Below the pieces are notes generated by a model that was not told where the DNA came from, did not search any database, and saw nothing but the letters and a program-made list of their open reading frames with translations. A DNA stretch of 64,000 bases from positions 1-64,000 of the forward strand of contig JABCZF010000001.1 in assembly GCA_013289825.1 (NCBI GenBank), in the 5' to 3' direction. The DNA comes from Acidobacteriota bacterium. GTDB taxonomy: Bacteria; Acidobacteriota; Terriglobia; Acidiferrales; UBA7541. Positions 1 through 64,000 of the stretch are shown here, one piece after another. The position numbers and the translations under genes are program-made. The first letter of the stretch is position 1, and every line of letters begins with the position of its first letter.

Positions 1-383
1 CAGGACCGATCGTACACGGAGACTTGCGCTTCGAAGGCGGCTTGGCGGCGGGCTTAAGTATAGCGAAACTATCGCCCAGGCCTACGGCGGTGATGTCCGT
101 GAACGATCTTACCGCCGTAGGCGTCATCAAGGGATTACTCAGAGGGGGCTGCCGCGTGCCGGAAGATATATCTGTCACGGGATTCGACAACACACGCTTG
201 GCAGAATATAGCAATCCTTCCCTGACCACGGTGGATATCCATCGGGATATGCTGGGCGAGATGGCGGCCAACGCGCTGCATGAACTTTCCTGCTCCGCCA
301 ATCCGCAGGGACGGGAATACGAGATTCCCGCCGAACTTATTTTGCGAGATTCTTCAGGGCCCGCTCCCTCGGAACAGTCCTAA
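1..383 (+). CDS. LacI/PurR-family transcriptional regulator, C-terminal part (5' cut by window edge)
   Basis: Only the C-terminal half of the periplasmic-binding-protein-like effector domain is visible. The reading frame is open upstream of the TTG used by the ORF track, so that start is artificial and the gene begins outside the window. The motifs 'PTAVMSVNDLTAVGVIKGL', 'VPEDISVTGFDN' and 'NPSLTTVDIH' are typical of LacI-family sugar-responsive repressors (N-D-xxA-G helix, P-D-D-I-S-V-x-G-F-D strand, final T-T-V core). The DNA-binding domain is not in the window. A galactoside cluster lies ~12 kb downstream, so control of sugar genes is plausible, but the target is unknown. Confidence 0.9.
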   Translation, partial: GPIVHGDLRFEGGLAAGLSIAKLSPRPTAVMSVNDLTAVGVIKGLLRGGCRVPEDISVTGFDNTRLAEYSNPSLTTVDIHRDMLGEMAANALHELSCSANPQGREYEIPAELILRDSSGPAPSEQS

Positions 384-527
384 TCGAGCTCCAGGCACTT
401 GCGGCGTCGCACGACGCAATTTGCCGGCTGCGCTTGCTGAAAATTCGCAGCGCGGTTAGTCTTTCGAACAGCTTCGCCACGATGCTAGCATGCCGAGACC
501 GAACAATCGCGGCGGGGACATTCAAGA

Positions 528-3500
528 ATGGCGCGCCGAAAAGACCTAGAACAGCCTTTTTCACGGCGCGCCTTCCTCGGGAGGATGCGCTGGGCGCCGC
601 TCCTTTTTTTGCCAGCGCCTCTGCAGGCGCGCGCGTTCGGGTCCTTACTCCGGGAGTCTCCGGGCGACGGTAACCCTTCTCTCGACTTTGCTGATCTTCG
701 TGTAACACCGCACTATCCGACGAACTCCCCGCTCGATGCTGTTCTCGAGAAAGTCACTCCCGGCACGGATGCATTTGTCACGGAGAAATACGCTTTTGAA
801 ATCCTGCGTCTGCTCGACGAATGGAGCCGCGGCCTTAAGGCCGGGCCACCCGCTTCCCGCGTCTTGGCGAAATTTCTGGACGCTTCGCTCGAAGCGTGCT
901 CGCTGGTTCCCAGCCAGCAAACGAGCCTTCGCTCCGGAAATGGGATTGACGTCTTTCGCAAAAGATTTCGAACCGACGTCGCCTTGGGCCGCGAGCGCTT
1001 TCTCGAGGAGATGGACAGATACCTGGCCTCCATGCCGCGTCTGGACACAGCTGAATTCGAAATTACCAGGATCGAGGAGATGGCCGGGTCTTCGCCGCTG
1101 GTGCGCGTGGAGATTCGCTATGACCTAGTGGGAACGGGAATAGACGCAACCCGCGAGCAGCGTGTCGGACAATGGCTGACGCAGTGGTCGCGCGATGCCC
1201 GAAACGGATGGCAAGTTCGCCGATGGGAGGCCACCCAGGAAACCTTCAGCCGGGCGCGGGGGCCTATATTCCTCGATATTACTTCGCGAGCGCTTGGCCA
1301 AACCGAGTCTTACAAACAGCAGCTGCTGCACGGCGTTGATTACTGGCGCACCGTTTTGGACGGAGCCGCGGGCATCGACATCTACGGCAACAACGGTTTG
1401 GCGGTGGGAGACATCGACAACGACGGACTGGATGACCTGTACATCTGTCAGCCCCCCGGACTGCCGAACCGTCTGTACCACAATCGCGGGGATGGCACGT
1501 TTGAGGATGTGACGGAGAAGGCGGGAGTAGGCGTGCTGGATGGCACAGCTTCGGCGCTATTCGCGGATTTTCGGAACCAGGGGATCCAGGATCTGCTCGT
1601 GGTTTGTGGCAGCGGGCCGCTGCTGTTCCTGAACCAAGAGAATGGAAAGTTTCGACTGAAACGCGATGCCTTCCAGTTTCGACAGCCTCCGCAGGGGACC
1701 TTCACGCACGCGGCCGTAGCCGACTACGACCGCGACGGGCTTCTCGACATTTATTTCTGCTTATACAGCTACTACCTGGGTCTGGACCAGTATCACTATC
1801 CGGCTCCTTATTTCGATGCACGCAATGGGCCTCCCAACTTCCTGCTTCACAACGAGGGGAACGCAACTTTTCAGGATCGCACGGAGGCGGCGGGATTGAA
1901 CGTGGATAACGACCGCTTTAGTTTCGCATGCGCCTGGGGTGACTACAACTCCGACGGCGCGCCAGACTTGTATGTGGCCAATGACTTCGGACGGAACAAC
2001 CTGTACCGCAACAACGGCGACGGAAAATTCGCCGCAGTCTCCGCGGAAGCGGGCGTCGAGGACGTGGGGGCCGGGATGAGCGCGTGCTGGTTCGATTTCG
2101 ACAACGACGGCAACCAGGACGTATACGTTGCAAACATGTGGTCCCCCGCCGGCATGCGCGTTTCCGAACAAAAGAATTTTCATGAGCAGGAGCCGGAGGC
2201 TATTCGCGGGCTTTATCGCCGACATGCGCGCGGCAATTCCTTATATCGAAATCAGGCGAATGGAAAATTTCAAAACGTAAGCGTTGAAGCGGGAGTTGAT
2301 GTGGGCCGGTGGGCGTGGTGCTCGGACGCTTGGGATTTTGACCACGACGGCTACCCGGACCTGTACGTCGCGAATGGCTATATCTCAGGGCCCAGGACGC
2401 CTGAGCACGATCCACACGACGTGGCGAGCTTCTTCTGGCGGCAGGTCGTGGCGAATTCACCCGAGACTCCAACGCCGTCAGTGAATTACGAGCTGGGGTG
2501 GAACGCTATCAATGAGTTGATCCGATCGGACGCCTCTTGGAATGGCTATGAGAGAAACGTTTTCTACGTGAATAACCACGACGGCACGTTTTCCGACGTC
2601 TCGGGCATTTCTCGATTGGACTTTCCCGACGATAGCCGATCCTTCGCGCTCGCCGACCTCGACCACGACGGGCGTTTGGAAGTGGTTCTGAAAAACCGGA
2701 GTGGGCCGCAACTCCGGATTTTGCGCAACGCCATGAAGGATATTGGCAACTCCATCGCCATCCGATTGCGCGGAATAAAAAGCAACCGCGATGCCATCGG
2801 CGCCCGGGTAACCGTCGAAGTCGAACGACATCGACAGACCAAGTATCTGCAAGCTGGCTCTGGATTTCTCTCTCAGCACACCAAGGAGCTCTTCTTTGGT
2901 GTCGGGAAAACGCCAGGCGCCGTCGGCGCCACGATCCGCTGGCCCAGCGGGCTGACTCAGGTCTTCGAACATCTGCCGGTAAACCGTCGAATCGAGATTG
3001 CGGAAGGCTCCGAGGATTTTCTAGCCAAGCCGTTTCCGGTTGCACCTGCGTCTTACGCTCAAGCGGGCGACGCCGAAAAACCGGAGACGTGGCCTTCGTC
3101 GATCGAGACCTGGCTCATCGAGCCCTTGAGCGCACCGGAGTTTTCCTTGCCCGACCTGGCGGGAAATAGGCGGGACCTTCGGTCGTTTCGAGGCGGTTTC
3201 CTGCTGCTCAGCTTTTGGGCGACGGCTTCGCCGGCTTGTGGCCAGCAGCTGCGCGTTTTCGAGAAGGGCCAGGCAGCTCTCGCTCGAAACGGTCTGCGCA
3301 TTTTGGCCCTCAACGTCGACGATCCTGGCGATGTGGCCGCGGTTCGAGCATTTGTCGCGAAGGAAGGGTGGTCCTTCCCGATCCTGCTGGGCACGCAAGA
3401 AGTGACCGGCGTCTACAATATTGTTTATCGCCACCTTTTTGACCGTCGCAGGGATCTTGCTCTCCCCACATCGTTTCTAGTAGATGGCAGCGGCATGATC

Positions 3501-4379
3501 GTCAAAGTCTATCAAGGGCCAGTCGACCCGGAACGGCTCGCCGAAGATCTAAAATCAGTTCCGGAGAATGCCGCCGACCGTATGCGGAGAGCGCTTCCCT
3601 TCGAAGGCCGACTGTATGTAGACGAGTTTCAACGCAACGACTTTACCTATGGCGTCGCGATGTTTCAGCGCGGCTACCTGGACGAAGCGGCGGCGTCTTT
3701 CCTGCTGGTCATCGCGGCCAAGCCGCAGGAACCGGAAGCTTATTACAATCTGGGAACCCTGTACCTCCGGAAAAACGCCCTGCCGGACGCGCGGCGGTAT
3801 CTCCAGCAGGCGGTGGAGCTCCGTCCAGAGTATCCGGAAGCCTGGAACAATCTTGGAATGGTCGCCGGGCAGGAAGGCCAGATGGATGAGGCCATCCACA
3901 ATTTTCAACAGGCCTTATCCGAGAAGCCCAACTATGTCATTGCGCTGCTGAATCTCGGAAACCTTTATCGACGGCAGGGAGCGCTAGAAGAGGCGGAAAA
4001 GCTTCTGAGCCGCGCGCACGACCTGGAGCCTGACAATCCGGAGACGAACTACAGCTTAGGAATGCTCTACGCGCGGCAAGATCAACTCGAGCGCGCCTCA
4101 AACTTCTTGGAAAGGGCGGTGAACTTACGCCCGGATTATCCCGACGCGCTCAACAACCTGGGGGTCCTGTTCGTCCGCGAACAACGCTACTCCGAAGCCA
4201 AGGAAAGATTCGAGACTTCGATCCGCGTGGCCCCGAACTTTGACCAGGCCTATCTGAATCTGGCCCGCTTGTACGTCCTTTTGAAGGACAAAGAGAAGGC
4301 CAGAGAGGTCTTACTGGCGCTACTCCGCCAGCAGCCGCAGCACAAGTTGGCTCAACAGGCGCTGGAGATGCTAAATTGA
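528..4379 (+). CDS. Exported CRTAC1-family protein: FG-GAP/VCBS + ASPIC/UnbV + redoxin + TPR fusion
   Basis: A 1283-residue multidomain protein of unknown function. The N-terminus carries a twin-arginine-like export signal ('SRRAFLGRM' followed by a hydrophobic stretch). Residues ~280-735 hold FG-GAP/VCBS repeats with calcium-type loops such as 'DIDNDGLDD' and 'DFDNDGNQD'. Residues ~740-826 are an ASPIC/UnbV domain ('SNRDAIGARV', then 'IRWPSG'). Residues ~868-1008 are a thioredoxin-fold AhpC/TSA-redoxin domain, and residues ~1028-1281 are about seven TPRs. The redoxin active-site loop reads 'FWATASPACGQQ': the first cysteine of the usual CxxC is missing and only one remains, so classical dithiol chemistry is unlikely. 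It heads a same-strand run with the TPR gene 43 bp downstream. The ATG is preceded by a weak 'GGGGA'. The fold assignments are firm; the role is not known. Confidence 0.9.
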   Translation: MARRKDLEQPFSRRAFLGRMRWAPLLFLPAPLQARAFGSLLRESPGDGNPSLDFADLRVTPHYPTNSPLDAVLEKVTPGTDAFVTEKYAFEILRLLDEWSRGLKAGPPASRVLAKFLDASLEACSLVPSQQTSLRSGNGIDVFRKRFRTDVALGRERFLEEMDRYLASMPRLDTAEFEITRIEEMAGSSPLVRVEIRYDLVGTGIDATREQRVGQWLTQWSRDARNGWQVRRWEATQETFSRARGPIFLDITSRALGQTESYKQQLLHGVDYWRTVLDGAAGIDIYGNNGLAVGDIDNDGLDDLYICQPPGLPNRLYHNRGDGTFEDVTEKAGVGVLDGTASALFADFRNQGIQDLLVVCGSGPLLFLNQENGKFRLKRDAFQFRQPPQGTFTHAAVADYDRDGLLDIYFCLYSYYLGLDQYHYPAPYFDARNGPPNFLLHNEGNATFQDRTEAAGLNVDNDRFSFACAWGDYNSDGAPDLYVANDFGRNNLYRNNGDGKFAAVSAEAGVEDVGAGMSACWFDFDNDGNQDVYVANMWSPAGMRVSEQKNFHEQEPEAIRGLYRRHARGNSLYRNQANGKFQNVSVEAGVDVGRWAWCSDAWDFDHDGYPDLYVANGYISGPRTPEHDPHDVASFFWRQVVANSPETPTPSVNYELGWNAINELIRSDASWNGYERNVFYVNNHDGTFSDVSGISRLDFPDDSRSFALADLDHDGRLEVVLKNRSGPQLRILRNAMKDIGNSIAIRLRGIKSNRDAIGARVTVEVERHRQTKYLQAGSGFLSQHTKELFFGVGKTPGAVGATIRWPSGLTQVFEHLPVNRRIEIAEGSEDFLAKPFPVAPASYAQAGDAEKPETWPSSIETWLIEPLSAPEFSLPDLAGNRRDLRSFRGGFLLLSFWATASPACGQQLRVFEKGQAALARNGLRILALNVDDPGDVAAVRAFVAKEGWSFPILLGTQEVTGVYNIVYRHLFDRRRDLALPTSFLVDGSGMIVKVYQGPVDPERLAEDLKSVPENAADRMRRALPFEGRLYVDEFQRNDFTYGVAMFQRGYLDEAAASFLLVIAAKPQEPEAYYNLGTLYLRKNALPDARRYLQQAVELRPEYPEAWNNLGMVAGQEGQMDEAIHNFQQALSEKPNYVIALLNLGNLYRRQGALEEAEKLLSRAHDLEPDNPETNYSLGMLYARQDQLERASNFLERAVNLRPDYPDALNNLGVLFVREQRYSEAKERFETSIRVAPNFDQAYLNLARLYVLLKDKEKAREVLLALLRQQPQHKLAQQALEMLN

Positions 4380-4422
4380 CCGTCGAAGCTCGATTAGAAC
4401 GCACTCGGAGGAAAGTTCGGAA

Positions 4423-6975
4423 ATGTTTAGCGGCACGTCACTTGAGCGTCCATCGAAGAGCGCAGGGAGCTGGCCGCGAGCCTGGCGAATCCTTGCGCTG
4501 ATGGTGCTTCTGTTTTCCGCTGAAGGATTTCCGCAGCAAACCGTCCCCCACCGCGGTAATGCTCGGCAACCCTCGAAGATTTCGCCCCTTCTCGAGGAAG
4601 CCGAAGAACTGCTTCGCCGCGGTTCCGTCGATGAGGCCAAGAACAAGATACACGCAGAACTCGAGCGGAACCCTTCCAGCGTCGAGGGCTACGACCTGTT
4701 GGGGATTGTTTACACCGATGAAAAGGACTACCCCAACGCCCTCGAGGCTTTCCAGCAGGCGCTCAAGCTTGAACCCAACTCCACCAGGGCGCTCAACAAC
4801 CTCGGGAACCTATACGTCACCGAGAATAAGCTCGATCTGGCGGAGAAAGAATTCAGGAAGGTCTTGCGCCTGGAGCCAGGCAATCGCGATGGAAACTATA
4901 ACCTGGGCCTGGTCCTGATGGCCAAGGGTTCAACGCTAACGGCTATTTCTCACTTTCAGCGCGTCCACCCTCCAGACATCGCCACTCGCTCTAACTTGAT
5001 CCGCGCTTGCCTCCGGGCCGGCCGAACCGCGGAAGGGTTGAAGCTCGCCAGCGATCTTTCCGCACAAAATAAAGACGACGTGCAATTGCATTTCACGCTC
5101 GGCGTGTTGCTGGCCTCGGAAAAACAGTACCGGGGGGCTCAACTCGAACTAGAACAGGCGAACGCGCTACAGCCGGAAACGCTGGAGATTCTCTACAACC
5201 TCGGCCAGGCTTATCTTCGGACTGCTGAATACCCGAAAGCGGAACTGGTGTTGCTTCGCGCGCTGAAACTGAAATCCGACTCCCCCGAAACGCTCTATTT
5301 GCTGGCGCAAGTCTATCAGGAGCAGAACAGGTCGGTGGATGCTTTGGACTTGCTGGTGGCCGCCCATAAGCTCGCTCCTCTGAATACGGACATCATTTTT
5401 CTTCTGGCGCGCGTCAGTATGACCCAGAATTATTTCGAAGACGCCATCCCTCTTCTCGAATCAGGCTTGAAGATCGCTCCGGAACGAGCCGATCTCCGCG
5501 CTGCCCTGGGCGAGAGCTATTTCATGTCGGGCAAAGCGGAAAAGGCCATCGAGGAGTTCAAAGCGCTCGTCGAAGTAGACCCCTCGGCACGCTCCTATGC
5601 CTTCCTGGGTCTCTCGTACCGGCATCTTGGACAATTCGATGAAGCCAGGAAGTACTTTGAAGCGGGCCTCAAACAAGACCCTCACAACGCTTCCTGCCTT
5701 TTCAACATGGGCTATATCGAGGAGCGCCAGGGAAATCATGCGCGGGCCGAGGAGTTTTTCGAGGCGGCCTTGCACGCAAACCCCAATCTTTCCGAAGCGA
5801 TGTTGGAATTGGCGAATCTACGAATCGCGAGCAAAAAATTCCAGGAGGCAGCGGACCTCTTGCGGCGATACGTCAAAGTGAGCCGCGAGCCTGCTGCGGG
5901 CTACTACAAGCTGGCCATGGTGGAGAGAAGCCTCCATCAGTTGGACGCGGCACAGAGGGATTTGCGTGTATTTCAGACGCTCTCGAAAAATGCTCCTGCG
6001 GGTCCCTACCCGTATCAGCATCTTTTCGACTACGTGGACAACCGCTCAAGCCTTTCCAGTCAGGACCGCACGCAACTCGACCTGACGCAGCTGACCGAAG
6101 AGGTCAGCAAACATCCGGACCAGCCTCAGAACCTCTATCTGCTCGCGGAAACCTACCTGAAACTTGGAAAACCCGACGAAGCCCGCAAGACCATCGTACA
6201 ACTCGATCAGTTGAGCGCGGGCGACTACCGGACGCAGACCGGAGTGGGTGTACTTCTGGCGCGTTATCGTTTCTACGACGACGCCGTCCAGCATTTCGAG
6301 ACCGCCTTGAGCGCAAATCCCGACTCGGATGACGTGAAATTCGACTTGGCCGATGCCTACTTCCGCAAAGGCGCCTATGCTCAGGCGCTCGAAGCCGCCA
6401 GGCAAGTTTCAGCGCCGGGCCAGCAGGACGGCTCCTTTTTGGCTTTGCTCGGAGATATCTACGCGCACCTTGGCGATACTCCGCGAGCTTCGCAAATTTT
6501 CCGGGACGCGATCAACCGAAACCCTGACAACGATCAGCACTACCTCTCACTCGCTCTGGTGCAGTTGCGCGAGAATAATGCCGGCGGTGCGGGAGAGACG
6601 TTACGGAAGGGCCTGGCGCGAATTCCCGGCTCCGGAAAAATCTTCTGGGGCTTGGGACTTGTCTCCGTCCTGGAGGGTAAGACTCCCGAGGCAGAAGCGC
6701 ATCTCGAACACGCCGTGGATCTGCTTCCGGAATGGCCCGGAAGTTATTCGACACTGGGCGTTTTTTATTATCAAACCGGAGAGTTCGCCAAGGCACGGGA
6801 AGTGTTGAATCGCTTCAAAGGCAGCACTGCCGCCGGCGGCTTTGACCTAGATCGCATCGAAGAGGCCTTGTCCCGAGCACCCGAGGTGCCCTCGACCATT
6901 CGCGAACCCATGCCGATGGCTGCCCGGTTGCAGCTGCTGCAGCTGGCGCTATCGCTGGCCGACCGCACACTTTAG
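4423..6975 (+). CDS. Large exported TPR-repeat protein
   Basis: An 850-residue protein made almost entirely of tetratricopeptide repeats (roughly residues 50-780), with units such as 'YDLLGIVYTDEKDYPNALEAF' and 'NLGNLYVTENKLDLAEKEF'. The N-terminus has a hydrophobic Sec-type signal ('ILALMVLLFSAEGFPQQ'). A good Shine-Dalgarno 'GGAGGAA' sits about 10 bases before the ATG, only 43 bp after the preceding CRTAC1 fusion, so the two are probably co-transcribed. TPR arrays are protein-binding scaffolds. The neighbourhood suggests this one works with the CRTAC1 proteins in the envelope, but no partner can be named. No enzymatic domain was seen. Confidence 0.88.
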   Translation: MFSGTSLERPSKSAGSWPRAWRILALMVLLFSAEGFPQQTVPHRGNARQPSKISPLLEEAEELLRRGSVDEAKNKIHAELERNPSSVEGYDLLGIVYTDEKDYPNALEAFQQALKLEPNSTRALNNLGNLYVTENKLDLAEKEFRKVLRLEPGNRDGNYNLGLVLMAKGSTLTAISHFQRVHPPDIATRSNLIRACLRAGRTAEGLKLASDLSAQNKDDVQLHFTLGVLLASEKQYRGAQLELEQANALQPETLEILYNLGQAYLRTAEYPKAELVLLRALKLKSDSPETLYLLAQVYQEQNRSVDALDLLVAAHKLAPLNTDIIFLLARVSMTQNYFEDAIPLLESGLKIAPERADLRAALGESYFMSGKAEKAIEEFKALVEVDPSARSYAFLGLSYRHLGQFDEARKYFEAGLKQDPHNASCLFNMGYIEERQGNHARAEEFFEAALHANPNLSEAMLELANLRIASKKFQEAADLLRRYVKVSREPAAGYYKLAMVERSLHQLDAAQRDLRVFQTLSKNAPAGPYPYQHLFDYVDNRSSLSSQDRTQLDLTQLTEEVSKHPDQPQNLYLLAETYLKLGKPDEARKTIVQLDQLSAGDYRTQTGVGVLLARYRFYDDAVQHFETALSANPDSDDVKFDLADAYFRKGAYAQALEAARQVSAPGQQDGSFLALLGDIYAHLGDTPRASQIFRDAINRNPDNDQHYLSLALVQLRENNAGGAGETLRKGLARIPGSGKIFWGLGLVSVLEGKTPEAEAHLEHAVDLLPEWPGSYSTLGVFYYQTGEFAKAREVLNRFKGSTAAGGFDLDRIEEALSRAPEVPSTIREPMPMAARLQLLQLALSLADRTL

Positions 6976-7031
6976 AATTTCCGGCGGAAACTTGCGGTTG
7001 AACGCGTGCATAACCGGGGCTAGAATGCGTT

Positions 7032-7039
7032 AAGCGCTT
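7032..7039. promoter_or_regulatory. AAGCGCTT palindrome upstream of a CRTAC1 gene (possible LacI-type operator)
   Basis: A perfect 8-base palindrome of the A-A-G-C-G-C-T-T kind that many LacI-family proteins bind, 65 bp before the ATG at 7104. A longer version lies between GH97 and galK. It is supported only by palindromy and position. Confidence 0.2.
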
Positions 7040-7103
7040 CATCAATGTTCGGAGCGTGATAGCCCGCTGCTGACAGCACGAACACTTTCGAGACCAGCTT
7101 GGA

Positions 7104-8885
7104 ATGCGGAAAAAACCGGAGGCAGGCAGGCGACGGTTCCTCGTAAGCGTGTGGAGCGCAATCCTGGCGCTGACCGCGGCGCTGGTCGTTATCTTCCATC
7201 AGCAGGCCCTTGCTCGGCAAACGCCTAAAGCGCAGGACTCTCGCATCAGCGTCCGGTATACCGACGTCCGAAAAGACGCCGGAATCACTTTTCTCGAAGA
7301 CTCCACGCAGAGCGAAGAAAAGTATTATCTCGAGACCATGGGCACCGGGGTCGCTTGGCTGGACTACGACCAGGACGGCTTGATGGATCTGTTCTTCGTG
7401 CAATCCGGCGAAACCGACGCTTACAAGCCGCCCCATCCCTTGCGTTCCGAGCTTTACCACAATAATGGCGACGGCACCTTCACCGACGTCACCGAAAAAG
7501 CTGGCCTCGGAGGTGCCGGACATTACGGTCAAGGAGTCGCCGTCGGAGATTTCGACAATGACGGCTACCCCGATCTGTACGTCACCGGCTATGGCCGCGC
7601 CATTCTCTACCACAACAACGGCGATGGAACCTTCACGAATGTCACCGCCAAGGCCGGTGTAGCCGATGAAGGCGGATGGTCCACCAGCGCAGGATGGTTT
7701 GACTACGATAAGGACGGCTGGCTCGACCTGCTCGTGACCAATTACATCGAGTGGACGCCCAAAACGAACCTGTGGTGCGGAGAACGCCGCCCCGGCTATC
7801 GTTCTTACTGCAATCCGGGCAATTACAAGGGGCAGAAGACCAAGCTCTACCACAACAATCACGACGGTACCTTCACCGACGTAAGCGATTCTTCCGGCGT
7901 TGGCAAGCCCGAATCCAAAGGCATGGGCGTGGTCCTGGCGGACTTCAATAACGACGGCTGGCCAGACATCGCCATCGCCAACGACACCTGGCCCAATTTT
8001 CTGTTCCTCAACAAACACGATGGGACCTTCGAGGATGTCTCGCTTGTTTCCGGTTTGGCCGCCAGCGAAGATGGCCGTTACGAGGCGGGCATGGGCATCG
8101 ATGCCGCGGACGTGGACGGCGACGGCTGGCTGGATGTCTACATCACTCACCTGGATTTCGAATTGAATCGTCTCTATCACAACAATCGCGATGGAACGTT
8201 TGATGACTATACCTATCGCTCCGGCATCGGCAACAAGGCCATCCTGCTCAGCGGCGTATCCATGAAGTTTCTCGATTACGACAACGACGGCTGGAACGAT
8301 ATCGTCCAATTGAACGGCGCCATGCTGGACAACGTCCAGCTCTATCACAGCGAAGTCTCCTACAAGGAGCCTTTGCTCATGTTCCGCAATTTAGGAAAGG
8401 GCCAGTTCGAAAAAGCTTCAGACTCTCTCGGTCCTGACTTCCTGCGGCCTGTCGCCGGCCGCGGCATCGCTACCGCTGATTACGACAATGACGGCGACAT
8501 CGACATCGCCATCAATAACCGGGGCGATTATCCCGAACTCCTCCGCAACGATGGAGGAAATCTTAACCACTGGCTGGAAGTTCTGCTCATCGGCACGCGT
8601 TCGAATCGCGATGGCATCGGCGCTTCGTTAAAGTTAACTTCCGAAGGGTTCGTGCACGTCGAACAGTCCAAAGGGGGCATGAGCTATATGTCGGCAAGCG
8701 ATCCAAGAATCTTCTTTGGCCTCGGCAGACGCACCAAAATTGAATCCCTGGAGATTACCTGGCCCAGCGGGCAAGTGGACAAGCTGACGAGTCTCGCCGT
8801 CGATAGAATCATCGCCGTAAAAGAAGGCACAGGAATTGTTGCGCGTTCGTTTCCCAAGATAAGGCCAAAGGCGGCAAGCCAATGA
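7104..8885 (+). CDS. Exported CRTAC1-family FG-GAP/ASPIC-UnbV protein
   Basis: 593 residues. The N-terminus has an arginine-rich export signal ('GRRRFLVSVW' then a hydrophobic helix ending near 'QQALA'), compatible with Tat. Residues ~80-480 are FG-GAP/VCBS blades with many 'DYDNDG' or 'DFDNDG' calcium-type loops and the recurrent phrase 'LYHNNGDGTFTDVT'. Residues ~497-570 form the ASPIC/UnbV domain ('SNRDGIGASL', 'FFGLGRRTKIESLEITWPSG'). It is the third gene of a same-strand run, 128 bp after the TPR gene. The family is named after human cartilage acidic protein 1; bacterial function is unestablished. The long minus-strand ORF over this gene is a shadow of the repetitive GAC/GGC codons. Confidence 0.9.
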   Translation: MRKKPEAGRRRFLVSVWSAILALTAALVVIFHQQALARQTPKAQDSRISVRYTDVRKDAGITFLEDSTQSEEKYYLETMGTGVAWLDYDQDGLMDLFFVQSGETDAYKPPHPLRSELYHNNGDGTFTDVTEKAGLGGAGHYGQGVAVGDFDNDGYPDLYVTGYGRAILYHNNGDGTFTNVTAKAGVADEGGWSTSAGWFDYDKDGWLDLLVTNYIEWTPKTNLWCGERRPGYRSYCNPGNYKGQKTKLYHNNHDGTFTDVSDSSGVGKPESKGMGVVLADFNNDGWPDIAIANDTWPNFLFLNKHDGTFEDVSLVSGLAASEDGRYEAGMGIDAADVDGDGWLDVYITHLDFELNRLYHNNRDGTFDDYTYRSGIGNKAILLSGVSMKFLDYDNDGWNDIVQLNGAMLDNVQLYHSEVSYKEPLLMFRNLGKGQFEKASDSLGPDFLRPVAGRGIATADYDNDGDIDIAINNRGDYPELLRNDGGNLNHWLEVLLIGTRSNRDGIGASLKLTSEGFVHVEQSKGGMSYMSASDPRIFFGLGRRTKIESLEITWPSGQVDKLTSLAVDRIIAVKEGTGIVARSFPKIRPKAASQ

Positions 8886-8976
8886 GAGCACGGAACTCCA
8901 TCGATCTGGCAGAAATGCATTGCTGCTCGCCCAATTTTTCGCCGCGGCAATCTCCCGTCTGGGCAGATCCAAGGCC

Positions 8977-10794
8977 ATGAATCCGCTCCGCCGCCGTTTC
9001 CTGGGTTCCTCTTCGATCGCTCTGGGCAGCGCGCTGTTGGACGCGCTTACCAGCCCGCTCTGGAAATGGAAACGCTCCCCGCTCCTCGAAGCTTCTGCGG
9101 CATCCCATCCTCAATCGCCGAAGCCGCTTGTCTCTACTGCGCCAGCGGCCTCGCCTGTCGTGTTCGTCGACGTGGCCAGGGAAGCCGGCCTTAATTCTCC
9201 AAACGTGTGGGGCGGCGTCGATCAAAAAAAATACATCATTGAAGCCAAAGGCAGTGGACTCGCTTTTTTCGACTACGACCACGACGGATGGCTGGATATT
9301 TATTTGACCAACGGAACGCGCTTCCATACCGATTGGCCGTCCGGGACGGCCCCCACCTCCCATCTGTACAAAAACAACCGCAACGGAACTTTCACCGATG
9401 TCACGGAAAAATCCGGACTGGCTCGAACGGGCTGGCAGACGGGCGTCTGCGTAGGCGACTACGACAATGATGGCTGGGATGATCTCTTCTGCTGCTTCTG
9501 GGGACACAACATCCTGTTTCACAACAACGGAGACGGCACGTTCACCGACGTGACTCAGAAAGCTGGCGTGTACAACGAAGAAATCCGCTGGGGTGCCGGC
9601 TGCACTTGGCTCGACTACGATCGCGACGGTCACCTTGATCTCTTCGTTTGCAACTACATAAAGCTTGATCCAAAAAACACTCCTTCGCCGACCGAGCCCC
9701 CCGTTTGCCAGTGGAAAGGCATTCCTACCATGTGCGGTCCGCGGGGTCTTCCTGGCGACACCAACGTTCTTTATCGCAACAACGGCGACGGAACTTTCAC
9801 CGATGCCTCCGAAAAATCGGGCATCTTGAAACCCGGCCCGCGCTATTCCATTACACCCGTTTCCTACGATTTCGATAACGACGGCTGGCCGGATATCTAC
9901 GTCGCTGTCGATTCCGAGCCCAGCATCCTGCTCCACAACAATCACGACGGTACTTTCACCGATGTCGCGGTCATGGCCGGCTGCGCTTACAGCGAGAATG
10001 GCCACGAGCAGGCCGGCATGGGCGTAGCCGTCGCCGATTACGACTGCGACGGCTGGTTCGACATTTTCAAAACGAATTTTGCGGACGACACCTCGAACCT
10101 CTACCACAACAACGCCGACGGCACCTTTAGCGATGTTACATTTTCTTCTGGAATCGGAATCAACAACCAATACGTTGCCTGGGGCTGCGGCTTCATGGAC
10201 TACGACAACGATGGCTGGGCAGATCTTCTCCAGATCAACGGACACGTGTACCCGGAAATCGAGGGCCACGAGACCGGCCAGACATTCAAGAACCCGCGCC
10301 TGGTCTACAAGAACCTTGGCGATGGGCGCTTCAAAGACGTTTCCTCGGAGATGGGCCCCGGCATTAGCGAGCGATTCTCGAGTCGCGGCGCCGCGTTCGG
10401 CGACTACGACAACGATGGCGACATCGATGCCCTGATTTTGAATATGAACGATTTGCCTTCTCTTCTACGCAACGAAGGCGGAAACAAGCAAAACTGGGTC
10501 AAAATCAAACTGCTCGGGACCAAGTGCAATCGCACCGCTATTGGCGCTCGCGTCCGCGTAGTGACCGGCAAACACGCTCAGATGGATGAGGTCCACAGTG
10601 GCACAAGTGTCATGTCGCAGAGCGACCTGCGGCTGCACTTCGGCATCGGAAAAGCTCAAAAGGTGGATGTTATCGAGGTGAAGTGGCCGACCACCCAGAA
10701 GACCGAGCGGTTCACGGATGTGAGTGCCAACCAGATCCTTACCATCCGCGAGGGCAGCGGTATCGTCGCGGCGGTCAAACCCAAAACCAGATAG
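8977..10794 (+). CDS. Exported CRTAC1-family FG-GAP/ASPIC-UnbV protein (Tat signal)
   Basis: The ORF track starts at a TTG (8920). The ATG at 8977 is preferred because it opens a clean twin-arginine signal, 'MNPLRRRFLGSSSIALGSA', giving 605 residues. FG-GAP/VCBS repeats fill residues ~95-488 ('DYDHDGWLD', 'DYDRDGHLD', 'DYDCDGWFD'). An ASPIC/UnbV domain is at ~518-595 ('CNRTAIGARV', 'LHFGIGKAQKVDVIEVKWP'). It is the last gene of the four-gene CRTAC1/TPR run and ends 14 bases before a strong bidirectional terminator. Tat export would imply folding, perhaps with metal, before secretion; that is inference. Function is unknown. Confidence 0.9.
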   Translation: MNPLRRRFLGSSSIALGSALLDALTSPLWKWKRSPLLEASAASHPQSPKPLVSTAPAASPVVFVDVAREAGLNSPNVWGGVDQKKYIIEAKGSGLAFFDYDHDGWLDIYLTNGTRFHTDWPSGTAPTSHLYKNNRNGTFTDVTEKSGLARTGWQTGVCVGDYDNDGWDDLFCCFWGHNILFHNNGDGTFTDVTQKAGVYNEEIRWGAGCTWLDYDRDGHLDLFVCNYIKLDPKNTPSPTEPPVCQWKGIPTMCGPRGLPGDTNVLYRNNGDGTFTDASEKSGILKPGPRYSITPVSYDFDNDGWPDIYVAVDSEPSILLHNNHDGTFTDVAVMAGCAYSENGHEQAGMGVAVADYDCDGWFDIFKTNFADDTSNLYHNNADGTFSDVTFSSGIGINNQYVAWGCGFMDYDNDGWADLLQINGHVYPEIEGHETGQTFKNPRLVYKNLGDGRFKDVSSEMGPGISERFSSRGAAFGDYDNDGDIDALILNMNDLPSLLRNEGGNKQNWVKIKLLGTKCNRTAIGARVRVVTGKHAQMDEVHSGTSVMSQSDLRLHFGIGKAQKVDVIEVKWPTTQKTERFTDVSANQILTIREGSGIVAAVKPKTR

Positions 10795-10800
10795 GCAAAT

Positions 10801-10836
10801 TAAAAAAGCGAAACCGATCGGTTTCGTCCGGCTTTT
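10801..10836. terminator. Bidirectional rho-independent terminator between convergent genes
   Basis: An 18-base perfect palindrome 'CGAAACCGATCGGTTTCG' (10809-10826) is flanked by 'AAAAAAG' on the left and 'GGCTTTTCT' on the right. Read on the minus strand, the hairpin is followed directly by a run of six T, so it should stop the TPR gene at 10837. On the plus strand the T run comes six bases after the stem and would end the CRTAC1 run. Confidence 0.8.
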
Positions 10837-12360
10837 CTAACGTGGCGGAGTTGCTGGCGGCTGGTCCTTAAGAATAATCACAAATTGCCGGAGTTCCCGC
10901 CGCTGCCGTTGGAGGTCGGCAGCCTCCGTTTCCTCGGCTCGCTCATACGCTCGAAACTCCTGTTGCGCCTTTCGGTTCTCGCCTGTTCGTTGATAAGCCA
11001 GACCGAGCTGGCGGTGGGCTTCGCCAAGGTTCGGGTTTATTTCAATGGCCTTCTGGTAGCCGCGAATGGCCTCGTCGAAATCGCCTCGCGCGAAATGCAG
11101 AATTCCCAGCTGAAGGTACGCTTCGCCGAGCTGGGGATCGATAGACACGGCTTTCTCGAGCAGCGCTTCGGCCTGTTTAGAGCCCGCCAGATTTTCTGAT
11201 CCCTTTTCGCGCTTCCAAATGCTTATCGCGTAGTAGTAATTGGCCAGAGCATTCAGAGGCTGCTCCTCGGCAAATCGCGCCAGTTTCTGTTCGCTGCAAG
11301 GCAGCGGCGTGGGAGACGTCATGGCCACCCTGCCGAGGAAGAGATACGGAGCTGGGTCGACCGGTTGCAGGTCAGACGCATCGCACAGGCGCCGGGCCGC
11401 TTCTGCCCACGAACCGCTCGAGTAGAGAGCCGCGCCCAGCCCGGTCAGCATTCTTGCAGATTTCGGATGCGCCGTGGACCCACGCGTAAAAACTTCTACT
11501 GCTGGCTCCGCCGCTTTGTGGAGCAGCAGTTCCGTACCCCATTCGAAATAATTCGGCTCACTGGGGTCCATATGGGCAGCGCATTCGTATTCGCGGACCG
11601 CTTCGAGAGGGTCGTTTAGCCGCTCATCAAGTTCGCCCAACAGGCGATGTCCTTCTGCATCATCTGCGACCGCCAGCGCTTTTCGGACTTGCTCGCGGGC
11701 TCCCGCGAAGTCACCTTTGGCTCGGTCAGCCAAAGCCATCTCGTACGGCTTGCCGGAACTGCCGGTGGAAGCGGTCTCCGGCTCGCCGGATTTCAACGTC
11801 TGGGTTTCCTTGGCAAGCGATTCACTGGTTTTCGAACTAGCTGCGGACCCATGCAAACCGAGATTGCTCCAATCGGTTACGCCCGCCACGGTAAAGTTCG
11901 GCTCATCCTTGAATTCCATCGCAGACGGCGACGCCGCGGAGGATTCGAACTTTGCTGATCCGATCGTTTGGAGCAGCACATCGACATGTCTCTTGTCTCC
12001 CGGCGACAATACCAGAGCATCTACGACAGAATCTATCCATCCAGATTTTTTCGCCCGCAGGGTGTACGTGCCACCGTGATCCGAGGAGAGGACGAAAGTA
12101 CCGGCTGCATTCGTTTTCGTTTCGACGATGGTTCGGTTGCCCTTCTCTGTAAGAAGGACGGTGGCACCGCCGACCGGCTTTCCGGCGGTGTCCTGAATCG
12201 TGCCTTCGACAGTGACCGAGAGGTGGGGGACAGGATTTTGCTCGAAAGCTGCCGCGCTCCCTAAACTCGCGAACGTGGCAAGCAGTACTGCGAGAGCCCC
12301 GCTTCTCCGATTCCGTGTCCTAGGAGAAGGGCGCCGCAATTTGTGCCAGCCGTTTATCAT
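10837..12360 (-). CDS. Exported carboxypeptidase-regulatory-like domain + TPR protein
   Basis: The start is set at the ATG at 12360, which opens a signal peptide ('GALAVLLATFASLGSAAAFEQ') and gives 507 residues; the longer ORF adds an implausible arginine-rich leader. After the signal comes a CarboxypepD_reg/Cna-B-like beta-sandwich ('VEGTIQDTAGKPVGGATVLL', 'GTFVLSSDHGGTYTLRAKKSG'), like the N-domain of Oar-type receptors. A linker follows, then TPRs over the C-terminal half ('AYLQLGILHFARGDFDEAIRGY', 'GEAHRQLGLAYQRTGENRKAQ'). The protein is probably periplasmic or surface-attached. It is convergent with the CRTAC1 run and shares its terminator. The upstream gene on the same strand is GH97 (77 bp gap), so it may be co-transcribed with it. 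Function is not established. Confidence 0.85.
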   Translation of the reverse strand: MINGWHKLRRPSPRTRNRRSGALAVLLATFASLGSAAAFEQNPVPHLSVTVEGTIQDTAGKPVGGATVLLTEKGNRTIVETKTNAAGTFVLSSDHGGTYTLRAKKSGWIDSVVDALVLSPGDKRHVDVLLQTIGSAKFESSAASPSAMEFKDEPNFTVAGVTDWSNLGLHGSAASSKTSESLAKETQTLKSGEPETASTGSSGKPYEMALADRAKGDFAGAREQVRKALAVADDAEGHRLLGELDERLNDPLEAVREYECAAHMDPSEPNYFEWGTELLLHKAAEPAVEVFTRGSTAHPKSARMLTGLGAALYSSGSWAEAARRLCDASDLQPVDPAPYLFLGRVAMTSPTPLPCSEQKLARFAEEQPLNALANYYYAISIWKREKGSENLAGSKQAEALLEKAVSIDPQLGEAYLQLGILHFARGDFDEAIRGYQKAIEINPNLGEAHRQLGLAYQRTGENRKAQQEFRAYERAEETEAADLQRQRRELRQFVIILKDQPPATPPR

Positions 12361-12437
12361 CTCGACGGAATTCTTTCGTCTGCGCCGAAACTCACGCGTG
12401 TTCGTCGACCCTTGACATATTCTATCTCTCGCTACAG

Positions 12438-14402
12438 TCACAAAGGACGTATCCTGGCCGCCCACCCGCCCCCGGGCGCCAACTTGATCCTTAGTTTCGT
12501 GGTTTTGTTAACCTGCCGTTTCACCCGCTTATAGTCACTCGCGTACCTGTCAGCATTCACGCCATCCTCGTACGCGTCCAGCCAGAAGTTGCCCTCCGGT
12601 AAGAAGGAGAAATCCACTTCCAGTTCGCGTCCGGTCCAGTCGGTCATCGCCCCGAGATACCAATCTTTTGCATTTCTTCGCGCCAAAAGGACGTACTCGG
12701 CGATGCGCGCATCCAGAACCCTGGTTTCGTCCCAGGTCGTCGGCACTGCCGCAAGAAATTCCATGGCCTCGGGTTCACGCAAGTAATTCGACGGACTGTC
12801 CGACAACATCTGCAAGGGGCTCTCGAAGACCACATACATGGCAAGCTGCTGGCAGCGAGTTCCCAAAGCCATGGGTTGGTGGAAGATGGGGGCAAAGGTG
12901 GCTTTCGTCGCGTTCCGCATCGCCCCTGGTGTGTAATCCATGGGCCCGAGAAACATTCGTGTAAAAGGCAGCGTGACGTTGTGTTTCGGTTCGGAGTCTG
13001 CGCTCCACTTGCTCCACTCCATCCCGCGGACTCCTTCTCCGCTGATCATGTTCGGCCACGTGCGAGTCATGGTGACCTGCTTCTGCCCACCGTGAAAATC
13101 GACCAGCATTTTGCGCTTGGCCGTTTCGCGGCTGACCTGGTGGTAGAAGTTGATCAACCGTTGGTCGTCGCGCTGCATGAAGTCGACCTTAATCCCTTTG
13201 ATCCCCCACTTGGCGTACTGATCGAGCGCGGGAATGAGTTGATCGTCGAGCGACTTCCAGACCACCCAAAGAATAATGCCCACGTTTTTTTCTTTGGCGT
13301 AGGCCGTCAGCTCTTCCATATTTATTCCCGGAACGATTTCGAGCACGTTTCCGAGCTGGTACCACCCTTCGTCTAAAATGATGTAGGGCAGGCCGAATTT
13401 CGCAGCAAAGTCAATGTAGTACTTGTAGGTCTCGGTGTTGACTCCGGATTTGAAGTCCACACCGTAGATATTGGTGTCGTTCCACCAGTCCCAGGCCACT
13501 TTGCCTGGCTTAATCCATGAGGTGTCTTCGAACTGCGCTGGCTTCGCCAAAAGCCACACCAGTTGATTGGTGAGCAGGTCTCCGTCGCGCTCGACGATGC
13601 CCAGCAGTCGCCACGGAAAGGTGCGCTTGCCGCTCGTCGCAGCGATGTAGTCGGCGGCCTCAACGACTCTGAAGTCGCGGTCTCCTTCCAGCTTTTCTTT
13701 TAAAGGGTACGGAGGAAAACTCCCGGAAAGCGCAGGTCCACCCGTGCCGCGCAGCCACATTCCCGGATAGTCTTCCACGTCCGATTCCGCTATGGCTACT
13801 TTGGCGCCGCCACCCGCATCCACCACGACAGGCATGGTTCCCAGGAACGCCGGAGCGATCTCGCTCAAATGCTGTGGCACATACTTTCGCTCGTTGTGCG
13901 AAAACATGCTGTCTTCCTGAGGGTAAAAGGCTATGGAATCTCGCGGGAAATTGAACTTCACTTCTTCACCGTATATCTTCACCTGCGGTTCTGGAAGCGA
14001 GGTTTCAAAACGGTAGGCTGCCCCTTCGTTGTAGGCGCGGAAAACCAGCGCGTAGTCCCCGTCCATTTCGAGGCGCAGTTCGTTGTAGCTCTCGCGAATC
14101 TTCTCGAATTTCTGACGGACTTGCGGCTCGATCACCCGATTGGTGCTGCTTTCCTTCGCCGCTCGGACTTTCGGCTCCAGTCCTAGCTTCTTGTGGTCGA
14201 CGTCCAGGGAGAGCGTCGAATCCTCGACGAGCGCGCCACCTTTCAGGAGCACGTCGTAACGGATGCGACTAGCGGTGCGGATTCTGACCTCGATTCTGCC
14301 GTCGGGTGATTTCAAGTCGTAACTCGATTGCGCCGCGGCTGGCCCAGCCAGCAGGAATGCGGGAACGATCCATGGCAGCGTGTTTTTCCGCAGTCTGTTC
14401 AT
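12438..14402 (-). CDS. Glycoside hydrolase family 97 (alpha-glucosidase/alpha-galactosidase type), exported
   Basis: The start is chosen at the ATG at 14402: strong Shine-Dalgarno 'GGAAGGGAG' upstream and a signal peptide ('LPWIVPAFLLAGPAAAQS') immediately after, giving 654 residues, the usual GH97 length. The N-terminal beta-super-sandwich begins 'YDLKSPDGRIEVRI'. The catalytic barrel includes 'FKSGVNTETYKYYIDFAAKF', 'YIILDEGWY' and 'WGIKGIKVDFMQRDDQ'. The K-x-D motif (KVD) resembles the nucleophile strand of retaining clan GH-D enzymes, so a retaining alpha-galactosidase activity is favoured over inverting SusB-like alpha-glucosidase; that subdivision is inference. Neighbouring galactokinase and GH2 beta-galactosidase-like genes support galactose release in the periplasm or outside the cell. 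Confidence 0.9.
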   Translation of the reverse strand: MNRLRKNTLPWIVPAFLLAGPAAAQSSYDLKSPDGRIEVRIRTASRIRYDVLLKGGALVEDSTLSLDVDHKKLGLEPKVRAAKESSTNRVIEPQVRQKFEKIRESYNELRLEMDGDYALVFRAYNEGAAYRFETSLPEPQVKIYGEEVKFNFPRDSIAFYPQEDSMFSHNERKYVPQHLSEIAPAFLGTMPVVVDAGGGAKVAIAESDVEDYPGMWLRGTGGPALSGSFPPYPLKEKLEGDRDFRVVEAADYIAATSGKRTFPWRLLGIVERDGDLLTNQLVWLLAKPAQFEDTSWIKPGKVAWDWWNDTNIYGVDFKSGVNTETYKYYIDFAAKFGLPYIILDEGWYQLGNVLEIVPGINMEELTAYAKEKNVGIILWVVWKSLDDQLIPALDQYAKWGIKGIKVDFMQRDDQRLINFYHQVSRETAKRKMLVDFHGGQKQVTMTRTWPNMISGEGVRGMEWSKWSADSEPKHNVTLPFTRMFLGPMDYTPGAMRNATKATFAPIFHQPMALGTRCQQLAMYVVFESPLQMLSDSPSNYLREPEAMEFLAAVPTTWDETRVLDARIAEYVLLARRNAKDWYLGAMTDWTGRELEVDFSFLPEGNFWLDAYEDGVNADRYASDYKRVKRQVNKTTKLRIKLAPGGGWAARIRPL

Positions 14403-14793
14403 AAACTCCCTTCCTGCTGGAATCGGCGGCCAGGTCCCGACTAGCCCATTTTCCGCCGCATAAGAATTATTCCAACGCTGGTGCCCGCATTCTACACCTG
14501 TGACAAGCGCTTGCGGCAAGCACACGAACTCATATAGACCTGCAGCCTCGCTAGGAGCCGACTCGTCGACAAGTTCAAGGATCGCGTGCACGCTTCGGCG
14601 CCACTTCCTCCGCAGGAACCTCTTGCTGGTACTCCAGCCAGTATCTTTCGCGATCATCATTCTTGCCGGAACGCTTCTTTTGCGTGTCATTTTCTGATAG
14701 AAAAATCATGGCCCTGCACATCCGTCTAGCGCTTGGTATCCTTTTTCACGTCTCGGATGGGTCGCGGCACAGACCAAAGCGTAGAACGGATTG
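14403..14793. promoter_or_regulatory. Divergent promoter region of GH97 and galK with LacI-type palindromes
   Basis: 391 non-coding bases separate the divergent GH97 and galactokinase genes. They contain a perfect 10-base palindrome 'CAAGCGCTTG' (14504-14513) and a near copy 'TAGCGCTTG' (14727-14735). Both have the AGCGCT core common in LacI-family operators, and a LacI-family regulator lies at the left edge of the window. No convincing -35/-10 pair was identified. The ORFs reported here are not gene-like. Confidence 0.4.
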
Positions 14794-15960
14794 ATGACAC
14801 CACGGTCGACTATCGTTGAGCGGTTTCGTTCGCGATTTGGCGGGGACCCGCGCGTCTATCGCGCCCCCGGGCGTGTCAACCTGATCGGAGAACACACCGA
14901 TTACAACGAGGGCTTCGCGATGCCAGCGGCCATCGAGTTTTATTGTTGGGTCGCCGTCGGCGCCAGAGAGGATCGCCGGCTGCATATCTACTCGGAGGAG
15001 TTTTCAGCTGAGGCGGACGCGGATTTGTCTTCCGCGGCACGGCAGCCTTCCAAAACGTGGAGCGACTATCCCATCGGCGTGGCCCTGCAACTCGAACAGG
15101 CCGGTTTTCGGCTTCGCGGAGCGAATCTTCTGATTGAAAGTGAAGTCCCCATTGGCGCGGGCCTTAGCTCTTCCGCTGCCATTGAGGTGGCGACCGCGCT
15201 GGCTCTCGCGGATCAGTCTGGCTGGACCCCGGAGCGCCTTCAATTGGCGCTGCTCTGCCAAAGAGCGGAAAATGAATTCGTCGGCGCGCGGGTCGGGATC
15301 ATGGACCAATTCGTCTCCCTATACGGAGAAAAGGACCACGCGCTGATGCTCGATTGCCGCGCGCTGAGCTTTGCGTCTCTCTTGATTCCCAATTCCGTCA
15401 AGCTGGTGATCAGCAACACTATGGTCAAGCACGAACTGGCCTCCAGCGAATACAATCGCCGTCGCGCGGATTGCGAAGAAGCCGTCCGCCGCCTTCGAGA
15501 GTTTTTGCCGGGGATTCGCGCTCTACGGGACGTAAGCGCCGAGCAGCTGGAACAGTATCGCAGCAAGATTTCTGAAGTTGCCTACAAGCGCGCGCTGCAT
15601 GTTGTCGGTGAGAACGCGCGGGTGCTCGACAGCGCGGAGGCACTCCGCTCCGGTGATATCGCACGGTTCGGAATGCGCATGGCCGAATCTCATCGCAGCC
15701 TTCGGGATTTGTACGAGGTCAGCTGCCCGGAACTGGATTTGATGGTTGACCTGGCGCACCAGCAAAAGGGAGTTTACGGCGCGCGCATGACGGGCGGTGG
15801 CTTCGGAGGGGCTACCATCAATCTCGTGGACGCTCGCTACGCCGGAGAATTTAAAGAAAAAATGGCCAAGTCCTATCAGAGAGAAACTGGCCTGGTGCCC
15901 CAGATCTACATTTGCAGACCGGCCGAGGGGGCGGGCCCGTTTCCGTCCTCTGATCTTTGA
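14794..15960 (+). CDS. galK: Galactokinase
   Basis: Phosphorylates galactose to galactose-1-phosphate with ATP, the entry step of the Leloir pathway in the cytoplasm. 388 residues, the normal length. It has the galactokinase signature 'GRVNLIGEHTDYNEGFAMP' (~26-45), the GHMP kinase ATP loop 'PIGAGLSSSAAIE' (~119-131), a conserved 'FVGARVGIMDQF' and the C-terminal GHMP motif 'GARMTGGGFGGATI'. The ORF track starts at a TTG directly before the ATG; the ATG at 14794 is preferred. No signal peptide, as expected. It lies divergent to GH97 and convergent with a GH2 enzyme, which together form a small galactoside-utilisation cluster; galE/galT were not found in the window. Confidence 0.96.
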   Translation: MTPRSTIVERFRSRFGGDPRVYRAPGRVNLIGEHTDYNEGFAMPAAIEFYCWVAVGAREDRRLHIYSEEFSAEADADLSSAARQPSKTWSDYPIGVALQLEQAGFRLRGANLLIESEVPIGAGLSSSAAIEVATALALADQSGWTPERLQLALLCQRAENEFVGARVGIMDQFVSLYGEKDHALMLDCRALSFASLLIPNSVKLVISNTMVKHELASSEYNRRRADCEEAVRRLREFLPGIRALRDVSAEQLEQYRSKISEVAYKRALHVVGENARVLDSAEALRSGDIARFGMRMAESHRSLRDLYEVSCPELDLMVDLAHQQKGVYGARMTGGGFGGATINLVDARYAGEFKEKMAKSYQRETGLVPQIYICRPAEGAGPFPSSDL

Positions 15961-16022
15961 CCTCATCTCCCTGGGCGCTCATGCTCACGCGAGCAAGTGA
16001 TTCCCGCCTCCGCTCGAAAGAG

Positions 16023-18341
16023 CTAGAGGACTTCTGGAGAACTGGCAGCGATTTCAATGCGCAGCTGCTGCGTGCCCAGCTGCGGATGTGTGGCCGTGAG
16101 CCGCACCGTTCCCGGTTGTTCCTTCGCGCGAATCCAGATAGCGCCCGTTCCGCCGATCAGCGCAAAGGGGTTGTCGCCAATAATCTCCGCGGGGCCTTGC
16201 AGGTCCAACTTGATGGCGTCGTTCGCAAATGGCCGGATGGCGTCAAATTCATCGGTTACGCGCAAAACCACGCGGGTAGAATCAGCGCCATCCGCGTTGA
16301 GACGAGTGTCGTCAGGCAGCAGTCGAAATTTCTGGTCGACACCTCTGCCGGATAGAGTCTTAACAATCGCTTGCTTTCCGTCCAGATAACCTTCCATCCG
16401 GAGATCTCCCCAGTTGCCCACGGCGGGCCCCAAATCAACCACAAACGGCGAATAGCGAAGGTGGGCAAACTCGGTTTTGTTTGGATCGGCTTCCGCCACC
16501 AGCTTGCCGGCAATGTAGAACTTAAGGTGATCGCAATTGGAACAGACCACCGCCCTGGTGAATCCGATCGATTCGTCGCCCCGCGCCCAGTGAAATGCAG
16601 GTTCGAGCACGACTTCGTCTGAGGGATCACATTGGGACTTGTAGAAACCGGCCGCAAGCTTGGGTTCCCGGAAAATGTCGGTCACCCCGTGATAGCAGAT
16701 GCGGTCACCGCTTCCAAAGTCTCCATGCGTGTTGTAGTCAAAGGCGCACCAGCCGATGCCGCCGGCGTACTGCGCATCGGAAGCTAGCTGGTCGTGAATA
16801 CGCGCATGACGCATGGTGTGCTCTGTCAGCCGCTCGACTTGATCGATAGTTTTCGTGGGATACGTGTGACCCACGAATTCCGTGTTGAGATAGCGGGGGT
16901 GGTTCGGCGGTTTCAGAGGGAATCCAAAATCGTTCATGGTAAAAACGTCTTCCAGAAATTCGGAGGATTGGAAATAGCGGATCCCGCCCGTCTGACGTGT
17001 GGGATCGAGACGGTGAGCTGACGCGTTGGTGCGCGTGTAGAAATCGTGGTCGTCCCTCGATTCGTTGATGCGCACGCCCCATAGAATAATGCTGGGATGA
17101 TTCCAGTCGCGGCGAATCATGCGGCCGACGTTGTCGATGGAGATCTGTTTCCAGGCCTCGTCCCCAATGTGCTGCCAGCCGGGTATTTCTTCGAGGACCA
17201 GCAGCCCCATTTCGTCGCAGGCGTCGAGGAAATGCCGCGATTGCGGATAGTGTGATGTGCGGACGATGTTGCATTTTAGGTTTTTGCGCAAGATTCGCGC
17301 ATCGCTCCGTTGCGCGCGGCCCGGCATGGCCTGGCCTACAAACGGAAATGTTTGATGGCGGTCAAGGCCGCGCAGTTTGATGACTTTGCCATTCAGCTCG
17401 AAGCCGTGATCTGTAAACTGCGCTTCGCGAAAACCAACCGTGCGGCGATCCTGATCGACTAGCTCGGATCCCCTCAGTAAGCGCACCTGAGCGGAATAAA
17501 GATTCGGATGCTCGAGGTCCCACAGCTTGATCCCGCTAAGGCCGTCGAAGTGCATGGTATGCGCCACTGCGTCCGATCGAGCCTCCGACGTCGGAACGCG
17601 TTCGGTCGCTTTGGCCACCACGCGATCCCCTTCGCGGAGCTCGGCCTCTAGTGTCAGCGTCTCCCGCGACGCTTCCATATGCTGAAGGAAGCAATCTAGA
17701 TCGATTGCGGGGTGTTCGCTGAGCACCGCTTTTGGTTTCGCAAGAATATTCTCTATAAACGTCGTTGGAACGATGCGCAGCCAGACTTCGCGGTAGATCC
17801 CTCCAAAAGTTAGGTAGTCGATCTGATGACCAAAGGGTGGGATGTCCGGCCGTTCCGTCGAGTCCACATCCACCGCAAGCACGTTTTCACCGCCGAGGTC
17901 GATGTGCGGCGTCAGATCGAAAGAAAAAGGCGTGTAGCCACCTTTGTACTCGCCCAGCCGCACACCATTGATCCAAACGGTAGAGGCGGTCATGACACCT
18001 TCGAAGTCCACGAAAATGCGCTTGCCGCGGGCCTCCGGGGGCAGACGAAAACGACGCCGGTAAATGGAAACAAACTCATATTGCTTGTCGTCGAAGCTAT
18101 GCCAGGGCAACCGGACATTCGTGTGCGGAATAACGACGTGATCAAACCGAGAGTCGTCGAACTCCCGCCCGTGCGCTCCTTCGACGAAGGCCCGGTTGTA
18201 ACGCCAATTCCGATTGATGGGAAAAACCATGCGGCCCTCGGCGGGGGCCGCGGGCACGGAATTGCCGGTAAGCAGTCCGGGCGCAAGGGTGGTTCCCGCA
18301 AGAACAGCGCTCGTGGTCTTCACAAAATGTCGTCGGTCCAT
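16023..18341 (-). CDS. Glycoside hydrolase family 2 enzyme (beta-galactosidase-like), Tat-exported
   Basis: The start is placed at the ATG at 18341, which opens a twin-arginine signal ('MDRRHFVKTTSAVLAG') and has 'AGGAAG' upstream; length 772 residues. The N-terminal sugar-binding (jelly-roll) domain is at ~35-210 ('VWINGVRLGEYKGGYTPFSFDLT'), followed by an immunoglobulin-like domain and a TIM barrel with 'NIVRTSHYPQSRHFLDACDE'. The acid/base motif is 'ILWGVRINES' (N-E), and the probable nucleophile glutamate is in 'YLNTEFVGH'. A C-terminal domain follows ('LRVTDEFDAIRPFAND'). GH2 members cleave beta-galactosides, beta-mannosides or beta-glucuronides. The galactokinase next door favours beta-galactosidase, but substrate cannot be proven from sequence. 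It converges on galK with a 62-base gap. Confidence 0.9.
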   Translation of the reverse strand: MDRRHFVKTTSAVLAGTTLAPGLLTGNSVPAAPAEGRMVFPINRNWRYNRAFVEGAHGREFDDSRFDHVVIPHTNVRLPWHSFDDKQYEFVSIYRRRFRLPPEARGKRIFVDFEGVMTASTVWINGVRLGEYKGGYTPFSFDLTPHIDLGGENVLAVDVDSTERPDIPPFGHQIDYLTFGGIYREVWLRIVPTTFIENILAKPKAVLSEHPAIDLDCFLQHMEASRETLTLEAELREGDRVVAKATERVPTSEARSDAVAHTMHFDGLSGIKLWDLEHPNLYSAQVRLLRGSELVDQDRRTVGFREAQFTDHGFELNGKVIKLRGLDRHQTFPFVGQAMPGRAQRSDARILRKNLKCNIVRTSHYPQSRHFLDACDEMGLLVLEEIPGWQHIGDEAWKQISIDNVGRMIRRDWNHPSIILWGVRINESRDDHDFYTRTNASAHRLDPTRQTGGIRYFQSSEFLEDVFTMNDFGFPLKPPNHPRYLNTEFVGHTYPTKTIDQVERLTEHTMRHARIHDQLASDAQYAGGIGWCAFDYNTHGDFGSGDRICYHGVTDIFREPKLAAGFYKSQCDPSDEVVLEPAFHWARGDESIGFTRAVVCSNCDHLKFYIAGKLVAEADPNKTEFAHLRYSPFVVDLGPAVGNWGDLRMEGYLDGKQAIVKTLSGRGVDQKFRLLPDDTRLNADGADSTRVVLRVTDEFDAIRPFANDAIKLDLQGPAEIIGDNPFALIGGTGAIWIRAKEQPGTVRLTATHPQLGTQQLRIEIAASSPEVL

Positions 18342-19036
18342 AGCCGTTAAGTCTTCCTTTGCGCCGCGCATCTTACCAGCTTTGCGGCCGATCTTTGATG
18401 ATTCTTCTTGGCACTCTTGGCACTGGAAGACCGCGCTCGGGCGCACAAAAACTTGGCTCAGCATTCCGGAACAGCGCCGAAAGACGTCATGCTCCCGTGC
18501 TTGGCGAATTGTTTACGTCCGAGGGTGCTCCAACGATGCAATCTTGCTCGCAACGCACTGCAAACGCATTGGCCAAGTGAAGCGCCATTGCTCAGTGCAA
18601 GTCTCGAAAAGGCAGCAGAACGCTGGATCGAGCGCTGCGCAAGCTTCCTCATCGTTTTCCACCCGTCGTATGGGCAGGGGGGACGATATTGAAGCTCTCC
18701 CGTTTTGAGAGAGCCACTCCCGGCAGAAGTTTGTTTTGCTACTACTCTTGTCACTACTTCCGGTAGGTTTTGATCTCGTTCGGACCCATATAAGCGCCTG
18801 CGATTCTTTCAAATGGAAGAGTTGTGTTGATAAAGAGAGACATTTCAACGCTCACGGACCCCTCACCTCCCGCTCACCCTTGGCCCGCGATGTTAGGTGT
18901 TGTGTTTTGTCGCGCGGGCTGAGGGGAGCGTACTTTGAGGCTCTTCCATCAAGGAATTGACAGCAACGCCATTCGCGAATACGCTTTCGGACGCTTACCC
19001 TGCTTCTTCAAGGAATCTTTCGAGGATCCCGTGCTC
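18342..19036. other. Long non-coding interval between GH2 and the cytochrome/PQQ operon
   Basis: About 695 bases between divergent genes. The ORFs listed here overlap one another and match no family I recognise. A short tandem repeat ('CTTGGCACT' twice) lies ~70 bases upstream of the GH2 start, and 'TATAAG' near 18790 could be part of a promoter for the cytochrome operon, but neither has a convincing partner element. Confidence 0.3.
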
Positions 19037-19816
19037 ATGCGGTCTTTGCTCATTTTTCTTTCCTCGCTGTTCCTGTTTGCTGCCTACGCTGAGCCCTCCG
19101 CACAGGCTCCCTCAGCTCAAAACGCGCCTGTTGAGAAACCCGATCTCACAGCAGGCAAGGTGATCTTTGAAGGTCACTGTACTCTCTGCCATGGTATCGA
19201 CGGAGGTGGCGGACGTGGGCCGAGCTTGCATCGCCCGAAACTCAGCCGGGCACCCGACGACAAGGCCTTGAAGTCCCTGATTGAAAATGGCATTCCACCC
19301 GAAATGCCGGAGGGCTGGTACCTGTCCGAGCAAGACATCTTGAACCTGGTAGCTTTTGTGCGCAGCCTCGGAAGTGTGCCACCGGAAAAACTGCCTGGCG
19401 ACCCTCAGCGTGGTGAGGCCATCTACACGCGGAGCGGTTGCGCCACGTGCCATATTCTCGCTGGCAAAGGCACCGGCTTTGGTCCCGAACTCACGGAAGT
19501 CGGCGCGCGCCGGGGAGCCGCCCGCCTGCGCGGAACGCTACAAAGCCCGAGTAAGACCATCCCAGAAGATTTTCTGCTGATCGAAGCCAGCACGTCATCC
19601 GGCCAGACAATCCGAGGTATCCGCCTGAATGAAGACACCTTTACGATTCAACTGAAAGATGCGCAGGGACACTTTTACAGCCTACGAAAAAGCGACTTGC
19701 GCGAACTGAAAAAACTTCGTGGCCAGACGCTCATGCCTTCTTACGAATCGCTTTTCTCCGCCGCGGAACTCGATGATCTGGTGGCCTACCTGGCATCGCA
19801 GCGAGGCCAACCATGA
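19037..19816 (+). CDS. Exported di-haem c-type cytochrome, partner of PQQ dehydrogenase
   Basis: Electron carrier of the periplasm. The start is taken at the ATG at 19037 because it opens a signal peptide ('MRSLLIFLSSLFLFAAYA'), giving 259 residues; the longer ORF start lacks a signal. Two haem-binding motifs are visible: 'CTLCHG' (C48-C51-H52) and 'CATCHI' (C135-C138-H139). Each is followed by a plausible methionine ligand ('GIPPEMPEGWYL' and 'QTLMPSYE'). The stop overlaps the ATG of the PQQ dehydrogenase by four bases (ATGA), so the two are translationally coupled. The cytochrome probably accepts electrons from the PQQ enzyme and passes them to the respiratory chain. Confidence 0.93.
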   Translation: MRSLLIFLSSLFLFAAYAEPSAQAPSAQNAPVEKPDLTAGKVIFEGHCTLCHGIDGGGGRGPSLHRPKLSRAPDDKALKSLIENGIPPEMPEGWYLSEQDILNLVAFVRSLGSVPPEKLPGDPQRGEAIYTRSGCATCHILAGKGTGFGPELTEVGARRGAARLRGTLQSPSKTIPEDFLLIEASTSSGQTIRGIRLNEDTFTIQLKDAQGHFYSLRKSDLRELKKLRGQTLMPSYESLFSAAELDDLVAYLASQRGQP

Positions 19817-21384
19817 GGCTTCTCGCATTATTCCTGCTGGCGGCTACGGTTGTCTCGGCGCAGGTCCCGTTCGAACGAATTGTAAACGCCGATAAGGAGC
19901 CGGGGAACTGGCTGACGTATTCGCGTACCTTGGACGGGAAAAGATTTTCTCCGCTGCGTGAGATCAACACGCAGAACGTTTCGCAACTCAAAGTGAAATG
20001 GGCCTACCAATTTCCCGATCCTCGCACGGAAGTCTCTCCCATTGTGATTGATGGCATCCTGTACGTGACCGGCCCGAATGCCGCCGCAGCGCTCGATGGC
20101 CGCTCCGGGCGTTCTCTGTGGACATGGAAACGTCCGCTGCCGAGCGATTTCCAGAGTATTGGTTTCGGCCACACCAATCGGGGAGCTGCGGTGTTGGACG
20201 ACAAATTGTTCGTCGCCACACTCGATGGGTTTCTCGTTGCGCTGGATCTCAAGAGTGGCGTGGAGCGGTGGTCCGCCAAAGTTCTCGATTACAAATTGGG
20301 TTACAGCATGACCATGGCCCCGCTAGCGATCGACGGAAAAGTGGTTGTCGGCGTCAGCGGCGGAGAAGCGGGCATCCGTGGGTTCATCGACGCCTACGAT
20401 GCAAGAACCGGCAAGCAGGCATGGCGGTTCTGGACGATTCCCGGACCCGGAGAACCTGGCCACGAAACGTGGTCCGGCGACGATTGGAAAACCGGCGGCG
20501 GCGCCACCTGGGTGACCGGGGCGTACGATCCCGAACTCAAGCTGGTGTATTGGGGGGTGGGGAATCCGGGGCCGGACTGGAACGGTGACGTGCGGCCCGG
20601 CGACAATCTCTATACCTGCTCGTTTCTTGCGCTCGAAGCGGACACCGGAAAACTGAGCTGGTATTTCCAGTTTACCCCTCACGATACGCACGACTGGGAT
20701 GCCACCCACGTTCCGATTCTTTTTGACGGCGAAGTTCAGGGCAAGAAACGTAAGCTGATGGCCGTCGCCAATCGCAATGCTTTCTATTACGTGTTGGATC
20801 GCACCACCGGAGAATTTATTGCCGGCAAACCATACGCCAAGCAAACCTGGGCCAAAGGGCTTGACGTAAAGGGTCGGCCGATTCTCACCACCAACGCAGA
20901 ACCGACAACGCAGGGCGCCCTGATCTGGCCAAACTTGAATGGCGCGACGGTATGGTTCAGTCCCTCGTACAGCCCGCAAACGGATTTCGTATATGTTTCG
21001 GTGCGTGAAATTGGCGCTCGCTATTTCAAGCGCGTCACCCCCTACCGCGTGGGCACTTTTTTCCCGGGCGGCGGCGAAGACGAGTTGCCGCCGGATGACG
21101 CGTGGGGCGCCATTCGAGCTCTGCAAGCGGAAACCGGCGAGCTGCGCTGGGAGTTCAAACTGTTCTCACCTCCCTGGGCGGGAGTTCTCTCCACCGCGGG
21201 AGGATTGGTCTTCAGCGGCTCCGACGAGGGGAACTTCTATGCACTCGATGCGCGCACCGGTAAACCGCTGTGGGATTTCCAGACCGGCGGCGCGATTGAA
21301 GCAAATCCCAACTCATTTATGATTGATGGACACCAATGTATTTCCATCGCCGCCGATCGCGTCCTGTATGTCTTTGGCCTGTAA
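19813..21384 (+). CDS. PQQ-dependent alcohol dehydrogenase-type quinoprotein, lanthanide-type motif
   Basis: A periplasmic eight-bladed propeller dehydrogenase of the methanol/ethanol family. 523 residues with a signal peptide ('MRLLALFLLAATVVSAQ'). It has the N-terminal pattern 'NWLTYSRTLDGKRFSPL', repeated W-motifs ('DARTGKQAWRF', 'DARTGKPLWDF') and a central 'TPHDTHDWDATHVP'. That stretch aligns with 'PHDEWDYDG' of XoxF, so D294-W-D296 supplies both the catalytic aspartate and the extra aspartate associated with lanthanide use. MxaF-type enzymes have alanine at the second position. The vicinal cysteine pair typical of many methanol dehydrogenases is absent. It is coupled to the upstream cytochrome c gene. 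The real alcohol, aldehyde or sugar substrate cannot be told from sequence. Confidence 0.9.
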   Translation: MRLLALFLLAATVVSAQVPFERIVNADKEPGNWLTYSRTLDGKRFSPLREINTQNVSQLKVKWAYQFPDPRTEVSPIVIDGILYVTGPNAAAALDGRSGRSLWTWKRPLPSDFQSIGFGHTNRGAAVLDDKLFVATLDGFLVALDLKSGVERWSAKVLDYKLGYSMTMAPLAIDGKVVVGVSGGEAGIRGFIDAYDARTGKQAWRFWTIPGPGEPGHETWSGDDWKTGGGATWVTGAYDPELKLVYWGVGNPGPDWNGDVRPGDNLYTCSFLALEADTGKLSWYFQFTPHDTHDWDATHVPILFDGEVQGKKRKLMAVANRNAFYYVLDRTTGEFIAGKPYAKQTWAKGLDVKGRPILTTNAEPTTQGALIWPNLNGATVWFSPSYSPQTDFVYVSVREIGARYFKRVTPYRVGTFFPGGGEDELPPDDAWGAIRALQAETGELRWEFKLFSPPWAGVLSTAGGLVFSGSDEGNFYALDARTGKPLWDFQTGGAIEANPNSFMIDGHQCISIAADRVLYVFGL

Positions 21385-21572
21385 TTTGAATTAGCCTGTG
21401 GAATTGTCGCTGCACCGCTGGCCGGCCGCTACTGGATTCCAAGTAACGCTTTGTAGTGCTTGAGTCAGATAGCTGGTCGCACCGGAAAGGTAGATTCCGG
21501 TGGGACTGCGCTATATTTCGGGATTGAACTGGAGATCCAAAGCTCTGGTCATCTGCTGAGTCGGCCCACATC

Positions 21573-22709
21573 CTAGCGCAACTCTTGCGCTCGTCCGCTA
21601 CGAACCGACTCTCGCGCGGCGTCCAGAATTTCCACCACCTGGACGTTCAAGGTCGCCGAAAGCGGATCTTCAATCGGCTTGTTGTGGCGAATGCAGTCAA
21701 CGAAGTAGGAAACGGGATTGCTCGTCTCTCGCGGCCCGGGGTTGACCGCGATACGCTGCCCTTCCAGGGCGATCTTGCTGCGATCGTCATTCGCGGTTCG
21801 ATGAAACAGCTCCTCCCCGGTTGCCAGGAGACTCCCCTTTGGACCGAACACCTCCACCTCTCCGTTGTCATAGGGCCAATCCCAAGACGCCTCGATGATC
21901 ACGGTCGCATCGGGATATTGGAGGACAATCGTGGCGTCATCATCCACTTCGTTGTGCTGATCGGTCTTTAGCTTCTGCGCCGTGGCATAAACGCGTGTCG
22001 GCCGCCCTTTAAGCCAAAGCGCCCATTCCGCCCCGTAACATCCGAAATCCATGATCGCACCGCCCCCATTTTTGACCGGGTCATACAGCCAATCGGCAAA
22101 ATACTTCGAGACACCAATCTCCTTAGGTCCCTGATGTCCGTAGCGCACAATCATTTTCTGTACCGGCCCCACCTCACCGGATTGCACGCGGTGAAAGATC
22201 TCGTGCGTTGGAGGCACCCAAGCATTCCAGTAGTTCACCATGATCTTGATGCCTGCCTCATCCGCAAGACGCTGCATCTCGCGCGCGTCAGCTCCCGTCG
22301 TGGCCATCGGTTTTTCGGTCGAGTAGTGGATATGCCGCTTCGCACACTCTCGAAGTATCTCCAAATGTTTGTCATTTTCTGTGGTGACAATCACCGCTTC
22401 CGGCTTGGCCTCATCAAGCATCTTGACGTAATCCGCGTAGAACTTGACGCTTGTGGGTACCCGAGTCTTGGCCCGGTCCACCAGCGCGGGACGCGAATCG
22501 GCGATGGCGACAAGTTCCGCATTGGGCTCGGCGGCAATGTCCTTGAGCAGACCCCAGACGTGATCGTGATCCAAGCCAACGATGGCCAGACGGGTCTTCG
22601 CTTCATCTGGTCTTGGATACCTCGAAGCGCCTGCCCTGGCCAAAAATCCCAAACTTAGTAAAACGGCCGCCGCACAGCTCACGAATTGTCGCAGGGTAGT
22701 TAGTCTCAT
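21573..22709 (-). CDS. Gfo/Idh/MocA-family oxidoreductase with export signal
   Basis: An NAD(P)-dependent sugar or inositol dehydrogenase-like protein of 378 residues. A hydrophobic leader ('FVSCAAAVLLSLGFLARAGA') precedes the Rossmann fold ('KTRLAIVGLDHDHVWGLL'), whose glycine-rich loop is atypical (G-L-D-H-D-H instead of G-x-G-x-x-G). The family motif 'STEKPMATTG' and the C-domain motif 'GGGAIMDFGCYG' are present. The leader lacks a twin-arginine pair, although exported Gfo/Idh/MocA proteins that carry a cofactor often use Tat. The start ATG has 'CGAGG' upstream. It stands alone between the PQQ operon and the wHTH-TPR regulator. The substrate is unknown. Confidence 0.88.
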   Translation of the reverse strand: MRLTTLRQFVSCAAAVLLSLGFLARAGASRYPRPDEAKTRLAIVGLDHDHVWGLLKDIAAEPNAELVAIADSRPALVDRAKTRVPTSVKFYADYVKMLDEAKPEAVIVTTENDKHLEILRECAKRHIHYSTEKPMATTGADAREMQRLADEAGIKIMVNYWNAWVPPTHEIFHRVQSGEVGPVQKMIVRYGHQGPKEIGVSKYFADWLYDPVKNGGGAIMDFGCYGAEWALWLKGRPTRVYATAQKLKTDQHNEVDDDATIVLQYPDATVIIEASWDWPYDNGEVEVFGPKGSLLATGEELFHRTANDDRSKIALEGQRIAVNPGPRETSNPVSYFVDCIRHNKPIEDPLSATLNVQVVEILDAARESVRSGRAQELR

Positions 22710-23073
22710 AATCTAAACCTCGCCGGTGCCGAGAATGCAATTTCCGTCCCGAGGACCAGGATTGACGCGCTTCCTGACACGTGGCCAACCTAGTCTGTCT
22801 GATCAGGGTGACTGCCACTTTGCAGAGTGTCTCCAGCCGATGTCAAGACATTGGCATGTCATTTCCGCGCTCTCGCGCATCTTGCTAAAAAGAAGAGGCT
22901 TTCAGCGATGTGTTACCCGGGTATTTCTTAGGGAGGCTAGAGCGTGGCCGGGAAGGATGGCGGTCGCTGAGGCAGGGGGGTTAGCCATCACTGTGCCGCG
23001 ATTGGCACTAGCGGTCTGGTCTCGAGTGGATCGATGAATCCGCCAGGGCTCTCGACTCCACCGTTCTACCCCG
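22710..23073. other. Interval between the regulator's 3' end and the Gfo/Idh/MocA gene
   Basis: 364 bases lying 5' of the oxidoreductase gene. The region contains a perfect '-35'-like TTGACA on the minus strand near 22840 and an imperfect dyad ('GATGTC...GCATGTC'), but no matching -10 box. No gene-like ORF. Confidence 0.25.
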
Positions 23074-25839
23074 TCAGTTTTGCACCCGCAAAGCCGTATG
23101 TTCCTGCTTGGATTCGAGGGCCGCAGCTGCCTTTCGAGCCATCAGTTGGAATCCTCCATTTTTGGCATCCTTTTCGAGTGCCTCGAGGTGGGCTCTGCCT
23201 TCGGTTCGATTCCCGAGACTCAGTTCAATCTCTCCAACCGCTAACCGCGCATCGAGGAGTACATCGACGAAGGACGCTTCGCCCGCGTCCGACATTATTT
23301 TCCGAAGTCGTTTCACGGACTCAGCTGCTTCCGCCGGGCTGGCCGAGACCGCTTGAATCCGCGCAGAGGTAATCGCCGCTTTCAGTTCCAGTCTCCGGTT
23401 GTGACTATCCGTCGCAGCCTTCGTCACCTGCTCGATGCGCTTGCGCGCCTCCGCATTTTGCCCCTGTGCCGTCAGCGCAGTTGATTCGAGTAAGTGCGCC
23501 TCAACCAAATATTGCTCGGCCCTCGTCTCCAGAAAAACATCGGCCGACTGTCGCGCCAGACTTTCCGCTTCGGCAGCCTTTCCCTCGTCTAATAGGATTT
23601 CCGCAAGATGCAGACGAACGTGAGCTTCTTCGCTTTTATCGCCGACTTCCTCGAAGATCGATATGGCTTGCTTGTATCTCTTTCTTGCACCCTCGGCGTC
23701 CCCCTCCATCCGCTGCGCAGTCGCCGCACCATCGAGAGCCACGGCTTGTCGGCCTCGGCTTCCTAGTTGATGGCAAATGTCCAGAGAGCTTTCATACATC
23801 TCTTTGGCTTCGCTATGTTTTCCCCTCGCCAGGAGAATGTCGCCAAGTCCAATCTGCGCCAGCGCCACTCCATTCTGATCTCCAATCTCGCCGTACGTCG
23901 CCAGGGCCGCTTGAAAGTTCTTGCGTGCCCCCTCCAAGTCGCCGAGGTAGAAGAGGATATCCCCAAGATTATTATATTCGTTGCTCAAACTCATTTTGTT
24001 GCCCGATTCTCTATAGATATCCAGAGACTCTTCATATTTCTTCCGCGCTCCGAGGTAGTCTGCCTGTCGTTTGAGCGCTATGGCCTCCAAAGTTGCAGTC
24101 GCTGCTACACCAAGCCGGTCATTCGCCACTACATAAAGTTGCTTCGCTTCACGAATGGCTCCCTCGACCTCCGCTTGTTTTCCAGAGTTTTCAAAAAGCC
24201 ACGCTTGCTCGCGCCGCGCCTTGGCGAGAAGCAGAGAGGCTCCCGCCGCCTGGGCTTTTTCCGCGGCCCTCGCTAGCGCTGCTTCCGCCCTTCTCATATC
24301 CCCAAGGGATCTCGCTGCGTCGTTTTCTGCCAAATCGATTCGTGGGTCGTCTCGAAGGGGGGCCGGCAATGCCCGGAGGGCGTCTATGGTAGCCAGGGCA
24401 TCTTGCCATTTGTTCGACATGAGTTCGGAGTTTGTCAAAGCTAGCCCGTAATCGAGGTTGTCCGGAAAGAAGTCGAACAATGCGTGATAAATCTCGATGG
24501 CCTTTCCCCAGTTCCGGCTGGTCTCGCGGTAACGACCTTCGACAAGCAATCGCTCCGCTCGCGAAAGACTGGATGAGAGATCGAACGCTTTCTTCGCCTC
24601 CGCCTGCGCCTTTTCGTCATAACCAAGCTGTTCCCAGGCACTCGCCAGAGCGGCGTGGGAAAGCGCATACTCCGGTTCGGCGGCTACCGCCCTCAGCAAC
24701 AGATCCCGGGCAGCCAGAGTGTCGAAAACCCGCAGCTTTGCGAGTCCTTCCGAGAAAAGCTTCGTTGTTTGGCTGTTCGAGGGAAGAGCGATAGCTACCT
24801 CCGCCGCTTCTTCCCGGGTCACCGCGCGGATACCGAGTTTCTCCCGGAGATGTTCTCCGGCCCGCGAAACCAGATCCAGGAGACGGGCTTCGGTCCCCAA
24901 TTCGGAAATCGCCGCGACCGTTTCACCGCTTCGCGTGTCCTGCAGATGGAGGTCGAGGCGAATCTGGCCTTGGGACTTTGCCCCTAGCGCTGCATAAGAA
25001 CCCGAGACCAAATAATCGGTTCCCAAATTCTTCCGTATTCGCTTCAAACTGTCCCGCCCCAGGCTTTCCATATCAGGCAAAGAGAGTTCCATCTTCATAC
25101 GCGCGATACTTTCTGCGGGGATGGCTCGCACTTGTTCTCCGGCTGTGAGCTCCGTAGTGAGCCAATCGGAGAGTGCTGTGGAGAGCCATGCTTCCTGAGT
25201 GTCTCCTGATAGATTCTTGAAGCTAAGAACCGCGACCGATCGCCGAGGGCTGACCATCCCCGAAGCGCCACCTAGAACCACGGATTGATGAATCCGCAGG
25301 TACACGAACACGCAGATGCTGGCCGCTGCCACGGCCGCGAGAAGAACTGTAATGCGCTTCCGGCCCGCCGGAGTTTCGAGGTTTAGGGATTCCAGGGCTG
25401 ATGGCGCCCGCCCGCGCTGTTCGCTTGAATTCCTGTGGGCTGGAGATAGTTCGTCCGTATGGTTTCCGACGGAGCTGCCAGGTGCGGCTGCTCCCTCGCG
25501 AGGCATGTTTATGAGAGCCAGAAATCTGTACCCGTGTCGCGGGATGGTTTCGATATAGCGTGGACTCTCCGCGGAATCGCAGAGGGCGGAGCGCAGCTTG
25601 GTCATGGCTTTGTTGAGGCTGCGATCAAAATCGACGAACGTGTGGGCCGGCCAAAGTTTGTGGCGGAGTTCCTCGCGGGTTACGACTTCCCCGGGATGTT
25701 CCAGCAAAAGAGAGAGAATCTGGAAGGGTTGCTCTTGCAACTTGATTCGAATACCGCGTTTGCGCAGCTCTGCCGCGCGCAGGTCCACTTCAAAGACGCC
25801 AAAGCGCCGACTTTGCGGGCAGCTTTCCGTGCCCTGCAT
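23074..25839 (-). CDS. Winged-helix (OmpR/CadC-type) transcriptional regulator with TM segment and TPR array
   Basis: 921 residues from the ATG at 25839 (Shine-Dalgarno 'AGAGGGG' nine bases upstream); the ORF track adds 18 residues. The N-terminal ~100 residues are an OmpR/PhoB-type DNA-binding domain ('FGVFEVDLRAAELRKRG', 'REELRHKLWPAHTFVDFD', 'YIETIPRHGYRFLALI'). A single membrane helix follows ('ITVLLAAVAAASICVFVYL'), then a domain typical of these regulators ('VAVLSFKNLSGD') that is often adenylate-cyclase-associated, then about ten TPRs to the C-terminus. This architecture puts DNA binding in the cytoplasm and TPRs outside, as in CadC-like one-component sensors. Targets and signal are unknown. 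Such regulators are abundant in Acidobacteriota. Confidence 0.88.
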   Translation of the reverse strand: MQGTESCPQSRRFGVFEVDLRAAELRKRGIRIKLQEQPFQILSLLLEHPGEVVTREELRHKLWPAHTFVDFDRSLNKAMTKLRSALCDSAESPRYIETIPRHGYRFLALINMPREGAAAPGSSVGNHTDELSPAHRNSSEQRGRAPSALESLNLETPAGRKRITVLLAAVAAASICVFVYLRIHQSVVLGGASGMVSPRRSVAVLSFKNLSGDTQEAWLSTALSDWLTTELTAGEQVRAIPAESIARMKMELSLPDMESLGRDSLKRIRKNLGTDYLVSGSYAALGAKSQGQIRLDLHLQDTRSGETVAAISELGTEARLLDLVSRAGEHLREKLGIRAVTREEAAEVAIALPSNSQTTKLFSEGLAKLRVFDTLAARDLLLRAVAAEPEYALSHAALASAWEQLGYDEKAQAEAKKAFDLSSSLSRAERLLVEGRYRETSRNWGKAIEIYHALFDFFPDNLDYGLALTNSELMSNKWQDALATIDALRALPAPLRDDPRIDLAENDAARSLGDMRRAEAALARAAEKAQAAGASLLLAKARREQAWLFENSGKQAEVEGAIREAKQLYVVANDRLGVAATATLEAIALKRQADYLGARKKYEESLDIYRESGNKMSLSNEYNNLGDILFYLGDLEGARKNFQAALATYGEIGDQNGVALAQIGLGDILLARGKHSEAKEMYESSLDICHQLGSRGRQAVALDGAATAQRMEGDAEGARKRYKQAISIFEEVGDKSEEAHVRLHLAEILLDEGKAAEAESLARQSADVFLETRAEQYLVEAHLLESTALTAQGQNAEARKRIEQVTKAATDSHNRRLELKAAITSARIQAVSASPAEAAESVKRLRKIMSDAGEASFVDVLLDARLAVGEIELSLGNRTEGRAHLEALEKDAKNGGFQLMARKAAAALESKQEHTALRVQN

Positions 25840-25963
25840 ACCGGAACACCCCTCTGGTGGCAGAAGCCTAGCATGTCCTTTGCATGCATTCAATACCGTG
25901 TACGACGGTGATCAGCATTATCCGAAAACAGACAACGAGCGAGACAATCGAGGGCTGATGTGC

Positions 25964-27196
25964 TCAAGGAGATTTCTCCTTTTCCTGAAGGAGTTGCTTG
26001 GCACGCTCTGCGCTTTTGGCGCGCGCGCTTTCTTCCAATTTACTGAAGAGTTGCATTTCTGCTTGCGCCTCCTGCGCGCGACCGGCGCCGCGCAGTGCTT
26101 GTGCCAGCAAGAAGTGCGTCTGGGCCTCTCCGGGATCGGCCTTTTCCGCGAGTTGGAGTTCCGCAACGGCTTCGGCGTTTCGGTCCAGCCGGAGCAGCGC
26201 ACGGCCGCGGTCCACACGCGCCTCCGTCAGATGCGGGCAGGTTGCCAGCGCCTTGTCGATTCCGGCAAGGGCTTCGGCGGGATCCTGGCGCTGTTCCAGC
26301 ACAATGTTGGCGATTTTCCAGTGCGCATTGCAGTTTGACGGATCGTTTGCGAGTTCGGCGCGGAACTGCTCGGTGGCCGGCTCCCACATATGAAGCGACC
26401 AGTAGGCATTCCCGAAAAGATAGTGCGTGCCGGCTTGCTCGGGCGCCAACTCCACGGCCTTTTTATACTCGAGCAACGCGCCGTCGTAATTTTTCATGCC
26501 CTCCATGACTTCGCCAGAAACCTCGTGCACCCAAACGGAATCGGCGTCGATTTCGTTCAGTTTCGAAAGGGCCTGCTCGGAAAGTTTCATGTACACCTTG
26601 CCGAGCAGATACCAGACCTCCTGGTTTTGCGGCTGACGCAACGAAAGTTGATGCAGGTGAGTCGCAGCGGCATTGAAGTCGCCGAGTTTCAGTAAATCGT
26701 TGGCGAGAAAAAGCTCAGCGTTGTCGTCTTTGGGATTGGCGCGCAGCGCTGATTCGAAACGAGGCCGAGCGGCCGCGTAGTCACCCATTTCATAGAGCGA
26801 AACGCCGAGCAGCGCGGATGCTGACGACATCTTGGGATCAATCTTCAGACCTTTTTCGAGAGTAGCAGCGGCCTTCTGATATTCGCGCAGGCGTAAATAC
26901 AAAGAGCCGAGATTATTGTAGGCGGCAGCAAGACGGGGCGCGTACTGCAACAGTGCTTCGTACTTGGCGGCGGCGGCGGCGAAGTCACTTTGGGCCTCCG
27001 CGGATTTCGCTTCGGAGTAGAGTTGCTGGACACGCGGATCGTCGGCATCAGCCCCCGATTGCCCGCGGAGACGCGGCGAACACGCAATTGCTACCAAGGC
27101 GAAAGCAACGCAAATTCGCCAGCACCCGCGGCTGTTTTTCAGCGCCTTGGCGGCAACTGCGGCTGGTGAAAACAAAAACATCTCGCTCATAATCAT
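25964..27196 (-). CDS. Exported TPR-repeat protein
   Basis: The ORF track runs to 27319, overlapping the upstream gene. The ATGs at 27196, 27190 or 27181 fit better because they lead into a signal sequence ('ICVFAVALVAIACSPRLRG'-like hydrophobic stretch near residue 70 of the ORF) and leave a ~70 bp gap. No clear Shine-Dalgarno decides between them. About 410 residues, mostly TPRs ('AYNNLGSLYLRLREYQKAAATL', 'THYLFGNAYWSLHMWEPATEQF'), ending in a lysine/glutamate-rich tail. It is probably in one transcription unit with the TPR gene at 27268. It probably serves as a binding scaffold in the envelope; no partner is identified. Confidence 0.8.
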   Translation of the reverse strand: MIMSEMFLFSPAAVAAKALKNSRGCWRICVAFALVAIACSPRLRGQSGADADDPRVQQLYSEAKSAEAQSDFAAAAAKYEALLQYAPRLAAAYNNLGSLYLRLREYQKAAATLEKGLKIDPKMSSASALLGVSLYEMGDYAAARPRFESALRANPKDDNAELFLANDLLKLGDFNAAATHLHQLSLRQPQNQEVWYLLGKVYMKLSEQALSKLNEIDADSVWVHEVSGEVMEGMKNYDGALLEYKKAVELAPEQAGTHYLFGNAYWSLHMWEPATEQFRAELANDPSNCNAHWKIANIVLEQRQDPAEALAGIDKALATCPHLTEARVDRGRALLRLDRNAEAVAELQLAEKADPGEAQTHFLLAQALRGAGRAQEAQAEMQLFSKLEESARAKSAERAKQLLQEKEKSP

Positions 27197-27267
27197 ACCG
27201 CGAGAGACCATCAGAACCATAAAGGACTTGCCCGGCACCGCGCAGCGTCGTGCTATCAATGGTTCGC

Positions 27268-28383
27268 TCATGGGCGGGGAGTCTCTGGTAATGAATGCGT
27301 GCCGCTCATGGTTGTGCAACGGTCGAGTTGTACTTTCGCTTTGTCGCTAAGACCTTGCTTGTGATAAAGCGGCCCGAGCATGCAAGGAAGATTGGGATTT
27401 TGCGGCGCCAGCGCGATGGCCTGCTCGAGTTCGTTCTGCGCCTCGGCCAACTGATGCAGTCGCGAGTAGGCTTTGCCGAGAAGTTCGTGGGGCTTGAAAT
27501 CCAGTGGCGAGATTTCGATGGCCTGCTTCAGATAGGTAATGGCTTCGGTGGAGCGGTTCAGATCTAACAGCAGGCTGCCCATATCAATGTACGGACCTGG
27601 ATTCTTAGTTGCGGCGTTTTTTTGCCAGACGATAGCGTTCTCGTAGGCGCCCGCAGCGTCGTCAACGCGGCCGAGTCCAGCAAACGCCAGACCGAGATTG
27701 TCCTCAGCTTTGACATTGTGGGGATCGAGAGTGAGCGTTTGCTGAAACGCGTGCACGGCCTCGTCAAATCGATTCTCGTTATATTTCGTGCGGCCGAGGT
27801 AATACCAGCCTTCCGCATCGGCGGGTGTCCATTGCAACATCTTGGTGAGCCATTTGTCGGCGTCCACATAATCGTCGAGCAGGACGTAATCGAACGCGAC
27901 AATCTTTAGGTCAAAGGCGCTGGGGGGGTGATACTTGGCGCCTTCGGTGAATTCGGCAAGCGAAGCTTTGGTCTTGGTGTTGCGGTAGTTGGCTTCAGAG
28001 GTTGCGCCTTTATCGCCGAGACTGGCCGTAGCAGAAGGTTGGCGGGATGCGCTGCCGCTTAAGGCCATCGGCGCGGAGTCGCTCAGGGAGGCGTTTTCGT
28101 TGCCGGCGGCTTGCTCCTGAATTTCGCGAAACAGGATGTAGCCGAGGAGGAAATGAGCATTCGAGGAGTCAGGATGCATGGCGAGATATTGGCGAACCCT
28201 TTGCTCAGCTTCTGAGGCCATGCCCTTATCAGCAAGCGCTCTGGCTTCGGCAAGAAGCGGATCGGCGCGATTCTGCGGCGCGGAGTCCAGAGTTTTGATG
28301 GGTGCTGACTGAGGCCAGGCTGCCGAGGCCGTTTTAGGTGCGGTCCATAGCATCGCAGCGAGGGCGGTGAGCATCAAGGCCAT
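27268..28383 (-). CDS. Exported TPR-repeat protein, paralogue of the protein at 36050
   Basis: The start is placed at the ATG at 28383, which opens a signal peptide ('MALMLTALAAMLWTAPKTASA') with 'GGGGGGAT' upstream, giving 371 residues; the ORF track extends 51 residues further. The C-terminal ~250 residues are TPRs and align along their whole length with the protein at 36050-37291 (shared stretches 'FDLKIVA.DY.LL', 'WYYLGRTKY', 'LGKAYS.LH.L.EAQ.ELE'). The low-complexity middle ('ENASLSDSAPMALSGSAS') is not shared. It is transcribed with the TPR gene at 25964 and divergently from a CRTAC1 gene; the paralogue also has a CRTAC1 neighbour. The pairing suggests a functional TPR-CRTAC1 unit (inference). 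Confidence 0.85.
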   Translation of the reverse strand: MALMLTALAAMLWTAPKTASAAWPQSAPIKTLDSAPQNRADPLLAEARALADKGMASEAEQRVRQYLAMHPDSSNAHFLLGYILFREIQEQAAGNENASLSDSAPMALSGSASRQPSATASLGDKGATSEANYRNTKTKASLAEFTEGAKYHPPSAFDLKIVAFDYVLLDDYVDADKWLTKMLQWTPADAEGWYYLGRTKYNENRFDEAVHAFQQTLTLDPHNVKAEDNLGLAFAGLGRVDDAAGAYENAIVWQKNAATKNPGPYIDMGSLLLDLNRSTEAITYLKQAIEISPLDFKPHELLGKAYSRLHQLAEAQNELEQAIALAPQNPNLPCMLGPLYHKQGLSDKAKVQLDRCTTMSGTHSLPETPRP

Positions 28384-28989
28384 GCGCCCATCCCCCCGGG
28401 TATTTCCGGAACTGCTGATTCTAAGGGGAGTTAGGCAGCTGTTTTTGGCAAGCTTTAATGGCCGGGCAGCCAGAACGCGCGTGCCGAGGCGCATAACAAG
28501 AATGGCGAAAATTACGAAGGCGATTTCGAGGAACACGGCGGATTTTATCAGAAGAACTAAGTCTGCCCAAGAAAAAAACTGATGGCCGCAAGGGGGCGCG
28601 GTGTTCTAAAGCGCCGGGCCGTTTCGGTCGAGCATTTTCTGGAGTTCCTAAGCAACGCACAGAGTTGCGTCTTCGATTTTGCACGTGAATTCGACGCTCT
28701 TCCGACCGGGAGAGATTGTAGGAACGCCCGATTCCGTCTTCCTTGGAAATAAGAGGACAGCGGCGCCGACGAATCCCTTTTCATCGCGTTACATAACGAA
28801 GGTCGCTCGGAAGGGTGCGTTGTTTGGATTTTCTGGACTGAAGATAGGCGTTCGTTTGAAAAAATTTCGTCTTTTTCGAACAAAACAAGCCATGACCTCC
28901 GAGTGAATGACGACTTCGAGTTCATCGGCCGGCTGCGTCAGGAATTTCTCGGCGTCAGTTTCCCAGCGGATGTTATAGTTCTTGATCCT
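28384..28989. other. Divergent intergenic region between TPR and CRTAC1 genes
   Basis: About 600 bases between divergent genes; up to 87 of them may be coding if the CRTAC1 gene starts at the GTG at 28903. AT-rich patches ('GAAAAAATTTCGTC') occur near 28860, but I could not identify a convincing promoter pair, hairpin or small gene. Confidence 0.25.
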
Positions 28990-30852
28990 ATGCGTTTTCT
29001 AGCGGGTCTACCGCTTTGGGGTTCTCACGATCGTCAGAATGTTTCTCGGCGTTTTGTTCAAAGAACCCTGGAGCGGGCGCCGTACGCGATAGATCGGCGT
29101 TCGGCGCTGGTCTTTCTTTTCTCGGCGTTGGTTCCGGTCGTGCCGCTTTTGGGACAGAAAACCGCGCCGAAAATGTCCGGCGCAGAGACCGCGGCCAAAT
29201 CCTTTGGCGTGCCAGAAGGGACGGCCGCGAAGTTTACCGACGTCACCGCGGCGCTGGGTTTACATTTTCGCAATCTAGCCTCTCACACTTCTAAAAAATA
29301 TTTGATTGAAACGATGGGCAGCGGAGCTGCGCTGTTCGACTACGATAATGACGGGCGCCTGGATCTCTTTCTTGTGAATGGCGCGCCGCTCAGCGACCCT
29401 ACTGCCAAAGGAAAGATTCCGCAGAAGACCGGCCCGCAATATTGGAATCGGTTGTATCGCCAGAAGCACGACGGAACGTTCGAGGACGTCACGGAAAAGG
29501 CCGGACTCGAGGGTTCAGGGTACGGGATGGGGGTGGCCGTTGGGGATTACGATAACGATGGCTACGAGGATTTGTATGTGACTGCCTATGGCGGAAACAA
29601 GCTCTACCACAACAATGGTAATGGCACTTTCACCGATGTAACCGAGAAGGCCGGTGTTGCGGGCAGCGGTTGGTCCACCAGCGCGGCCTGGTTGGACTTG
29701 GATAATGACGGGCTGCTCGATTTGATTGTCTTGCGCTACTTGGAATGGGATTTTGACGATGTCTGGTGCGGCCCGCCCAAGGAAGGCTTCCGGTCGTATT
29801 GCAATCCCAGCCTTTTCCGGCCAGCAACTCCGCTCGTGTATCACAACGACGGTGACGGCCACTTTACGGAGGTCTCTAAGAAAATTGGTTTCTCTAAGGC
29901 AGGGAAAGGCCTGGGAATCGCGTTTGCCGACTACGACCGCGACGGCCACCTGGATGTTTGCGTCGCCAATGACTCCATGTTTGAATTCCTCTATCGCAAC
30001 AAGGGTGACGGCACATTTGAAGAAGTTGGGTTGATGGCGGGAGTGGCTGTGGATGGCGACGGCGCGACTTACGCCGGCATGGGCGTGGACTTCGCCGATT
30101 ACGACAATGACGGTCTGCCCGATTTGCTCATCACCGACCTCGGCAACCAGGCCTACGCGCTATACAAGAATAACGGCGAGGGCAGCTTCACCTACGCGAC
30201 CTATACCAGCGGACTTGCAGACATCACCCAGCCGCACTCCGGGTGGGGTTTTCGCTTCATGGATTTCGATAACGATGGGTGGAAGGATCTGCTGATCGTC
30301 CAGGGACACGATATGGATAACGTCGAGCTGACCACTCCCAATTTGCGTTACCGTGAGCCGCCCGTTTTGATTCGCAACACCGGAGGAAAATTTGCGGATG
30401 TTTCCGCAACCGCGGGCAGCGTATTCAAAGAGCCCTGGGTGGGCCGAGGGATGGCCGTAGGCGACATTGACAACGATGGCCGCCTGGATGCAGTGATCAC
30501 CACCAATGACGGAGCGGCGCATATTCTGCGAAATGAGACACCTACCGAAAACCACTGGCTGATTTTGAAGCTGGTGGGCCATCGTAGCAACCGCGACGGC
30601 ATCGGCGCCGAAGTGAAATTGACTACTCGAAAGGGCATACAGCTTCAGACCGTGACCACGGCAGGAAGCTATCTGTCCTCGAGTGATAAGCGGGTGCACT
30701 TCGGCTTGGGAGCGGAGGCGGTGGCCGAGCGAGTGGAGATCCGATGGCCGAGCGGCATTGTGCAGGTCCTAGAAGCCGTGCGAACCGATCAGATTTTGCA
30801 GGTAGACGAACCGCTGCGCAATGATGCGCCACGCGGAGCAGCGAAGCGATAA
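28990..30852 (+). CDS. Exported CRTAC1-family FG-GAP/ASPIC-UnbV protein, near-duplicate of the one at 39420
   Basis: The ORF opens with a GTG at 28903. The ATG at 28990 is equally possible, and neither has a good ribosome site. A hydrophobic export segment ('SALVFLFSALVPVVPLLGQ') follows. The FG-GAP/VCBS region carries loops such as 'DYDNDGRLD', 'DYDNDGYED' and 'DFDNDGWKD'. The ASPIC/UnbV domain has 'SNRDGIGAEV', 'VHFGLGAEAVAERVEIRWPSG'. It is very similar throughout to the protein at 39420-41129; a tract of about 150 bp is virtually identical at DNA level, showing recent duplication or gene conversion. A hairpin (GCGAAGCG/CGCTTCGC) overlaps the stop codon but has no T run. Function is unknown. 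Confidence 0.88.
   Translation: MRFLAGLPLWGSHDRQNVSRRFVQRTLERAPYAIDRRSALVFLFSALVPVVPLLGQKTAPKMSGAETAAKSFGVPEGTAAKFTDVTAALGLHFRNLASHTSKKYLIETMGSGAALFDYDNDGRLDLFLVNGAPLSDPTAKGKIPQKTGPQYWNRLYRQKHDGTFEDVTEKAGLEGSGYGMGVAVGDYDNDGYEDLYVTAYGGNKLYHNNGNGTFTDVTEKAGVAGSGWSTSAAWLDLDNDGLLDLIVLRYLEWDFDDVWCGPPKEGFRSYCNPSLFRPATPLVYHNDGDGHFTEVSKKIGFSKAGKGLGIAFADYDRDGHLDVCVANDSMFEFLYRNKGDGTFEEVGLMAGVAVDGDGATYAGMGVDFADYDNDGLPDLLITDLGNQAYALYKNNGEGSFTYATYTSGLADITQPHSGWGFRFMDFDNDGWKDLLIVQGHDMDNVELTTPNLRYREPPVLIRNTGGKFADVSATAGSVFKEPWVGRGMAVGDIDNDGRLDAVITTNDGAAHILRNETPTENHWLILKLVGHRSNRDGIGAEVKLTTRKGIQLQTVTTAGSYLSSSDKRVHFGLGAEAVAERVEIRWPSGIVQVLEAVRTDQILQVDEPLRNDAPRGAAKR
29533..29684 (+). repeat. Copy 1 of a ~152-bp near-identical tract shared with 40573-40724
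   Basis: By direct comparison with the reverse complement of 40573-40724 I see one mismatch (t/c at 29583) in about 152 bases. It encodes 'VAVGDYDNDGYEDLYVTAYG' onward. The flanking DNA of the two genes differs much more, so the tract looks homogenised. Confidence 0.85.
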
Positions 30853-30864
30853 CGGACGCTTCGC
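30841..30864 (+). terminator. Hairpin over the stop codon of the CRTAC1 gene
   Basis: Perfect 8-base stem GCGAAGCG (30841-30848) and CGCTTCGC (30857-30864) with an 8-base loop containing the TAA. It lacks a following T run, so intrinsic termination is doubtful; it may protect the 3' end. Confidence 0.35.
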
Positions 30865-31132
30865 AGGACACCCAAAAACTCTTCCAGTGGTCATCCGGGG
30901 GACGATATCGGATCCGATGTCGAGAGCCCAAGGTAATGTCCAACCCAAGCGTCTTCTTTTGAGACTGTTGGAGCAATATACCCACATCGTGTCACCGCCG
31001 CGGCTTAGATTGGCACCCGTCCGAGCAAACCTGCAAAGCAGCTACACAAATTCTGCACCCAGACAATATTTTCCAGTAAGCCGCATGGACTCAATCGCTT
31101 GGACGGGAATAATTAGGTCACATGAAGCGCCC

Positions 31133-31162
31133 TTGACATCCATAGTGCTTTTGCACTAGCGT
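31133..31162 (+). promoter_or_regulatory. Possible promoter of the TonB-dependent receptor gene
   Basis: A perfect -35 box TTGACA (31133-31138) is followed after 18 bases by TAGCGT, a poor -10. It is ~85 bases upstream of the start at 31247, within a 394-base non-coding interval (30853-31246) that holds nothing else I recognise. Confidence 0.35.
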
Positions 31163-31246
31163 CACCCGCCAAAAGGGGCAGTGTAAGCGCGTCTCTCCGT
31201 TATATTCGCGGGTGGACCGTTGGAAGCTCTCACAGGGAGGAAGAAC

Positions 31247-34200
31247 ATGGAAGCGATTTTGAGGTTGTGCAGTGGTGTGCGCAACAACCGGGCGGCAGTT
31301 CGCCACGGCTTGGTCGCTGGGCTGGCCATTTGCTTGGCTGTTCTCCTCTGCCCACGCGAAGTGCGTGCGCAAGCGGTTAGCAGAATTAACGGCACGGTAG
31401 CCGACCAAACCGGTGCGGAAATTGCAGAAGCGAAGGTGACTGTGACGAACGTGGATACGAACGTGTCCCAGACGACCGTGACTACCTCCGCCGGAACTTA
31501 TCTGATCATCGACCTGAACCCCGGGATATATATTGTTAAGGTCGAAAAAGCCGGGTTCAAATCCTTCATTAACAGGAATGTCGAGGTAGTGGGTGGGGCG
31601 ACTTCCACTGCCGACGCCACTTTGCAGCCAGGCACAGTCTCGGAAACAATCGAAGTTACAGCCCCAGCGGTTGCGTTGCAAACGGAGCAACCGGAGATCG
31701 GTACGACGATAAGCGAGACGCTCACGCAAGAGCTTCCGCAGTTGGTTAGTGGGAGTAACCGGCAGATTGACAATTTTATCTTTCTGGCGCCCGGCGTTAC
31801 CGGGAATGGATTCAGCCACCGGATCAATGGAGGTGTGGACCAGCAGACAGAAATAATGTTCAACGGGGTTCCCGAAGCATTTTCAGAGACTGCCGGCTAC
31901 ACGTTTTGGAATCAGCCGCCTTACGATTCGATAAAAGACGCGGATATTCTGACTGGTACGTTTTCGGCGCAATACGGTTTGGGGCAAGGCGTCGAGCAAT
32001 ACCACACCAAATCCGGGGGCAACGTGATTCACGGCGACGCTTTTTTCTTGTACAGGGACGACACGTATCTTGGTGCTCCCGGCGCCTTTTATGATGTGAA
32101 TCCAAACAATGTTGGGAAGGTTGACCAGCCCAACCAGGACATTGAAAACAACTGGGGCGGGTCGGTCGGCGGACCGGTGTACTTGCCCAAACTGTATAAC
32201 GGGAAAAACAAGACCTTCTGGTTTTTTAGCTATGACCGATACAGGAAGGCGGTCGGGCAGTCTCCCGTCACGCTTCCCACACCGGCGGAACTTTCAGGTG
32301 ATTTCAGCGGCTTGGTAAACCCGAATAATCACAACGCCCCCATACCCATTTTCGTTCCGATCTCCTGGAAATCGAATGCGTCGCTTATCCCCTCGGGCTG
32401 CACGGTCCCAGCGAGCGGTCCTGGTAGCCCAGGCACCCAGTGGCCCGGGAACAAAATTCCGACCAGTTGTTTCAGCTCGGTTTCCGCGGGCCTCCTGAAA
32501 CAGTTCCCTATCCCGGCGCCGACCAACTCGTCGGTAGTCAACAACTATAACCCTACGACCATCCCGCTAAACGTCCAGACGGCTCTAAGCGTCAATATCG
32601 ACCATAACTTAACCGCGAAGCAGGCCATTCATGGGCTTTATTGGCGGCAGAAGTACCCGCAGCCGAACGGCTCCGACTGGGTGGATAACCCGCTTAGCGG
32701 TCAACAAATCACCACAATCCTGGGGCGGGCCGCGGATATCACGTATTCCAATGCGCTTAGCTCGCGGATGGTGCTGACTGGCGGTTTTTTGTATGTCTAC
32801 CAAGGCAATGATTTCTTGCCCTCGCATCTGCTCTCCGGCACCTTCCCCGGCGTTTTGCCTTCGGGTCTGTCGGGGCAGCCCAATTCTTTTCCGAGCATCA
32901 ATTTTGGCGGCGGCGGATGGGAGCCACAAAGCTTTGGACCTGGGAACGGACTGTCATCGACGATTAACCACAAAACAGGATATTCCGTCCTGGGCAATTT
33001 GCTCTATCTAAGGGGCCGACACACCATGAACATCGGTGTCGATATCCGGAAGACGCACCAGGATGACTTCGAAGCGGGCGGCTCCGGGGGCCAGCCGGGA
33101 GCCGCTGGATTGCTGGCGTTTACCTCCGACGTAACGGCAGACCCCAATGAAACTACACCCGGCGTAAATACGGGGAACGGGTTCGCAAGCTTCCTGCTTG
33201 GAGATGCTACCTTAGGAGGTAGAGGGGGCGCGGGCAACACCAACCTGCGCAATACCTATGTGGCTCCGTATTTCCAGGATGATATGCAGCTTAAGCCGCG
33301 CCTTAAGGTCAACTGGGGCGTGCGTTGGGATTTGGCATTTCCTTTCACGAGTGATTTCAAGACGAACCAGCTTACATTCTTCGATCCTAACGCGGTCAAC
33401 GCCGCCGAGATCAACCCTCTAACCGGTAAGCCGCTTCTGGGTGCTATGGCAGAGCTCGGGACATGTTCTGCCTGCATTGGGTGGAGTCAGCAAGACATGA
33501 ACTGGCACCATTTAAGCCCCCGCGTAGGGTTCACATATCAGTTGAACAATAAGACAGTTCTGCTGGGCGGCGTGTCCTGGTATTGGCTGGACACGGGATC
33601 GTTCGAATACGGTGTTAACAAGGTCGCAGTAAACTACGGGAATAACCTGAATGGCGTTGTCTCGATTGGCCAGCCAGCGCCGCAGATCCCCGGCTTCGGT
33701 CAATGGGATACCAGACCGCTCCCGGCGCTGCCGTCGCTTGGTTTCAGTCCCACTTTCTTCAACGGTACATCTATTTTGGGATTTGGGCAGGTTCACGAGC
33801 TGCCCAGGCAGGTCAACCAGGCTTATGATGAGCAATTTGTACTTGGCGTTCAGCGTGAACTGCCCTGGAACATGTTCCTTTCCGTTACCGGAGTGCACAC
33901 GCATGACATCCACTTGCCGGCAACGCTAGAGTCTGGAATTCAGTCTCTGCCGTACAGCCTGATAACATCGGTTTGCCCGCAGGGCCCTACGGTCACTAAA
34001 ACCACTGATTGTGTCCTCGCCCAGCCGTGGACCTCTTCGGCGGCCCAGACGTTTATGGCCAATCAGGGTAAATTCGGTCAGGTTACCTATGCTCCAGGTA
34101 CGTGTGGAGGAAACACAGCACCCGTCACGTACTATGCCCCTTACAATAATTTCTGCCAAGAACAGGGCACGGCAACCCCTCTTTTCGTGACGCAACTTCC

Positions 34201-35071
34201 CTATCCCCACATGCCGTTTGTGACCAACAACTTTGATACCTCGGGAGCGGATAAGTACAACGCCCTTCAGGTGAGCCTGCAGAAGCGCACCGGCGGGGGA
34301 TTAACCTACTTGGTGTCTTATACACTTTCGAGGTATTTGACAAATACAGACAGCGGTTTCTCGACATTCAATACCAGAGGTCTGAACCCAGGCAACCCCA
34401 ACGCAGAATGGTCCGTGGGCGCTAATGACCAGACCCACGTGCTCACCATGGCCGGGGTGTATGAACTGCCTATCGGCCCGGGGAAGAAATTCTTGAACCA
34501 GGGTGGCACGGCTAGGAGGAACTTGCTCGGCGGTTGGAAGATTGCCTTGGTCAACTATTATGAGAGTGGTACGCCGCTGTCTACGGCCGCATGCCTCGAC
34601 CAGTTCGATTGCGACCCCGTAATTGGCAACATCTTCGTGGGCAACCGGCCCAACCTGGTCTCATCAAATTTTGCTATCAACTGGAACAATTATTACAAAG
34701 GGCTGCCTACAATTAACACCGCAGCGTTTGCACCCCCGGGAGACTGGACCATTGGAAACGGTGCGCCCAAGTATAACACCCTGCGGGCGCCACCATACCT
34801 GGATGAAGATGTCTCGGTCTCAAAGAAGTTTTTCTTTGGCGAGCGGTTGAGCGGCGAGTTGACCATCCAATTCTTCAACGTGCTCAATCGCATGCTACTG
34901 AACAACGGTCCCGCTAACGGAGCTGGCATCCAGTGCTTTGATGGCAACGTTTATGACCAAACCCAGTTCGGGAATGCCGCAAACACTTTTGGCAAAGCCA
35001 ATTTCGCCGGAACAAATTGTCAGGGCAACACACCGAGGAGAGGGCAGGCGGAATTTAAGGTATACTTCTAA
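31247..35071 (+). CDS. Oar-like TonB-dependent receptor with carboxypeptidase-regulatory N-domain
   Basis: Outer-membrane beta-barrel transporter of 1274 residues. The ATG at 31247 is preceded by an excellent 'GGGAGGAAG' site; the ORF track's TTG is nine codons upstream. A signal peptide ('GLVAGLAICLAVLLCPREVRAQ') leads into a CarboxypepD_reg domain (~50-130: 'RINGTVADQTGAEIAEAKV', 'GIYIVKVEKAGFKSF'). A plug domain follows, then a long barrel with 'FSAQYGLGQGVEQYHTKSGG' and the C-terminal strand '...RRGQAEFKVYF' ending in aromatic F. Such receptors import large ligands (glycans, peptides) using TonB/ExbBD, which are not in this window. A strong terminator follows, so it is likely monocistronic or the end of its unit. 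Confidence 0.92.
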   Translation: MEAILRLCSGVRNNRAAVRHGLVAGLAICLAVLLCPREVRAQAVSRINGTVADQTGAEIAEAKVTVTNVDTNVSQTTVTTSAGTYLIIDLNPGIYIVKVEKAGFKSFINRNVEVVGGATSTADATLQPGTVSETIEVTAPAVALQTEQPEIGTTISETLTQELPQLVSGSNRQIDNFIFLAPGVTGNGFSHRINGGVDQQTEIMFNGVPEAFSETAGYTFWNQPPYDSIKDADILTGTFSAQYGLGQGVEQYHTKSGGNVIHGDAFFLYRDDTYLGAPGAFYDVNPNNVGKVDQPNQDIENNWGGSVGGPVYLPKLYNGKNKTFWFFSYDRYRKAVGQSPVTLPTPAELSGDFSGLVNPNNHNAPIPIFVPISWKSNASLIPSGCTVPASGPGSPGTQWPGNKIPTSCFSSVSAGLLKQFPIPAPTNSSVVNNYNPTTIPLNVQTALSVNIDHNLTAKQAIHGLYWRQKYPQPNGSDWVDNPLSGQQITTILGRAADITYSNALSSRMVLTGGFLYVYQGNDFLPSHLLSGTFPGVLPSGLSGQPNSFPSINFGGGGWEPQSFGPGNGLSSTINHKTGYSVLGNLLYLRGRHTMNIGVDIRKTHQDDFEAGGSGGQPGAAGLLAFTSDVTADPNETTPGVNTGNGFASFLLGDATLGGRGGAGNTNLRNTYVAPYFQDDMQLKPRLKVNWGVRWDLAFPFTSDFKTNQLTFFDPNAVNAAEINPLTGKPLLGAMAELGTCSACIGWSQQDMNWHHLSPRVGFTYQLNNKTVLLGGVSWYWLDTGSFEYGVNKVAVNYGNNLNGVVSIGQPAPQIPGFGQWDTRPLPALPSLGFSPTFFNGTSILGFGQVHELPRQVNQAYDEQFVLGVQRELPWNMFLSVTGVHTHDIHLPATLESGIQSLPYSLITSVCPQGPTVTKTTDCVLAQPWTSSAAQTFMANQGKFGQVTYAPGTCGGNTAPVTYYAPYNNFCQEQGTATPLFVTQLPYPHMPFVTNNFDTSGADKYNALQVSLQKRTGGGLTYLVSYTLSRYLTNTDSGFSTFNTRGLNPGNPNAEWSVGANDQTHVLTMAGVYELPIGPGKKFLNQGGTARRNLLGGWKIALVNYYESGTPLSTAACLDQFDCDPVIGNIFVGNRPNLVSSNFAINWNNYYKGLPTINTAAFAPPGDWTIGNGAPKYNTLRAPPYLDEDVSVSKKFFFGERLSGELTIQFFNVLNRMLLNNGPANGAGIQCFDGNVYDQTQFGNAANTFGKANFAGTNCQGNTPRRGQAEFKVYF

Positions 35072-35078
35072 TCAGGCC

Positions 35079-35115
35079 AGGATCCGAAGGCTCTAGACTT
35101 CGGATCCTCTTTCTT
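35079..35115 (+). terminator. Rho-independent terminator of the TonB receptor gene
   Basis: Perfect 11-base stem AGGATCCGAAG (35079-35089) and CTTCGGATCCT (35098-35108), 8-base loop, followed by 'CTTTCTT'. It starts eight bases after the receptor's stop codon. Confidence 0.85.
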
Positions 35116-35143
35116 GGCGCTGCTTCCCGCAGCGTGGACATTC

Positions 35144-35173
35144 CAAAGCCGGGGCCTTCGGGTTCCGGCTTTG
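35144..35173 (+). promoter_or_regulatory. Hairpin just upstream of the ribosome site of the gene at 35189
   Basis: Perfect 9-base stem CAAAGCCGG (35144-35152) and CCGGCTTTG (35165-35173), 12-base loop, ending seven bases before the GGAGG of the next gene. It could be a second terminator-like hairpin or a 5' leader structure affecting translation. There is no T run. Confidence 0.4.
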
Positions 35174-35188
35174 CCTTCTGGAGGCGCG

Positions 35189-35962
35189 ATGAAGCCGCCG
35201 ACGAATTTCCTTCTCGGTTCGAAAGTTTTCTCAAAACAAGCCGCAGTTCTCCTTGCATTGCTTCTTGGAGTAACTCTCGTTTCGGCTGGAGACAAGCCTT
35301 GGAAGACCAAGACCTACCAGCAATGGGACGAAAAGGAGCTTCAAGGTATCCTCACGGATTCACCCTGGGTCCGCGTAACTACGATCCAGCGCACATGGCT
35401 TACCGTTTCAGAGAAGGACGTTGCACCCGACCCTCAGGTTAGCGGTGGTGTCAGGCAAATGCCCTCCGCGGGCGGCCAACCTGGTGGAAGCGCTCCTATA
35501 CGAGCTGGCGAGGGCTCGTGGAGGGAGCTGAACGTTTTTATTTATTGGCAATCATCGCGCGTGATGCGCGCCGCCACGGCGCGCCAGGCTGTTCTGCACG
35601 GTGAAAAGGTGGACGTCGACAAATATGCCAGCGCGCCCCAGAGCGAATATCAGATTATTCTGCGCATGGAGGATATGACTCCGTTCGTACAACATAACGA
35701 AGAGTTTTTCCAGAGCAGCGCATTTCTTCAGATGAAGAAGGGCAAGAGCAAGATCTCCCCTAGTCATGTCGTTTATGAACGCAACCAGAAGGGATTGATT
35801 CAGGATGCCGTCTTTTTCTTTCCGAAAACCAGTCCTTCCGGCCTTCCCGCGGTTTCCGGCGACGAGACGGAAGTGCAGTTTTCTTGCAAAATTGCGGACT
35901 CGATGGTGCGCGCCGATTTCAGGCCGCGGGAAATGGCAGATCAGTCCGGCCCTGATTTGTGA
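35189..35962 (+). CDS. Conserved exported protein of unknown function
   Basis: The ATG at 35189 is chosen because 'GGAGG' lies five bases upstream and a signal peptide follows ('AAVLLALLLGVTLVSAGDKP'); 257 residues. The mature protein begins 'PWKTKTYQQWDEKELQGILT' and 'DSPWVRVTTIQRTWL', a pattern I associate with an uncharacterised family of exported acidobacterial proteins. A glycine/proline-rich stretch sits near residue 95, followed by a beta-rich C-terminal half. No enzymatic motif or lipobox is visible; a single cysteine lies near the C-terminus. It follows the TonB receptor but is separated by a terminator. I cannot assign a function. Confidence 0.75.
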   Translation: MKPPTNFLLGSKVFSKQAAVLLALLLGVTLVSAGDKPWKTKTYQQWDEKELQGILTDSPWVRVTTIQRTWLTVSEKDVAPDPQVSGGVRQMPSAGGQPGGSAPIRAGEGSWRELNVFIYWQSSRVMRAATARQAVLHGEKVDVDKYASAPQSEYQIILRMEDMTPFVQHNEEFFQSSAFLQMKKGKSKISPSHVVYERNQKGLIQDAVFFFPKTSPSGLPAVSGDETEVQFSCKIADSMVRADFRPREMADQSGPDL

Positions 35963-36000
35963 TGGCCTGTGCCGGCCACAAGGTACGCGCTGTTTTCCTT

Positions 36001-36030
36001 TTGAGGGTTCGGCAACCACCGTCTTATAAT
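36001..36030 (+). promoter_or_regulatory. Sigma-70-type promoter for the TPR gene at 36050
   Basis: A perfect -10 TATAAT (36025-36030) and a -35-like TTGAGG (36001-36006) with an 18-base spacer. Transcription would start about ten bases before the GTG start, implying a very short leader that still contains the AGGGA ribosome site. Confidence 0.45.
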
Positions 36031-36049
36031 TGCAGACAGGGAATTTTCG

Positions 36050-37291
36050 GTGTCCTCTCGACTCTTTGTGGTAAATCAGAGCTTTCCTAGGCGCATTCTT
36101 TCATTCTCGGCCTCTCCCGCCGGGCAGGTTAGTGTCTCCGGGATTTGTGCTTCTCTTGGCCTCCCCTGCCTCATATGTTTCCTTTGCCTTTGTCTCCTGC
36201 TTGGGCCCGCGGCAAGAGCCGAAAGTTCTCCGGCCAGTGCGCAGCAGGGCCCGGCTTCTAGGAAGCTGGCTAGCGCGGCTCAGACGAACGCCGGTCCAGC
36301 CGTTGCCGAAAATGCAGTTAAGCCCGGCGAATCTCTCACGCCAGATCCCGCGCTCGCTCCAGCGAGATTGTTCTTGCAACAAGGAATGCTCGGCGAGGCC
36401 GAACGAGCCATAAGAAACTATTTCGAGGCCCACGCAGACTCCGCGGATGCGCATTTCTTGCTTGGTTTCATCTTGTTCAGGGAGGTCAGCGCAAAATGGC
36501 TGGAAACAGGAGAAAAGGACAGCGAAGCCTTGCGCTACAACAGCGGAGATTTGAGCGGCTCGCTGGTTGCGTATCGCGATGCGAAGGTCAAAGAATCGCT
36601 TGCAGAATTTACTGCCGGTGCGAAGTATCACGTCCCGAACGCGTTTGATCTGAAAATCGTGGCCCTCGACTATATCCTGCTCAAGGATTACATAGACGCC
36701 GACCATTGGCTCACGCGGTCGCTCCAATGGGATCCGCGCGACGCGCAGGCCTGGTACTACTTGGGGCGCACGAAATACAGCGAGAGCCAGTTTCCGCAGG
36801 CCATTGAAGCCTTTGCGCAGTGCCTAAAACTGGAACCGCGGAACATCCAGGCGGAAAACAACGTGGGATTATCCTACGAGGCCCTCGGCCAGCGGGACCA
36901 GGCCATCCAAGCCTTCAAAAACGCCATTGCCTGGGACGTCCAAAACCCGGCCACAGACCCTGAGCCGTTCATTGAGCTCGCTCACCTTTACCTGAACCAG
37001 AATCAACCGGAAAAAGCAGTGCCCTATCTCTCAGAGTCTATCGCCATTTTCCCACGGGTATCGAAAGCGCATGAGACACTAGGAAAAGCCTACTCCCTGC
37101 TACATCGGCTCCCCGAGGCCCAGGCGGAACTGGAAAAGGCCGTGGCGCTCGAGCCGGAAAGGGCTTCGTTGCACTGCATGCTGGGCCAGATCTATCGACA
37201 AGAAGGAATGGTCCCTGAAGCCAAGGCCGAATTCGACCGCTGCACCGCGCTGCAGCAAACGCAATCCGCAAACCCTGCAGCAACGGAATAG
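36050..37291 (+). CDS. Exported TPR-repeat protein, paralogue of the protein at 27268
   Basis: 413 residues from a GTG start with AGGGA about nine bases upstream. A hydrophobic leader ('LPCLICFLCLCLLLGPAARAE') marks export. The rest is TPRs: 'ADAHFLLGFILFREVSAKW', 'AWYYLGRTKYSESQFPQAIEAF', 'AHETLGKAYSLLHRLPEAQAEL'. It aligns over most of its length with the TPR protein at 27268-28383. It is convergent with a pair of CRTAC1 genes, whereas its paralogue is divergent from a CRTAC1 gene. The 263 bases after the stop contain no obvious terminator. No binding partner can be named. Confidence 0.87.
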   Translation: MSSRLFVVNQSFPRRILSFSASPAGQVSVSGICASLGLPCLICFLCLCLLLGPAARAESSPASAQQGPASRKLASAAQTNAGPAVAENAVKPGESLTPDPALAPARLFLQQGMLGEAERAIRNYFEAHADSADAHFLLGFILFREVSAKWLETGEKDSEALRYNSGDLSGSLVAYRDAKVKESLAEFTAGAKYHVPNAFDLKIVALDYILLKDYIDADHWLTRSLQWDPRDAQAWYYLGRTKYSESQFPQAIEAFAQCLKLEPRNIQAENNVGLSYEALGQRDQAIQAFKNAIAWDVQNPATDPEPFIELAHLYLNQNQPEKAVPYLSESIAIFPRVSKAHETLGKAYSLLHRLPEAQAELEKAVALEPERASLHCMLGQIYRQEGMVPEAKAEFDRCTALQQTQSANPAATE

Positions 37292-37554
37292 TCAACACGG
37301 TGCGCAACAACCCCCACAGCCAATGGGCGGGCGCAACCGTACTGGCGCTCAATGTCGTGCGGAGTCTTGGATAACAGCAGGGCCAAGTCAATGCACCTGC
37401 ATCTCATCTGCATATTCCCATCGCAATCCATTGATACAACAGATTGTTTAATTGGAATTATTCCCCGACAAGATAACACCAGTAATGGCGAGATCTGCCA
37501 CGGGCGGTCAGGCAAGCTCGCCACTACGGCGCCGCGCCACAAGCCAGAGCCAGA

Positions 37555-39423
37555 TCAGGGCTGAATGCCCTTGCCCTCGATGATCGTCAGCATGCGATCT
37601 ACTCCAGGAATCGAAACCTGTTCGATGGCGCCGCTCGGCCAGCGAACTTCGAGTTTGTCGACTTTGCTAGCGGCTCCCAATCCGAAATGGACGCGCGGGT
37701 CGGAACTTGAAGCGTAGCTGCCACCGCTAGAGACATCGGCGCGCTGGCGAACGCTTCCCGCGGTCACAAATACTTTGGCCCCCATGGCATCGCGCGGGCT
37801 TTTGGGGCCGCCCACCAATTTCAACGTGAGCCAGTGATTCGAATTGTTCACCGCATTGCGGAGCAGCGTTGGCGGAGCGTCTATGTTGTTGAGCACCACG
37901 TCGATGTGGCCGTCATTGAAAAGATCGCCGAAAGCGGCGCCACGGGCGGGGATAACGACGGCAAGACCGCTGCCGGTGGCGGGCGGGACTTCCTCGAACT
38001 TGGCACCATCGAGGTTGCGAAAGAGCAGAGGGCGCTCGGCCCAAGTTGTGCCCCATTCGGCCCTGTCCGCTACCGGATAGACGTGGCCATTGGCGATGAA
38101 GATATCGAGCAGGCCATCGTTGTCGAAGTCGAGGAAGCCGGCGCCCCAGCTGAGGAAAGGAATGGTGGGACTGCCGAGTCCGGCTTTGAAAGAGACGTCC
38201 GTGAAGGCGGCATCGCCATCGTTGCGATAAAGGGCTTTGTAATCGTCAGAGAAGGTGGTGATGAAAAGATCGAGTTTTCCGTCGCGATTGTAATCGCCGA
38301 CGCCGATTCCCATGGACGATTGCGCGCGGCCATCTCCGTTGACGGCGAATCCGGACATATAACTGACGTCGGCGAACGTGCCATCATGCTGATTGCGGTA
38401 GAAGTAATTGGGCACGGAATCGTTGGCGACGACTAAATCGAGCCAGCCATCGTCGTCCAGATCGACAAACACCGAAGCAAACCCATAGCGTCCCTGCGGA
38501 TCGGAAACGCCAGCTTTAACACTGACGTCGGTAAAAGTGCCGTCGCCATTGTTATGGAAGAGATGGTCGCCCTCGCCGACGAAGCCCAGAGGTCCGCAGA
38601 AAACATCGACGCCGCGGAATTGGCACGCCCCTTCGGGGACGCCTCCTTTTCCGGCGAAGACGGGCCGATCGAGATCGTATTTGACATAGCCAGGAACGAA
38701 GAGGTCGAGGAGACCGTCGTGATCATAGTCGCCCCAGGTTGGGCCTGTGGACCAACCTCCTAGCGCGACGCCCGCTTTTTCGGCAACGTCGGTGAAGGTG
38801 CCATCGTGGTTGTTGTGGTAGAGGCGATTCTTGCCGTAGTTGGCGACATAGATGTCGGGCCAGCCGTCGTTGTCGTAGTCGGCCACGGCCACGCCGAATC
38901 CCCAGCGCTCATTGGCGACGCCGGCTTTATCGGTGACATCGCTAAAGGTGCCGTCGTGATTGTTGTGGAAGAGCATGGCGCGCGGCGGTGCTTCCTTTCC
39001 CTTTATCGCGGGGACGGTAGAGCCGTTGAGAAGGTAGATGTCGAGCCAGCCGTCGTTGTCGTAATCGATCAGCGCGACGCCTGAGCCGGGCGCGTCGAGG
39101 ATCGTGGATTTCTCCGGCGTGCCGGAGCGATGACGGAATTTATCGAGGCCGGATTGTTTCGTGATGTCGAGAAAGACGATGGGAGCGCCATCGACGAAGC
39201 CGCCGGCGGTGATGGGCCGCGAGCGTGAGTCCCTAACGGGAGCGTGAGCGCCGCCAGTGGCCATGCCGGTCGGTTTGGAGGGCGGGGAAGTTGCGGGCGT
39301 TTGACTGGCCGGTGGAGTTGGTTGCTGCGTTAAGGCGGGACGGCTTGGGGCGAAGATGGAAAGAAAGAGGCAGAGGAAAAGAGCCGATAGGGGGGAGCGA
39401 TGAGAAAAAGAGCGCAGCTTCAT
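37555..39423 (-). CDS. Exported CRTAC1-family FG-GAP/ASPIC-UnbV protein, coupled to the upstream CRTAC1 gene
   Basis: The ORF track extends to 39702, but the extra leader is the upstream gene read in another frame. The ATG at 39423 overlaps that gene's TGA by four bases and opens a signal peptide ('LSALFLCLFLSIFAPSRPALTQ'), giving 622 residues. A proline/threonine-rich linker follows. The FG-GAP/VCBS repeats contain 'DYDNDGWLD', 'DYDHDGLLD' and 'DFDNDGLLD'. The ASPIC/UnbV domain has 'SPRDAMGAKV' and 'VHFGLGAASKVDKLEVRWPSG'. It differs from the upstream protein enough to be an older paralogue. Coupled translation suggests the two are made together, perhaps in one complex. Function is unknown. 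Confidence 0.88.
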   Translation of the reverse strand: MKLRSFSHRSPLSALFLCLFLSIFAPSRPALTQQPTPPASQTPATSPPSKPTGMATGGAHAPVRDSRSRPITAGGFVDGAPIVFLDITKQSGLDKFRHRSGTPEKSTILDAPGSGVALIDYDNDGWLDIYLLNGSTVPAIKGKEAPPRAMLFHNNHDGTFSDVTDKAGVANERWGFGVAVADYDNDGWPDIYVANYGKNRLYHNNHDGTFTDVAEKAGVALGGWSTGPTWGDYDHDGLLDLFVPGYVKYDLDRPVFAGKGGVPEGACQFRGVDVFCGPLGFVGEGDHLFHNNGDGTFTDVSVKAGVSDPQGRYGFASVFVDLDDDGWLDLVVANDSVPNYFYRNQHDGTFADVSYMSGFAVNGDGRAQSSMGIGVGDYNRDGKLDLFITTFSDDYKALYRNDGDAAFTDVSFKAGLGSPTIPFLSWGAGFLDFDNDGLLDIFIANGHVYPVADRAEWGTTWAERPLLFRNLDGAKFEEVPPATGSGLAVVIPARGAAFGDLFNDGHIDVVLNNIDAPPTLLRNAVNNSNHWLTLKLVGGPKSPRDAMGAKVFVTAGSVRQRADVSSGGSYASSSDPRVHFGLGAASKVDKLEVRWPSGAIEQVSIPGVDRMLTIIEGKGIQP

Positions 39424-41129
39424 TTGCCCGCGGTTCCTGCTGGCGCCTCGTCGACCTCGAGAATCTGATCGGAGCGAATGTCTTTGAGCGTTTCGAGAAT
39501 GCCGCTGGGCCAGCGGATTTCGATGGTTTGAGCGACGGATTCGGAACCCAATCCGAAATGCACGCGTTTGTCGCTCGATGACAGGTAGCTGCCTGCGGTT
39601 GAAACGGTGGCGAATTGCTGGCCTTTCGCGGTGACAAGTTTGACTTCGGCGCCGATGGCGTCGCGGTTGCTCTTGTGTCCGACCAGCTTCAAGGTGAGCC
39701 AATGATTTTGCGTGGGCGTTTCGTTTCTGAGAATGTAGGCGGCACCGTCGTTCGTGGTTACCACGGCATCGATGCGGCCATCGTTGTCAATATCGCCGAT
39801 AGCCATGCCGCGGGCCACCCAGGGCTCGTGAAAAACAGCACCTGAGTCCCTTGAAACGTCGGCGAAATCGCGGCCGCTATTGCGCAGCAGCAGCATCGGC
39901 TCGCGGTAGTGCAGGTTGGGATAATTCAGCTCAATGGTTTCGAGATCATGGCCTTGGGCGATGAGGAGATCCTTCCAGCCATCATTATCATAGTCGAGGA
40001 AGCGCACGCCCCAGCCGGAATGCTGCATGGTAGAGCGCGCCAGGCCGGCACTGAAGCTGGCATACGTGAACGTCGAGTCGCCATTGTTTTGGTAGAGAGC
40101 GTAGCGCTGGTTGGCGAGATCGGTGATCACCACATCAGGCCAGCCGTCGTTATTGTAATCGGCGAAATCGACGCCCATCCCGGCATAGGTGCGTCCGTCG
40201 CCATCGACAGCCACCTGAGATAGCAGGCCCACCTCTTCAAACGTGCCATCACCCTTGTTGTGGTACAGGAATTGGACCATGGAGTCGTTGGCGACAAACA
40301 CATCGACGTGGCCATCGCGATCGTAGTCCGCCAGTGCAATGCCGAGCCCTTTTCCGGGCTTGGCGAGGCCAATTCTTTGGGAGACCTCGGTGAAATGGCC
40401 GTTTCCGTCATTGTGATAGACCAGCGGAGAAGCCGGCTGGAAGATGTCGGGATGGCAATAGGAGCGGTAACCTTCTTTGTGTTCGCCACACCAGATGTCA
40501 TCAAAATCCCACTGAACGTAGCGCAGAACAACAAGATCCAGCAGACCATCTCCATCCAGATCGACCCAGGCGGCGCTGGTGGACCAACCGCTGCCCGCAA
40601 CACCGGCCTTCTCGGTTACATCGGTGAAAGTGCCATTACCATTGTTGTGGTAGAGCTTGTTTCCGCCATAGGCGGTCACATACAAATCCTCGTAGCCATC
40701 GTTATCGTAATCCCCAACGGCCACTCCCATGCCGTAGCCGGAACCCTCGAGCCCGGCCTTCTCGGTTACGTCCACAAACGTGCCGTCGGGCTTCTGATGA
40801 AAAAGTCGATTCCAGTATTGCGGACCGGATTTCTGCGGGATGCTGCCTTTCGGAGTGGGATCACGGAGAGGAGCGCCGTTCACCAGGAAAATGTCCAGAC
40901 GTCCATCATTGTCGTAATCGAACAGTGCCACGCCTGCTCCCATGGTTTCCGGCAAATAGTGTTTGGCAGTGTGGGAGGCGAAGTATTGGAAGTGCAGGCC
41001 AAGCGTGGCCGTAGCATCGGTGAACTTGCCAGGCAATGGCTGGGGCTGGTCAGGAGCCTTAGAAGCCTGCCGGCCAGGCAGCGCCAAGAACAGCAGCGCA
41101 AGAAAGGGAAGGCCTGAAAGCAAACGCAT
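39420..41129 (-). CDS. Exported CRTAC1-family FG-GAP/ASPIC-UnbV protein, near-duplicate of the one at 28990
   Basis: 569 residues starting with a compact signal peptide ('MRLLSGLPFLALLFLALPGRQA'). FG-GAP/VCBS repeats ('DYDNDGRLD', 'DLDGDGLLD', 'DYDRDGHVD') occupy most of the protein. The ASPIC/UnbV domain lies at the end ('SNRDAIGAEV', 'VHFGLGSESVAQTIEIRWPSG'). It is highly similar to the protein at 28990-30852, including shared phrases such as 'PKGSIPQKSGPQYWNRLF' against 'AKGKIPQKTGPQYWNRLY'. The stop overlaps the start of the next CRTAC1 gene (ATGA). The upstream region abuts a possible transposase remnant and the divergent GH38 gene. Function is unknown. Confidence 0.9.
   Translation of the reverse strand: MRLLSGLPFLALLFLALPGRQASKAPDQPQPLPGKFTDATATLGLHFQYFASHTAKHYLPETMGAGVALFDYDNDGRLDIFLVNGAPLRDPTPKGSIPQKSGPQYWNRLFHQKPDGTFVDVTEKAGLEGSGYGMGVAVGDYDNDGYEDLYVTAYGGNKLYHNNGNGTFTDVTEKAGVAGSGWSTSAAWVDLDGDGLLDLVVLRYVQWDFDDIWCGEHKEGYRSYCHPDIFQPASPLVYHNDGNGHFTEVSQRIGLAKPGKGLGIALADYDRDGHVDVFVANDSMVQFLYHNKGDGTFEEVGLLSQVAVDGDGRTYAGMGVDFADYNNDGWPDVVITDLANQRYALYQNNGDSTFTYASFSAGLARSTMQHSGWGVRFLDYDNDGWKDLLIAQGHDLETIELNYPNLHYREPMLLLRNSGRDFADVSRDSGAVFHEPWVARGMAIGDIDNDGRIDAVVTTNDGAAYILRNETPTQNHWLTLKLVGHKSNRDAIGAEVKLVTAKGQQFATVSTAGSYLSSSDKRVHFGLGSESVAQTIEIRWPSGILETLKDIRSDQILEVDEAPAGTAGK
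40573..40724 (-). repeat. Copy 2 of the ~152-bp near-identical tract (see 29533-29684)
   Basis: The reverse complement matches 29533-29684 with one mismatch by my reading. It lies inside the CRTAC1 gene at 39420, over the 'DYDNDGYEDLYVTAYGGNKL' segment. Confidence 0.85.
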
Positions 41130-41211
41130 ACGATTTCATATTACAGCCTAAAACGAGCGCAGTCCGGTGAAAACGCGCATCCGGGGCCATTGCGGCGGGG
41201 AAGAACGGCCT

Positions 41212-41378
41212 CTATCCATAAAGACGTGAATGACATGCGTAGGAAGGCATAAATGACATGGGGACGGATTGACAGGACGACTCTCGATCGGAAAGAGTGG
41301 ACTTCGCAAATTTGGGAATCTCCTTCGAAGCCACAAATCCGGCCCTAACCGGGTGAATACGCCAGTGAGAAAAGTCAT
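41212..41378 (-). pseudogene. Possible remnant of a REP-associated (IS200-like) transposase C-terminus
   Basis: On the minus strand the phrase 'IHPVRAGFVASKE' resembles the 'LNPVRAGLV' motif that ends REP-associated tyrosine transposases. It is followed by two copies of 'AATGACATG' within 25 bases on the plus strand, one continuing 'GGGACGGATTGACAG'. No catalytic region is left. The segment overlaps the 5' end of the GH38 ORF. The match is short, so confidence is low. Confidence 0.3.
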
Positions 41379-44300
41379 CGTCGCTACTGTTTTCGCCGCA
41401 CTTTCGTGTGGCGGAGTCCGCTCCGGCCAAGCGAACCAGCCGCCGGACGCTTATCAGCCGATACTCGATCGTCTCGAGTCGCTTACCACGCTGCCATTGC
41501 CAGATTGGCGTTACCACGCGGACCTGCCGCATCCCGAAGACCCGGCATTGAGTGACGAGGATTGGCCGCAGGTGAAGACCCGCGAAGAGTGGAAGACCGG
41601 CTCGCGTGTTTTGCGCCGGTGGATTGAGATTCCCGCGAAGATTAATGGCTACGCTACCGAGGGTTCGCGGGTGAACCTGGAGCTTTTCTTCGATACCGAC
41701 GACCGGCTGGGGATTACGGTGTTCTCAAACGGCGCGCTGGTGGCCCGCGGCGACGACGACACGCAACAGCCGATAGCGCTCACCTCGAATGCCCAGCCAG
41801 GCCAAAAATTCCTGATGGCGGTGCGCTTGAATGCGTCGCAAGTGAATACACGAATTGCAGAAAGCCGGCTGCGTATCGAGCCCCCCGCTAATCGTCCCGA
41901 CGCCGGGATTTTGCGAGCGGAGATCCTTTCGGCGCGGCCGATGATCGCGGCGTTTCCAGATGGCCAATCTCTGCGGGAAAGCCAGCTCGACGCCGCTGTG
42001 AAGGCCATTGATTTTCTGGCGCTTGACCGCGGAGATCAGGGGGCCTTTGACGAATCGCTGCGGCAATCGCAGGCCAAGCTCGAACCGCTCCGGCCGTTCC
42101 TGAAACAGTTCACCATTCGCGCCGCCGGAAACTCGCACATCGACATGGCTTGGCTCTGGCCCTGGACGGAAACCGTGGAAGTGGTGCGCAATACGTTCCG
42201 CAGCGCTCTCGACCTGATGCGCGAATACCCCGATTTCAAATTCAGCATGTCATCGGCGCGAACCTACGTCTGGATGGAGGAAAAGTATCCCGATCTCTTT
42301 AAGGAGATCGCGCAGCGTGTGCGCGAAGGCCGCTGGGAAGCGATTGGGGGAATGTGGGTCGAACCGGATCTCAACATGCCGGGCGGCGAGTCGCTGGTGC
42401 GCCAAATCCTTGTGGGGAAACGCTATTTCCATGAAAAATTCGGCGTGGACGTAAAAATAGGCTGGAATCCGGATTCCTTCGGTTATAACTGGCAATTGCC
42501 GCAGATTTACAAGAAGTCCGGCATGGATTATTTCGTGACGCAAAAACTGATGTGGGCGCACGAATTTACTACCTTCCCCTACAAATTGTTCTGGTGGGAG
42601 TCTCCCGACGGGAGCCGTCTGCTGACGTATTTTCCGCACGATTATGCCGCGAATACCGATCCCGTCGGCATGGCCAGAGACCTGTCCATTTGGATTCCCT
42701 CGCTCTACGGCACCGACGCGAACCAGCATTCCGACATGCTGCACCTCTACGGAGTTGGCGATCATGGCGGCGGCCCGACGCGAATCATGCTCGATACCGC
42801 CACGCGCTGGATGAAGCCCGATGTCGTGTATCCCAATTTGCAGTTCACCACGGCGTCTTCCTTCTTCGATGATCTGCAAAAGAAACTTCCGGGCATGCAG
42901 GTCCCCACCTGGCGCGACGAACTCTACTTTGAATATCACCGCGGCGTCATGACCACGCAGGCGGAAACGAAAAAGCGCATTCGCAAAACGGAAGAGCTGC
43001 TCCTCAATGCCGAGAAATTCTCTTCACTCGCCACTTTGTACGGGCGCAAATACCCCTCGGAAGATTTCGACCGCGGGTGGAAACGGCTGCTGTTCGACGA
43101 TTTCCACGACATCATGCCAGGGTCGGGGATTGCCGTGAACTATCTTGATGCCAAGCGCAATCTTGAAGATGTCGGCCGAGCAGGCCACGCTATCTTGCAT
43201 GGATCCCTCGAAGAACTTGCTGCTCGCATCAATACCCTGGGACCCGGCGTGCCAGTGGTGATCTTCAACTCCCTGTCGTGGCCGCGGAAGGAAGTGATAG
43301 AAGTCGAGGTGCAACTTCCCGGCATTGCTAAGCACATCGAGGTTCGAGATTTTTCCGGGAAGATTGTGCCGTCGCAATTGCTGACGCACGACAGCGAAAC
43401 CAGTCGCGCTCGTTTACTGGTCGAAGCCAGCGTTCCCGCACTTGGTTACAAGACCTACTATGTTCGCGCGGCGGAAAAGGTCATGCCGCAAACCCCCGCG
43501 GTGAAAAGTTCCGCGGACACGCTGGAAAACGAATTTGTACTCGTAAAAATAGATGCGCACACAGGTTGCGTTTCGAGCTTCTTTGACAAACGGAGCAACA
43601 CGGAATCCCTGGCACCGGCAGAAACGGATACCGGCGGTCCGAAAGACGCTATCTGCGGAAATCTCCTGCAAGCTTTTCGAGACAAACCAAAGGCCTGGGA
43701 CGCGTGGAACATCGACGCTGATTTCGAGAAAGAGCATTGGGATCTGACTCAGGTGGACGAGGTGAAGCTGATGGAGAGCGGCCCGCTGCGCGCCATCATC
43801 CAGGTGAAACAGCACTTCGAGAATTCCACGTTTATCCGGAACATCACACTCACTGCCGGAAGTCCACGCGTTGACGTGCGGATGATTGCCGATTGGTACG
43901 AAAAGCACATCTTGCTGAAAGTTGCGTTTCCGCTCAGCGCGCATAGTCAAAAAGCCGCGTTTGAAATTCCCTACGGCTCGATCGAACGCCCGACCACGCG
44001 CAACACCCCTGCCGAACAGGCCAAGTTCGAGGTCCCCGCGCTCGCCTGGGGGGACATCTCCGACGCCAAGCACGGGTTCAGTCTGCTGAACGACTCGAAG
44101 TATGGCTATGACGCGAAGGGCAACGTTTTGCGGCTTTCCTTGCTGCGCTCGCCGGAATGGCCGGACCCGCACGCCGATGAAGGCCTTCATGAATTCACTT
44201 ATTCAATGTACGCACATCCGGGAACCTGGCGAGAGGCAGAGACCGTTCGCCGGGGTTATGAACTGAACTACGATCTCTTGGCGATGGGAACGGCAAAGCA

Positions 44301-44592
44301 CCCCGGCACGATGAAAGAGGAGCACTCTTTCTTCGAAGTCCAGGCGGAGAATGTCGTCATGACGGCGATTAAGAAAGCGGAGGATGACGGCTCGCTCATC
44401 CTGCGATTTTACGAATGGGCGGGAAAAGAATCGGACGTGAGGATCGTGCTACCCGTTGGCGCGCAATCGGCTTCCGAAACTGACTTGATGGAAAGGCCGA
44501 TCGCGGACCTGGCTGTTCCAGGTGGGGTTGTAGCGGTTCACACGAAACCCTACGAAATCAAGACCATTCGGGTTCGCTTCGCCGGAGAGTAG
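41353..44592 (+). CDS. Glycoside hydrolase family 38 alpha-mannosidase, exported
   Basis: Hydrolyses alpha-mannosides using a zinc-bound catalytic site. I prefer the GTG at 41353, which opens a signal peptide ('VRKVIVATVFAALSCGGVRSG') and gives 1079 residues; the ORF track's TTG at 41269 adds a non-signal leader. A beta-sandwich N-domain precedes the GH38 barrel. Zinc ligands are in 'AAGNSHIDMAWLWPW'; the nucleophile aspartate is in 'GWNPDSFGYNWQLPQ' (D374 from this start). The central helical domain follows ('EYHRGVMTTQAETKK', 'LLFDDFHDIMPGSGI'), then C-terminal beta domains. The length fits large GH38 enzymes. It stands alone and convergent with a SCO-like gene. A mannose-containing glycan is the likely target, outside the cytoplasm. 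Confidence 0.93.
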   Translation: MNTPVRKVIVATVFAALSCGGVRSGQANQPPDAYQPILDRLESLTTLPLPDWRYHADLPHPEDPALSDEDWPQVKTREEWKTGSRVLRRWIEIPAKINGYATEGSRVNLELFFDTDDRLGITVFSNGALVARGDDDTQQPIALTSNAQPGQKFLMAVRLNASQVNTRIAESRLRIEPPANRPDAGILRAEILSARPMIAAFPDGQSLRESQLDAAVKAIDFLALDRGDQGAFDESLRQSQAKLEPLRPFLKQFTIRAAGNSHIDMAWLWPWTETVEVVRNTFRSALDLMREYPDFKFSMSSARTYVWMEEKYPDLFKEIAQRVREGRWEAIGGMWVEPDLNMPGGESLVRQILVGKRYFHEKFGVDVKIGWNPDSFGYNWQLPQIYKKSGMDYFVTQKLMWAHEFTTFPYKLFWWESPDGSRLLTYFPHDYAANTDPVGMARDLSIWIPSLYGTDANQHSDMLHLYGVGDHGGGPTRIMLDTATRWMKPDVVYPNLQFTTASSFFDDLQKKLPGMQVPTWRDELYFEYHRGVMTTQAETKKRIRKTEELLLNAEKFSSLATLYGRKYPSEDFDRGWKRLLFDDFHDIMPGSGIAVNYLDAKRNLEDVGRAGHAILHGSLEELAARINTLGPGVPVVIFNSLSWPRKEVIEVEVQLPGIAKHIEVRDFSGKIVPSQLLTHDSETSRARLLVEASVPALGYKTYYVRAAEKVMPQTPAVKSSADTLENEFVLVKIDAHTGCVSSFFDKRSNTESLAPAETDTGGPKDAICGNLLQAFRDKPKAWDAWNIDADFEKEHWDLTQVDEVKLMESGPLRAIIQVKQHFENSTFIRNITLTAGSPRVDVRMIADWYEKHILLKVAFPLSAHSQKAAFEIPYGSIERPTTRNTPAEQAKFEVPALAWGDISDAKHGFSLLNDSKYGYDAKGNVLRLSLLRSPEWPDPHADEGLHEFTYSMYAHPGTWREAETVRRGYELNYDLLAMGTAKHPGTMKEEHSFFEVQAENVVMTAIKKAEDDGSLILRFYEWAGKESDVRIVLPVGAQSASETDLMERPIADLAVPGGVVAVHTKPYEIKTIRVRFAGE

Positions 44593-44616
44593 GGATCGCG
44601 CGGGAATTGAGCCGGG

Positions 44617-45522
44617 CTATTGCGGCGCGCGCAGCAGGGCTTCGAAAAGGTCGCCCAGTTGCTTGGCGGTGAACTCGTTGCCTTCAAGGTTGGCAACCAC
44701 CTTTCCTTGCCGGTCGAGGATAACCGTATGCAGGGCGTGGGTGATGAAGCCTTCGTCTTGCCAGAAATTCATGCCGAACTCATGACAGACTTTTTGAACC
44801 TCGATCACCGGGCCGGTTAAGAAATACCAGCCGGAAACGCCGGCCGCATTCCAGTGCCGCGCATACTGAGCGAGAACCTCGGGCTGATCGTGTACGGGAT
44901 CAAAACTAATATTTAACAGGATCAAGTCGCGTCCCAATTGATCCGCGAAACGCTTTCGGACCATCCCGAAATTATTGGACAGCCGAAAGCAGTAATTCGG
45001 AAGTGGACAGTGGGTGTACATGAACGTGATGCCGACCACCTTGCCCGTGAATGAAGCGAGGGAAACGGACTGGCTGTTTTGGTCGATAAGGGAGAAATCC
45101 GGGACGTGCTCTCCGATATTTATCTTCTTAGTCGCATCGGAGCTTCGACCGACGAGCCCCTCGAGGAGGTTAAGCTGACGAACCGCCATGGGTTCCGGAT
45201 CGGTGCTCTGGAACTGATGGATCCGAATGCCCTCCGCATGGGCGGAGTCTTTTGCCGCGACAATCGTGAAATCGATCAGCGTGCCCGGTTCCAAGCCCTC
45301 CAGGTCCATGGCGTTCTGAACTGGAAATTCCATCACCGTGGCTTCCATGTAGCCGGGGATCTCGTGGCAGGAAACTCGAATGGAAGGATGCGTGCGATCG
45401 ACTTCGAGAACAACTCCGAATGCTGGGTGGCGCTCTCGAGCGAAACCCAGCGGCACACAACAGAACAAATAGAGTACCAGTAGTATTAGCCTCTTGCTGT
45501 GCGTCCGGCTCATAGATTTCAT
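44617..45522 (-). CDS. CusF-like + SCO1/SenC-like fusion protein, exported
   Basis: The ORF track extends to 45837 into the upstream gene. The ATG at 45522 (or 45513) opens a signal peptide ('LILLVLYLFCCVPLGFARE'), giving about 301 residues. Next is a CusF/copper-binding-like domain ('GVVLEVDRTHPSIRVSCHEIPGYMEATVMEFPV'-type, H and M rich), then a thioredoxin-fold SCO domain ('VPDFSLIDQNSQSVSLASF'). The copper-site cysteines read 'CPLPNYC', a CX5C spacing instead of the canonical CxxxC, with a distal histidine in 'ITHALHTVILD'. SCO proteins deliver copper to cytochrome oxidase or act as thiol reductases; which applies is not known. It starts ten bases after the rotamase-CRTAC1 gene and is probably in its operon. 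Confidence 0.87.
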   Translation of the reverse strand: MKSMSRTHSKRLILLVLYLFCCVPLGFARERHPAFGVVLEVDRTHPSIRVSCHEIPGYMEATVMEFPVQNAMDLEGLEPGTLIDFTIVAAKDSAHAEGIRIHQFQSTDPEPMAVRQLNLLEGLVGRSSDATKKINIGEHVPDFSLIDQNSQSVSLASFTGKVVGITFMYTHCPLPNYCFRLSNNFGMVRKRFADQLGRDLILLNISFDPVHDQPEVLAQYARHWNAAGVSGWYFLTGPVIEVQKVCHEFGMNFWQDEGFITHALHTVILDRQGKVVANLEGNEFTAKQLGDLFEALLRAPQ

Positions 45523-45532
45523 TGCGGACCGG

Positions 45533-48190
45533 CTACCTGTTCGCGCCTGGGTTCGGAGGGGTTCGACTTGGCAACTTTGTAGCATCCGGTTTCGCGCTTC
45601 CCAGACGAAATGATACGCGCTTAAGCCTAGTGTAATCCTTGGCGAATTCTTTAATTTCGATAAATTGATTTGTGCCGACATTCGAGAAGTTCTGTATCGT
45701 GCCGCTCGCAGGCCACCGAATCTCCAGACTGGCGATCTTCGCGGACGGGCCCAACCCCATGTGTTGCTCGAGTGGCGAAGCGCCAAACGATCCTCCGCTC
45801 CCGACGGTTCGATAGATGGAGCGCGGCGGCTGGCCATCCTGGTCCACGGTCAGATGGATGCGTGCCCCGATGGCCGAGCGGTTCGTTTTTACGCCGACCA
45901 GCTTCACGGTGATCCAGCCGTTGTCGTTTCCCGGATTCTCGAAAACGCGAAAGGCGTGGGCATCACCGGGCGTAGCGCCCCCCACAGAAACCAGGAGGTC
46001 TTCCCGTCCGTTGTTGCCGAGGTCAGCGAAGGCCACACCGTGACCTTTGTGGAGCTCGCCGGTGCCCGAAGAGGCCGTGATATCCACAAAACTCTTTCCT
46101 TCGTTGTTGCGAAAAAGCATCTTGGGAACCAGAGCGCCATACTCAGGGCCGCCGGTAGCGAGAAAAATGTCCAGAAAACCGTCGTTATCGATGTCGCCAA
46201 AATTGGCGCCCATGGGCGTATTGATTCTATCGAGGCCAACTTCGACGGTCACATCTTTGAAAGTTCCGTTCTTCATATTCCGGTAGAGCTTGAACGTCTC
46301 GACGTTGTGCGGAAGAGCAAGATAGCTGCGCAGAGTTTCGTCGGCGGAAAAGAAATACGAAGTAACAAAGAGATCGGACCAGCCATCGTTGTCGTAGTCG
46401 AAAAACCAAGTGGCAAAGCTTTGCGACTGTGGCTGGTGCACGCCGGCTTTCGCCGAAACCTCGGTGAACGTGCCATCGTGATTGTTGTGATAGAGAAAAT
46501 TGCCACCGTAAAGGTTGGAGACGTAAAAGTCCACGAAGCCATCGTTGTCGTAATCCGCGGCGACCACGCCTTTTGTGAAGGCCATTCTGTCAACGCCAGC
46601 GGAGTGTGAGATATCTTCAAACGTTCCGTCGCCCTTGTTATGGAAAAGCTGGCTGGGGCCATTTTCATTGCCCACAAATAGGTCGAGCAGGCCATCGTTG
46701 TCGATGTCTGCCCAGACGGCCGTTTGCGTGCGCGTAGCGGGTTCCGCCAGGCCCGCCTCGCGCGTTACGTCGGTAAAGGTGCCGTCGCAATTGTTTCGGA
46801 GCAAAGATTTTCGCATCGGAAATTCCCAAGCCCCGCGCAAAACGAGCAGATCCGTGCAGCCGTCGTTGTTGTAGTCGGCTTGAATCATATTTAGCCCGCC
46901 CAGTTGAGCGGAAAGCCCAGCCTGCGCGGCTCGGTCAGTGAACGTTCCGTCGGCATTGTTGCGGAAGAAACGCATCGGGGCGCACACGTCGTAACTCGAT
47001 ACGGCCAAGTCCAGGAGCCCGTTGTTCTCAAAATCGTCGGCGATCACGCCATTCGCCATGGAAGCAAAATCCAAGCCGGCCGCGGGAGCCACGTCCACAA
47101 ATCTGCCGATGTCCTGTTTCGATTCGAACGCCGATGGCGATATGCGGTATTCCTCGGGAACACCCGACGGATACTTTCCGATCGTCATGTAGGCGAGATT
47201 CAGAAGCCACTTCACCTGCAACTGATCAGGCCGTTCCGGTTTTATCGCCAAATACTTCAGAAAATATTGAACGGCCTTATCGGAATCGTCTGTCAGGCGA
47301 TAAGGCTTGGCGAGCCGCGGCGGAAAGAGGCACCAGTCTCCCGGGTGGCTATAGATACTGTTCTTCATTTCCGATTTGTGGAGATAAGCCACGCCGAGCA
47401 CTTCCGTCAGTTGCGGAATTCCCGTTGGAATTTCAGCAAGCGCAATTTTGTAAGCAGCCTCCCAGTGCGTGACGGCCTCGTCCATGTTGCCCTGATAGGC
47501 CTCGAGTTGCGCCAATGCGTAATGTGACTGGATTACGTCAAATGGCTTCATCGCTACGAGCGCCTTGTTCGCGGGTTCGAACAGCTCGTCGAGTCGCGCG
47601 ATTCCCGCCGCCAGGGAGCGTTTGCGAATCTCGCAAATTCCCTGCAAGTCTTGCTCCCAATTCGACGGCTTGGGGAATTTTTGGAACAGCATGTCGGCAA
47701 GAACCTGCCCGGCCACATCGGCTGGATAGCGCACGGCTCCTTGACCCGCGAGAGGGAGATCCCGACCTTGGCCCGGACCCATGCCCTGCGCAACCCCGGG
47801 CTGCGTCTCCGGCAGAAGCTTGAGAATGACGTATCCGGAAGGCACCGCAATGACCTTGGTAGTCTGCCCCGGACGGAGTCCTTGCAAAGCTTCTCGCAAC
47901 TCCGGCCGGAGTGTTCGAGGATCAACAAGTTCGAGGTAGCCGCCCGGCGCGGCGCTTGGATCGATCGATTCGGACTTGGCGATGGCGGCAAAATCTTCGC
48001 CTTTTTTAAGGCGATCCAAAATCTGCTGTGCCTTGCCAGGCGAATCCACAACGATTACCTGCAGATTGAGCATCACGGAGGGACTGTCCTGAGAGGGAAG
48101 CGCAGAAGGAACCGGAAAAGCAAGACCAAATACCAGCAGGCCGGAAAGGCAAAACAAGCGACCTTTAAGATTTAGTCCGTACAAAATCAT
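45533..48190 (-). CDS. Parvulin-like rotamase + FG-GAP/ASPIC-UnbV (CRTAC1) fusion, exported
   Basis: About 885 residues from the ATG at 48190 (an ATG ten codons upstream is the track start; neither has a strong ribosome site). After the signal peptide ('GLLVFGLAFPVPSALPSQ') comes a PPIC/parvulin domain, residues ~50-130 ('KAQQILDRLKKGEDFAAIAK', 'APGGYLELVDPRTL', 'VIAVPSGYVILKLL'). A helical TPR-like region follows (~170-330). FG-GAP/VCBS repeats come next ('DDFENNGLLD', 'DIDNDGLLD', 'DYDNDGFVD'), then an ASPIC/UnbV domain ('TNRSAIGARI', 'MGLGPSAKIASLEIRWP'). The SCO-like gene starts ten bases downstream. The fusion links folding catalysis to the CRTAC1 module. Function is unknown. Confidence 0.88.
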   Translation of the reverse strand: MILYGLNLKGRLFCLSGLLVFGLAFPVPSALPSQDSPSVMLNLQVIVVDSPGKAQQILDRLKKGEDFAAIAKSESIDPSAAPGGYLELVDPRTLRPELREALQGLRPGQTTKVIAVPSGYVILKLLPETQPGVAQGMGPGQGRDLPLAGQGAVRYPADVAGQVLADMLFQKFPKPSNWEQDLQGICEIRKRSLAAGIARLDELFEPANKALVAMKPFDVIQSHYALAQLEAYQGNMDEAVTHWEAAYKIALAEIPTGIPQLTEVLGVAYLHKSEMKNSIYSHPGDWCLFPPRLAKPYRLTDDSDKAVQYFLKYLAIKPERPDQLQVKWLLNLAYMTIGKYPSGVPEEYRISPSAFESKQDIGRFVDVAPAAGLDFASMANGVIADDFENNGLLDLAVSSYDVCAPMRFFRNNADGTFTDRAAQAGLSAQLGGLNMIQADYNNDGCTDLLVLRGAWEFPMRKSLLRNNCDGTFTDVTREAGLAEPATRTQTAVWADIDNDGLLDLFVGNENGPSQLFHNKGDGTFEDISHSAGVDRMAFTKGVVAADYDNDGFVDFYVSNLYGGNFLYHNNHDGTFTEVSAKAGVHQPQSQSFATWFFDYDNDGWSDLFVTSYFFSADETLRSYLALPHNVETFKLYRNMKNGTFKDVTVEVGLDRINTPMGANFGDIDNDGFLDIFLATGGPEYGALVPKMLFRNNEGKSFVDITASSGTGELHKGHGVAFADLGNNGREDLLVSVGGATPGDAHAFRVFENPGNDNGWITVKLVGVKTNRSAIGARIHLTVDQDGQPPRSIYRTVGSGGSFGASPLEQHMGLGPSAKIASLEIRWPASGTIQNFSNVGTNQFIEIKEFAKDYTRLKRVSFRLGSAKPDATKLPSRTPPNPGANR

Positions 48191-48601
48191 CAGCAAACCA
48201 GAAGGGGGCTCGGAGCGCACAGCCGGTGGTGCGAGTGAATTCTAGCACGAGGTTCAAAAGGAGAGCGGGTGACGCTTTCGACCGACCATGTTCCTATGGT
48301 TCTCCGGAACATCTTGGGCTGCTTCAGCTCTACCCCCAATGCGTGCGACCCACGGTCATGCTCCGCGCGGCCCCGAGATGTACGGTAGGCCCCTGCCCCT
48401 CATCGACCGACGGCCCTTTCCGCCTGACTTTCTCTTGTATCCGCTGGCACCCCGCTTACATCTAAGGGGGACGCTGACGGCAGATTCGAAATCGTGTACC
48501 ATCTCGACACCGCGCGGTATTCGTGAAGCGTTCGATGAAGCCGATGCCAACCATCCCCATGATGTATGGGTGTGCCTATGCTCGTCGTCCAAGGAGTATT
48601 C
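48191..48601. promoter_or_regulatory. Divergent region upstream of the RND operon with an inverted repeat
   Basis: 411 non-coding bases. A perfect 7-base inverted repeat ATGTTCC (48288-48294) and GGAACAT (48306-48312), spacer 11, gives a 25-base dyad suited to a dimeric repressor. It lies about 290 bases before the RND start and 100 bases from the divergent gene. No regulator is adjacent, and no promoter boxes are clear. Small ORFs here resemble nothing I know. Confidence 0.35.
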
Positions 48602-49822
48602 ATGTCGCTCCATTTTACGGTCTCCGTTGGGCCATCTTTCCACCACCGGCAGCACCTCCGTAATTCCCGTTCCGCTCACTCCACCGGTGCCTCCACGCCC
48701 CTGCTGGTCAGCGTTCTCTCGGCCGTAGCGATCCTTGCTGGCTGCGGCGGGAGAGCTGCGGGGCCCCCCATGGCGCCGCCAGAAGTGAAAGTCATTCCCG
48801 TAGCACAAAGAGACGTGCCCATCGTAAGCGAGTGGGTTGCCACCCTCGACGGCTACGTCAACGCCCAGATCCAGCCTCAAGTCACCGGCTACATCGTCAA
48901 ACAAACCTACAAAGAGGGTTCGCCCGTTCCCAAAGGGGATGTCCTCTTCGAGATTGATCCGCGTCCCTTCCAGGCCCTCCTCGACCAGGCCAAGGCCCAA
49001 TTGGCGCAAGCTGTGGCGCAGATGGGCAAGACCCAGCTGGACGTTGACCGCGACACGCCTCTCGCCAAAGAGCGCGCCATCGCGCAAAGCCAGCTGGACA
49101 ATGACGTTCAAGCGAATCTTGCCGCAAAAGCCGCCGTGCAATCTTCAGAAGCGCAAGTGGAACAAGCTCAGTTGAATTTGGGATTCACTCATGTCACGTC
49201 GCTTTTCGACGGCATTGCCGGCATTGCTCAAGTCCAGCTCGGCAATTTGGTCAACCCCAGCACTGTCCTCACCTCCGTGTCTCAGGTTAATCCCATCAAA
49301 GCGTATTTCCCCATCAGCGAGCAGGAGTATTTGCGTCTGGCTGACCGCATCAACGCCCCACAAGACCATGTGGACGCTCCCAAAGACGCTCCTCCCCTGG
49401 AGTTGATTCTTGCCGACGGAACCATCTACCCATCCAGGGGCCGCGTCCTTTACACCGATCGCCAAGTGGACATAACCACCGGCACCATCCGGGTCGTCTC
49501 GGCATTTCCCAACCCCAAAAATTTCCTGCGTCCCGGACAATTCGGCCGCGTGCGGGCCTCTACCTACACACGGACTGCCGCGCTTCTCGTTCCGCAGCGC
49601 GCCGTGATCGAACTGCAAGGCAGCTTTCAACTAGCCGTGGTCGGCGCCGATAACAAAGTCAGCGTCCGCATCGTCAAAGTCGGCGAGCGTGTCGGCACGG
49701 AATGGATCATCGACAACGGGGTGAAGCCCGGCGAGATGGTCATTGTCGAGGGTGTGCAAAAAGTGCGGGACGGATCGGCTGTCAATCCTAAACTGCTGAC
49801 CGCAACCGCGGGAGGGGACTGA
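48602..49822 (+). CDS. RND efflux periplasmic adaptor (membrane fusion protein, AcrA/MexA type)
   Basis: Links the inner-membrane RND pump to the outer-membrane channel. The start is at the ATG at 48602 with 'AAGGAG' six bases upstream, giving 406 residues; the track's earlier ATG lacks a ribosome site. A lipoprotein signal ends at 'ILAGCGG' (lipidated C48). The biotinyl-lipoyl half-motifs are 'VNAQIQPQVTGYIVKQTYKEG' and 'NLGFTHVTSLFDGIAG'. An alpha-helical hairpin (~130-180, 'QLAQAVAQMGKTQLDVDR') and the beta-barrel/membrane-proximal region ('LADGTIYPSRGRV', 'LRPGQFGRVRA') are also visible. It is the first gene of the operon, two bases before the pump gene. The drug or solute is unknown. Confidence 0.95.
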   Translation: MSLHFTVSVGPSFHHRQHLRNSRSAHSTGASTPLLVSVLSAVAILAGCGGRAAGPPMAPPEVKVIPVAQRDVPIVSEWVATLDGYVNAQIQPQVTGYIVKQTYKEGSPVPKGDVLFEIDPRPFQALLDQAKAQLAQAVAQMGKTQLDVDRDTPLAKERAIAQSQLDNDVQANLAAKAAVQSSEAQVEQAQLNLGFTHVTSLFDGIAGIAQVQLGNLVNPSTVLTSVSQVNPIKAYFPISEQEYLRLADRINAPQDHVDAPKDAPPLELILADGTIYPSRGRVLYTDRQVDITTGTIRVVSAFPNPKNFLRPGQFGRVRASTYTRTAALLVPQRAVIELQGSFQLAVVGADNKVSVRIVKVGERVGTEWIIDNGVKPGEMVIVEGVQKVRDGSAVNPKLLTATAGGD

Positions 49823-49824
49823 CC

Positions 49825-52800
49825 ATGTCAAAATTCTTCATCAATCGCCCGATCGTCGCCATGGTGATCTCCATCGTCATGGTCATCATTGGCGCCATCA
49901 CTATCCTTACTCTCCCGGTCGCTCTGTTTCCGAACATCGTTCCTCCCGAAGTTCAGGTGCTGGCCACCTACGTCGGAGCCGACGCTGGCACCATCGAGCA
50001 ATCCGTGGCCACGCCCATCGAACAGCAAATGAGCGGCGTCGACAACATGAACTACATGTATTCGCTGAATTCCACTGCCGATGGCGGCATGCGCTTGATC
50101 GTCGATTACGATGTGAAGACCGATCCGAATACCGATCTTATTCTCACCCAGATACGTTCCACGCAAGCCACGTCGCAGTTGCCTGTTGACGTGACCAACT
50201 ATGGCCTAACGGTCCAAAAAACCGTCACCGCGCCGCTCATGCTCATCACTCTGTTTTCCCCGAACGGCACCTACGATGCCCAGTTCCTTTCAAACTTCGC
50301 GTACATCAATCTCAGCGACCAGATCACGCGTCTCTACGGCATCGGCAGCGTCCAGATTTTCGGCGCTGGCCAGTACGCCATGCGTCTGTGGGTAAAGCCC
50401 GATCAATTGGCCAAGCTCGCCATCACCGTTCCGGAAATCGTCAGTGCCATCCAAACACAAAACACCGTCAATCCCGCCGGTCAGGTTGGCAGTGAACCGG
50501 CCCCCAAAGGTCAGGAGTTTACCTACTCCGTCCGCGCCCGCGGCCGTCTCTCCTCGCCCGAAGAGTTCGGTGAAATTGTCGTCCGCGAAACGAGTCTCGG
50601 CGGTGTGGTCCGTGTCAAAGATGTGGCGCGCGTCGAACTCGGCGCCCAGAATTACAGCGTCCTCGGCCGCCTCAACGGAAAACCCGGCGCCATCGTCGCC
50701 GCCTACCAATTGCCGGGCTCCAACGCCGTGCAAGCCGCCGACGCCCTCAAAAAACTGATGGCCGAGGCCAAGTCGCGCTTCCCCGGCGACATCGATTACG
50801 TCATTTCCCTGGACACCACGCTGGCCGTCACGCAGGGCATCAAAGAAATAGTCATCACGCTGTTGATCGCCATCGTCCTGGTCATCATCGTGGTGTACAT
50901 CTTTCTCCAAGGCTGGCGCGCCACGCTCATTCCTCTACTGGCAGTGCCGGTTTCTCTGGTTGGCACATTCATTTTCTTTCCCTTGTTCGGCTTCTCCATC
51001 AACACGCTTTCCCTCTTTGGTTTGGTTCTCGCCATCGGCCTGGTTGTCGATGACGCCATCGTCGTCGTCGAAGCCGTCGAGCGCCACATCGAAGACGGTC
51101 TTTCGCCAAAGGAAGCCGCCCTCAAGGCCATGACGGAGATATCCGGCCCCGTTGTCGGCATCGCGCTGGTTCTCTCCGCGGTGTTCATCCCCACGGCCTT
51201 CATCCCTGGCATCACCGGCCGCCTCTATCAACAGTTCGCCGTCACCATCGCGATCTCGGTGGCGCTCTCCGCCTTCAATGCCCTTACGCTCAGCCCGGCT
51301 CTCTCCGCCTTGCTATTGCGCCCCAAAGACGCGACCCGCGGGGGCTTACTCAAGAAATTCTTCAACGGGTTTAACCGTACCTTCAGCAGCGCCACCAACG
51401 CCTACGTACGCGTCTGCGGCTTCCTGGTCCGCAAAAGCGCTTTCGCTCTCGTGCTCTTGGCGCTTTTTGGAGGTGCCGCGGGCTTTTTCAGCTCGAAAGT
51501 CCCTTCCAGCTTTCTTCCCGATGAAGACCAAGGCTACCTCTACATCAACCTGCAACTGCCCAACGCTGCTTCTCTTCAACGCACCGACGAAGTCGCACGC
51601 AAAATTGAAACGGCTCTGGCTCACACGCCCGGCGTCCAATACACCACCAGCGTCGTTGGCTTCAGCCTTCTCAGCTTCGTGCGCACCAGCTACAACGGCT
51701 TTTTCTTTGTCACTCTGAAGCCCTGGGACGACCGCAAATCCCGCGACGAACAGTTCCAGCAAATCAAGCAGAACGTCAACCGCGAGCTCAGCCAAATTCC
51801 CGAAGGCATCGCCTTCTCCTTTTCCCCTCCCGCCATTCCCGGCGTCGGCACCTCCGGCGGCTTCACCTTCGTCCTGGAAGACCGCGCCGGCAGCGACGTC
51901 CAATTCCTCGCCGACAACGTGAACAAATTCCTCGCCGCTGCCCGCAAGCGACCGGAAATCGCAAACGTAAGCACCACCTTCCTCCCAAGTGTTCCGCAGC
52001 AGTTCGTGGACGTAGACCGCGACAAAGTCATCAAGCAGGGTGTCGCCGTCAAAGATGTCTATCAAACTCTCCAGGCCTTCATGGGCGGACTGTTCATCAA
52101 CTATTTCAATCGCTTCGGACGCCAGTGGCAGGTGTACATCGAAGCCGAAGGCGCCTACCGCACCCGCGCGGAAAATGTCGGCCAGTTTTTCGTCAAAAAT
52201 ACAACCGGAGCGATGGTTCCTCTCGCTGCTGTCACAAGATTCGAGTCTCGCCCCGGCCCCGAATTCACCATGCGCTACAACGAATATCGCTCCGCCCAAA
52301 TCAACGGCTCCGCTGCTCCCGGCTTCAGCGCCGGCCAGGCCATGGCCGCGATCGAAGAAGTCTTCGATCAAACCATGCCCCGCGAAATGGGATACGACTA
52401 CATAGGCATGTCCTTCCAGGAGAAAAAAGCCCAGCAGGGCGTACCCGCCTCCGCGGTATTTGGTTTTTCTCTGCTCTTCGTTTTTCTGATTCTCGCCGCG
52501 CTCTATGAAAGCTGGACGTTGCCTTTCAGCGTCCTTCTCAGCACGCCGGTCGCCGTCTTTGGCGCTTTCTTCATCCTCTGGCTCCGGCGGGTCCTGCTTT
52601 CGGCATTTCTCCCGACCTACATGGTGCAGATCGAAAACGACGTCTATTCACAAATCGGTCTGGTCATGCTTATCGGTCTCGCTGCCAAGAACGCGATTCT
52701 CATTGTCGAATTTGCAAAAGACGAATATGAGCAAGGCAAACCGCTGGTAGATGCCGCTCTGGAGGGCGCCCGCTTGCGTCTGCGCCCGATCCTAATGACC

Positions 52801-53043
52801 TCTTTTGCCTTCATCCTCGGCTGCGTCCCTCTGTGGACCGCTTCCGGCGCGGGTTCCGTCGCGCGCCAAATTATGGGCACCGCGGTAATCGGCGGCATGC
52901 TCGCAGCCAGCGCCCTCGGTATTTTCTTCATCCCTGCGGTTTTCTATGTGGTCGAGCGCCTCTCCTTGGGTAAAGCGGGGCGCGCCGCCATGGTTAGCGG
53001 AATTCCCGCTCCAGGCACAAGCCCAGCCGGAGGAGACGACTGA
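49825..53043 (+). CDS. RND efflux pump permease (HAE1 family, AcrB/MexB type)
   Basis: Proton-driven inner-membrane pump of 1072 residues, full length for the family. A 'GGGAGGGGA' ribosome site precedes the ATG. The N-terminus 'SKFFINRPIVAMVISIVMVI' is the typical TM1. TM4 carries the proton-relay aspartates in 'GLVVDDAIVVVEAVERH' (pair near residues 409-410), and TM10 carries the lysine in 'GLAAKNAILIVEFAKDE'. Both large periplasmic porter loops are present ('SSFLPDEDQGYLYINLQLP'). No frameshifts. The adaptor is two bases upstream, and the outer-membrane factor starts two bases after its stop. The substrate cannot be predicted from sequence alone. Confidence 0.97.
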   Translation: MSKFFINRPIVAMVISIVMVIIGAITILTLPVALFPNIVPPEVQVLATYVGADAGTIEQSVATPIEQQMSGVDNMNYMYSLNSTADGGMRLIVDYDVKTDPNTDLILTQIRSTQATSQLPVDVTNYGLTVQKTVTAPLMLITLFSPNGTYDAQFLSNFAYINLSDQITRLYGIGSVQIFGAGQYAMRLWVKPDQLAKLAITVPEIVSAIQTQNTVNPAGQVGSEPAPKGQEFTYSVRARGRLSSPEEFGEIVVRETSLGGVVRVKDVARVELGAQNYSVLGRLNGKPGAIVAAYQLPGSNAVQAADALKKLMAEAKSRFPGDIDYVISLDTTLAVTQGIKEIVITLLIAIVLVIIVVYIFLQGWRATLIPLLAVPVSLVGTFIFFPLFGFSINTLSLFGLVLAIGLVVDDAIVVVEAVERHIEDGLSPKEAALKAMTEISGPVVGIALVLSAVFIPTAFIPGITGRLYQQFAVTIAISVALSAFNALTLSPALSALLLRPKDATRGGLLKKFFNGFNRTFSSATNAYVRVCGFLVRKSAFALVLLALFGGAAGFFSSKVPSSFLPDEDQGYLYINLQLPNAASLQRTDEVARKIETALAHTPGVQYTTSVVGFSLLSFVRTSYNGFFFVTLKPWDDRKSRDEQFQQIKQNVNRELSQIPEGIAFSFSPPAIPGVGTSGGFTFVLEDRAGSDVQFLADNVNKFLAAARKRPEIANVSTTFLPSVPQQFVDVDRDKVIKQGVAVKDVYQTLQAFMGGLFINYFNRFGRQWQVYIEAEGAYRTRAENVGQFFVKNTTGAMVPLAAVTRFESRPGPEFTMRYNEYRSAQINGSAAPGFSAGQAMAAIEEVFDQTMPREMGYDYIGMSFQEKKAQQGVPASAVFGFSLLFVFLILAALYESWTLPFSVLLSTPVAVFGAFFILWLRRVLLSAFLPTYMVQIENDVYSQIGLVMLIGLAAKNAILIVEFAKDEYEQGKPLVDAALEGARLRLRPILMTSFAFILGCVPLWTASGAGSVARQIMGTAVIGGMLAASALGIFFIPAVFYVVERLSLGKAGRAAMVSGIPAPGTSPAGGDD

Positions 53044-53044
53044 A

Positions 53045-54436
53045 ATGAGACCTTTGCTCACCTCGCTGCTGATCGCGCTACTGATTTCCGGTTGCACCGT
53101 GGGACCTGACTACAATCGTCCGAAAGCCGTTGTTCCCACGGAGTTCCGCGGCGTTTCTCCCGAAGCTTCCAAAGCCGAAGCCGCCTCGCTAGGCGATCAA
53201 AAATGGTTTGAGGTCTTCCGCGACGAGCAGCTCCAGTCTCTAATCCGCACGGCAATCCAGCAGAATTTCGATGTGCGGATTGCTGCCACTCGCGTTTTAG
53301 AGGCACAGGCCCAATTGGGCATCACGCGCTCCAATCAATTTCCCAGCGTCAGCGGCGGTGCAAATCTTTCTGCCGAACGCGCTGCGAAATCGATCGCCTT
53401 TCCGGCCATCGAGCAATCCACCGGACAACTGAGTCTCTCCGCTTCCTGGCAACTCGATTTCTGGGGACAATATCGCCGCGCCACGGAAGCCGCTCGCGCC
53501 TCCCTGCTAGCCACCGAGTGGGGCCGCCGTTCTGTCATCAGCTCCCTGGTTGCCAATGTAGCCTCTTCCTATTTTCAACTCCGGGCCCTCGATCTTCAGC
53601 TCGAACTCTCCCAGAACGCTCTGACGGCGCGCCGCGAATCCCTTCGCCTCACCTCGGTCCTCTCAGACCATGGCAATACTTCTGAGCTCGACGTCCGCCA
53701 AGCCGAACAACTCGTCTACACCGCCAGCGAAGAAATCCCCGACCTCGAACGCCGTATTCAGCAGGAGGAAAACTTCCTTAGCATTCTGCTCGGAAACAAC
53801 CCCGGTCCCATCGCCCGCGGCCTGCGTCTCACCGAGCAACCGCACTCCCCCGAAATTCCCGCAGGCATTCCCTCCGAGCTTCTCGAGCGCCGCCCCGATA
53901 TCTGCCAGTCCGAACAGTTTCTCATTGCCGCTAACGCCCAGATCGGCGTGGCCCGCGCCGCTTACTATCCGCAAATCGCTCTGACGGGTTCGGGTGGCTT
54001 CCAAAGCGACGCTCTTTCTCGCCTCTTCGCCGGTACGGCCGGCCTGTGGAGCTTTGCGGGCTCTCTAACGCAACCCATCTTCACCGCCGGAAGAATTCGC
54101 TCCGGTGTCAGACTCGCCGAAGCCCAGCAACAGGAAGCTGTCCTCACCTATCAGCAAACCATCCAACAATCCTTCCGCGACGTTTCCGATGCTCTCATCG
54201 CGTATCGCAAAAATCTCGAATTTCGGGAACAGCAGGAACTTCTCACTGCCTCCGCCAAAGACGCCGCGCGTCTTTCCAACATTCGCTATAAAGGCGGAGT
54301 AACCAGCTACCTCGAGGTTCTCACCAACGAAACCAACTACTTCAGCGCCGAACTCAATCTTGCCCAAGCCCAAGCCAACGAACTCCTCGCTCTCGTCCAG
54401 GTCTACCAAGCCCTCGGCGGCGGCTGGCAACAATAA
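53045..54436 (+). CDS. RND efflux outer-membrane factor lipoprotein (NodT/OprM type)
   Basis: Outer-membrane channel of the tripartite pump. The ATG at 53045 is chosen: 'GGAGGAG' lies upstream and a lipoprotein signal follows ('LLTSLLIALLISGC', lipidated C17); the track start inside the pump gene is spurious. 463 residues. It has family features 'VGPDYNRP', 'ASWQLDFWGQYRRATEAARA', two coiled-coil OEP repeats ('ELSQNALTARRESLRL', 'LAEAQQQEAVLTYQQTIQQ') and the late 'RYKGGVTSYLEVLTNETNYF'. It starts two bases after the pump's stop, so the three genes form one operon. No local regulator gene is seen. Confidence 0.96.
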   Translation: MRPLLTSLLIALLISGCTVGPDYNRPKAVVPTEFRGVSPEASKAEAASLGDQKWFEVFRDEQLQSLIRTAIQQNFDVRIAATRVLEAQAQLGITRSNQFPSVSGGANLSAERAAKSIAFPAIEQSTGQLSLSASWQLDFWGQYRRATEAARASLLATEWGRRSVISSLVANVASSYFQLRALDLQLELSQNALTARRESLRLTSVLSDHGNTSELDVRQAEQLVYTASEEIPDLERRIQQEENFLSILLGNNPGPIARGLRLTEQPHSPEIPAGIPSELLERRPDICQSEQFLIAANAQIGVARAAYYPQIALTGSGGFQSDALSRLFAGTAGLWSFAGSLTQPIFTAGRIRSGVRLAEAQQQEAVLTYQQTIQQSFRDVSDALIAYRKNLEFREQQELLTASAKDAARLSNIRYKGGVTSYLEVLTNETNYFSAELNLAQAQANELLALVQVYQALGGGWQQ

Positions 54437-54671
54437 CGGTTGCCGCGCACTGGAAATTGACTTAGCCCCGGTCGCCAATGGCTGGAGGAAATCTGCTCCC
54501 GGAAATTTCGCGAAATCGTAGTCTGCATGTCCTCGGTTTAAAGAATCCGGCTGGTACTTTCGGCTCATAACCGTTCGTCACAGTCGCGGCTCGAACGCCG
54601 GCACAAAAGCCGGGGGCAACTCCTGTGCCACCACTCGCTTCACTAGACTAGACATTCGGCAGCCTGCCACT
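54437..54671. other. Non-coding interval after the RND operon
   Basis: No gene, hairpin with T run, or recognisable motif. GC content drops towards the AbiE promoter region that follows. Confidence 0.3.
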
Positions 54672-54767
54672 ATATCATCATCCAAGGACACTTATGACCT
54701 TATAAGATTACATGGAAATTCTCATATCATTAACTCATGCACAGATATGTCTCTATAAGATGATATG
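54672..54767 (+). promoter_or_regulatory. AT-rich operator/promoter region of the AbiE-type pair
   Basis: Repeats of an ATATCAT motif: direct at 54672-54679, then an inverted pair CATATCAT (54723-54730) and ATGATATG (54760-54767). Two 'TATAAGAT' boxes (54701 and 54754) can serve as -10 elements. AbiEi antitoxins are known to autoregulate by binding inverted repeats upstream of their operon, so this is the probable operator. The region is markedly more AT-rich than its neighbours. Confidence 0.55.
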
Positions 54768-54790
54768 ATTACTCCAGGATCGGAGCCAAG

Positions 54791-55579
54791 ATGGAAATTG
54801 CAAAGCTGGTTGCAAAATACGAGGGAAAAGGCTTCGGTCGAGAGCGGGCTGAAATCAACGTTCTCATGGAGGGTACCGTATTCGCCATCTTTCGAGACTT
54901 CCCGGACGCTTTTCTCCTTTTTGGAGGCTCGACTCTAGTGCTGTTTCACGAGAGTTTGAGACATTCGGCTGATCTCGATTTACTCGCCCGCGGAGCATCT
55001 CTGCCGTCGCGCGAAGAAATAATCAACTCTTTGAGGCGCGATCTGGTCCCTGTGGCCGAGAACCTTCAGCTGGGAGGGCTCCGCTTTCTGGCAGAAGGTC
55101 CCGATGCTCAGGAAGGCAGAATATTCGTGGCAACGGATTCCGGGCAGAGGCTGTTTCGAATTGACCTCACTCGATTCGGTTCCGCAATCGAAAGTGAAGT
55201 TGAAACACATGCAATCGAAGGAGAACTTGGCGATTCCGCAGTGATTAAGACTGCTACGAAGAGATTGCTGCTGCTTCAAAAAGCCGAAGCGTTCCTGCTT
55301 CGGCGACATGTGAAAGCAAGAGATGCGTACGACATCTACTTTCTACAAGGAATCGGTGCAACGCTGACTCAGCAGTTGCAGGCTCATTTAGAGGACGCTC
55401 TCCTCGCGAACGAGATTGACTCAATCGGGGTCTTGGATCGCGTGGCGCGCGTTAATGGGGATCTTTGCAGCTTGGAATTAAGGCCCATATTGCCGGCGGA
55501 TGTTTATTCTCCACTCGAAGCTGCCAGATTCGAACCCCTCAGGGAGGCACTGAAAGCGTTATACGGGAAGTGGCTATGA
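54791..55579 (+). CDS. abiEii: AbiEii-type nucleotidyltransferase toxin
   Basis: 262 residues. The nucleotidyltransferase core appears as 'AFLLFGGSTLVLFHESLRHS' with 'ADLDLLARG' just after (G-G-S/T-x9-12 and D-x-D). Later motifs include 'IKTATKRLLLLQKAEAFLLR' and 'HVKARDAYDIYFLQG', matching the R-x-K-D-x-Y-D-I-Y element of AbiEii/MenT toxins. In studied members, the toxin adds nucleotides to RNA (tRNA 3' ends in MenT3) and stops translation. A GGAG site is six bases before the ATG. The stop overlaps the antitoxin's ATG (ATGA). The order is unusual: canonical abiE operons have the antitoxin first. The DNA is richer in A/T than flanking genes, as expected of an acquired defence module. Confidence 0.85.
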   Translation: MEIAKLVAKYEGKGFGRERAEINVLMEGTVFAIFRDFPDAFLLFGGSTLVLFHESLRHSADLDLLARGASLPSREEIINSLRRDLVPVAENLQLGGLRFLAEGPDAQEGRIFVATDSGQRLFRIDLTRFGSAIESEVETHAIEGELGDSAVIKTATKRLLLLQKAEAFLLRRHVKARDAYDIYFLQGIGATLTQQLQAHLEDALLANEIDSIGVLDRVARVNGDLCSLELRPILPADVYSPLEAARFEPLREALKALYGKWL

Positions 55580-56205
55580 GCAAACCAAGAACCAAACAGT
55601 TGGACTGGGTGAAGATTCTGACAAATGAGGCCAGGCTGACCGACGTCATACTCGTAGCCCAAATCGCCGCGACGTATAAAGTTCCCATCGCAACAGTTTG
55701 GCGAGCTGTGTCGCGGCTGACGAAGCGAGGGCTCTTGAGTCGCGTCGCCAATGGAGTCTACCTGAACAAATTTGTGCGAGACGCCTCTGCGCTAGATTTT
55801 GTGGGTGTTCTCAAACCGACCGCCTACGTATCTCTGGAATCAGCGCTAAACCATTGGGGCATCAGTACGCAGACGCCAGTTAACGTAACTTGCGTGACCA
55901 CTGACAATCGAAAGGAATATAAGACGCCGGAATTTACCATTACATTTCGCACGATAGCTGAGCGTCTGTTCTGGGGATTCACCGAGAAACAGACGCGTTA
56001 TTCGAAGTATAGGATCGCGGAACCGGAGAAGGCGTTACTCGACTGGATCTATCTCACTCTGCAGAGTGGTCTCAGGCCGCACCTCGATGAAATTGAACTG
56101 ACACCAATCGACAAGCGCAAGCTGGCCAAATATGCCGAGAAATATCCAGGAACGGTTCGAAAAGCATTGATGACTTCGCTTGCATTCGAACACTTTGCGG
56201 CCTGA
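55576..56205 (+). CDS. abiEi: AbiEi-type antitoxin / transcriptional repressor
   Basis: 209 residues from the ATG at 55576, which overlaps the toxin stop; the ORF track begins inside the toxin gene. The N-terminal winged helix-turn-helix is at ~10-65 ('ILVAQIAATYKVPIATVWRA', 'LTKRGLLSRVANGVYLNKF'). The C-terminal antitoxin domain has the family motifs 'AYVSLESALNHWGI' and 'AEPEKALLDWIYLTL'. AbiEi proteins repress their own operon and neutralise AbiEii, giving type IV toxin-antitoxin and phage-exclusion phenotypes. Being the second gene, its amount depends on coupling to the toxin. Confidence 0.87.
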   Translation: MSKPRTKQLDWVKILTNEARLTDVILVAQIAATYKVPIATVWRAVSRLTKRGLLSRVANGVYLNKFVRDASALDFVGVLKPTAYVSLESALNHWGISTQTPVNVTCVTTDNRKEYKTPEFTITFRTIAERLFWGFTEKQTRYSKYRIAEPEKALLDWIYLTLQSGLRPHLDEIELTPIDKRKLAKYAEKYPGTVRKALMTSLAFEHFAA

Positions 56206-56229
56206 CAGATTCGCCGGCGGCGGACCATC

Positions 56230-56308
56230 TCCGAAATCGACGTGCGAAACCCGGATTCTTTGCCAATACCCGAAGGCCGTAGCGAATGTCTGGAGGTAAG
56301 GTCTTCAT
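56230..56308 (-). pseudogene. Truncated 5' end of an ADOP-type (MacB-like) ABC permease gene
   Basis: With a good ribosome site (GAGGTGG) and ATG at 56308, the minus strand encodes 'MKTLPPDIRYGLRVLAKNPG' followed by F. This is the standard opening of acidobacterial duplicated-orphan permeases (usual form: D-x-R-Y-G-L-R-x-L-x-K-N-P-G-F-T). Similarity stops right after this; the frame continues with unrelated, arginine-rich sequence. The full permease is normally ~800 residues. The break is within 40 bases of the end of the AbiE antitoxin gene, so insertion of the AbiE module or a deletion may have removed the rest. Confidence 0.6.
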
Positions 56309-56603
56309 CGCCCACCTCGATCACTGTTCCGACGAAGAAACGCCAGTTTGGAAAGCCAGAACGGCTGTATGTGCGGGATAGATTTTCTCACACCAGAAAG
56401 TAGAACGTTAAAAGCACAATGAAACGAATGGTGTGGTGCCGTTTGGGAGGTATTCTTCCCGCGTGACCGGCAGAGGTTCTATCTGGTCCTAGCATCCATT
56501 CCGCGCTCAAAAACCGCTTGTGCCAAGCTGACGGAGCCTGTACCGTAACCGCTCTCGCTTCTCGATAAACTGTAGAAAACGAAGAACGGAGCCATCTCCA
56601 AAC
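56309..56603. other. Interval between the permease remnant and the APC transporter gene
   Basis: No further gene-like ORF, hairpin or recognisable operator. The small minus-strand ORFs listed here look random. Confidence 0.25.
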
Positions 56604-57986
56604 ATGGCGCAAGCGCATCCCGAACTAGCCAGTTATGGTTTGCGCCGCGAGGTCCTATCTCCGATGGAGACGCTCGCACAATCGGTCTCCACAATTGCTC
56701 CCACCACCACTCCCGTAGCCACTATTCCTCTGGTTTGCGCCCTCGCCGGCAACGGCACCTGGCTCGCCTACGTTTTAGCAACAGCCGCAATTCTCCTGGT
56801 CGCTCTTTGCATTGCTAAATTCGCGCGTTACTCCGCATCGCCGGGTTCGCTTTATACCTACGCCTCGATGATCCTTCCGCCGTGGCTTGGTGCCACCGCC
56901 GCCTGGAGCCTTCTCCTTGCCTACATCGCCACCGGCTCGAGCGTAATCGGTGGTTTCTACCACTTCGCAAATCTTTTGCTCCGGGACGCCTCAGGCCACG
57001 GCACCTCAACCGTATTTCTCTCCTTCCTTGTAACAGCCGTCTCCATCTCTATCGCTTGGCGCGACGTGAAAATCTCCGCTCGCCTCATGCTCTGGATCGA
57101 AGCCGTCTCCGTCTCCTTCATTTTAATCGTCGTGATACTCGTATTGTGCCGCCACGGTGGGCACCTCGACTGGGAACAATTCCACTTGCGCGGCGTGACC
57201 GGCAGCGGCCTGCGCCTAGGTCTGGTGTTAGCTCTGTTCAGCTTTGTGGGTTTCGAGAGCGCCACGACTCTAGGGTCGGAAGCGCGCAACCCTCTCGAAA
57301 CAATCCCGCGCGCCGTAATCCAAAGCGCACTGCTAGCCGGCGTCATCTTCATTGTCTGCGCCTACACGGAAGTCCTGGGCCTGCGCAGCGCCGGTCAAGA
57401 CCTTGCCACCAGCCCAGCCCCCATGCGCGTGCTCGCAAAACTTGGTGGCCTTCCGATACTCGGTCTGCTCATCGACATCGGCGCGCTGGTCAGCATGTTT
57501 GCCGGAACCCTGGCCTGCATCACCGCCGCAGCCCGCGTTCTTCTCCTCATGTCGCACAACGGCCTAGCCCACACTTCGCTTCAGAAAACCCACGCCCGCA
57601 ACGAAACGCCCGGCTTTGCTATCGCCGTCACCGGAACCGCCGCAGCCCTCCCCGTTGCCATTCTCGCCGCACGCGGCGCCAGCGGCCTCGATGTCTACGG
57701 CTGGATGGGTTCGCTAGCTACCTACGGTTTTATCGTCACCTACGCCCTCGTCAGCGTCGCTCTCCCCCACTACCTGCGCGCGCACAACGCCTACCACCGT
57801 CTCGCGCAAATCATTCCCTGGCTCGCATGCGCTGCCATGCTTCTCGCCCTAATTGGAAATCTCTATCCCGTCCCCGAAGGCCCCTACGGAAAACTCCCCT
57901 ACATCTATCTCATCTACCTGGTCGCCGGCCTCACCTGGTTTTTCTGGCGCGCCCGCAATCAGAAACCAACCTTGCTAGGAAGCTAG
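56604..57986 (+). CDS. APC-superfamily amino-acid/polyamine permease
   Basis: 460 residues with about twelve predicted membrane helices. The first helix starts at 'TLAQSVSTIAPTTTPVATIP', with the family's broken-helix region 'SVSTIAPTTTPV', a second characteristic 'YSASPGSLYTYAS', and 'LFSFVGFESATTLGSEARNP' in TM6, typical of amino-acid permeases. The C-terminus is a short basic tail. It likely imports an amino acid or amine by cation symport in the inner membrane; substrate unknown. It is convergent with the DUF2165 gene three bases away. The 389-residue arginine-rich ORF in the +2 frame is a shadow. Confidence 0.9.
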   Translation: MAQAHPELASYGLRREVLSPMETLAQSVSTIAPTTTPVATIPLVCALAGNGTWLAYVLATAAILLVALCIAKFARYSASPGSLYTYASMILPPWLGATAAWSLLLAYIATGSSVIGGFYHFANLLLRDASGHGTSTVFLSFLVTAVSISIAWRDVKISARLMLWIEAVSVSFILIVVILVLCRHGGHLDWEQFHLRGVTGSGLRLGLVLALFSFVGFESATTLGSEARNPLETIPRAVIQSALLAGVIFIVCAYTEVLGLRSAGQDLATSPAPMRVLAKLGGLPILGLLIDIGALVSMFAGTLACITAAARVLLLMSHNGLAHTSLQKTHARNETPGFAIAVTGTAAALPVAILAARGASGLDVYGWMGSLATYGFIVTYALVSVALPHYLRAHNAYHRLAQIIPWLACAAMLLALIGNLYPVPEGPYGKLPYIYLIYLVAGLTWFFWRARNQKPTLLGS

Positions 57987-57989
57987 CTG

Positions 57990-58487
57990 CTAAGCCCGCT
58001 CTTCCGCTTCACTCTGGACGAGCAAAAGCAAAACAATCCCCACCACCGTAAACATACGAAACGCCGCTTCCTGCCCATTCCAAGTCTTCGACTGCCACAT
58101 CAAAAACCATTCTCCGCCCGCGCTAAGAAACGCCACGAGCCACATCAAAAGGCTCAACGAAAGTCCGATAATTGCGGCATTTTTGGCTTTACGAAACGAA
58201 TTCACATCTCCTTTCAAACACCTCGCCAACCGCAATCCACCCCACCAACAAAGCACCGTCGTCACGCTTTCCCAAACAATAATCGTCCAATAAAAAACGA
58301 TATGCCATGTTGGCCCGTTCATGGCCCTCCACATCCCCCGATTCCCCGGAAAAGTCGAATCCATCATCAACACGTGCCGGATAAACTGGTAATTCGAATC
58401 GTAGTCGGTAAGATTGTTGAAAACCACAAACGTGTAGAAAATCGCCACTCCCACCACCAGCGAAACTTTCGCCGCCCGCAAGATCAC
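57990..58487 (-). CDS. DUF2165-family small integral membrane protein
   Basis: 165 residues, four predicted membrane helices ('VSLVVGVAIFYTFVVFNNLT', 'WHIVFYWTIIVWESVTTVL', 'NAAIIGLSLSLLMWLVAF', 'MFTVVGIVLLLLV'). The sequence 'DYDSNYQFIRHVLMMDSTFP' is diagnostic of the DUF2165 family, whose function is unknown. It starts with GTG that overlaps the TGA of the upstream cytochrome-like gene (GTGA), so the two are translationally coupled. It may anchor or quinone-link the cytochrome (inference). Confidence 0.85.
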   Translation of the reverse strand: MILRAAKVSLVVGVAIFYTFVVFNNLTDYDSNYQFIRHVLMMDSTFPGNRGMWRAMNGPTWHIVFYWTIIVWESVTTVLCWWGGLRLARCLKGDVNSFRKAKNAAIIGLSLSLLMWLVAFLSAGGEWFLMWQSKTWNGQEAAFRMFTVVGIVLLLLVQSEAEERA

Positions 58488-59410
58488 GGTTTCCCCTTCA
58501 CGAGAAAACTCCGGAAGTAGGCAAGCAAGGCCTCCACGGTAGCGTCATCGTACGAAGGGTTCCCCGGCATCTCGGCGGACGGCGTCACGCTTCGCGGGTC
58601 TCGAACATAAGCCGCAAATCCCCGCGGGGAACTATCGGCAAAAAACGCAATCCGGGACCACGTAATCTGCCCTTTCAATCGCCCGTAACTCACCGGACCA
58701 TGGCACCGCAAACAATTCTGCCGCGCGATGCGATATCCCGCTTGCACTTCCGCCTTCTCCGCATTCACCCCGCGCGGCGCAATCTCCCCGAAGATCGCTT
58801 CCTCATTTCGAAACTCCAACCGCACCACGCCCCACGGAATCTGCGCCTCCTCCGCATTCCCCAAATCCTTAAAACTCGGCGTAAAGTGCGGATGCGATAT
58901 CAGGTACGGCCCCATCGCCGAGCCCGACCCTTCCTTGCTTTTCGGCCAACTCCGGGGCCCCTCCCCGTCAATCTCCATCACCAGCACCGGCCGGTGCGCC
59001 TGCACATAGCCCTGCGGATAATGCGCGCGATACAAATCTCCCGAAACCGCCACGATCAGCGCCTTCTCTCCGCTGCCAGCAAACTCGCGCGCCAAAACTT
59101 CCAGCTCCACTCCACGAACTTGCGTCGCTCCGCCAAAGTTTGCGTCGTCGGTAACTGTGTACGTCACTTGCGGCTGCGCTTTTAAATCCTCCCGTGCAAT
59201 ATAGCGCAGCGACCCCGCAGGCAGCCCCGCCAGATCTCCCGCGACCTCCAGATCAAGCCCTGAACTTCGCTTCTCACGCAGGATTTGCCGCGAAACGGGC
59301 TGAGCGCCCGGCTTCACGAGCAACAGATCGGATCCGATGGAGTGAGCGCCCATGCCCAAAACGAGCAATCCCCAACCAACAAAAATCACCCCAGCTCCCT
59401 GTCGCAGCAT
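58484..59410 (-). CDS. Membrane-anchored c-type cytochrome with a molybdopterin-oxidoreductase-like N-domain
   Basis: 308 residues. An N-terminal hydrophobic helix ('GAGVIFVGWGLLVLGMGAHS') acts as anchor or signal. Residues ~40-190 resemble a sulfite-oxidase/Moco-binding-like fold ('LDLEVAGDLAGLPAGSLRYI', 'DANFGGATQVRGVELEVLA', 'AHRPVLVMEIDGEGP'), but the characteristic Moco cysteine is not evident, so cofactor binding is doubtful. The C-terminal ~90 residues are a cytochrome c domain with 'CLRCHG' and the Met ligand region 'SAEMPGNPSYDDATVEALLA'. It is followed by DUF2165 with a 4-base overlap. It probably acts in electron transfer in the periplasm; donor and acceptor are unknown. Confidence 0.75.
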   Translation of the reverse strand: MLRQGAGVIFVGWGLLVLGMGAHSIGSDLLLVKPGAQPVSRQILREKRSSGLDLEVAGDLAGLPAGSLRYIAREDLKAQPQVTYTVTDDANFGGATQVRGVELEVLAREFAGSGEKALIVAVSGDLYRAHYPQGYVQAHRPVLVMEIDGEGPRSWPKSKEGSGSAMGPYLISHPHFTPSFKDLGNAEEAQIPWGVVRLEFRNEEAIFGEIAPRGVNAEKAEVQAGYRIARQNCLRCHGPVSYGRLKGQITWSRIAFFADSSPRGFAAYVRDPRSVTPSAEMPGNPSYDDATVEALLAYFRSFLVKGKP

Positions 59411-59530
59411 GGCTCATGCTAACGCACGTTCCCTCTTGAGCAAGCGAAATCTTCGACAGAAACATCTTTCCGTCGGTACGCCTGTGCTAAAGTGTCGCGA
59501 TATTTCTTCGCAAGGGAGCACGCCATCTCC

Positions 59531-59989
59531 ATGTCCATCGGCCCAGAATCGCGCTTACGGGAACTCGGCATCGCGCTTCCTGCTCCTCCGGTGCCCGGCG
59601 GCAACTACGTCCCCGCCAAAACCGTGGGCCACATGGTCTACTTGTCAGGCGTAGTCTCCGCGGATGCCTCGGGCTTGGTAACTGGGGCAGTCGGTCTCGA
59701 CCGAACCATCGAAGAAGGCTACGCCGCCGCGCGTCTCTGCGCTCTCACGCAACTCGCCGTCCTCGAAAAGCACCTTGGGTCTCTCGACTCCGTCAAAAGT
59801 ATCGTGACCGTCAACGGCTACGTGAATTCCATCGCAGGCTTCGCCGATTCTCCAAAAGTAATCAACGGCGCGTCCGACTTGTTCGTAGAAGTTTTCGGCG
59901 ATTCCGGCCGCCATGTCCGCGCTGCCATTGGCGTCTCCGCCTTGCCCCGCAACGCCCTCGTTGAGCTGCAAATCACCGCTGAGATCTAG
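59531..59989 (+). CDS. RidA/YjgF/YER057c-family protein
   Basis: 152 residues from the ATG at 59531 (an AAGGGAG site lies 13 bases upstream); the track's GTG adds 13 residues. It contains the family's beta-alpha core: 'GHMVYLSGVVSADASGLVTG', 'LGSLDSVKSIVTVNGYVNS' and 'GRHVRAAIGVSALPRNALVE'. RidA proteins hydrolyse reactive enamine/imine intermediates in the cytoplasm; the conserved arginine of the active form is plausibly R in 'GRHVRAAIGV'. It is followed eight bases later by the acetamidase/formamidase gene, so the two form a transcription unit probably involved in nitrogen-compound catabolism. Confidence 0.9.
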   Translation: MSIGPESRLRELGIALPAPPVPGGNYVPAKTVGHMVYLSGVVSADASGLVTGAVGLDRTIEEGYAAARLCALTQLAVLEKHLGSLDSVKSIVTVNGYVNSIAGFADSPKVINGASDLFVEVFGDSGRHVRAAIGVSALPRNALVELQITAEI

Positions 59990-59997
59990 CGAACATC

Positions 59998-60933
59998 ATG
60001 GCCGAACACCATCTCTCCGCCGAACCCACTCACTCGCGCTGGAACCGCCATCTCCCTCCGCGTCTCGACATCGCTCCCGGTGACACCGTGCACCTTGACT
60101 GCCTCGACTCCAGCGGCTCGCAAGTCCATCCCGCCATGGCCCTTCCGAATTTCCTAAACATCGACCGTGGCCGCATTCACGCCCTGACCGGCCCCATTTT
60201 CGTCGAAGGCGCCGAACCCGGCGACGTCCTGCAGATCGACATTCTCGAAGTCGCCCACAAAGGCTGGGGCTGGAGCAGTGTCATCAACGGCCTCGGCCTG
60301 CTGAAAGAACGCTTCACCGAGCCCTATCTTTTCCACTGGCAACTAGAAAACGCCGAGTCCCGTTCTCTAGCTCCGGCGGTAGTTCCTCTCCGCCCCTTCT
60401 GTGGGGTGATGGGCGTGGCCACGGCGGAAGACGGCGAGTTCCGCACGCGTCCGCCAGGCGTCTTCGGCGGCAACATGGACGTCCGTGAACTCTCCACCGG
60501 CTCCACTCTCTATCTTCCCGTCTTGAACACCGGCGCACTGTTCTCGGCCGGCGACGCCCACGCCGCGCAGGGCGACGGCGAAGTCTCGATCAACGGCATC
60601 GAATGCCCCGCCAGTGCCACCCTCCGCTTTCACCTGCACAAACATCGCTCGCTCGCTGGACCACTCATCGAGTCCGCCCCGCAAAAAACCTCCGACTACA
60701 GCGAAGCCTGGATCGTAGTCGAATCGGCCTGCGATCCCGTCTCCGCGGCCCGCGCCGCAACTTCACGCATGATCGATCTACTAGCCAGCCGCTGGGACTT
60801 CTCTGACATTCACGCCTACCTTCTCTCTAGCGTGGCCATGAATCTCCGCTTGAGTCAGGTTGTCAACGAGCCCATGTTCACACTCAGCGCCGCTATTCCC
60901 AAATCCATCCTCCCTCCCCGCAAACTCTTCTAA
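59998..60933 (+). CDS. Acetamidase/formamidase family amidohydrolase
   Basis: 311 residues; hydrolyses short-chain amides to ammonia and the acid (formamide to formate in characterised members). Family motifs: 'IAPGDTVHLDCLDSSGSQVH', 'VEGAEPGDVLQIDILEV', 'GVFGGNMDVRELSTGSTLYL', 'SAGDAHAAQGDGEVSINGIE'. The histidine and aspartates of the 'GDAHAAQGDGE' motif are the expected metal/active-site residues. No signal peptide. It follows ridA closely and precedes an AtzH-like pseudogene only four bases away, which suggests the original operon was for amide/urea-type nitrogen use. Confidence 0.92.
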   Translation: MAEHHLSAEPTHSRWNRHLPPRLDIAPGDTVHLDCLDSSGSQVHPAMALPNFLNIDRGRIHALTGPIFVEGAEPGDVLQIDILEVAHKGWGWSSVINGLGLLKERFTEPYLFHWQLENAESRSLAPAVVPLRPFCGVMGVATAEDGEFRTRPPGVFGGNMDVRELSTGSTLYLPVLNTGALFSAGDAHAAQGDGEVSINGIECPASATLRFHLHKHRSLAGPLIESAPQKTSDYSEAWIVVESACDPVSAARAATSRMIDLLASRWDFSDIHAYLLSSVAMNLRLSQVVNEPMFTLSAAIPKSILPPRKLF

Positions 60934-60936
60934 CTC

Positions 60937-61286
60937 ATGCACATAAATGACCCTACGGTGGTCGCGGAGCTTCGAGCTCTGTACCCCGCCTAGGAAAACG
61001 CCCTGGTCAGAACGACGTCGACACCCTGACCAATTTCTTCTGGAATCCCCTCAAGCCCTGCGCTTCGGCATCACCGAAAACCTCCATGGCTTCGAGGAAA
61101 TCGCCTCTTTCCGCAAAGCCCGCTCCACAATCCAGCTCGGCGGAAAAACCCTCCGCCTCGATATCGTCGCTGTCGAATTCGAACGCACCCTCTGCGAACC
61201 ACGGCATCCTGGACCGCCAAAGCCACGCTCTGGGGCCGCTTCCCGGAAGGTTGGCGAATCGGCTCCGGCCACGTTTCTCTTCTCCC
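60937..61286 (+). pseudogene. AtzH-like (DUF3225) gene broken by a nonsense codon and several frameshifts
   Basis: Read across frames, the DNA encodes a clear AtzH/HpxZ-like protein in pieces: 'MHINDPTVVAELRALYPA' then an in-frame TAG; 'NDVDTLTNFFWN' in a second frame; 'QALRFGITENLHGFEEIASF' and 'RKARSTIQLGGKTLRLDIVA' in a third; 'SANHGILDRQS' in another; 'TLWGRFPEGWRIGSGHVSLL' in another. The ORF at 60947-61318 covers only the third piece. At least four indels plus one stop in about 350 bp, in a window whose other genes are intact, point to real decay instead of sequencing error. Intact members help amidases handle allophanate/oxalurate-type substrates. Confidence 0.85.
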
Positions 61287-61547
61287 CTCAAATCCCGCGC
61301 AAGCTTCAAACGCGCTAGGCCTCTCGGTGCCAGTCTTTCCAAGGATGAAATAGAAAAACAAATCGAGGAAATAGAAAGTTTGCGTTTCGGTTCTGCATTT
61401 TTTTGGAATACTTTCCTTTAACCTTTTCGCCAGACGGGCGTGGCCAAGCGGGGTGACACCGACTTCATTTGTAAAATTCTTGCTTGGTCTGCTTCCCGAA
61501 GACGGCCGGGTTCGCGTGTGTTCATAGAAAGTCGGAGGGGTCGCGGA

Positions 61548-64000
61548 ATGAGCAAGTCATCAGGTAAAGTACTCTTCGTTTTCTTTTCTTCCTTTCTCTG
61601 TGGTTGTCTCACGCTTCTTCCCCCGCTGCATGCCGCACCGCAACAAACTCTCGGCGGCATAACCGGCACCATCACGGACTCCTCCGGCGGCGTTCTTGCC
61701 GATGCGCTAGTCACTGTCGTCGCCGACGCCACCAAACTTACCCGCATCCAAAAAACGACCACCGTCGGCAGCTACGATTTTGTAAATCTTCCCATTGGTT
61801 CCTACACCCTCACCTATTCCCATGACGGTTTCGAGTCCCAGCGAATCCCTTCCATCGTCGTGCAGGCCGACCGCACCGTCACCGTCAACGTTACTCTCAA
61901 AGTTGGGCAGGTCGGCACCACCGTCACCGTCGAAGCCACCCCCCTGATGAATGCCGTCGACACTACCAACGGCTACATTCTCGAAAAAGACCAGATTGAA
62001 TCCATTCCCTTGCCCACCGGCAGCTTTACCGGCATTGCCATCCTCTCTCCTGGTGTCAACGCCGAACTCTCCAGCGGCTCGGGCGTCAACAGCGGCCTCG
62101 GCAACCTCCCCATCTGGGCCAACGGCCAGCGCGACACCAGCAATACCTTCCTCCTGAACGGCGTCGACGCCAGCAATCTCTTCAACGGCAAAAGCACCAG
62201 CGAAGTTTCCTCGGCCCGCATCGTCAACAACACCGGCATCGGCGGCGCCGCCAGCATTTCCAGCACTACCGCCGAACCTCTCCAGAGCACGGCCTCGCCC
62301 TATCTGGCCATCGGCCAGGCCCTCCCCACCCCTGCCCCGGAAACCATCGAAGAGTTTCGCGTAAACACTTCCATGTACGACGCCCAGCAAGGTTCGACCA
62401 GCGGCGCCCACCTCGACATGAGCACCGCCTCCGGCACCAACAATCTCCACGGCAGCGCCTACATCCATCGCGGATCCAGCGCGCTCAACGCCGCCCCCTT
62501 CTTCTACAATGCTGATCCCAACATTCCCGCCAGTGACAAAGTGCCCGGCCTGCACAGCTACACCGCGGGTGCCACGCTGGGCGGTTCGCTCATCAAGAAC
62601 AAGCTCTTCGGCTTTCTTTCCTACCAGCACATCGAGAAATCCGATGCCGAAATTGGCAGCTCGCGCGTTTCCGTTCCTCCCGGCCTCACCGACGACCGCA
62701 GCCTCACAGCCCTGGCCGCCCTCGTCAACGGTACCTGCGCGACTCCCCCTTGCAACTTTCCGGCTTCCTCCCAAGTCCAAGCTCAGTTCGGCACGACCGG
62801 CGGCACCATCAGCCCCATCGCCTATGGTCTGCTCAATTACAAACTCCCCAACGGTCAGTTTCTGATCCCTTCCGCCAACAGTTTCGTTCCCACGATCAAT
62901 TTCCCCGAAAATACTTTCACGCAAGGCACGGCCTATTTCCTCGCCCATCAAGCCGTCTCCGATCTCGATTGGATCGTCACTTCCAAAGACACTCTCGCTC
63001 TGAAGTACTACTATCAGCATGACCCCAGCACCGCTCCCTACGCTTACTCAGGATCCCCCGGTTTCACACAGCACCTCGACGCCGGCAGCCAAGTCGCTTC
63101 GATCACCAATACCCAAGTCCTCAAACCGAACCTCAGCGTTGTCGAAGTCTTCGGTTTCCTTCGCGAAAAAGTGTATAGCACCATCGACCAGCCCTTCACT
63201 CCGCAGCAATTGGGCTCCTACGTCCACGGCCTCACGGGCGCATCCGTGTCCGATTCCACCATTAACACGTTTGGCTCCTCGTTCTTTCCCGGCATCTCCA
63301 TCGTTGACGACTATGGCAATCCTCCGGCCCCCTACAACCAGAATTTTGTCTTTAACGCGGCCACCAACATCGGCAGTGGCGCCAACTCCCAAGGCGCCTT
63401 TACTGGCGTTTTCCAAAACCGCTTTATGCCGTCCGCCAACGCCGTTTGGACTCTCGGCAAGCACACCCTCAATTTCGGCGGCAGCTTCGCCTACACTCAG
63501 CTGAACACTCGCGATCGTCGCCCAAACACAGGCACCATTGGATTCGCCGATTTCTCGCAATTCCTTCAAGGGTTGGTCGTGCCCTACACCTCTGACGGCT
63601 TCATCACCACCGCCTATCTCCAGGGCGACGCTAATCGCTACTACCGCTCCAAAGAAACCGGGATGTTTCTCCAGGACAAGTTCCAGATTCGCTCCAATCT
63701 CAGCCTCACCGCCGGACTTCGCTTCGACGACCACGGCGGCCTCACCGAGAAGTACGGCCGCCTCTACAATTTCGATCCCTCCCAATACGACTACAACGCC
63801 GCCACCGACACCATCGTCAACAACGGGTTTCTCATCGCCGGCAATAACAAACTGTTTCCCTCCAAAGGCATCAGCAATTCGACTCTGACAGGCAGAGAGT
63901 GGGGCCTCGGCCCCCGTCTGGGTGTAGCCTGGAGTCCCAAAATGTTCAACAGCAAGATCGTCGTCCGCGCCGGCTGGGGTATGTACTATGACCGCGGCGA
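61548..64000 (+). CDS. Oar-like TonB-dependent receptor, 3' end cut by the window edge
   Basis: The ORF track omits this gene because it has no stop in the window. From the ATG at 61548, with 'GGAGGGG' seven bases upstream, the frame is open for 817 codons. A signal peptide ('FSSFLCGCLTLLPPLHAAPQ') is followed by a carboxypeptidase-regulatory-like domain ('GITGTITDSSGGVLADALVT', 'YDFVNLPIGSYTLTYSHDGF'). A plug ('QIESIPLPTGSFTGIAILSP', 'FLLNGVDASNLFNGK') and the beginning of a large barrel ('YRSKETGMFLQDKFQIRSNL', 'WGLGPRLGVAWSPKMFNSKI') follow. It is an outer-membrane transporter of unknown ligand, and the second of this type in the window after 31247. Confidence 0.93.
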   Translation, partial: MSKSSGKVLFVFFSSFLCGCLTLLPPLHAAPQQTLGGITGTITDSSGGVLADALVTVVADATKLTRIQKTTTVGSYDFVNLPIGSYTLTYSHDGFESQRIPSIVVQADRTVTVNVTLKVGQVGTTVTVEATPLMNAVDTTNGYILEKDQIESIPLPTGSFTGIAILSPGVNAELSSGSGVNSGLGNLPIWANGQRDTSNTFLLNGVDASNLFNGKSTSEVSSARIVNNTGIGGAASISSTTAEPLQSTASPYLAIGQALPTPAPETIEEFRVNTSMYDAQQGSTSGAHLDMSTASGTNNLHGSAYIHRGSSALNAAPFFYNADPNIPASDKVPGLHSYTAGATLGGSLIKNKLFGFLSYQHIEKSDAEIGSSRVSVPPGLTDDRSLTALAALVNGTCATPPCNFPASSQVQAQFGTTGGTISPIAYGLLNYKLPNGQFLIPSANSFVPTINFPENTFTQGTAYFLAHQAVSDLDWIVTSKDTLALKYYYQHDPSTAPYAYSGSPGFTQHLDAGSQVASITNTQVLKPNLSVVEVFGFLREKVYSTIDQPFTPQQLGSYVHGLTGASVSDSTINTFGSSFFPGISIVDDYGNPPAPYNQNFVFNAATNIGSGANSQGAFTGVFQNRFMPSANAVWTLGKHTLNFGGSFAYTQLNTRDRRPNTGTIGFADFSQFLQGLVVPYTSDGFITTAYLQGDANRYYRSKETGMFLQDKFQIRSNLSLTAGLRFDDHGGLTEKYGRLYNFDPSQYDYNAATDTIVNNGFLIAGNNKLFPSKGISNSTLTGREWGLGPRLGVAWSPKMFNSKIVVRAGWGMYYDRG

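Follow-up and report, generated by a model that had tools for sequence, protein, structure and literature searches.

Two adjacent genes on the minus strand may constitute a conserved envelope module, in which a CusF-SCO fusion protein would act in the periplasm as a Cu(I)/thiol chaperone reserved for the protein encoded next to it, Rot-CRTAC1, which would be a candidate for a new propeller cuproprotein. Judged from the sequences, this explanation was given an even chance of being correct. The pairing of the two genes, which recurs in many Acidobacteriota, and the matching gains of histidines in their products suggest that Rot-CRTAC1 is an unrecognised metal protein, probably a copper protein, that has its own assembly factor.

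Bacteria have abundant CRTAC1 (FG-GAP/ASPIC-UnbV) proteins, and we know of no function that has been assigned to those of Acidobacteriota. A dedicated SCO partner, together with coordinated histidine changes, offers a concrete and cheap handle on the function of CRTAC1 proteins. If the proposal is true, cytochrome oxidase and NosZ, the known clients of SCO chaperones, would be joined by a new one. A literature search retrieved nothing that joins UnbV and copper, and nothing direct on CusF-SCO fusions. A precedent exists for CRTAC1 proteins beside periplasmic metalloenzymes, i.e., an FG-GAP CRTAC1-family gene that is clustered with hydrazine-synthase-like genes (PMC12758564).

Gene layout and domain architecture

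The Rot-CRTAC1 gene spans positions 45533..48190 of the window (the whole stretch of 64 kb that was analysed). It starts with an ATG at 48190, has its stop at 45533, and encodes a protein of 885 amino acids with a signal helix, a parvulin-like domain, TPR-like helices, an FG-GAP propeller, and an ASPIC/UnbV domain. With an alternative in-frame start, a GTG at 48220, the protein would be 10 residues longer. The CusF-SCO fusion gene follows at 44617..45522 (ATG at 45522, stop at 44617) and encodes 301 amino acids with an N-terminal signal or anchor helix. Like the genes, all domains, motifs and codons of the pair given below lie on the minus strand. The gap of 10 nt between the two genes (45523..45532) contains no promoter-like or terminator-like site. 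An earlier note had described a parvulin-ASPIC/UnbV fusion that is followed, ten bases on, by a CusF-SCO fusion; both open reading frames and the gap were found to be exact, and the Pfam domains matched the description. Features that go beyond that note are the TPR-like middle region, the absence of the parvulin histidines, the CxxxxxC spacing in the SCO domain, and T62 in the CusF domain.

The Pfam matches of Rot-CRTAC1 were Rotamase (PF00639, 1.7e-12; 47816..48034), FG-GAP_3 (5.8e-48), and UnbV_ASPIC (4.4e-14; 45659..45874), and those of the fusion protein were CusF_Ec (1.8e-7; 45244..45429) and SCO1-SenC (PF02630, 3.6e-17; 44701..45102). All of these matches exceeded the curated Pfam cut-offs. 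The TPR-like region (47183..47545) yielded TPR matches below the threshold and is helical in the structural model. The FG-GAP repeats and the C-terminal UnbV_ASPIC domain place Rot-CRTAC1 among the CRTAC1 proteins, and the best PDB match of its AlphaFold model (pLDDT 83) was murine CRTAC1 (9etn, Foldseek 3.3e-25), while the N-terminal domain matched PrsA/PpiC. The FG-GAP propeller and the ASPIC/UnbV domain are common to the murine and the bacterial protein, but Rot-CRTAC1 has additional parvulin-like and TPR-like regions at its N-terminus as well as histidines that are linked to the presence of the SCO. At the position of one histidine, H717, murine CRTAC1 has a threonine, and another, H745, aligns to a gap. 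Export by the twin-arginine pathway was rejected as a general trait of Rot-CRTAC1, because RR signals are present in some members only and the window protein has none.

The parvulin-like domain bears on a further claim of the earlier note, namely that the CRTAC1 module is tied to folding catalysis, and this claim was not supported. The domain shares the PF00639 fold with the parvulins PrsA, SurA, and PpiD, but the two conserved active-site histidines of parvulin prolyl isomerases are both absent from the window protein, and neither position carries a histidine in any of the Rot-CRTAC1 proteins with a detectable domain (0/48). PrsA and SurA have kept the second active-site histidine, in the form G-[FYW]-H. 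The role of these two histidines is debated, and a structural instead of a catalytic function has been proposed for the dual-histidine motif (Bailey 2008, as cited in PMC2678132 and PMC5353683). Given the absence of both histidines in 48 of 48 proteins, the domain probably serves for binding, and prolyl isomerase activity of Rot-CRTAC1 is doubtful.

Conservation of the gene pair

The main test that could have refuted the earlier note was the conservation of the gene pair in other genomes, and the pair passed it strongly. In a survey of 399 genomes of the class, SCO loci were scored from 335 bits upwards (n=32), and 31 of these 32 loci adjoin a Rot-CRTAC1 gene. They comprise 29 intact pairs on the same strand, one pair that a contig end interrupts shortly past a CRTAC1 C-terminus (G189), and one pair in divergent orientation (G285). 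The sole unlinked locus at or above 335 bits was G183:C372. The SCO of genome G329, a weaker match with 292 bits, was likewise paired. Pairs were found in the families f1, f6, f7, f11, and f15 of the class.

Two further genome sets gave the same picture. Among 100 relatives, all eight genomes besides the window's own that have an SCO with at least 49% identity also have an adjoining Rot-CRTAC1 gene (8/8). A wider scan covered named genomes of about 85,000 species. At 41% identity or more, 25 of 27 SCO loci adjoined a Rot-CRTAC1 gene, whereas at 39% or less none of 53 loci did. The paired genes often overlap, e.g., by 4 nt, an arrangement that points to coupled translation. At the loci L199-L201, L203, and L206, tandem arrays that have no linked SCO were observed, each with a Rot-CRTAC1, a shorter copy, and a third CRTAC1.

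A histidine signature in Rot-CRTAC1

In an alignment of 66 Rot-CRTAC1-type proteins, the columns 271, 714, and 745 set the SCO-linked proteins and their close kin apart from the remainder. Three histidines (HHH) were present in 44 proteins and in one further protein that is truncated at 745, R/Q/Y was present in 19 proteins, and F/E/S and Q/P/Q were present in one protein each. Mixed states at the three columns were not found among the 66 aligned proteins. In the window, the codon of H271 (47378..47380) lies in the TPR-like helices, and those of H714 (46049..46051) and H745 (45956..45958) lie in the region of the last propeller blade. H714 forms an H-x-x-H motif with H717 (46040..46042), which does not vary among the members, whether they are linked to an SCO or not.

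To explain the HHH trait, two changes on the tree are enough, so that the signature is a clade-level one; it speaks for a coordinated switch, but the independent events are few. That HHH arose only once was rejected weakly (p-AU 0.043). A formal tree test of SCO linkage against the histidine trait was not significant, because there were too few independent changes.

Alternatively, cysteines of Rot-CRTAC1 might be the target of the SCO. In that case the SCO would be a thiol-disulfide oxidoreductase, which keeps or forms the disulfides of Rot-CRTAC1 without delivering a metal. The thioredoxin fold of the SCO would fit this role, C445 is present in 87% of the HHH proteins versus 10% of the others, and C287 and C403 are common. 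However, several linked subgroups have lost cysteines and retained the histidines, i.e., C445 is lost in L193-L197 and L202, and position 403 is not a cysteine in most f6 sequences. The pair C445/C468 as SCO target appeared perfect on nine sequences, but was rejected because it is lost in several linked subgroups, and thus the cysteine pair is not the main signature. In addition, the Sco proteins of Streptomyces and human showed no thiol-disulfide reductase activity (PMC3603459), and an oxidoreductase role leaves both the CusF domain and the histidine switch unexplained. It was regarded as unlikely that the SCO acts on disulfides only.

The CusF-SCO protein

The AlphaFold model of CusF-SCO (pLDDT 88.5) has an N-terminal helix at residues 7-27, and its best PDB matches were BsSco (1xzo) and human SCO1. 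The protein shares the thioredoxin fold, two invariant cysteines, and the distal metal histidine with the SCO1/SenC/PrrC chaperones (BsSco, human SCO1, ScoI). In the window, the cysteines are part of C172-P-L-P-N-Y-C178 (44989..45009), and the metal histidine H262 lies together with H265 at 44728..44739. The curated alignment shows no variation at C172, C178, and H262 (32/32 for H262). The SCO motif has been described as CXXXCXnH (PMC9145763), but five residues separate the cysteines in the window protein and likewise in distant relatives. With the fold and the histidine of an SCO and a different spacing of the cysteines, the protein was classified as "SCO-like with CxxxxxC". It differs from the known chaperones also in the fused CusF-like domain, in the extra H265, and in its linkage to CRTAC1 instead of cox genes.

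H265 is the counterpart of the signature in Rot-CRTAC1. It was present in 38 of 41 linked SCO proteins, in the one divergent case (1/1), and in only one of 46 unlinked proteins. The lone unlinked SCO with H265 stems from genome G183, in which an HHH Rot-CRTAC1 is encoded on another contig. These reciprocal residue changes in Rot-CRTAC1 and SCO suggest a direct contact between the two proteins.

A shift was also seen in the CusF-like domain, where position 52 is a cysteine in 26 of 41 linked proteins and a histidine in 39 of 46 unlinked proteins. The domain matches PF11604 with 31.4 bits (cut-off 27) and the clade shows the Met-x-x-Met-x-Met pattern of CusF/SilF, but it lacks the set of one histidine and two methionines that are the copper ligands of CusF. 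Instead, the histidine is mostly replaced by cysteine, the tryptophan position is a methionine, and an SCO is fused to the domain. The clade ligands are thus mostly Cys, Met, and Met, and the window protein with its putative metal site C52/M59/T62/M64 has a threonine at one of the methionine positions. Two other, weaker SCO-like matches were found in the genome of the window, and therefore other chaperones may exist.

Genomic context of the relatives

Three HHH proteins are encoded on sufficiently long contigs without an SCO nearby or, at the threshold used, elsewhere in the genome. At L183 (498-9118), cusB-cusA lie directly upstream of the Rot-CRTAC1 gene on the same strand, and at L192 (370-9139), cusCBA are divergent to it. 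The respective scores with TIGR00914 were 1071 and 1106 bits (cut-off 701). The third protein (L182) has neither an SCO nor cus genes nearby, and a strong CusA match was not found at any of the remaining examined loci.

The neighborhood of cus efflux genes would also fit a mere co-regulation of the pair, e.g., in a response to copper stress or copper limitation, with an SCO whose client is a different cuproenzyme, e.g., cytochrome oxidase, the classical client of SCO proteins. Yet no cox genes were seen among the annotated neighbors of the pairs, the two proteins co-occur and have a patchy distribution as a pair within the genus, and the reciprocal residue changes point to direct contact. Co-regulation as the whole explanation was judged to be rather improbable. 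Relatives of the window SCO in cox operons were also searched for as a candidate context, and they were not found; the genes lie beside a pfkB kinase gene in Acidobacteriaceae and beside nos-like genes in Verrucomicrobia.

SCO homologues serve cytochrome oxidase and the CuA site of NosZ (PMC7558416). Deeper relatives of CusF-SCO were found in clusters of the latter kind. At L099 the neighbors are NosD and an ABC ATPase, and at L095 they are NosD, an ABC permease, and a NosZ-like propeller protein. NosZ, with its SenC2/NosDFYL maturation system, is a periplasmic propeller cuproprotein that an SCO homologue serves (PMC7558416). In contrast, Rot-CRTAC1 has no Pfam match to nos_propeller or to the CuA cupredoxin and does not belong to this family, and the likeness would lie in the mode of assembly only. 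Distant CusF-SCO genes (L049, L050, L056) are located directly 3' of TonB-dependent receptors, a linkage that possibly reflects copper uptake. Three observations thus supported the link of CRTAC1 to copper/thiol chemistry that had been proposed earlier, namely the invariance of the SCO ligands, the reciprocal signatures of histidines in the two proteins, and the genomic surroundings.

Two other arrangements were observed among the relatives. In a sister clade of CusF-SCO (L210-L213, L093, L091), the gene is paired with that of a TPR protein of 540-590 aa without a family assignment, which has 58-64% identity between most loci. At L048:9082-12736, a distant SCO has two neighbors, a protein whose catalytic domain is T6SS Tle1-like and an FG-GAP protein that lacks ASPIC.

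Possible mode of action

In the proposed mechanism, Cu(I) would first be received by the CusF-like domain (C52, M59, M62 or threonine, M64). As in the biochemistry of SCO proteins, the copper would then move on to the SCO site, formed by C172, C178, and H262 together with H265, and this site would reduce or metallate the client. Rot-CRTAC1, as a secreted protein with a propeller and a TTR-like part, would take up the metal at H714-x-x-H717, H745, and H271, the last of which lies on the TPR-like helices, and the parvulin-like domain would act as a non-catalytic docking module. The assembly of a copper protein in the envelope had been suggested before; the copper/thiol link of that suggestion was retained, but the client is likely to be the CRTAC1 protein itself and not an unnamed third protein.

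The candidate histidine site could bind zinc, iron, a sugar, or a partner protein instead of copper. It is a tentative further possibility that Rot-CRTAC1 represents a new class of copper enzymes or redox proteins, with the putative site at the junction of the TPR-like helices and the propeller, and that CusF-SCO was recruited from copper assembly of the NosZ or oxidase type.

Neighboring genes in the window

Two more CRTAC1 genes lie on the minus strand at 37555-39702 and 39420-41129 (span 37555..41129). In the relative G031 (L040), the order Rot-CRTAC1, SCO, CRTAC1, CRTAC1 is unbroken, and the two extra genes have 79% identity to 39420-41129 and 84% identity to 37555-39702. In the window, this cluster is split by a gene on the plus strand (41269-44592) for a GH38-like alpha-mannosidase, which was identified by eye from the sequence.

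The proximity of the pair to the mannosidase-like gene and to TonB receptors raises the idea that a substrate, e.g., a glycan, is bound or converted at the three histidines, and that the SCO was recruited solely for protein stability. This idea would agree with a match to the fold of aldos-2-ulose dehydratase, which is a propeller enzyme whose active site contains a metal, but the match is weak (TM about 0.3), and the linkage of the mannosidase-like gene is not conserved, because it separates genes that are contiguous in G031. A substrate site was considered quite improbable, and a metal site loaded by the CusF-SCO protein is the preferred explanation.

Seven of the 13 UnbV_ASPIC matches of the genome are located in the 64-kb window, several of them in tandem. 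In one further CRTAC1 protein (528-4379), which has a twin-arginine-like signal, the CRTAC1 part is joined to TPR repeats and an AhpC/TSA redoxin domain, so that CRTAC1 is linked to a thioredoxin fold a second time. The divergent RND pump at 48566-54436 was rejected as a copper pump, because it is of the HAE1 multidrug type and not a CusA. The window also contains a gene for an AbiEii-type nucleotidyltransferase toxin at 54791-55579.
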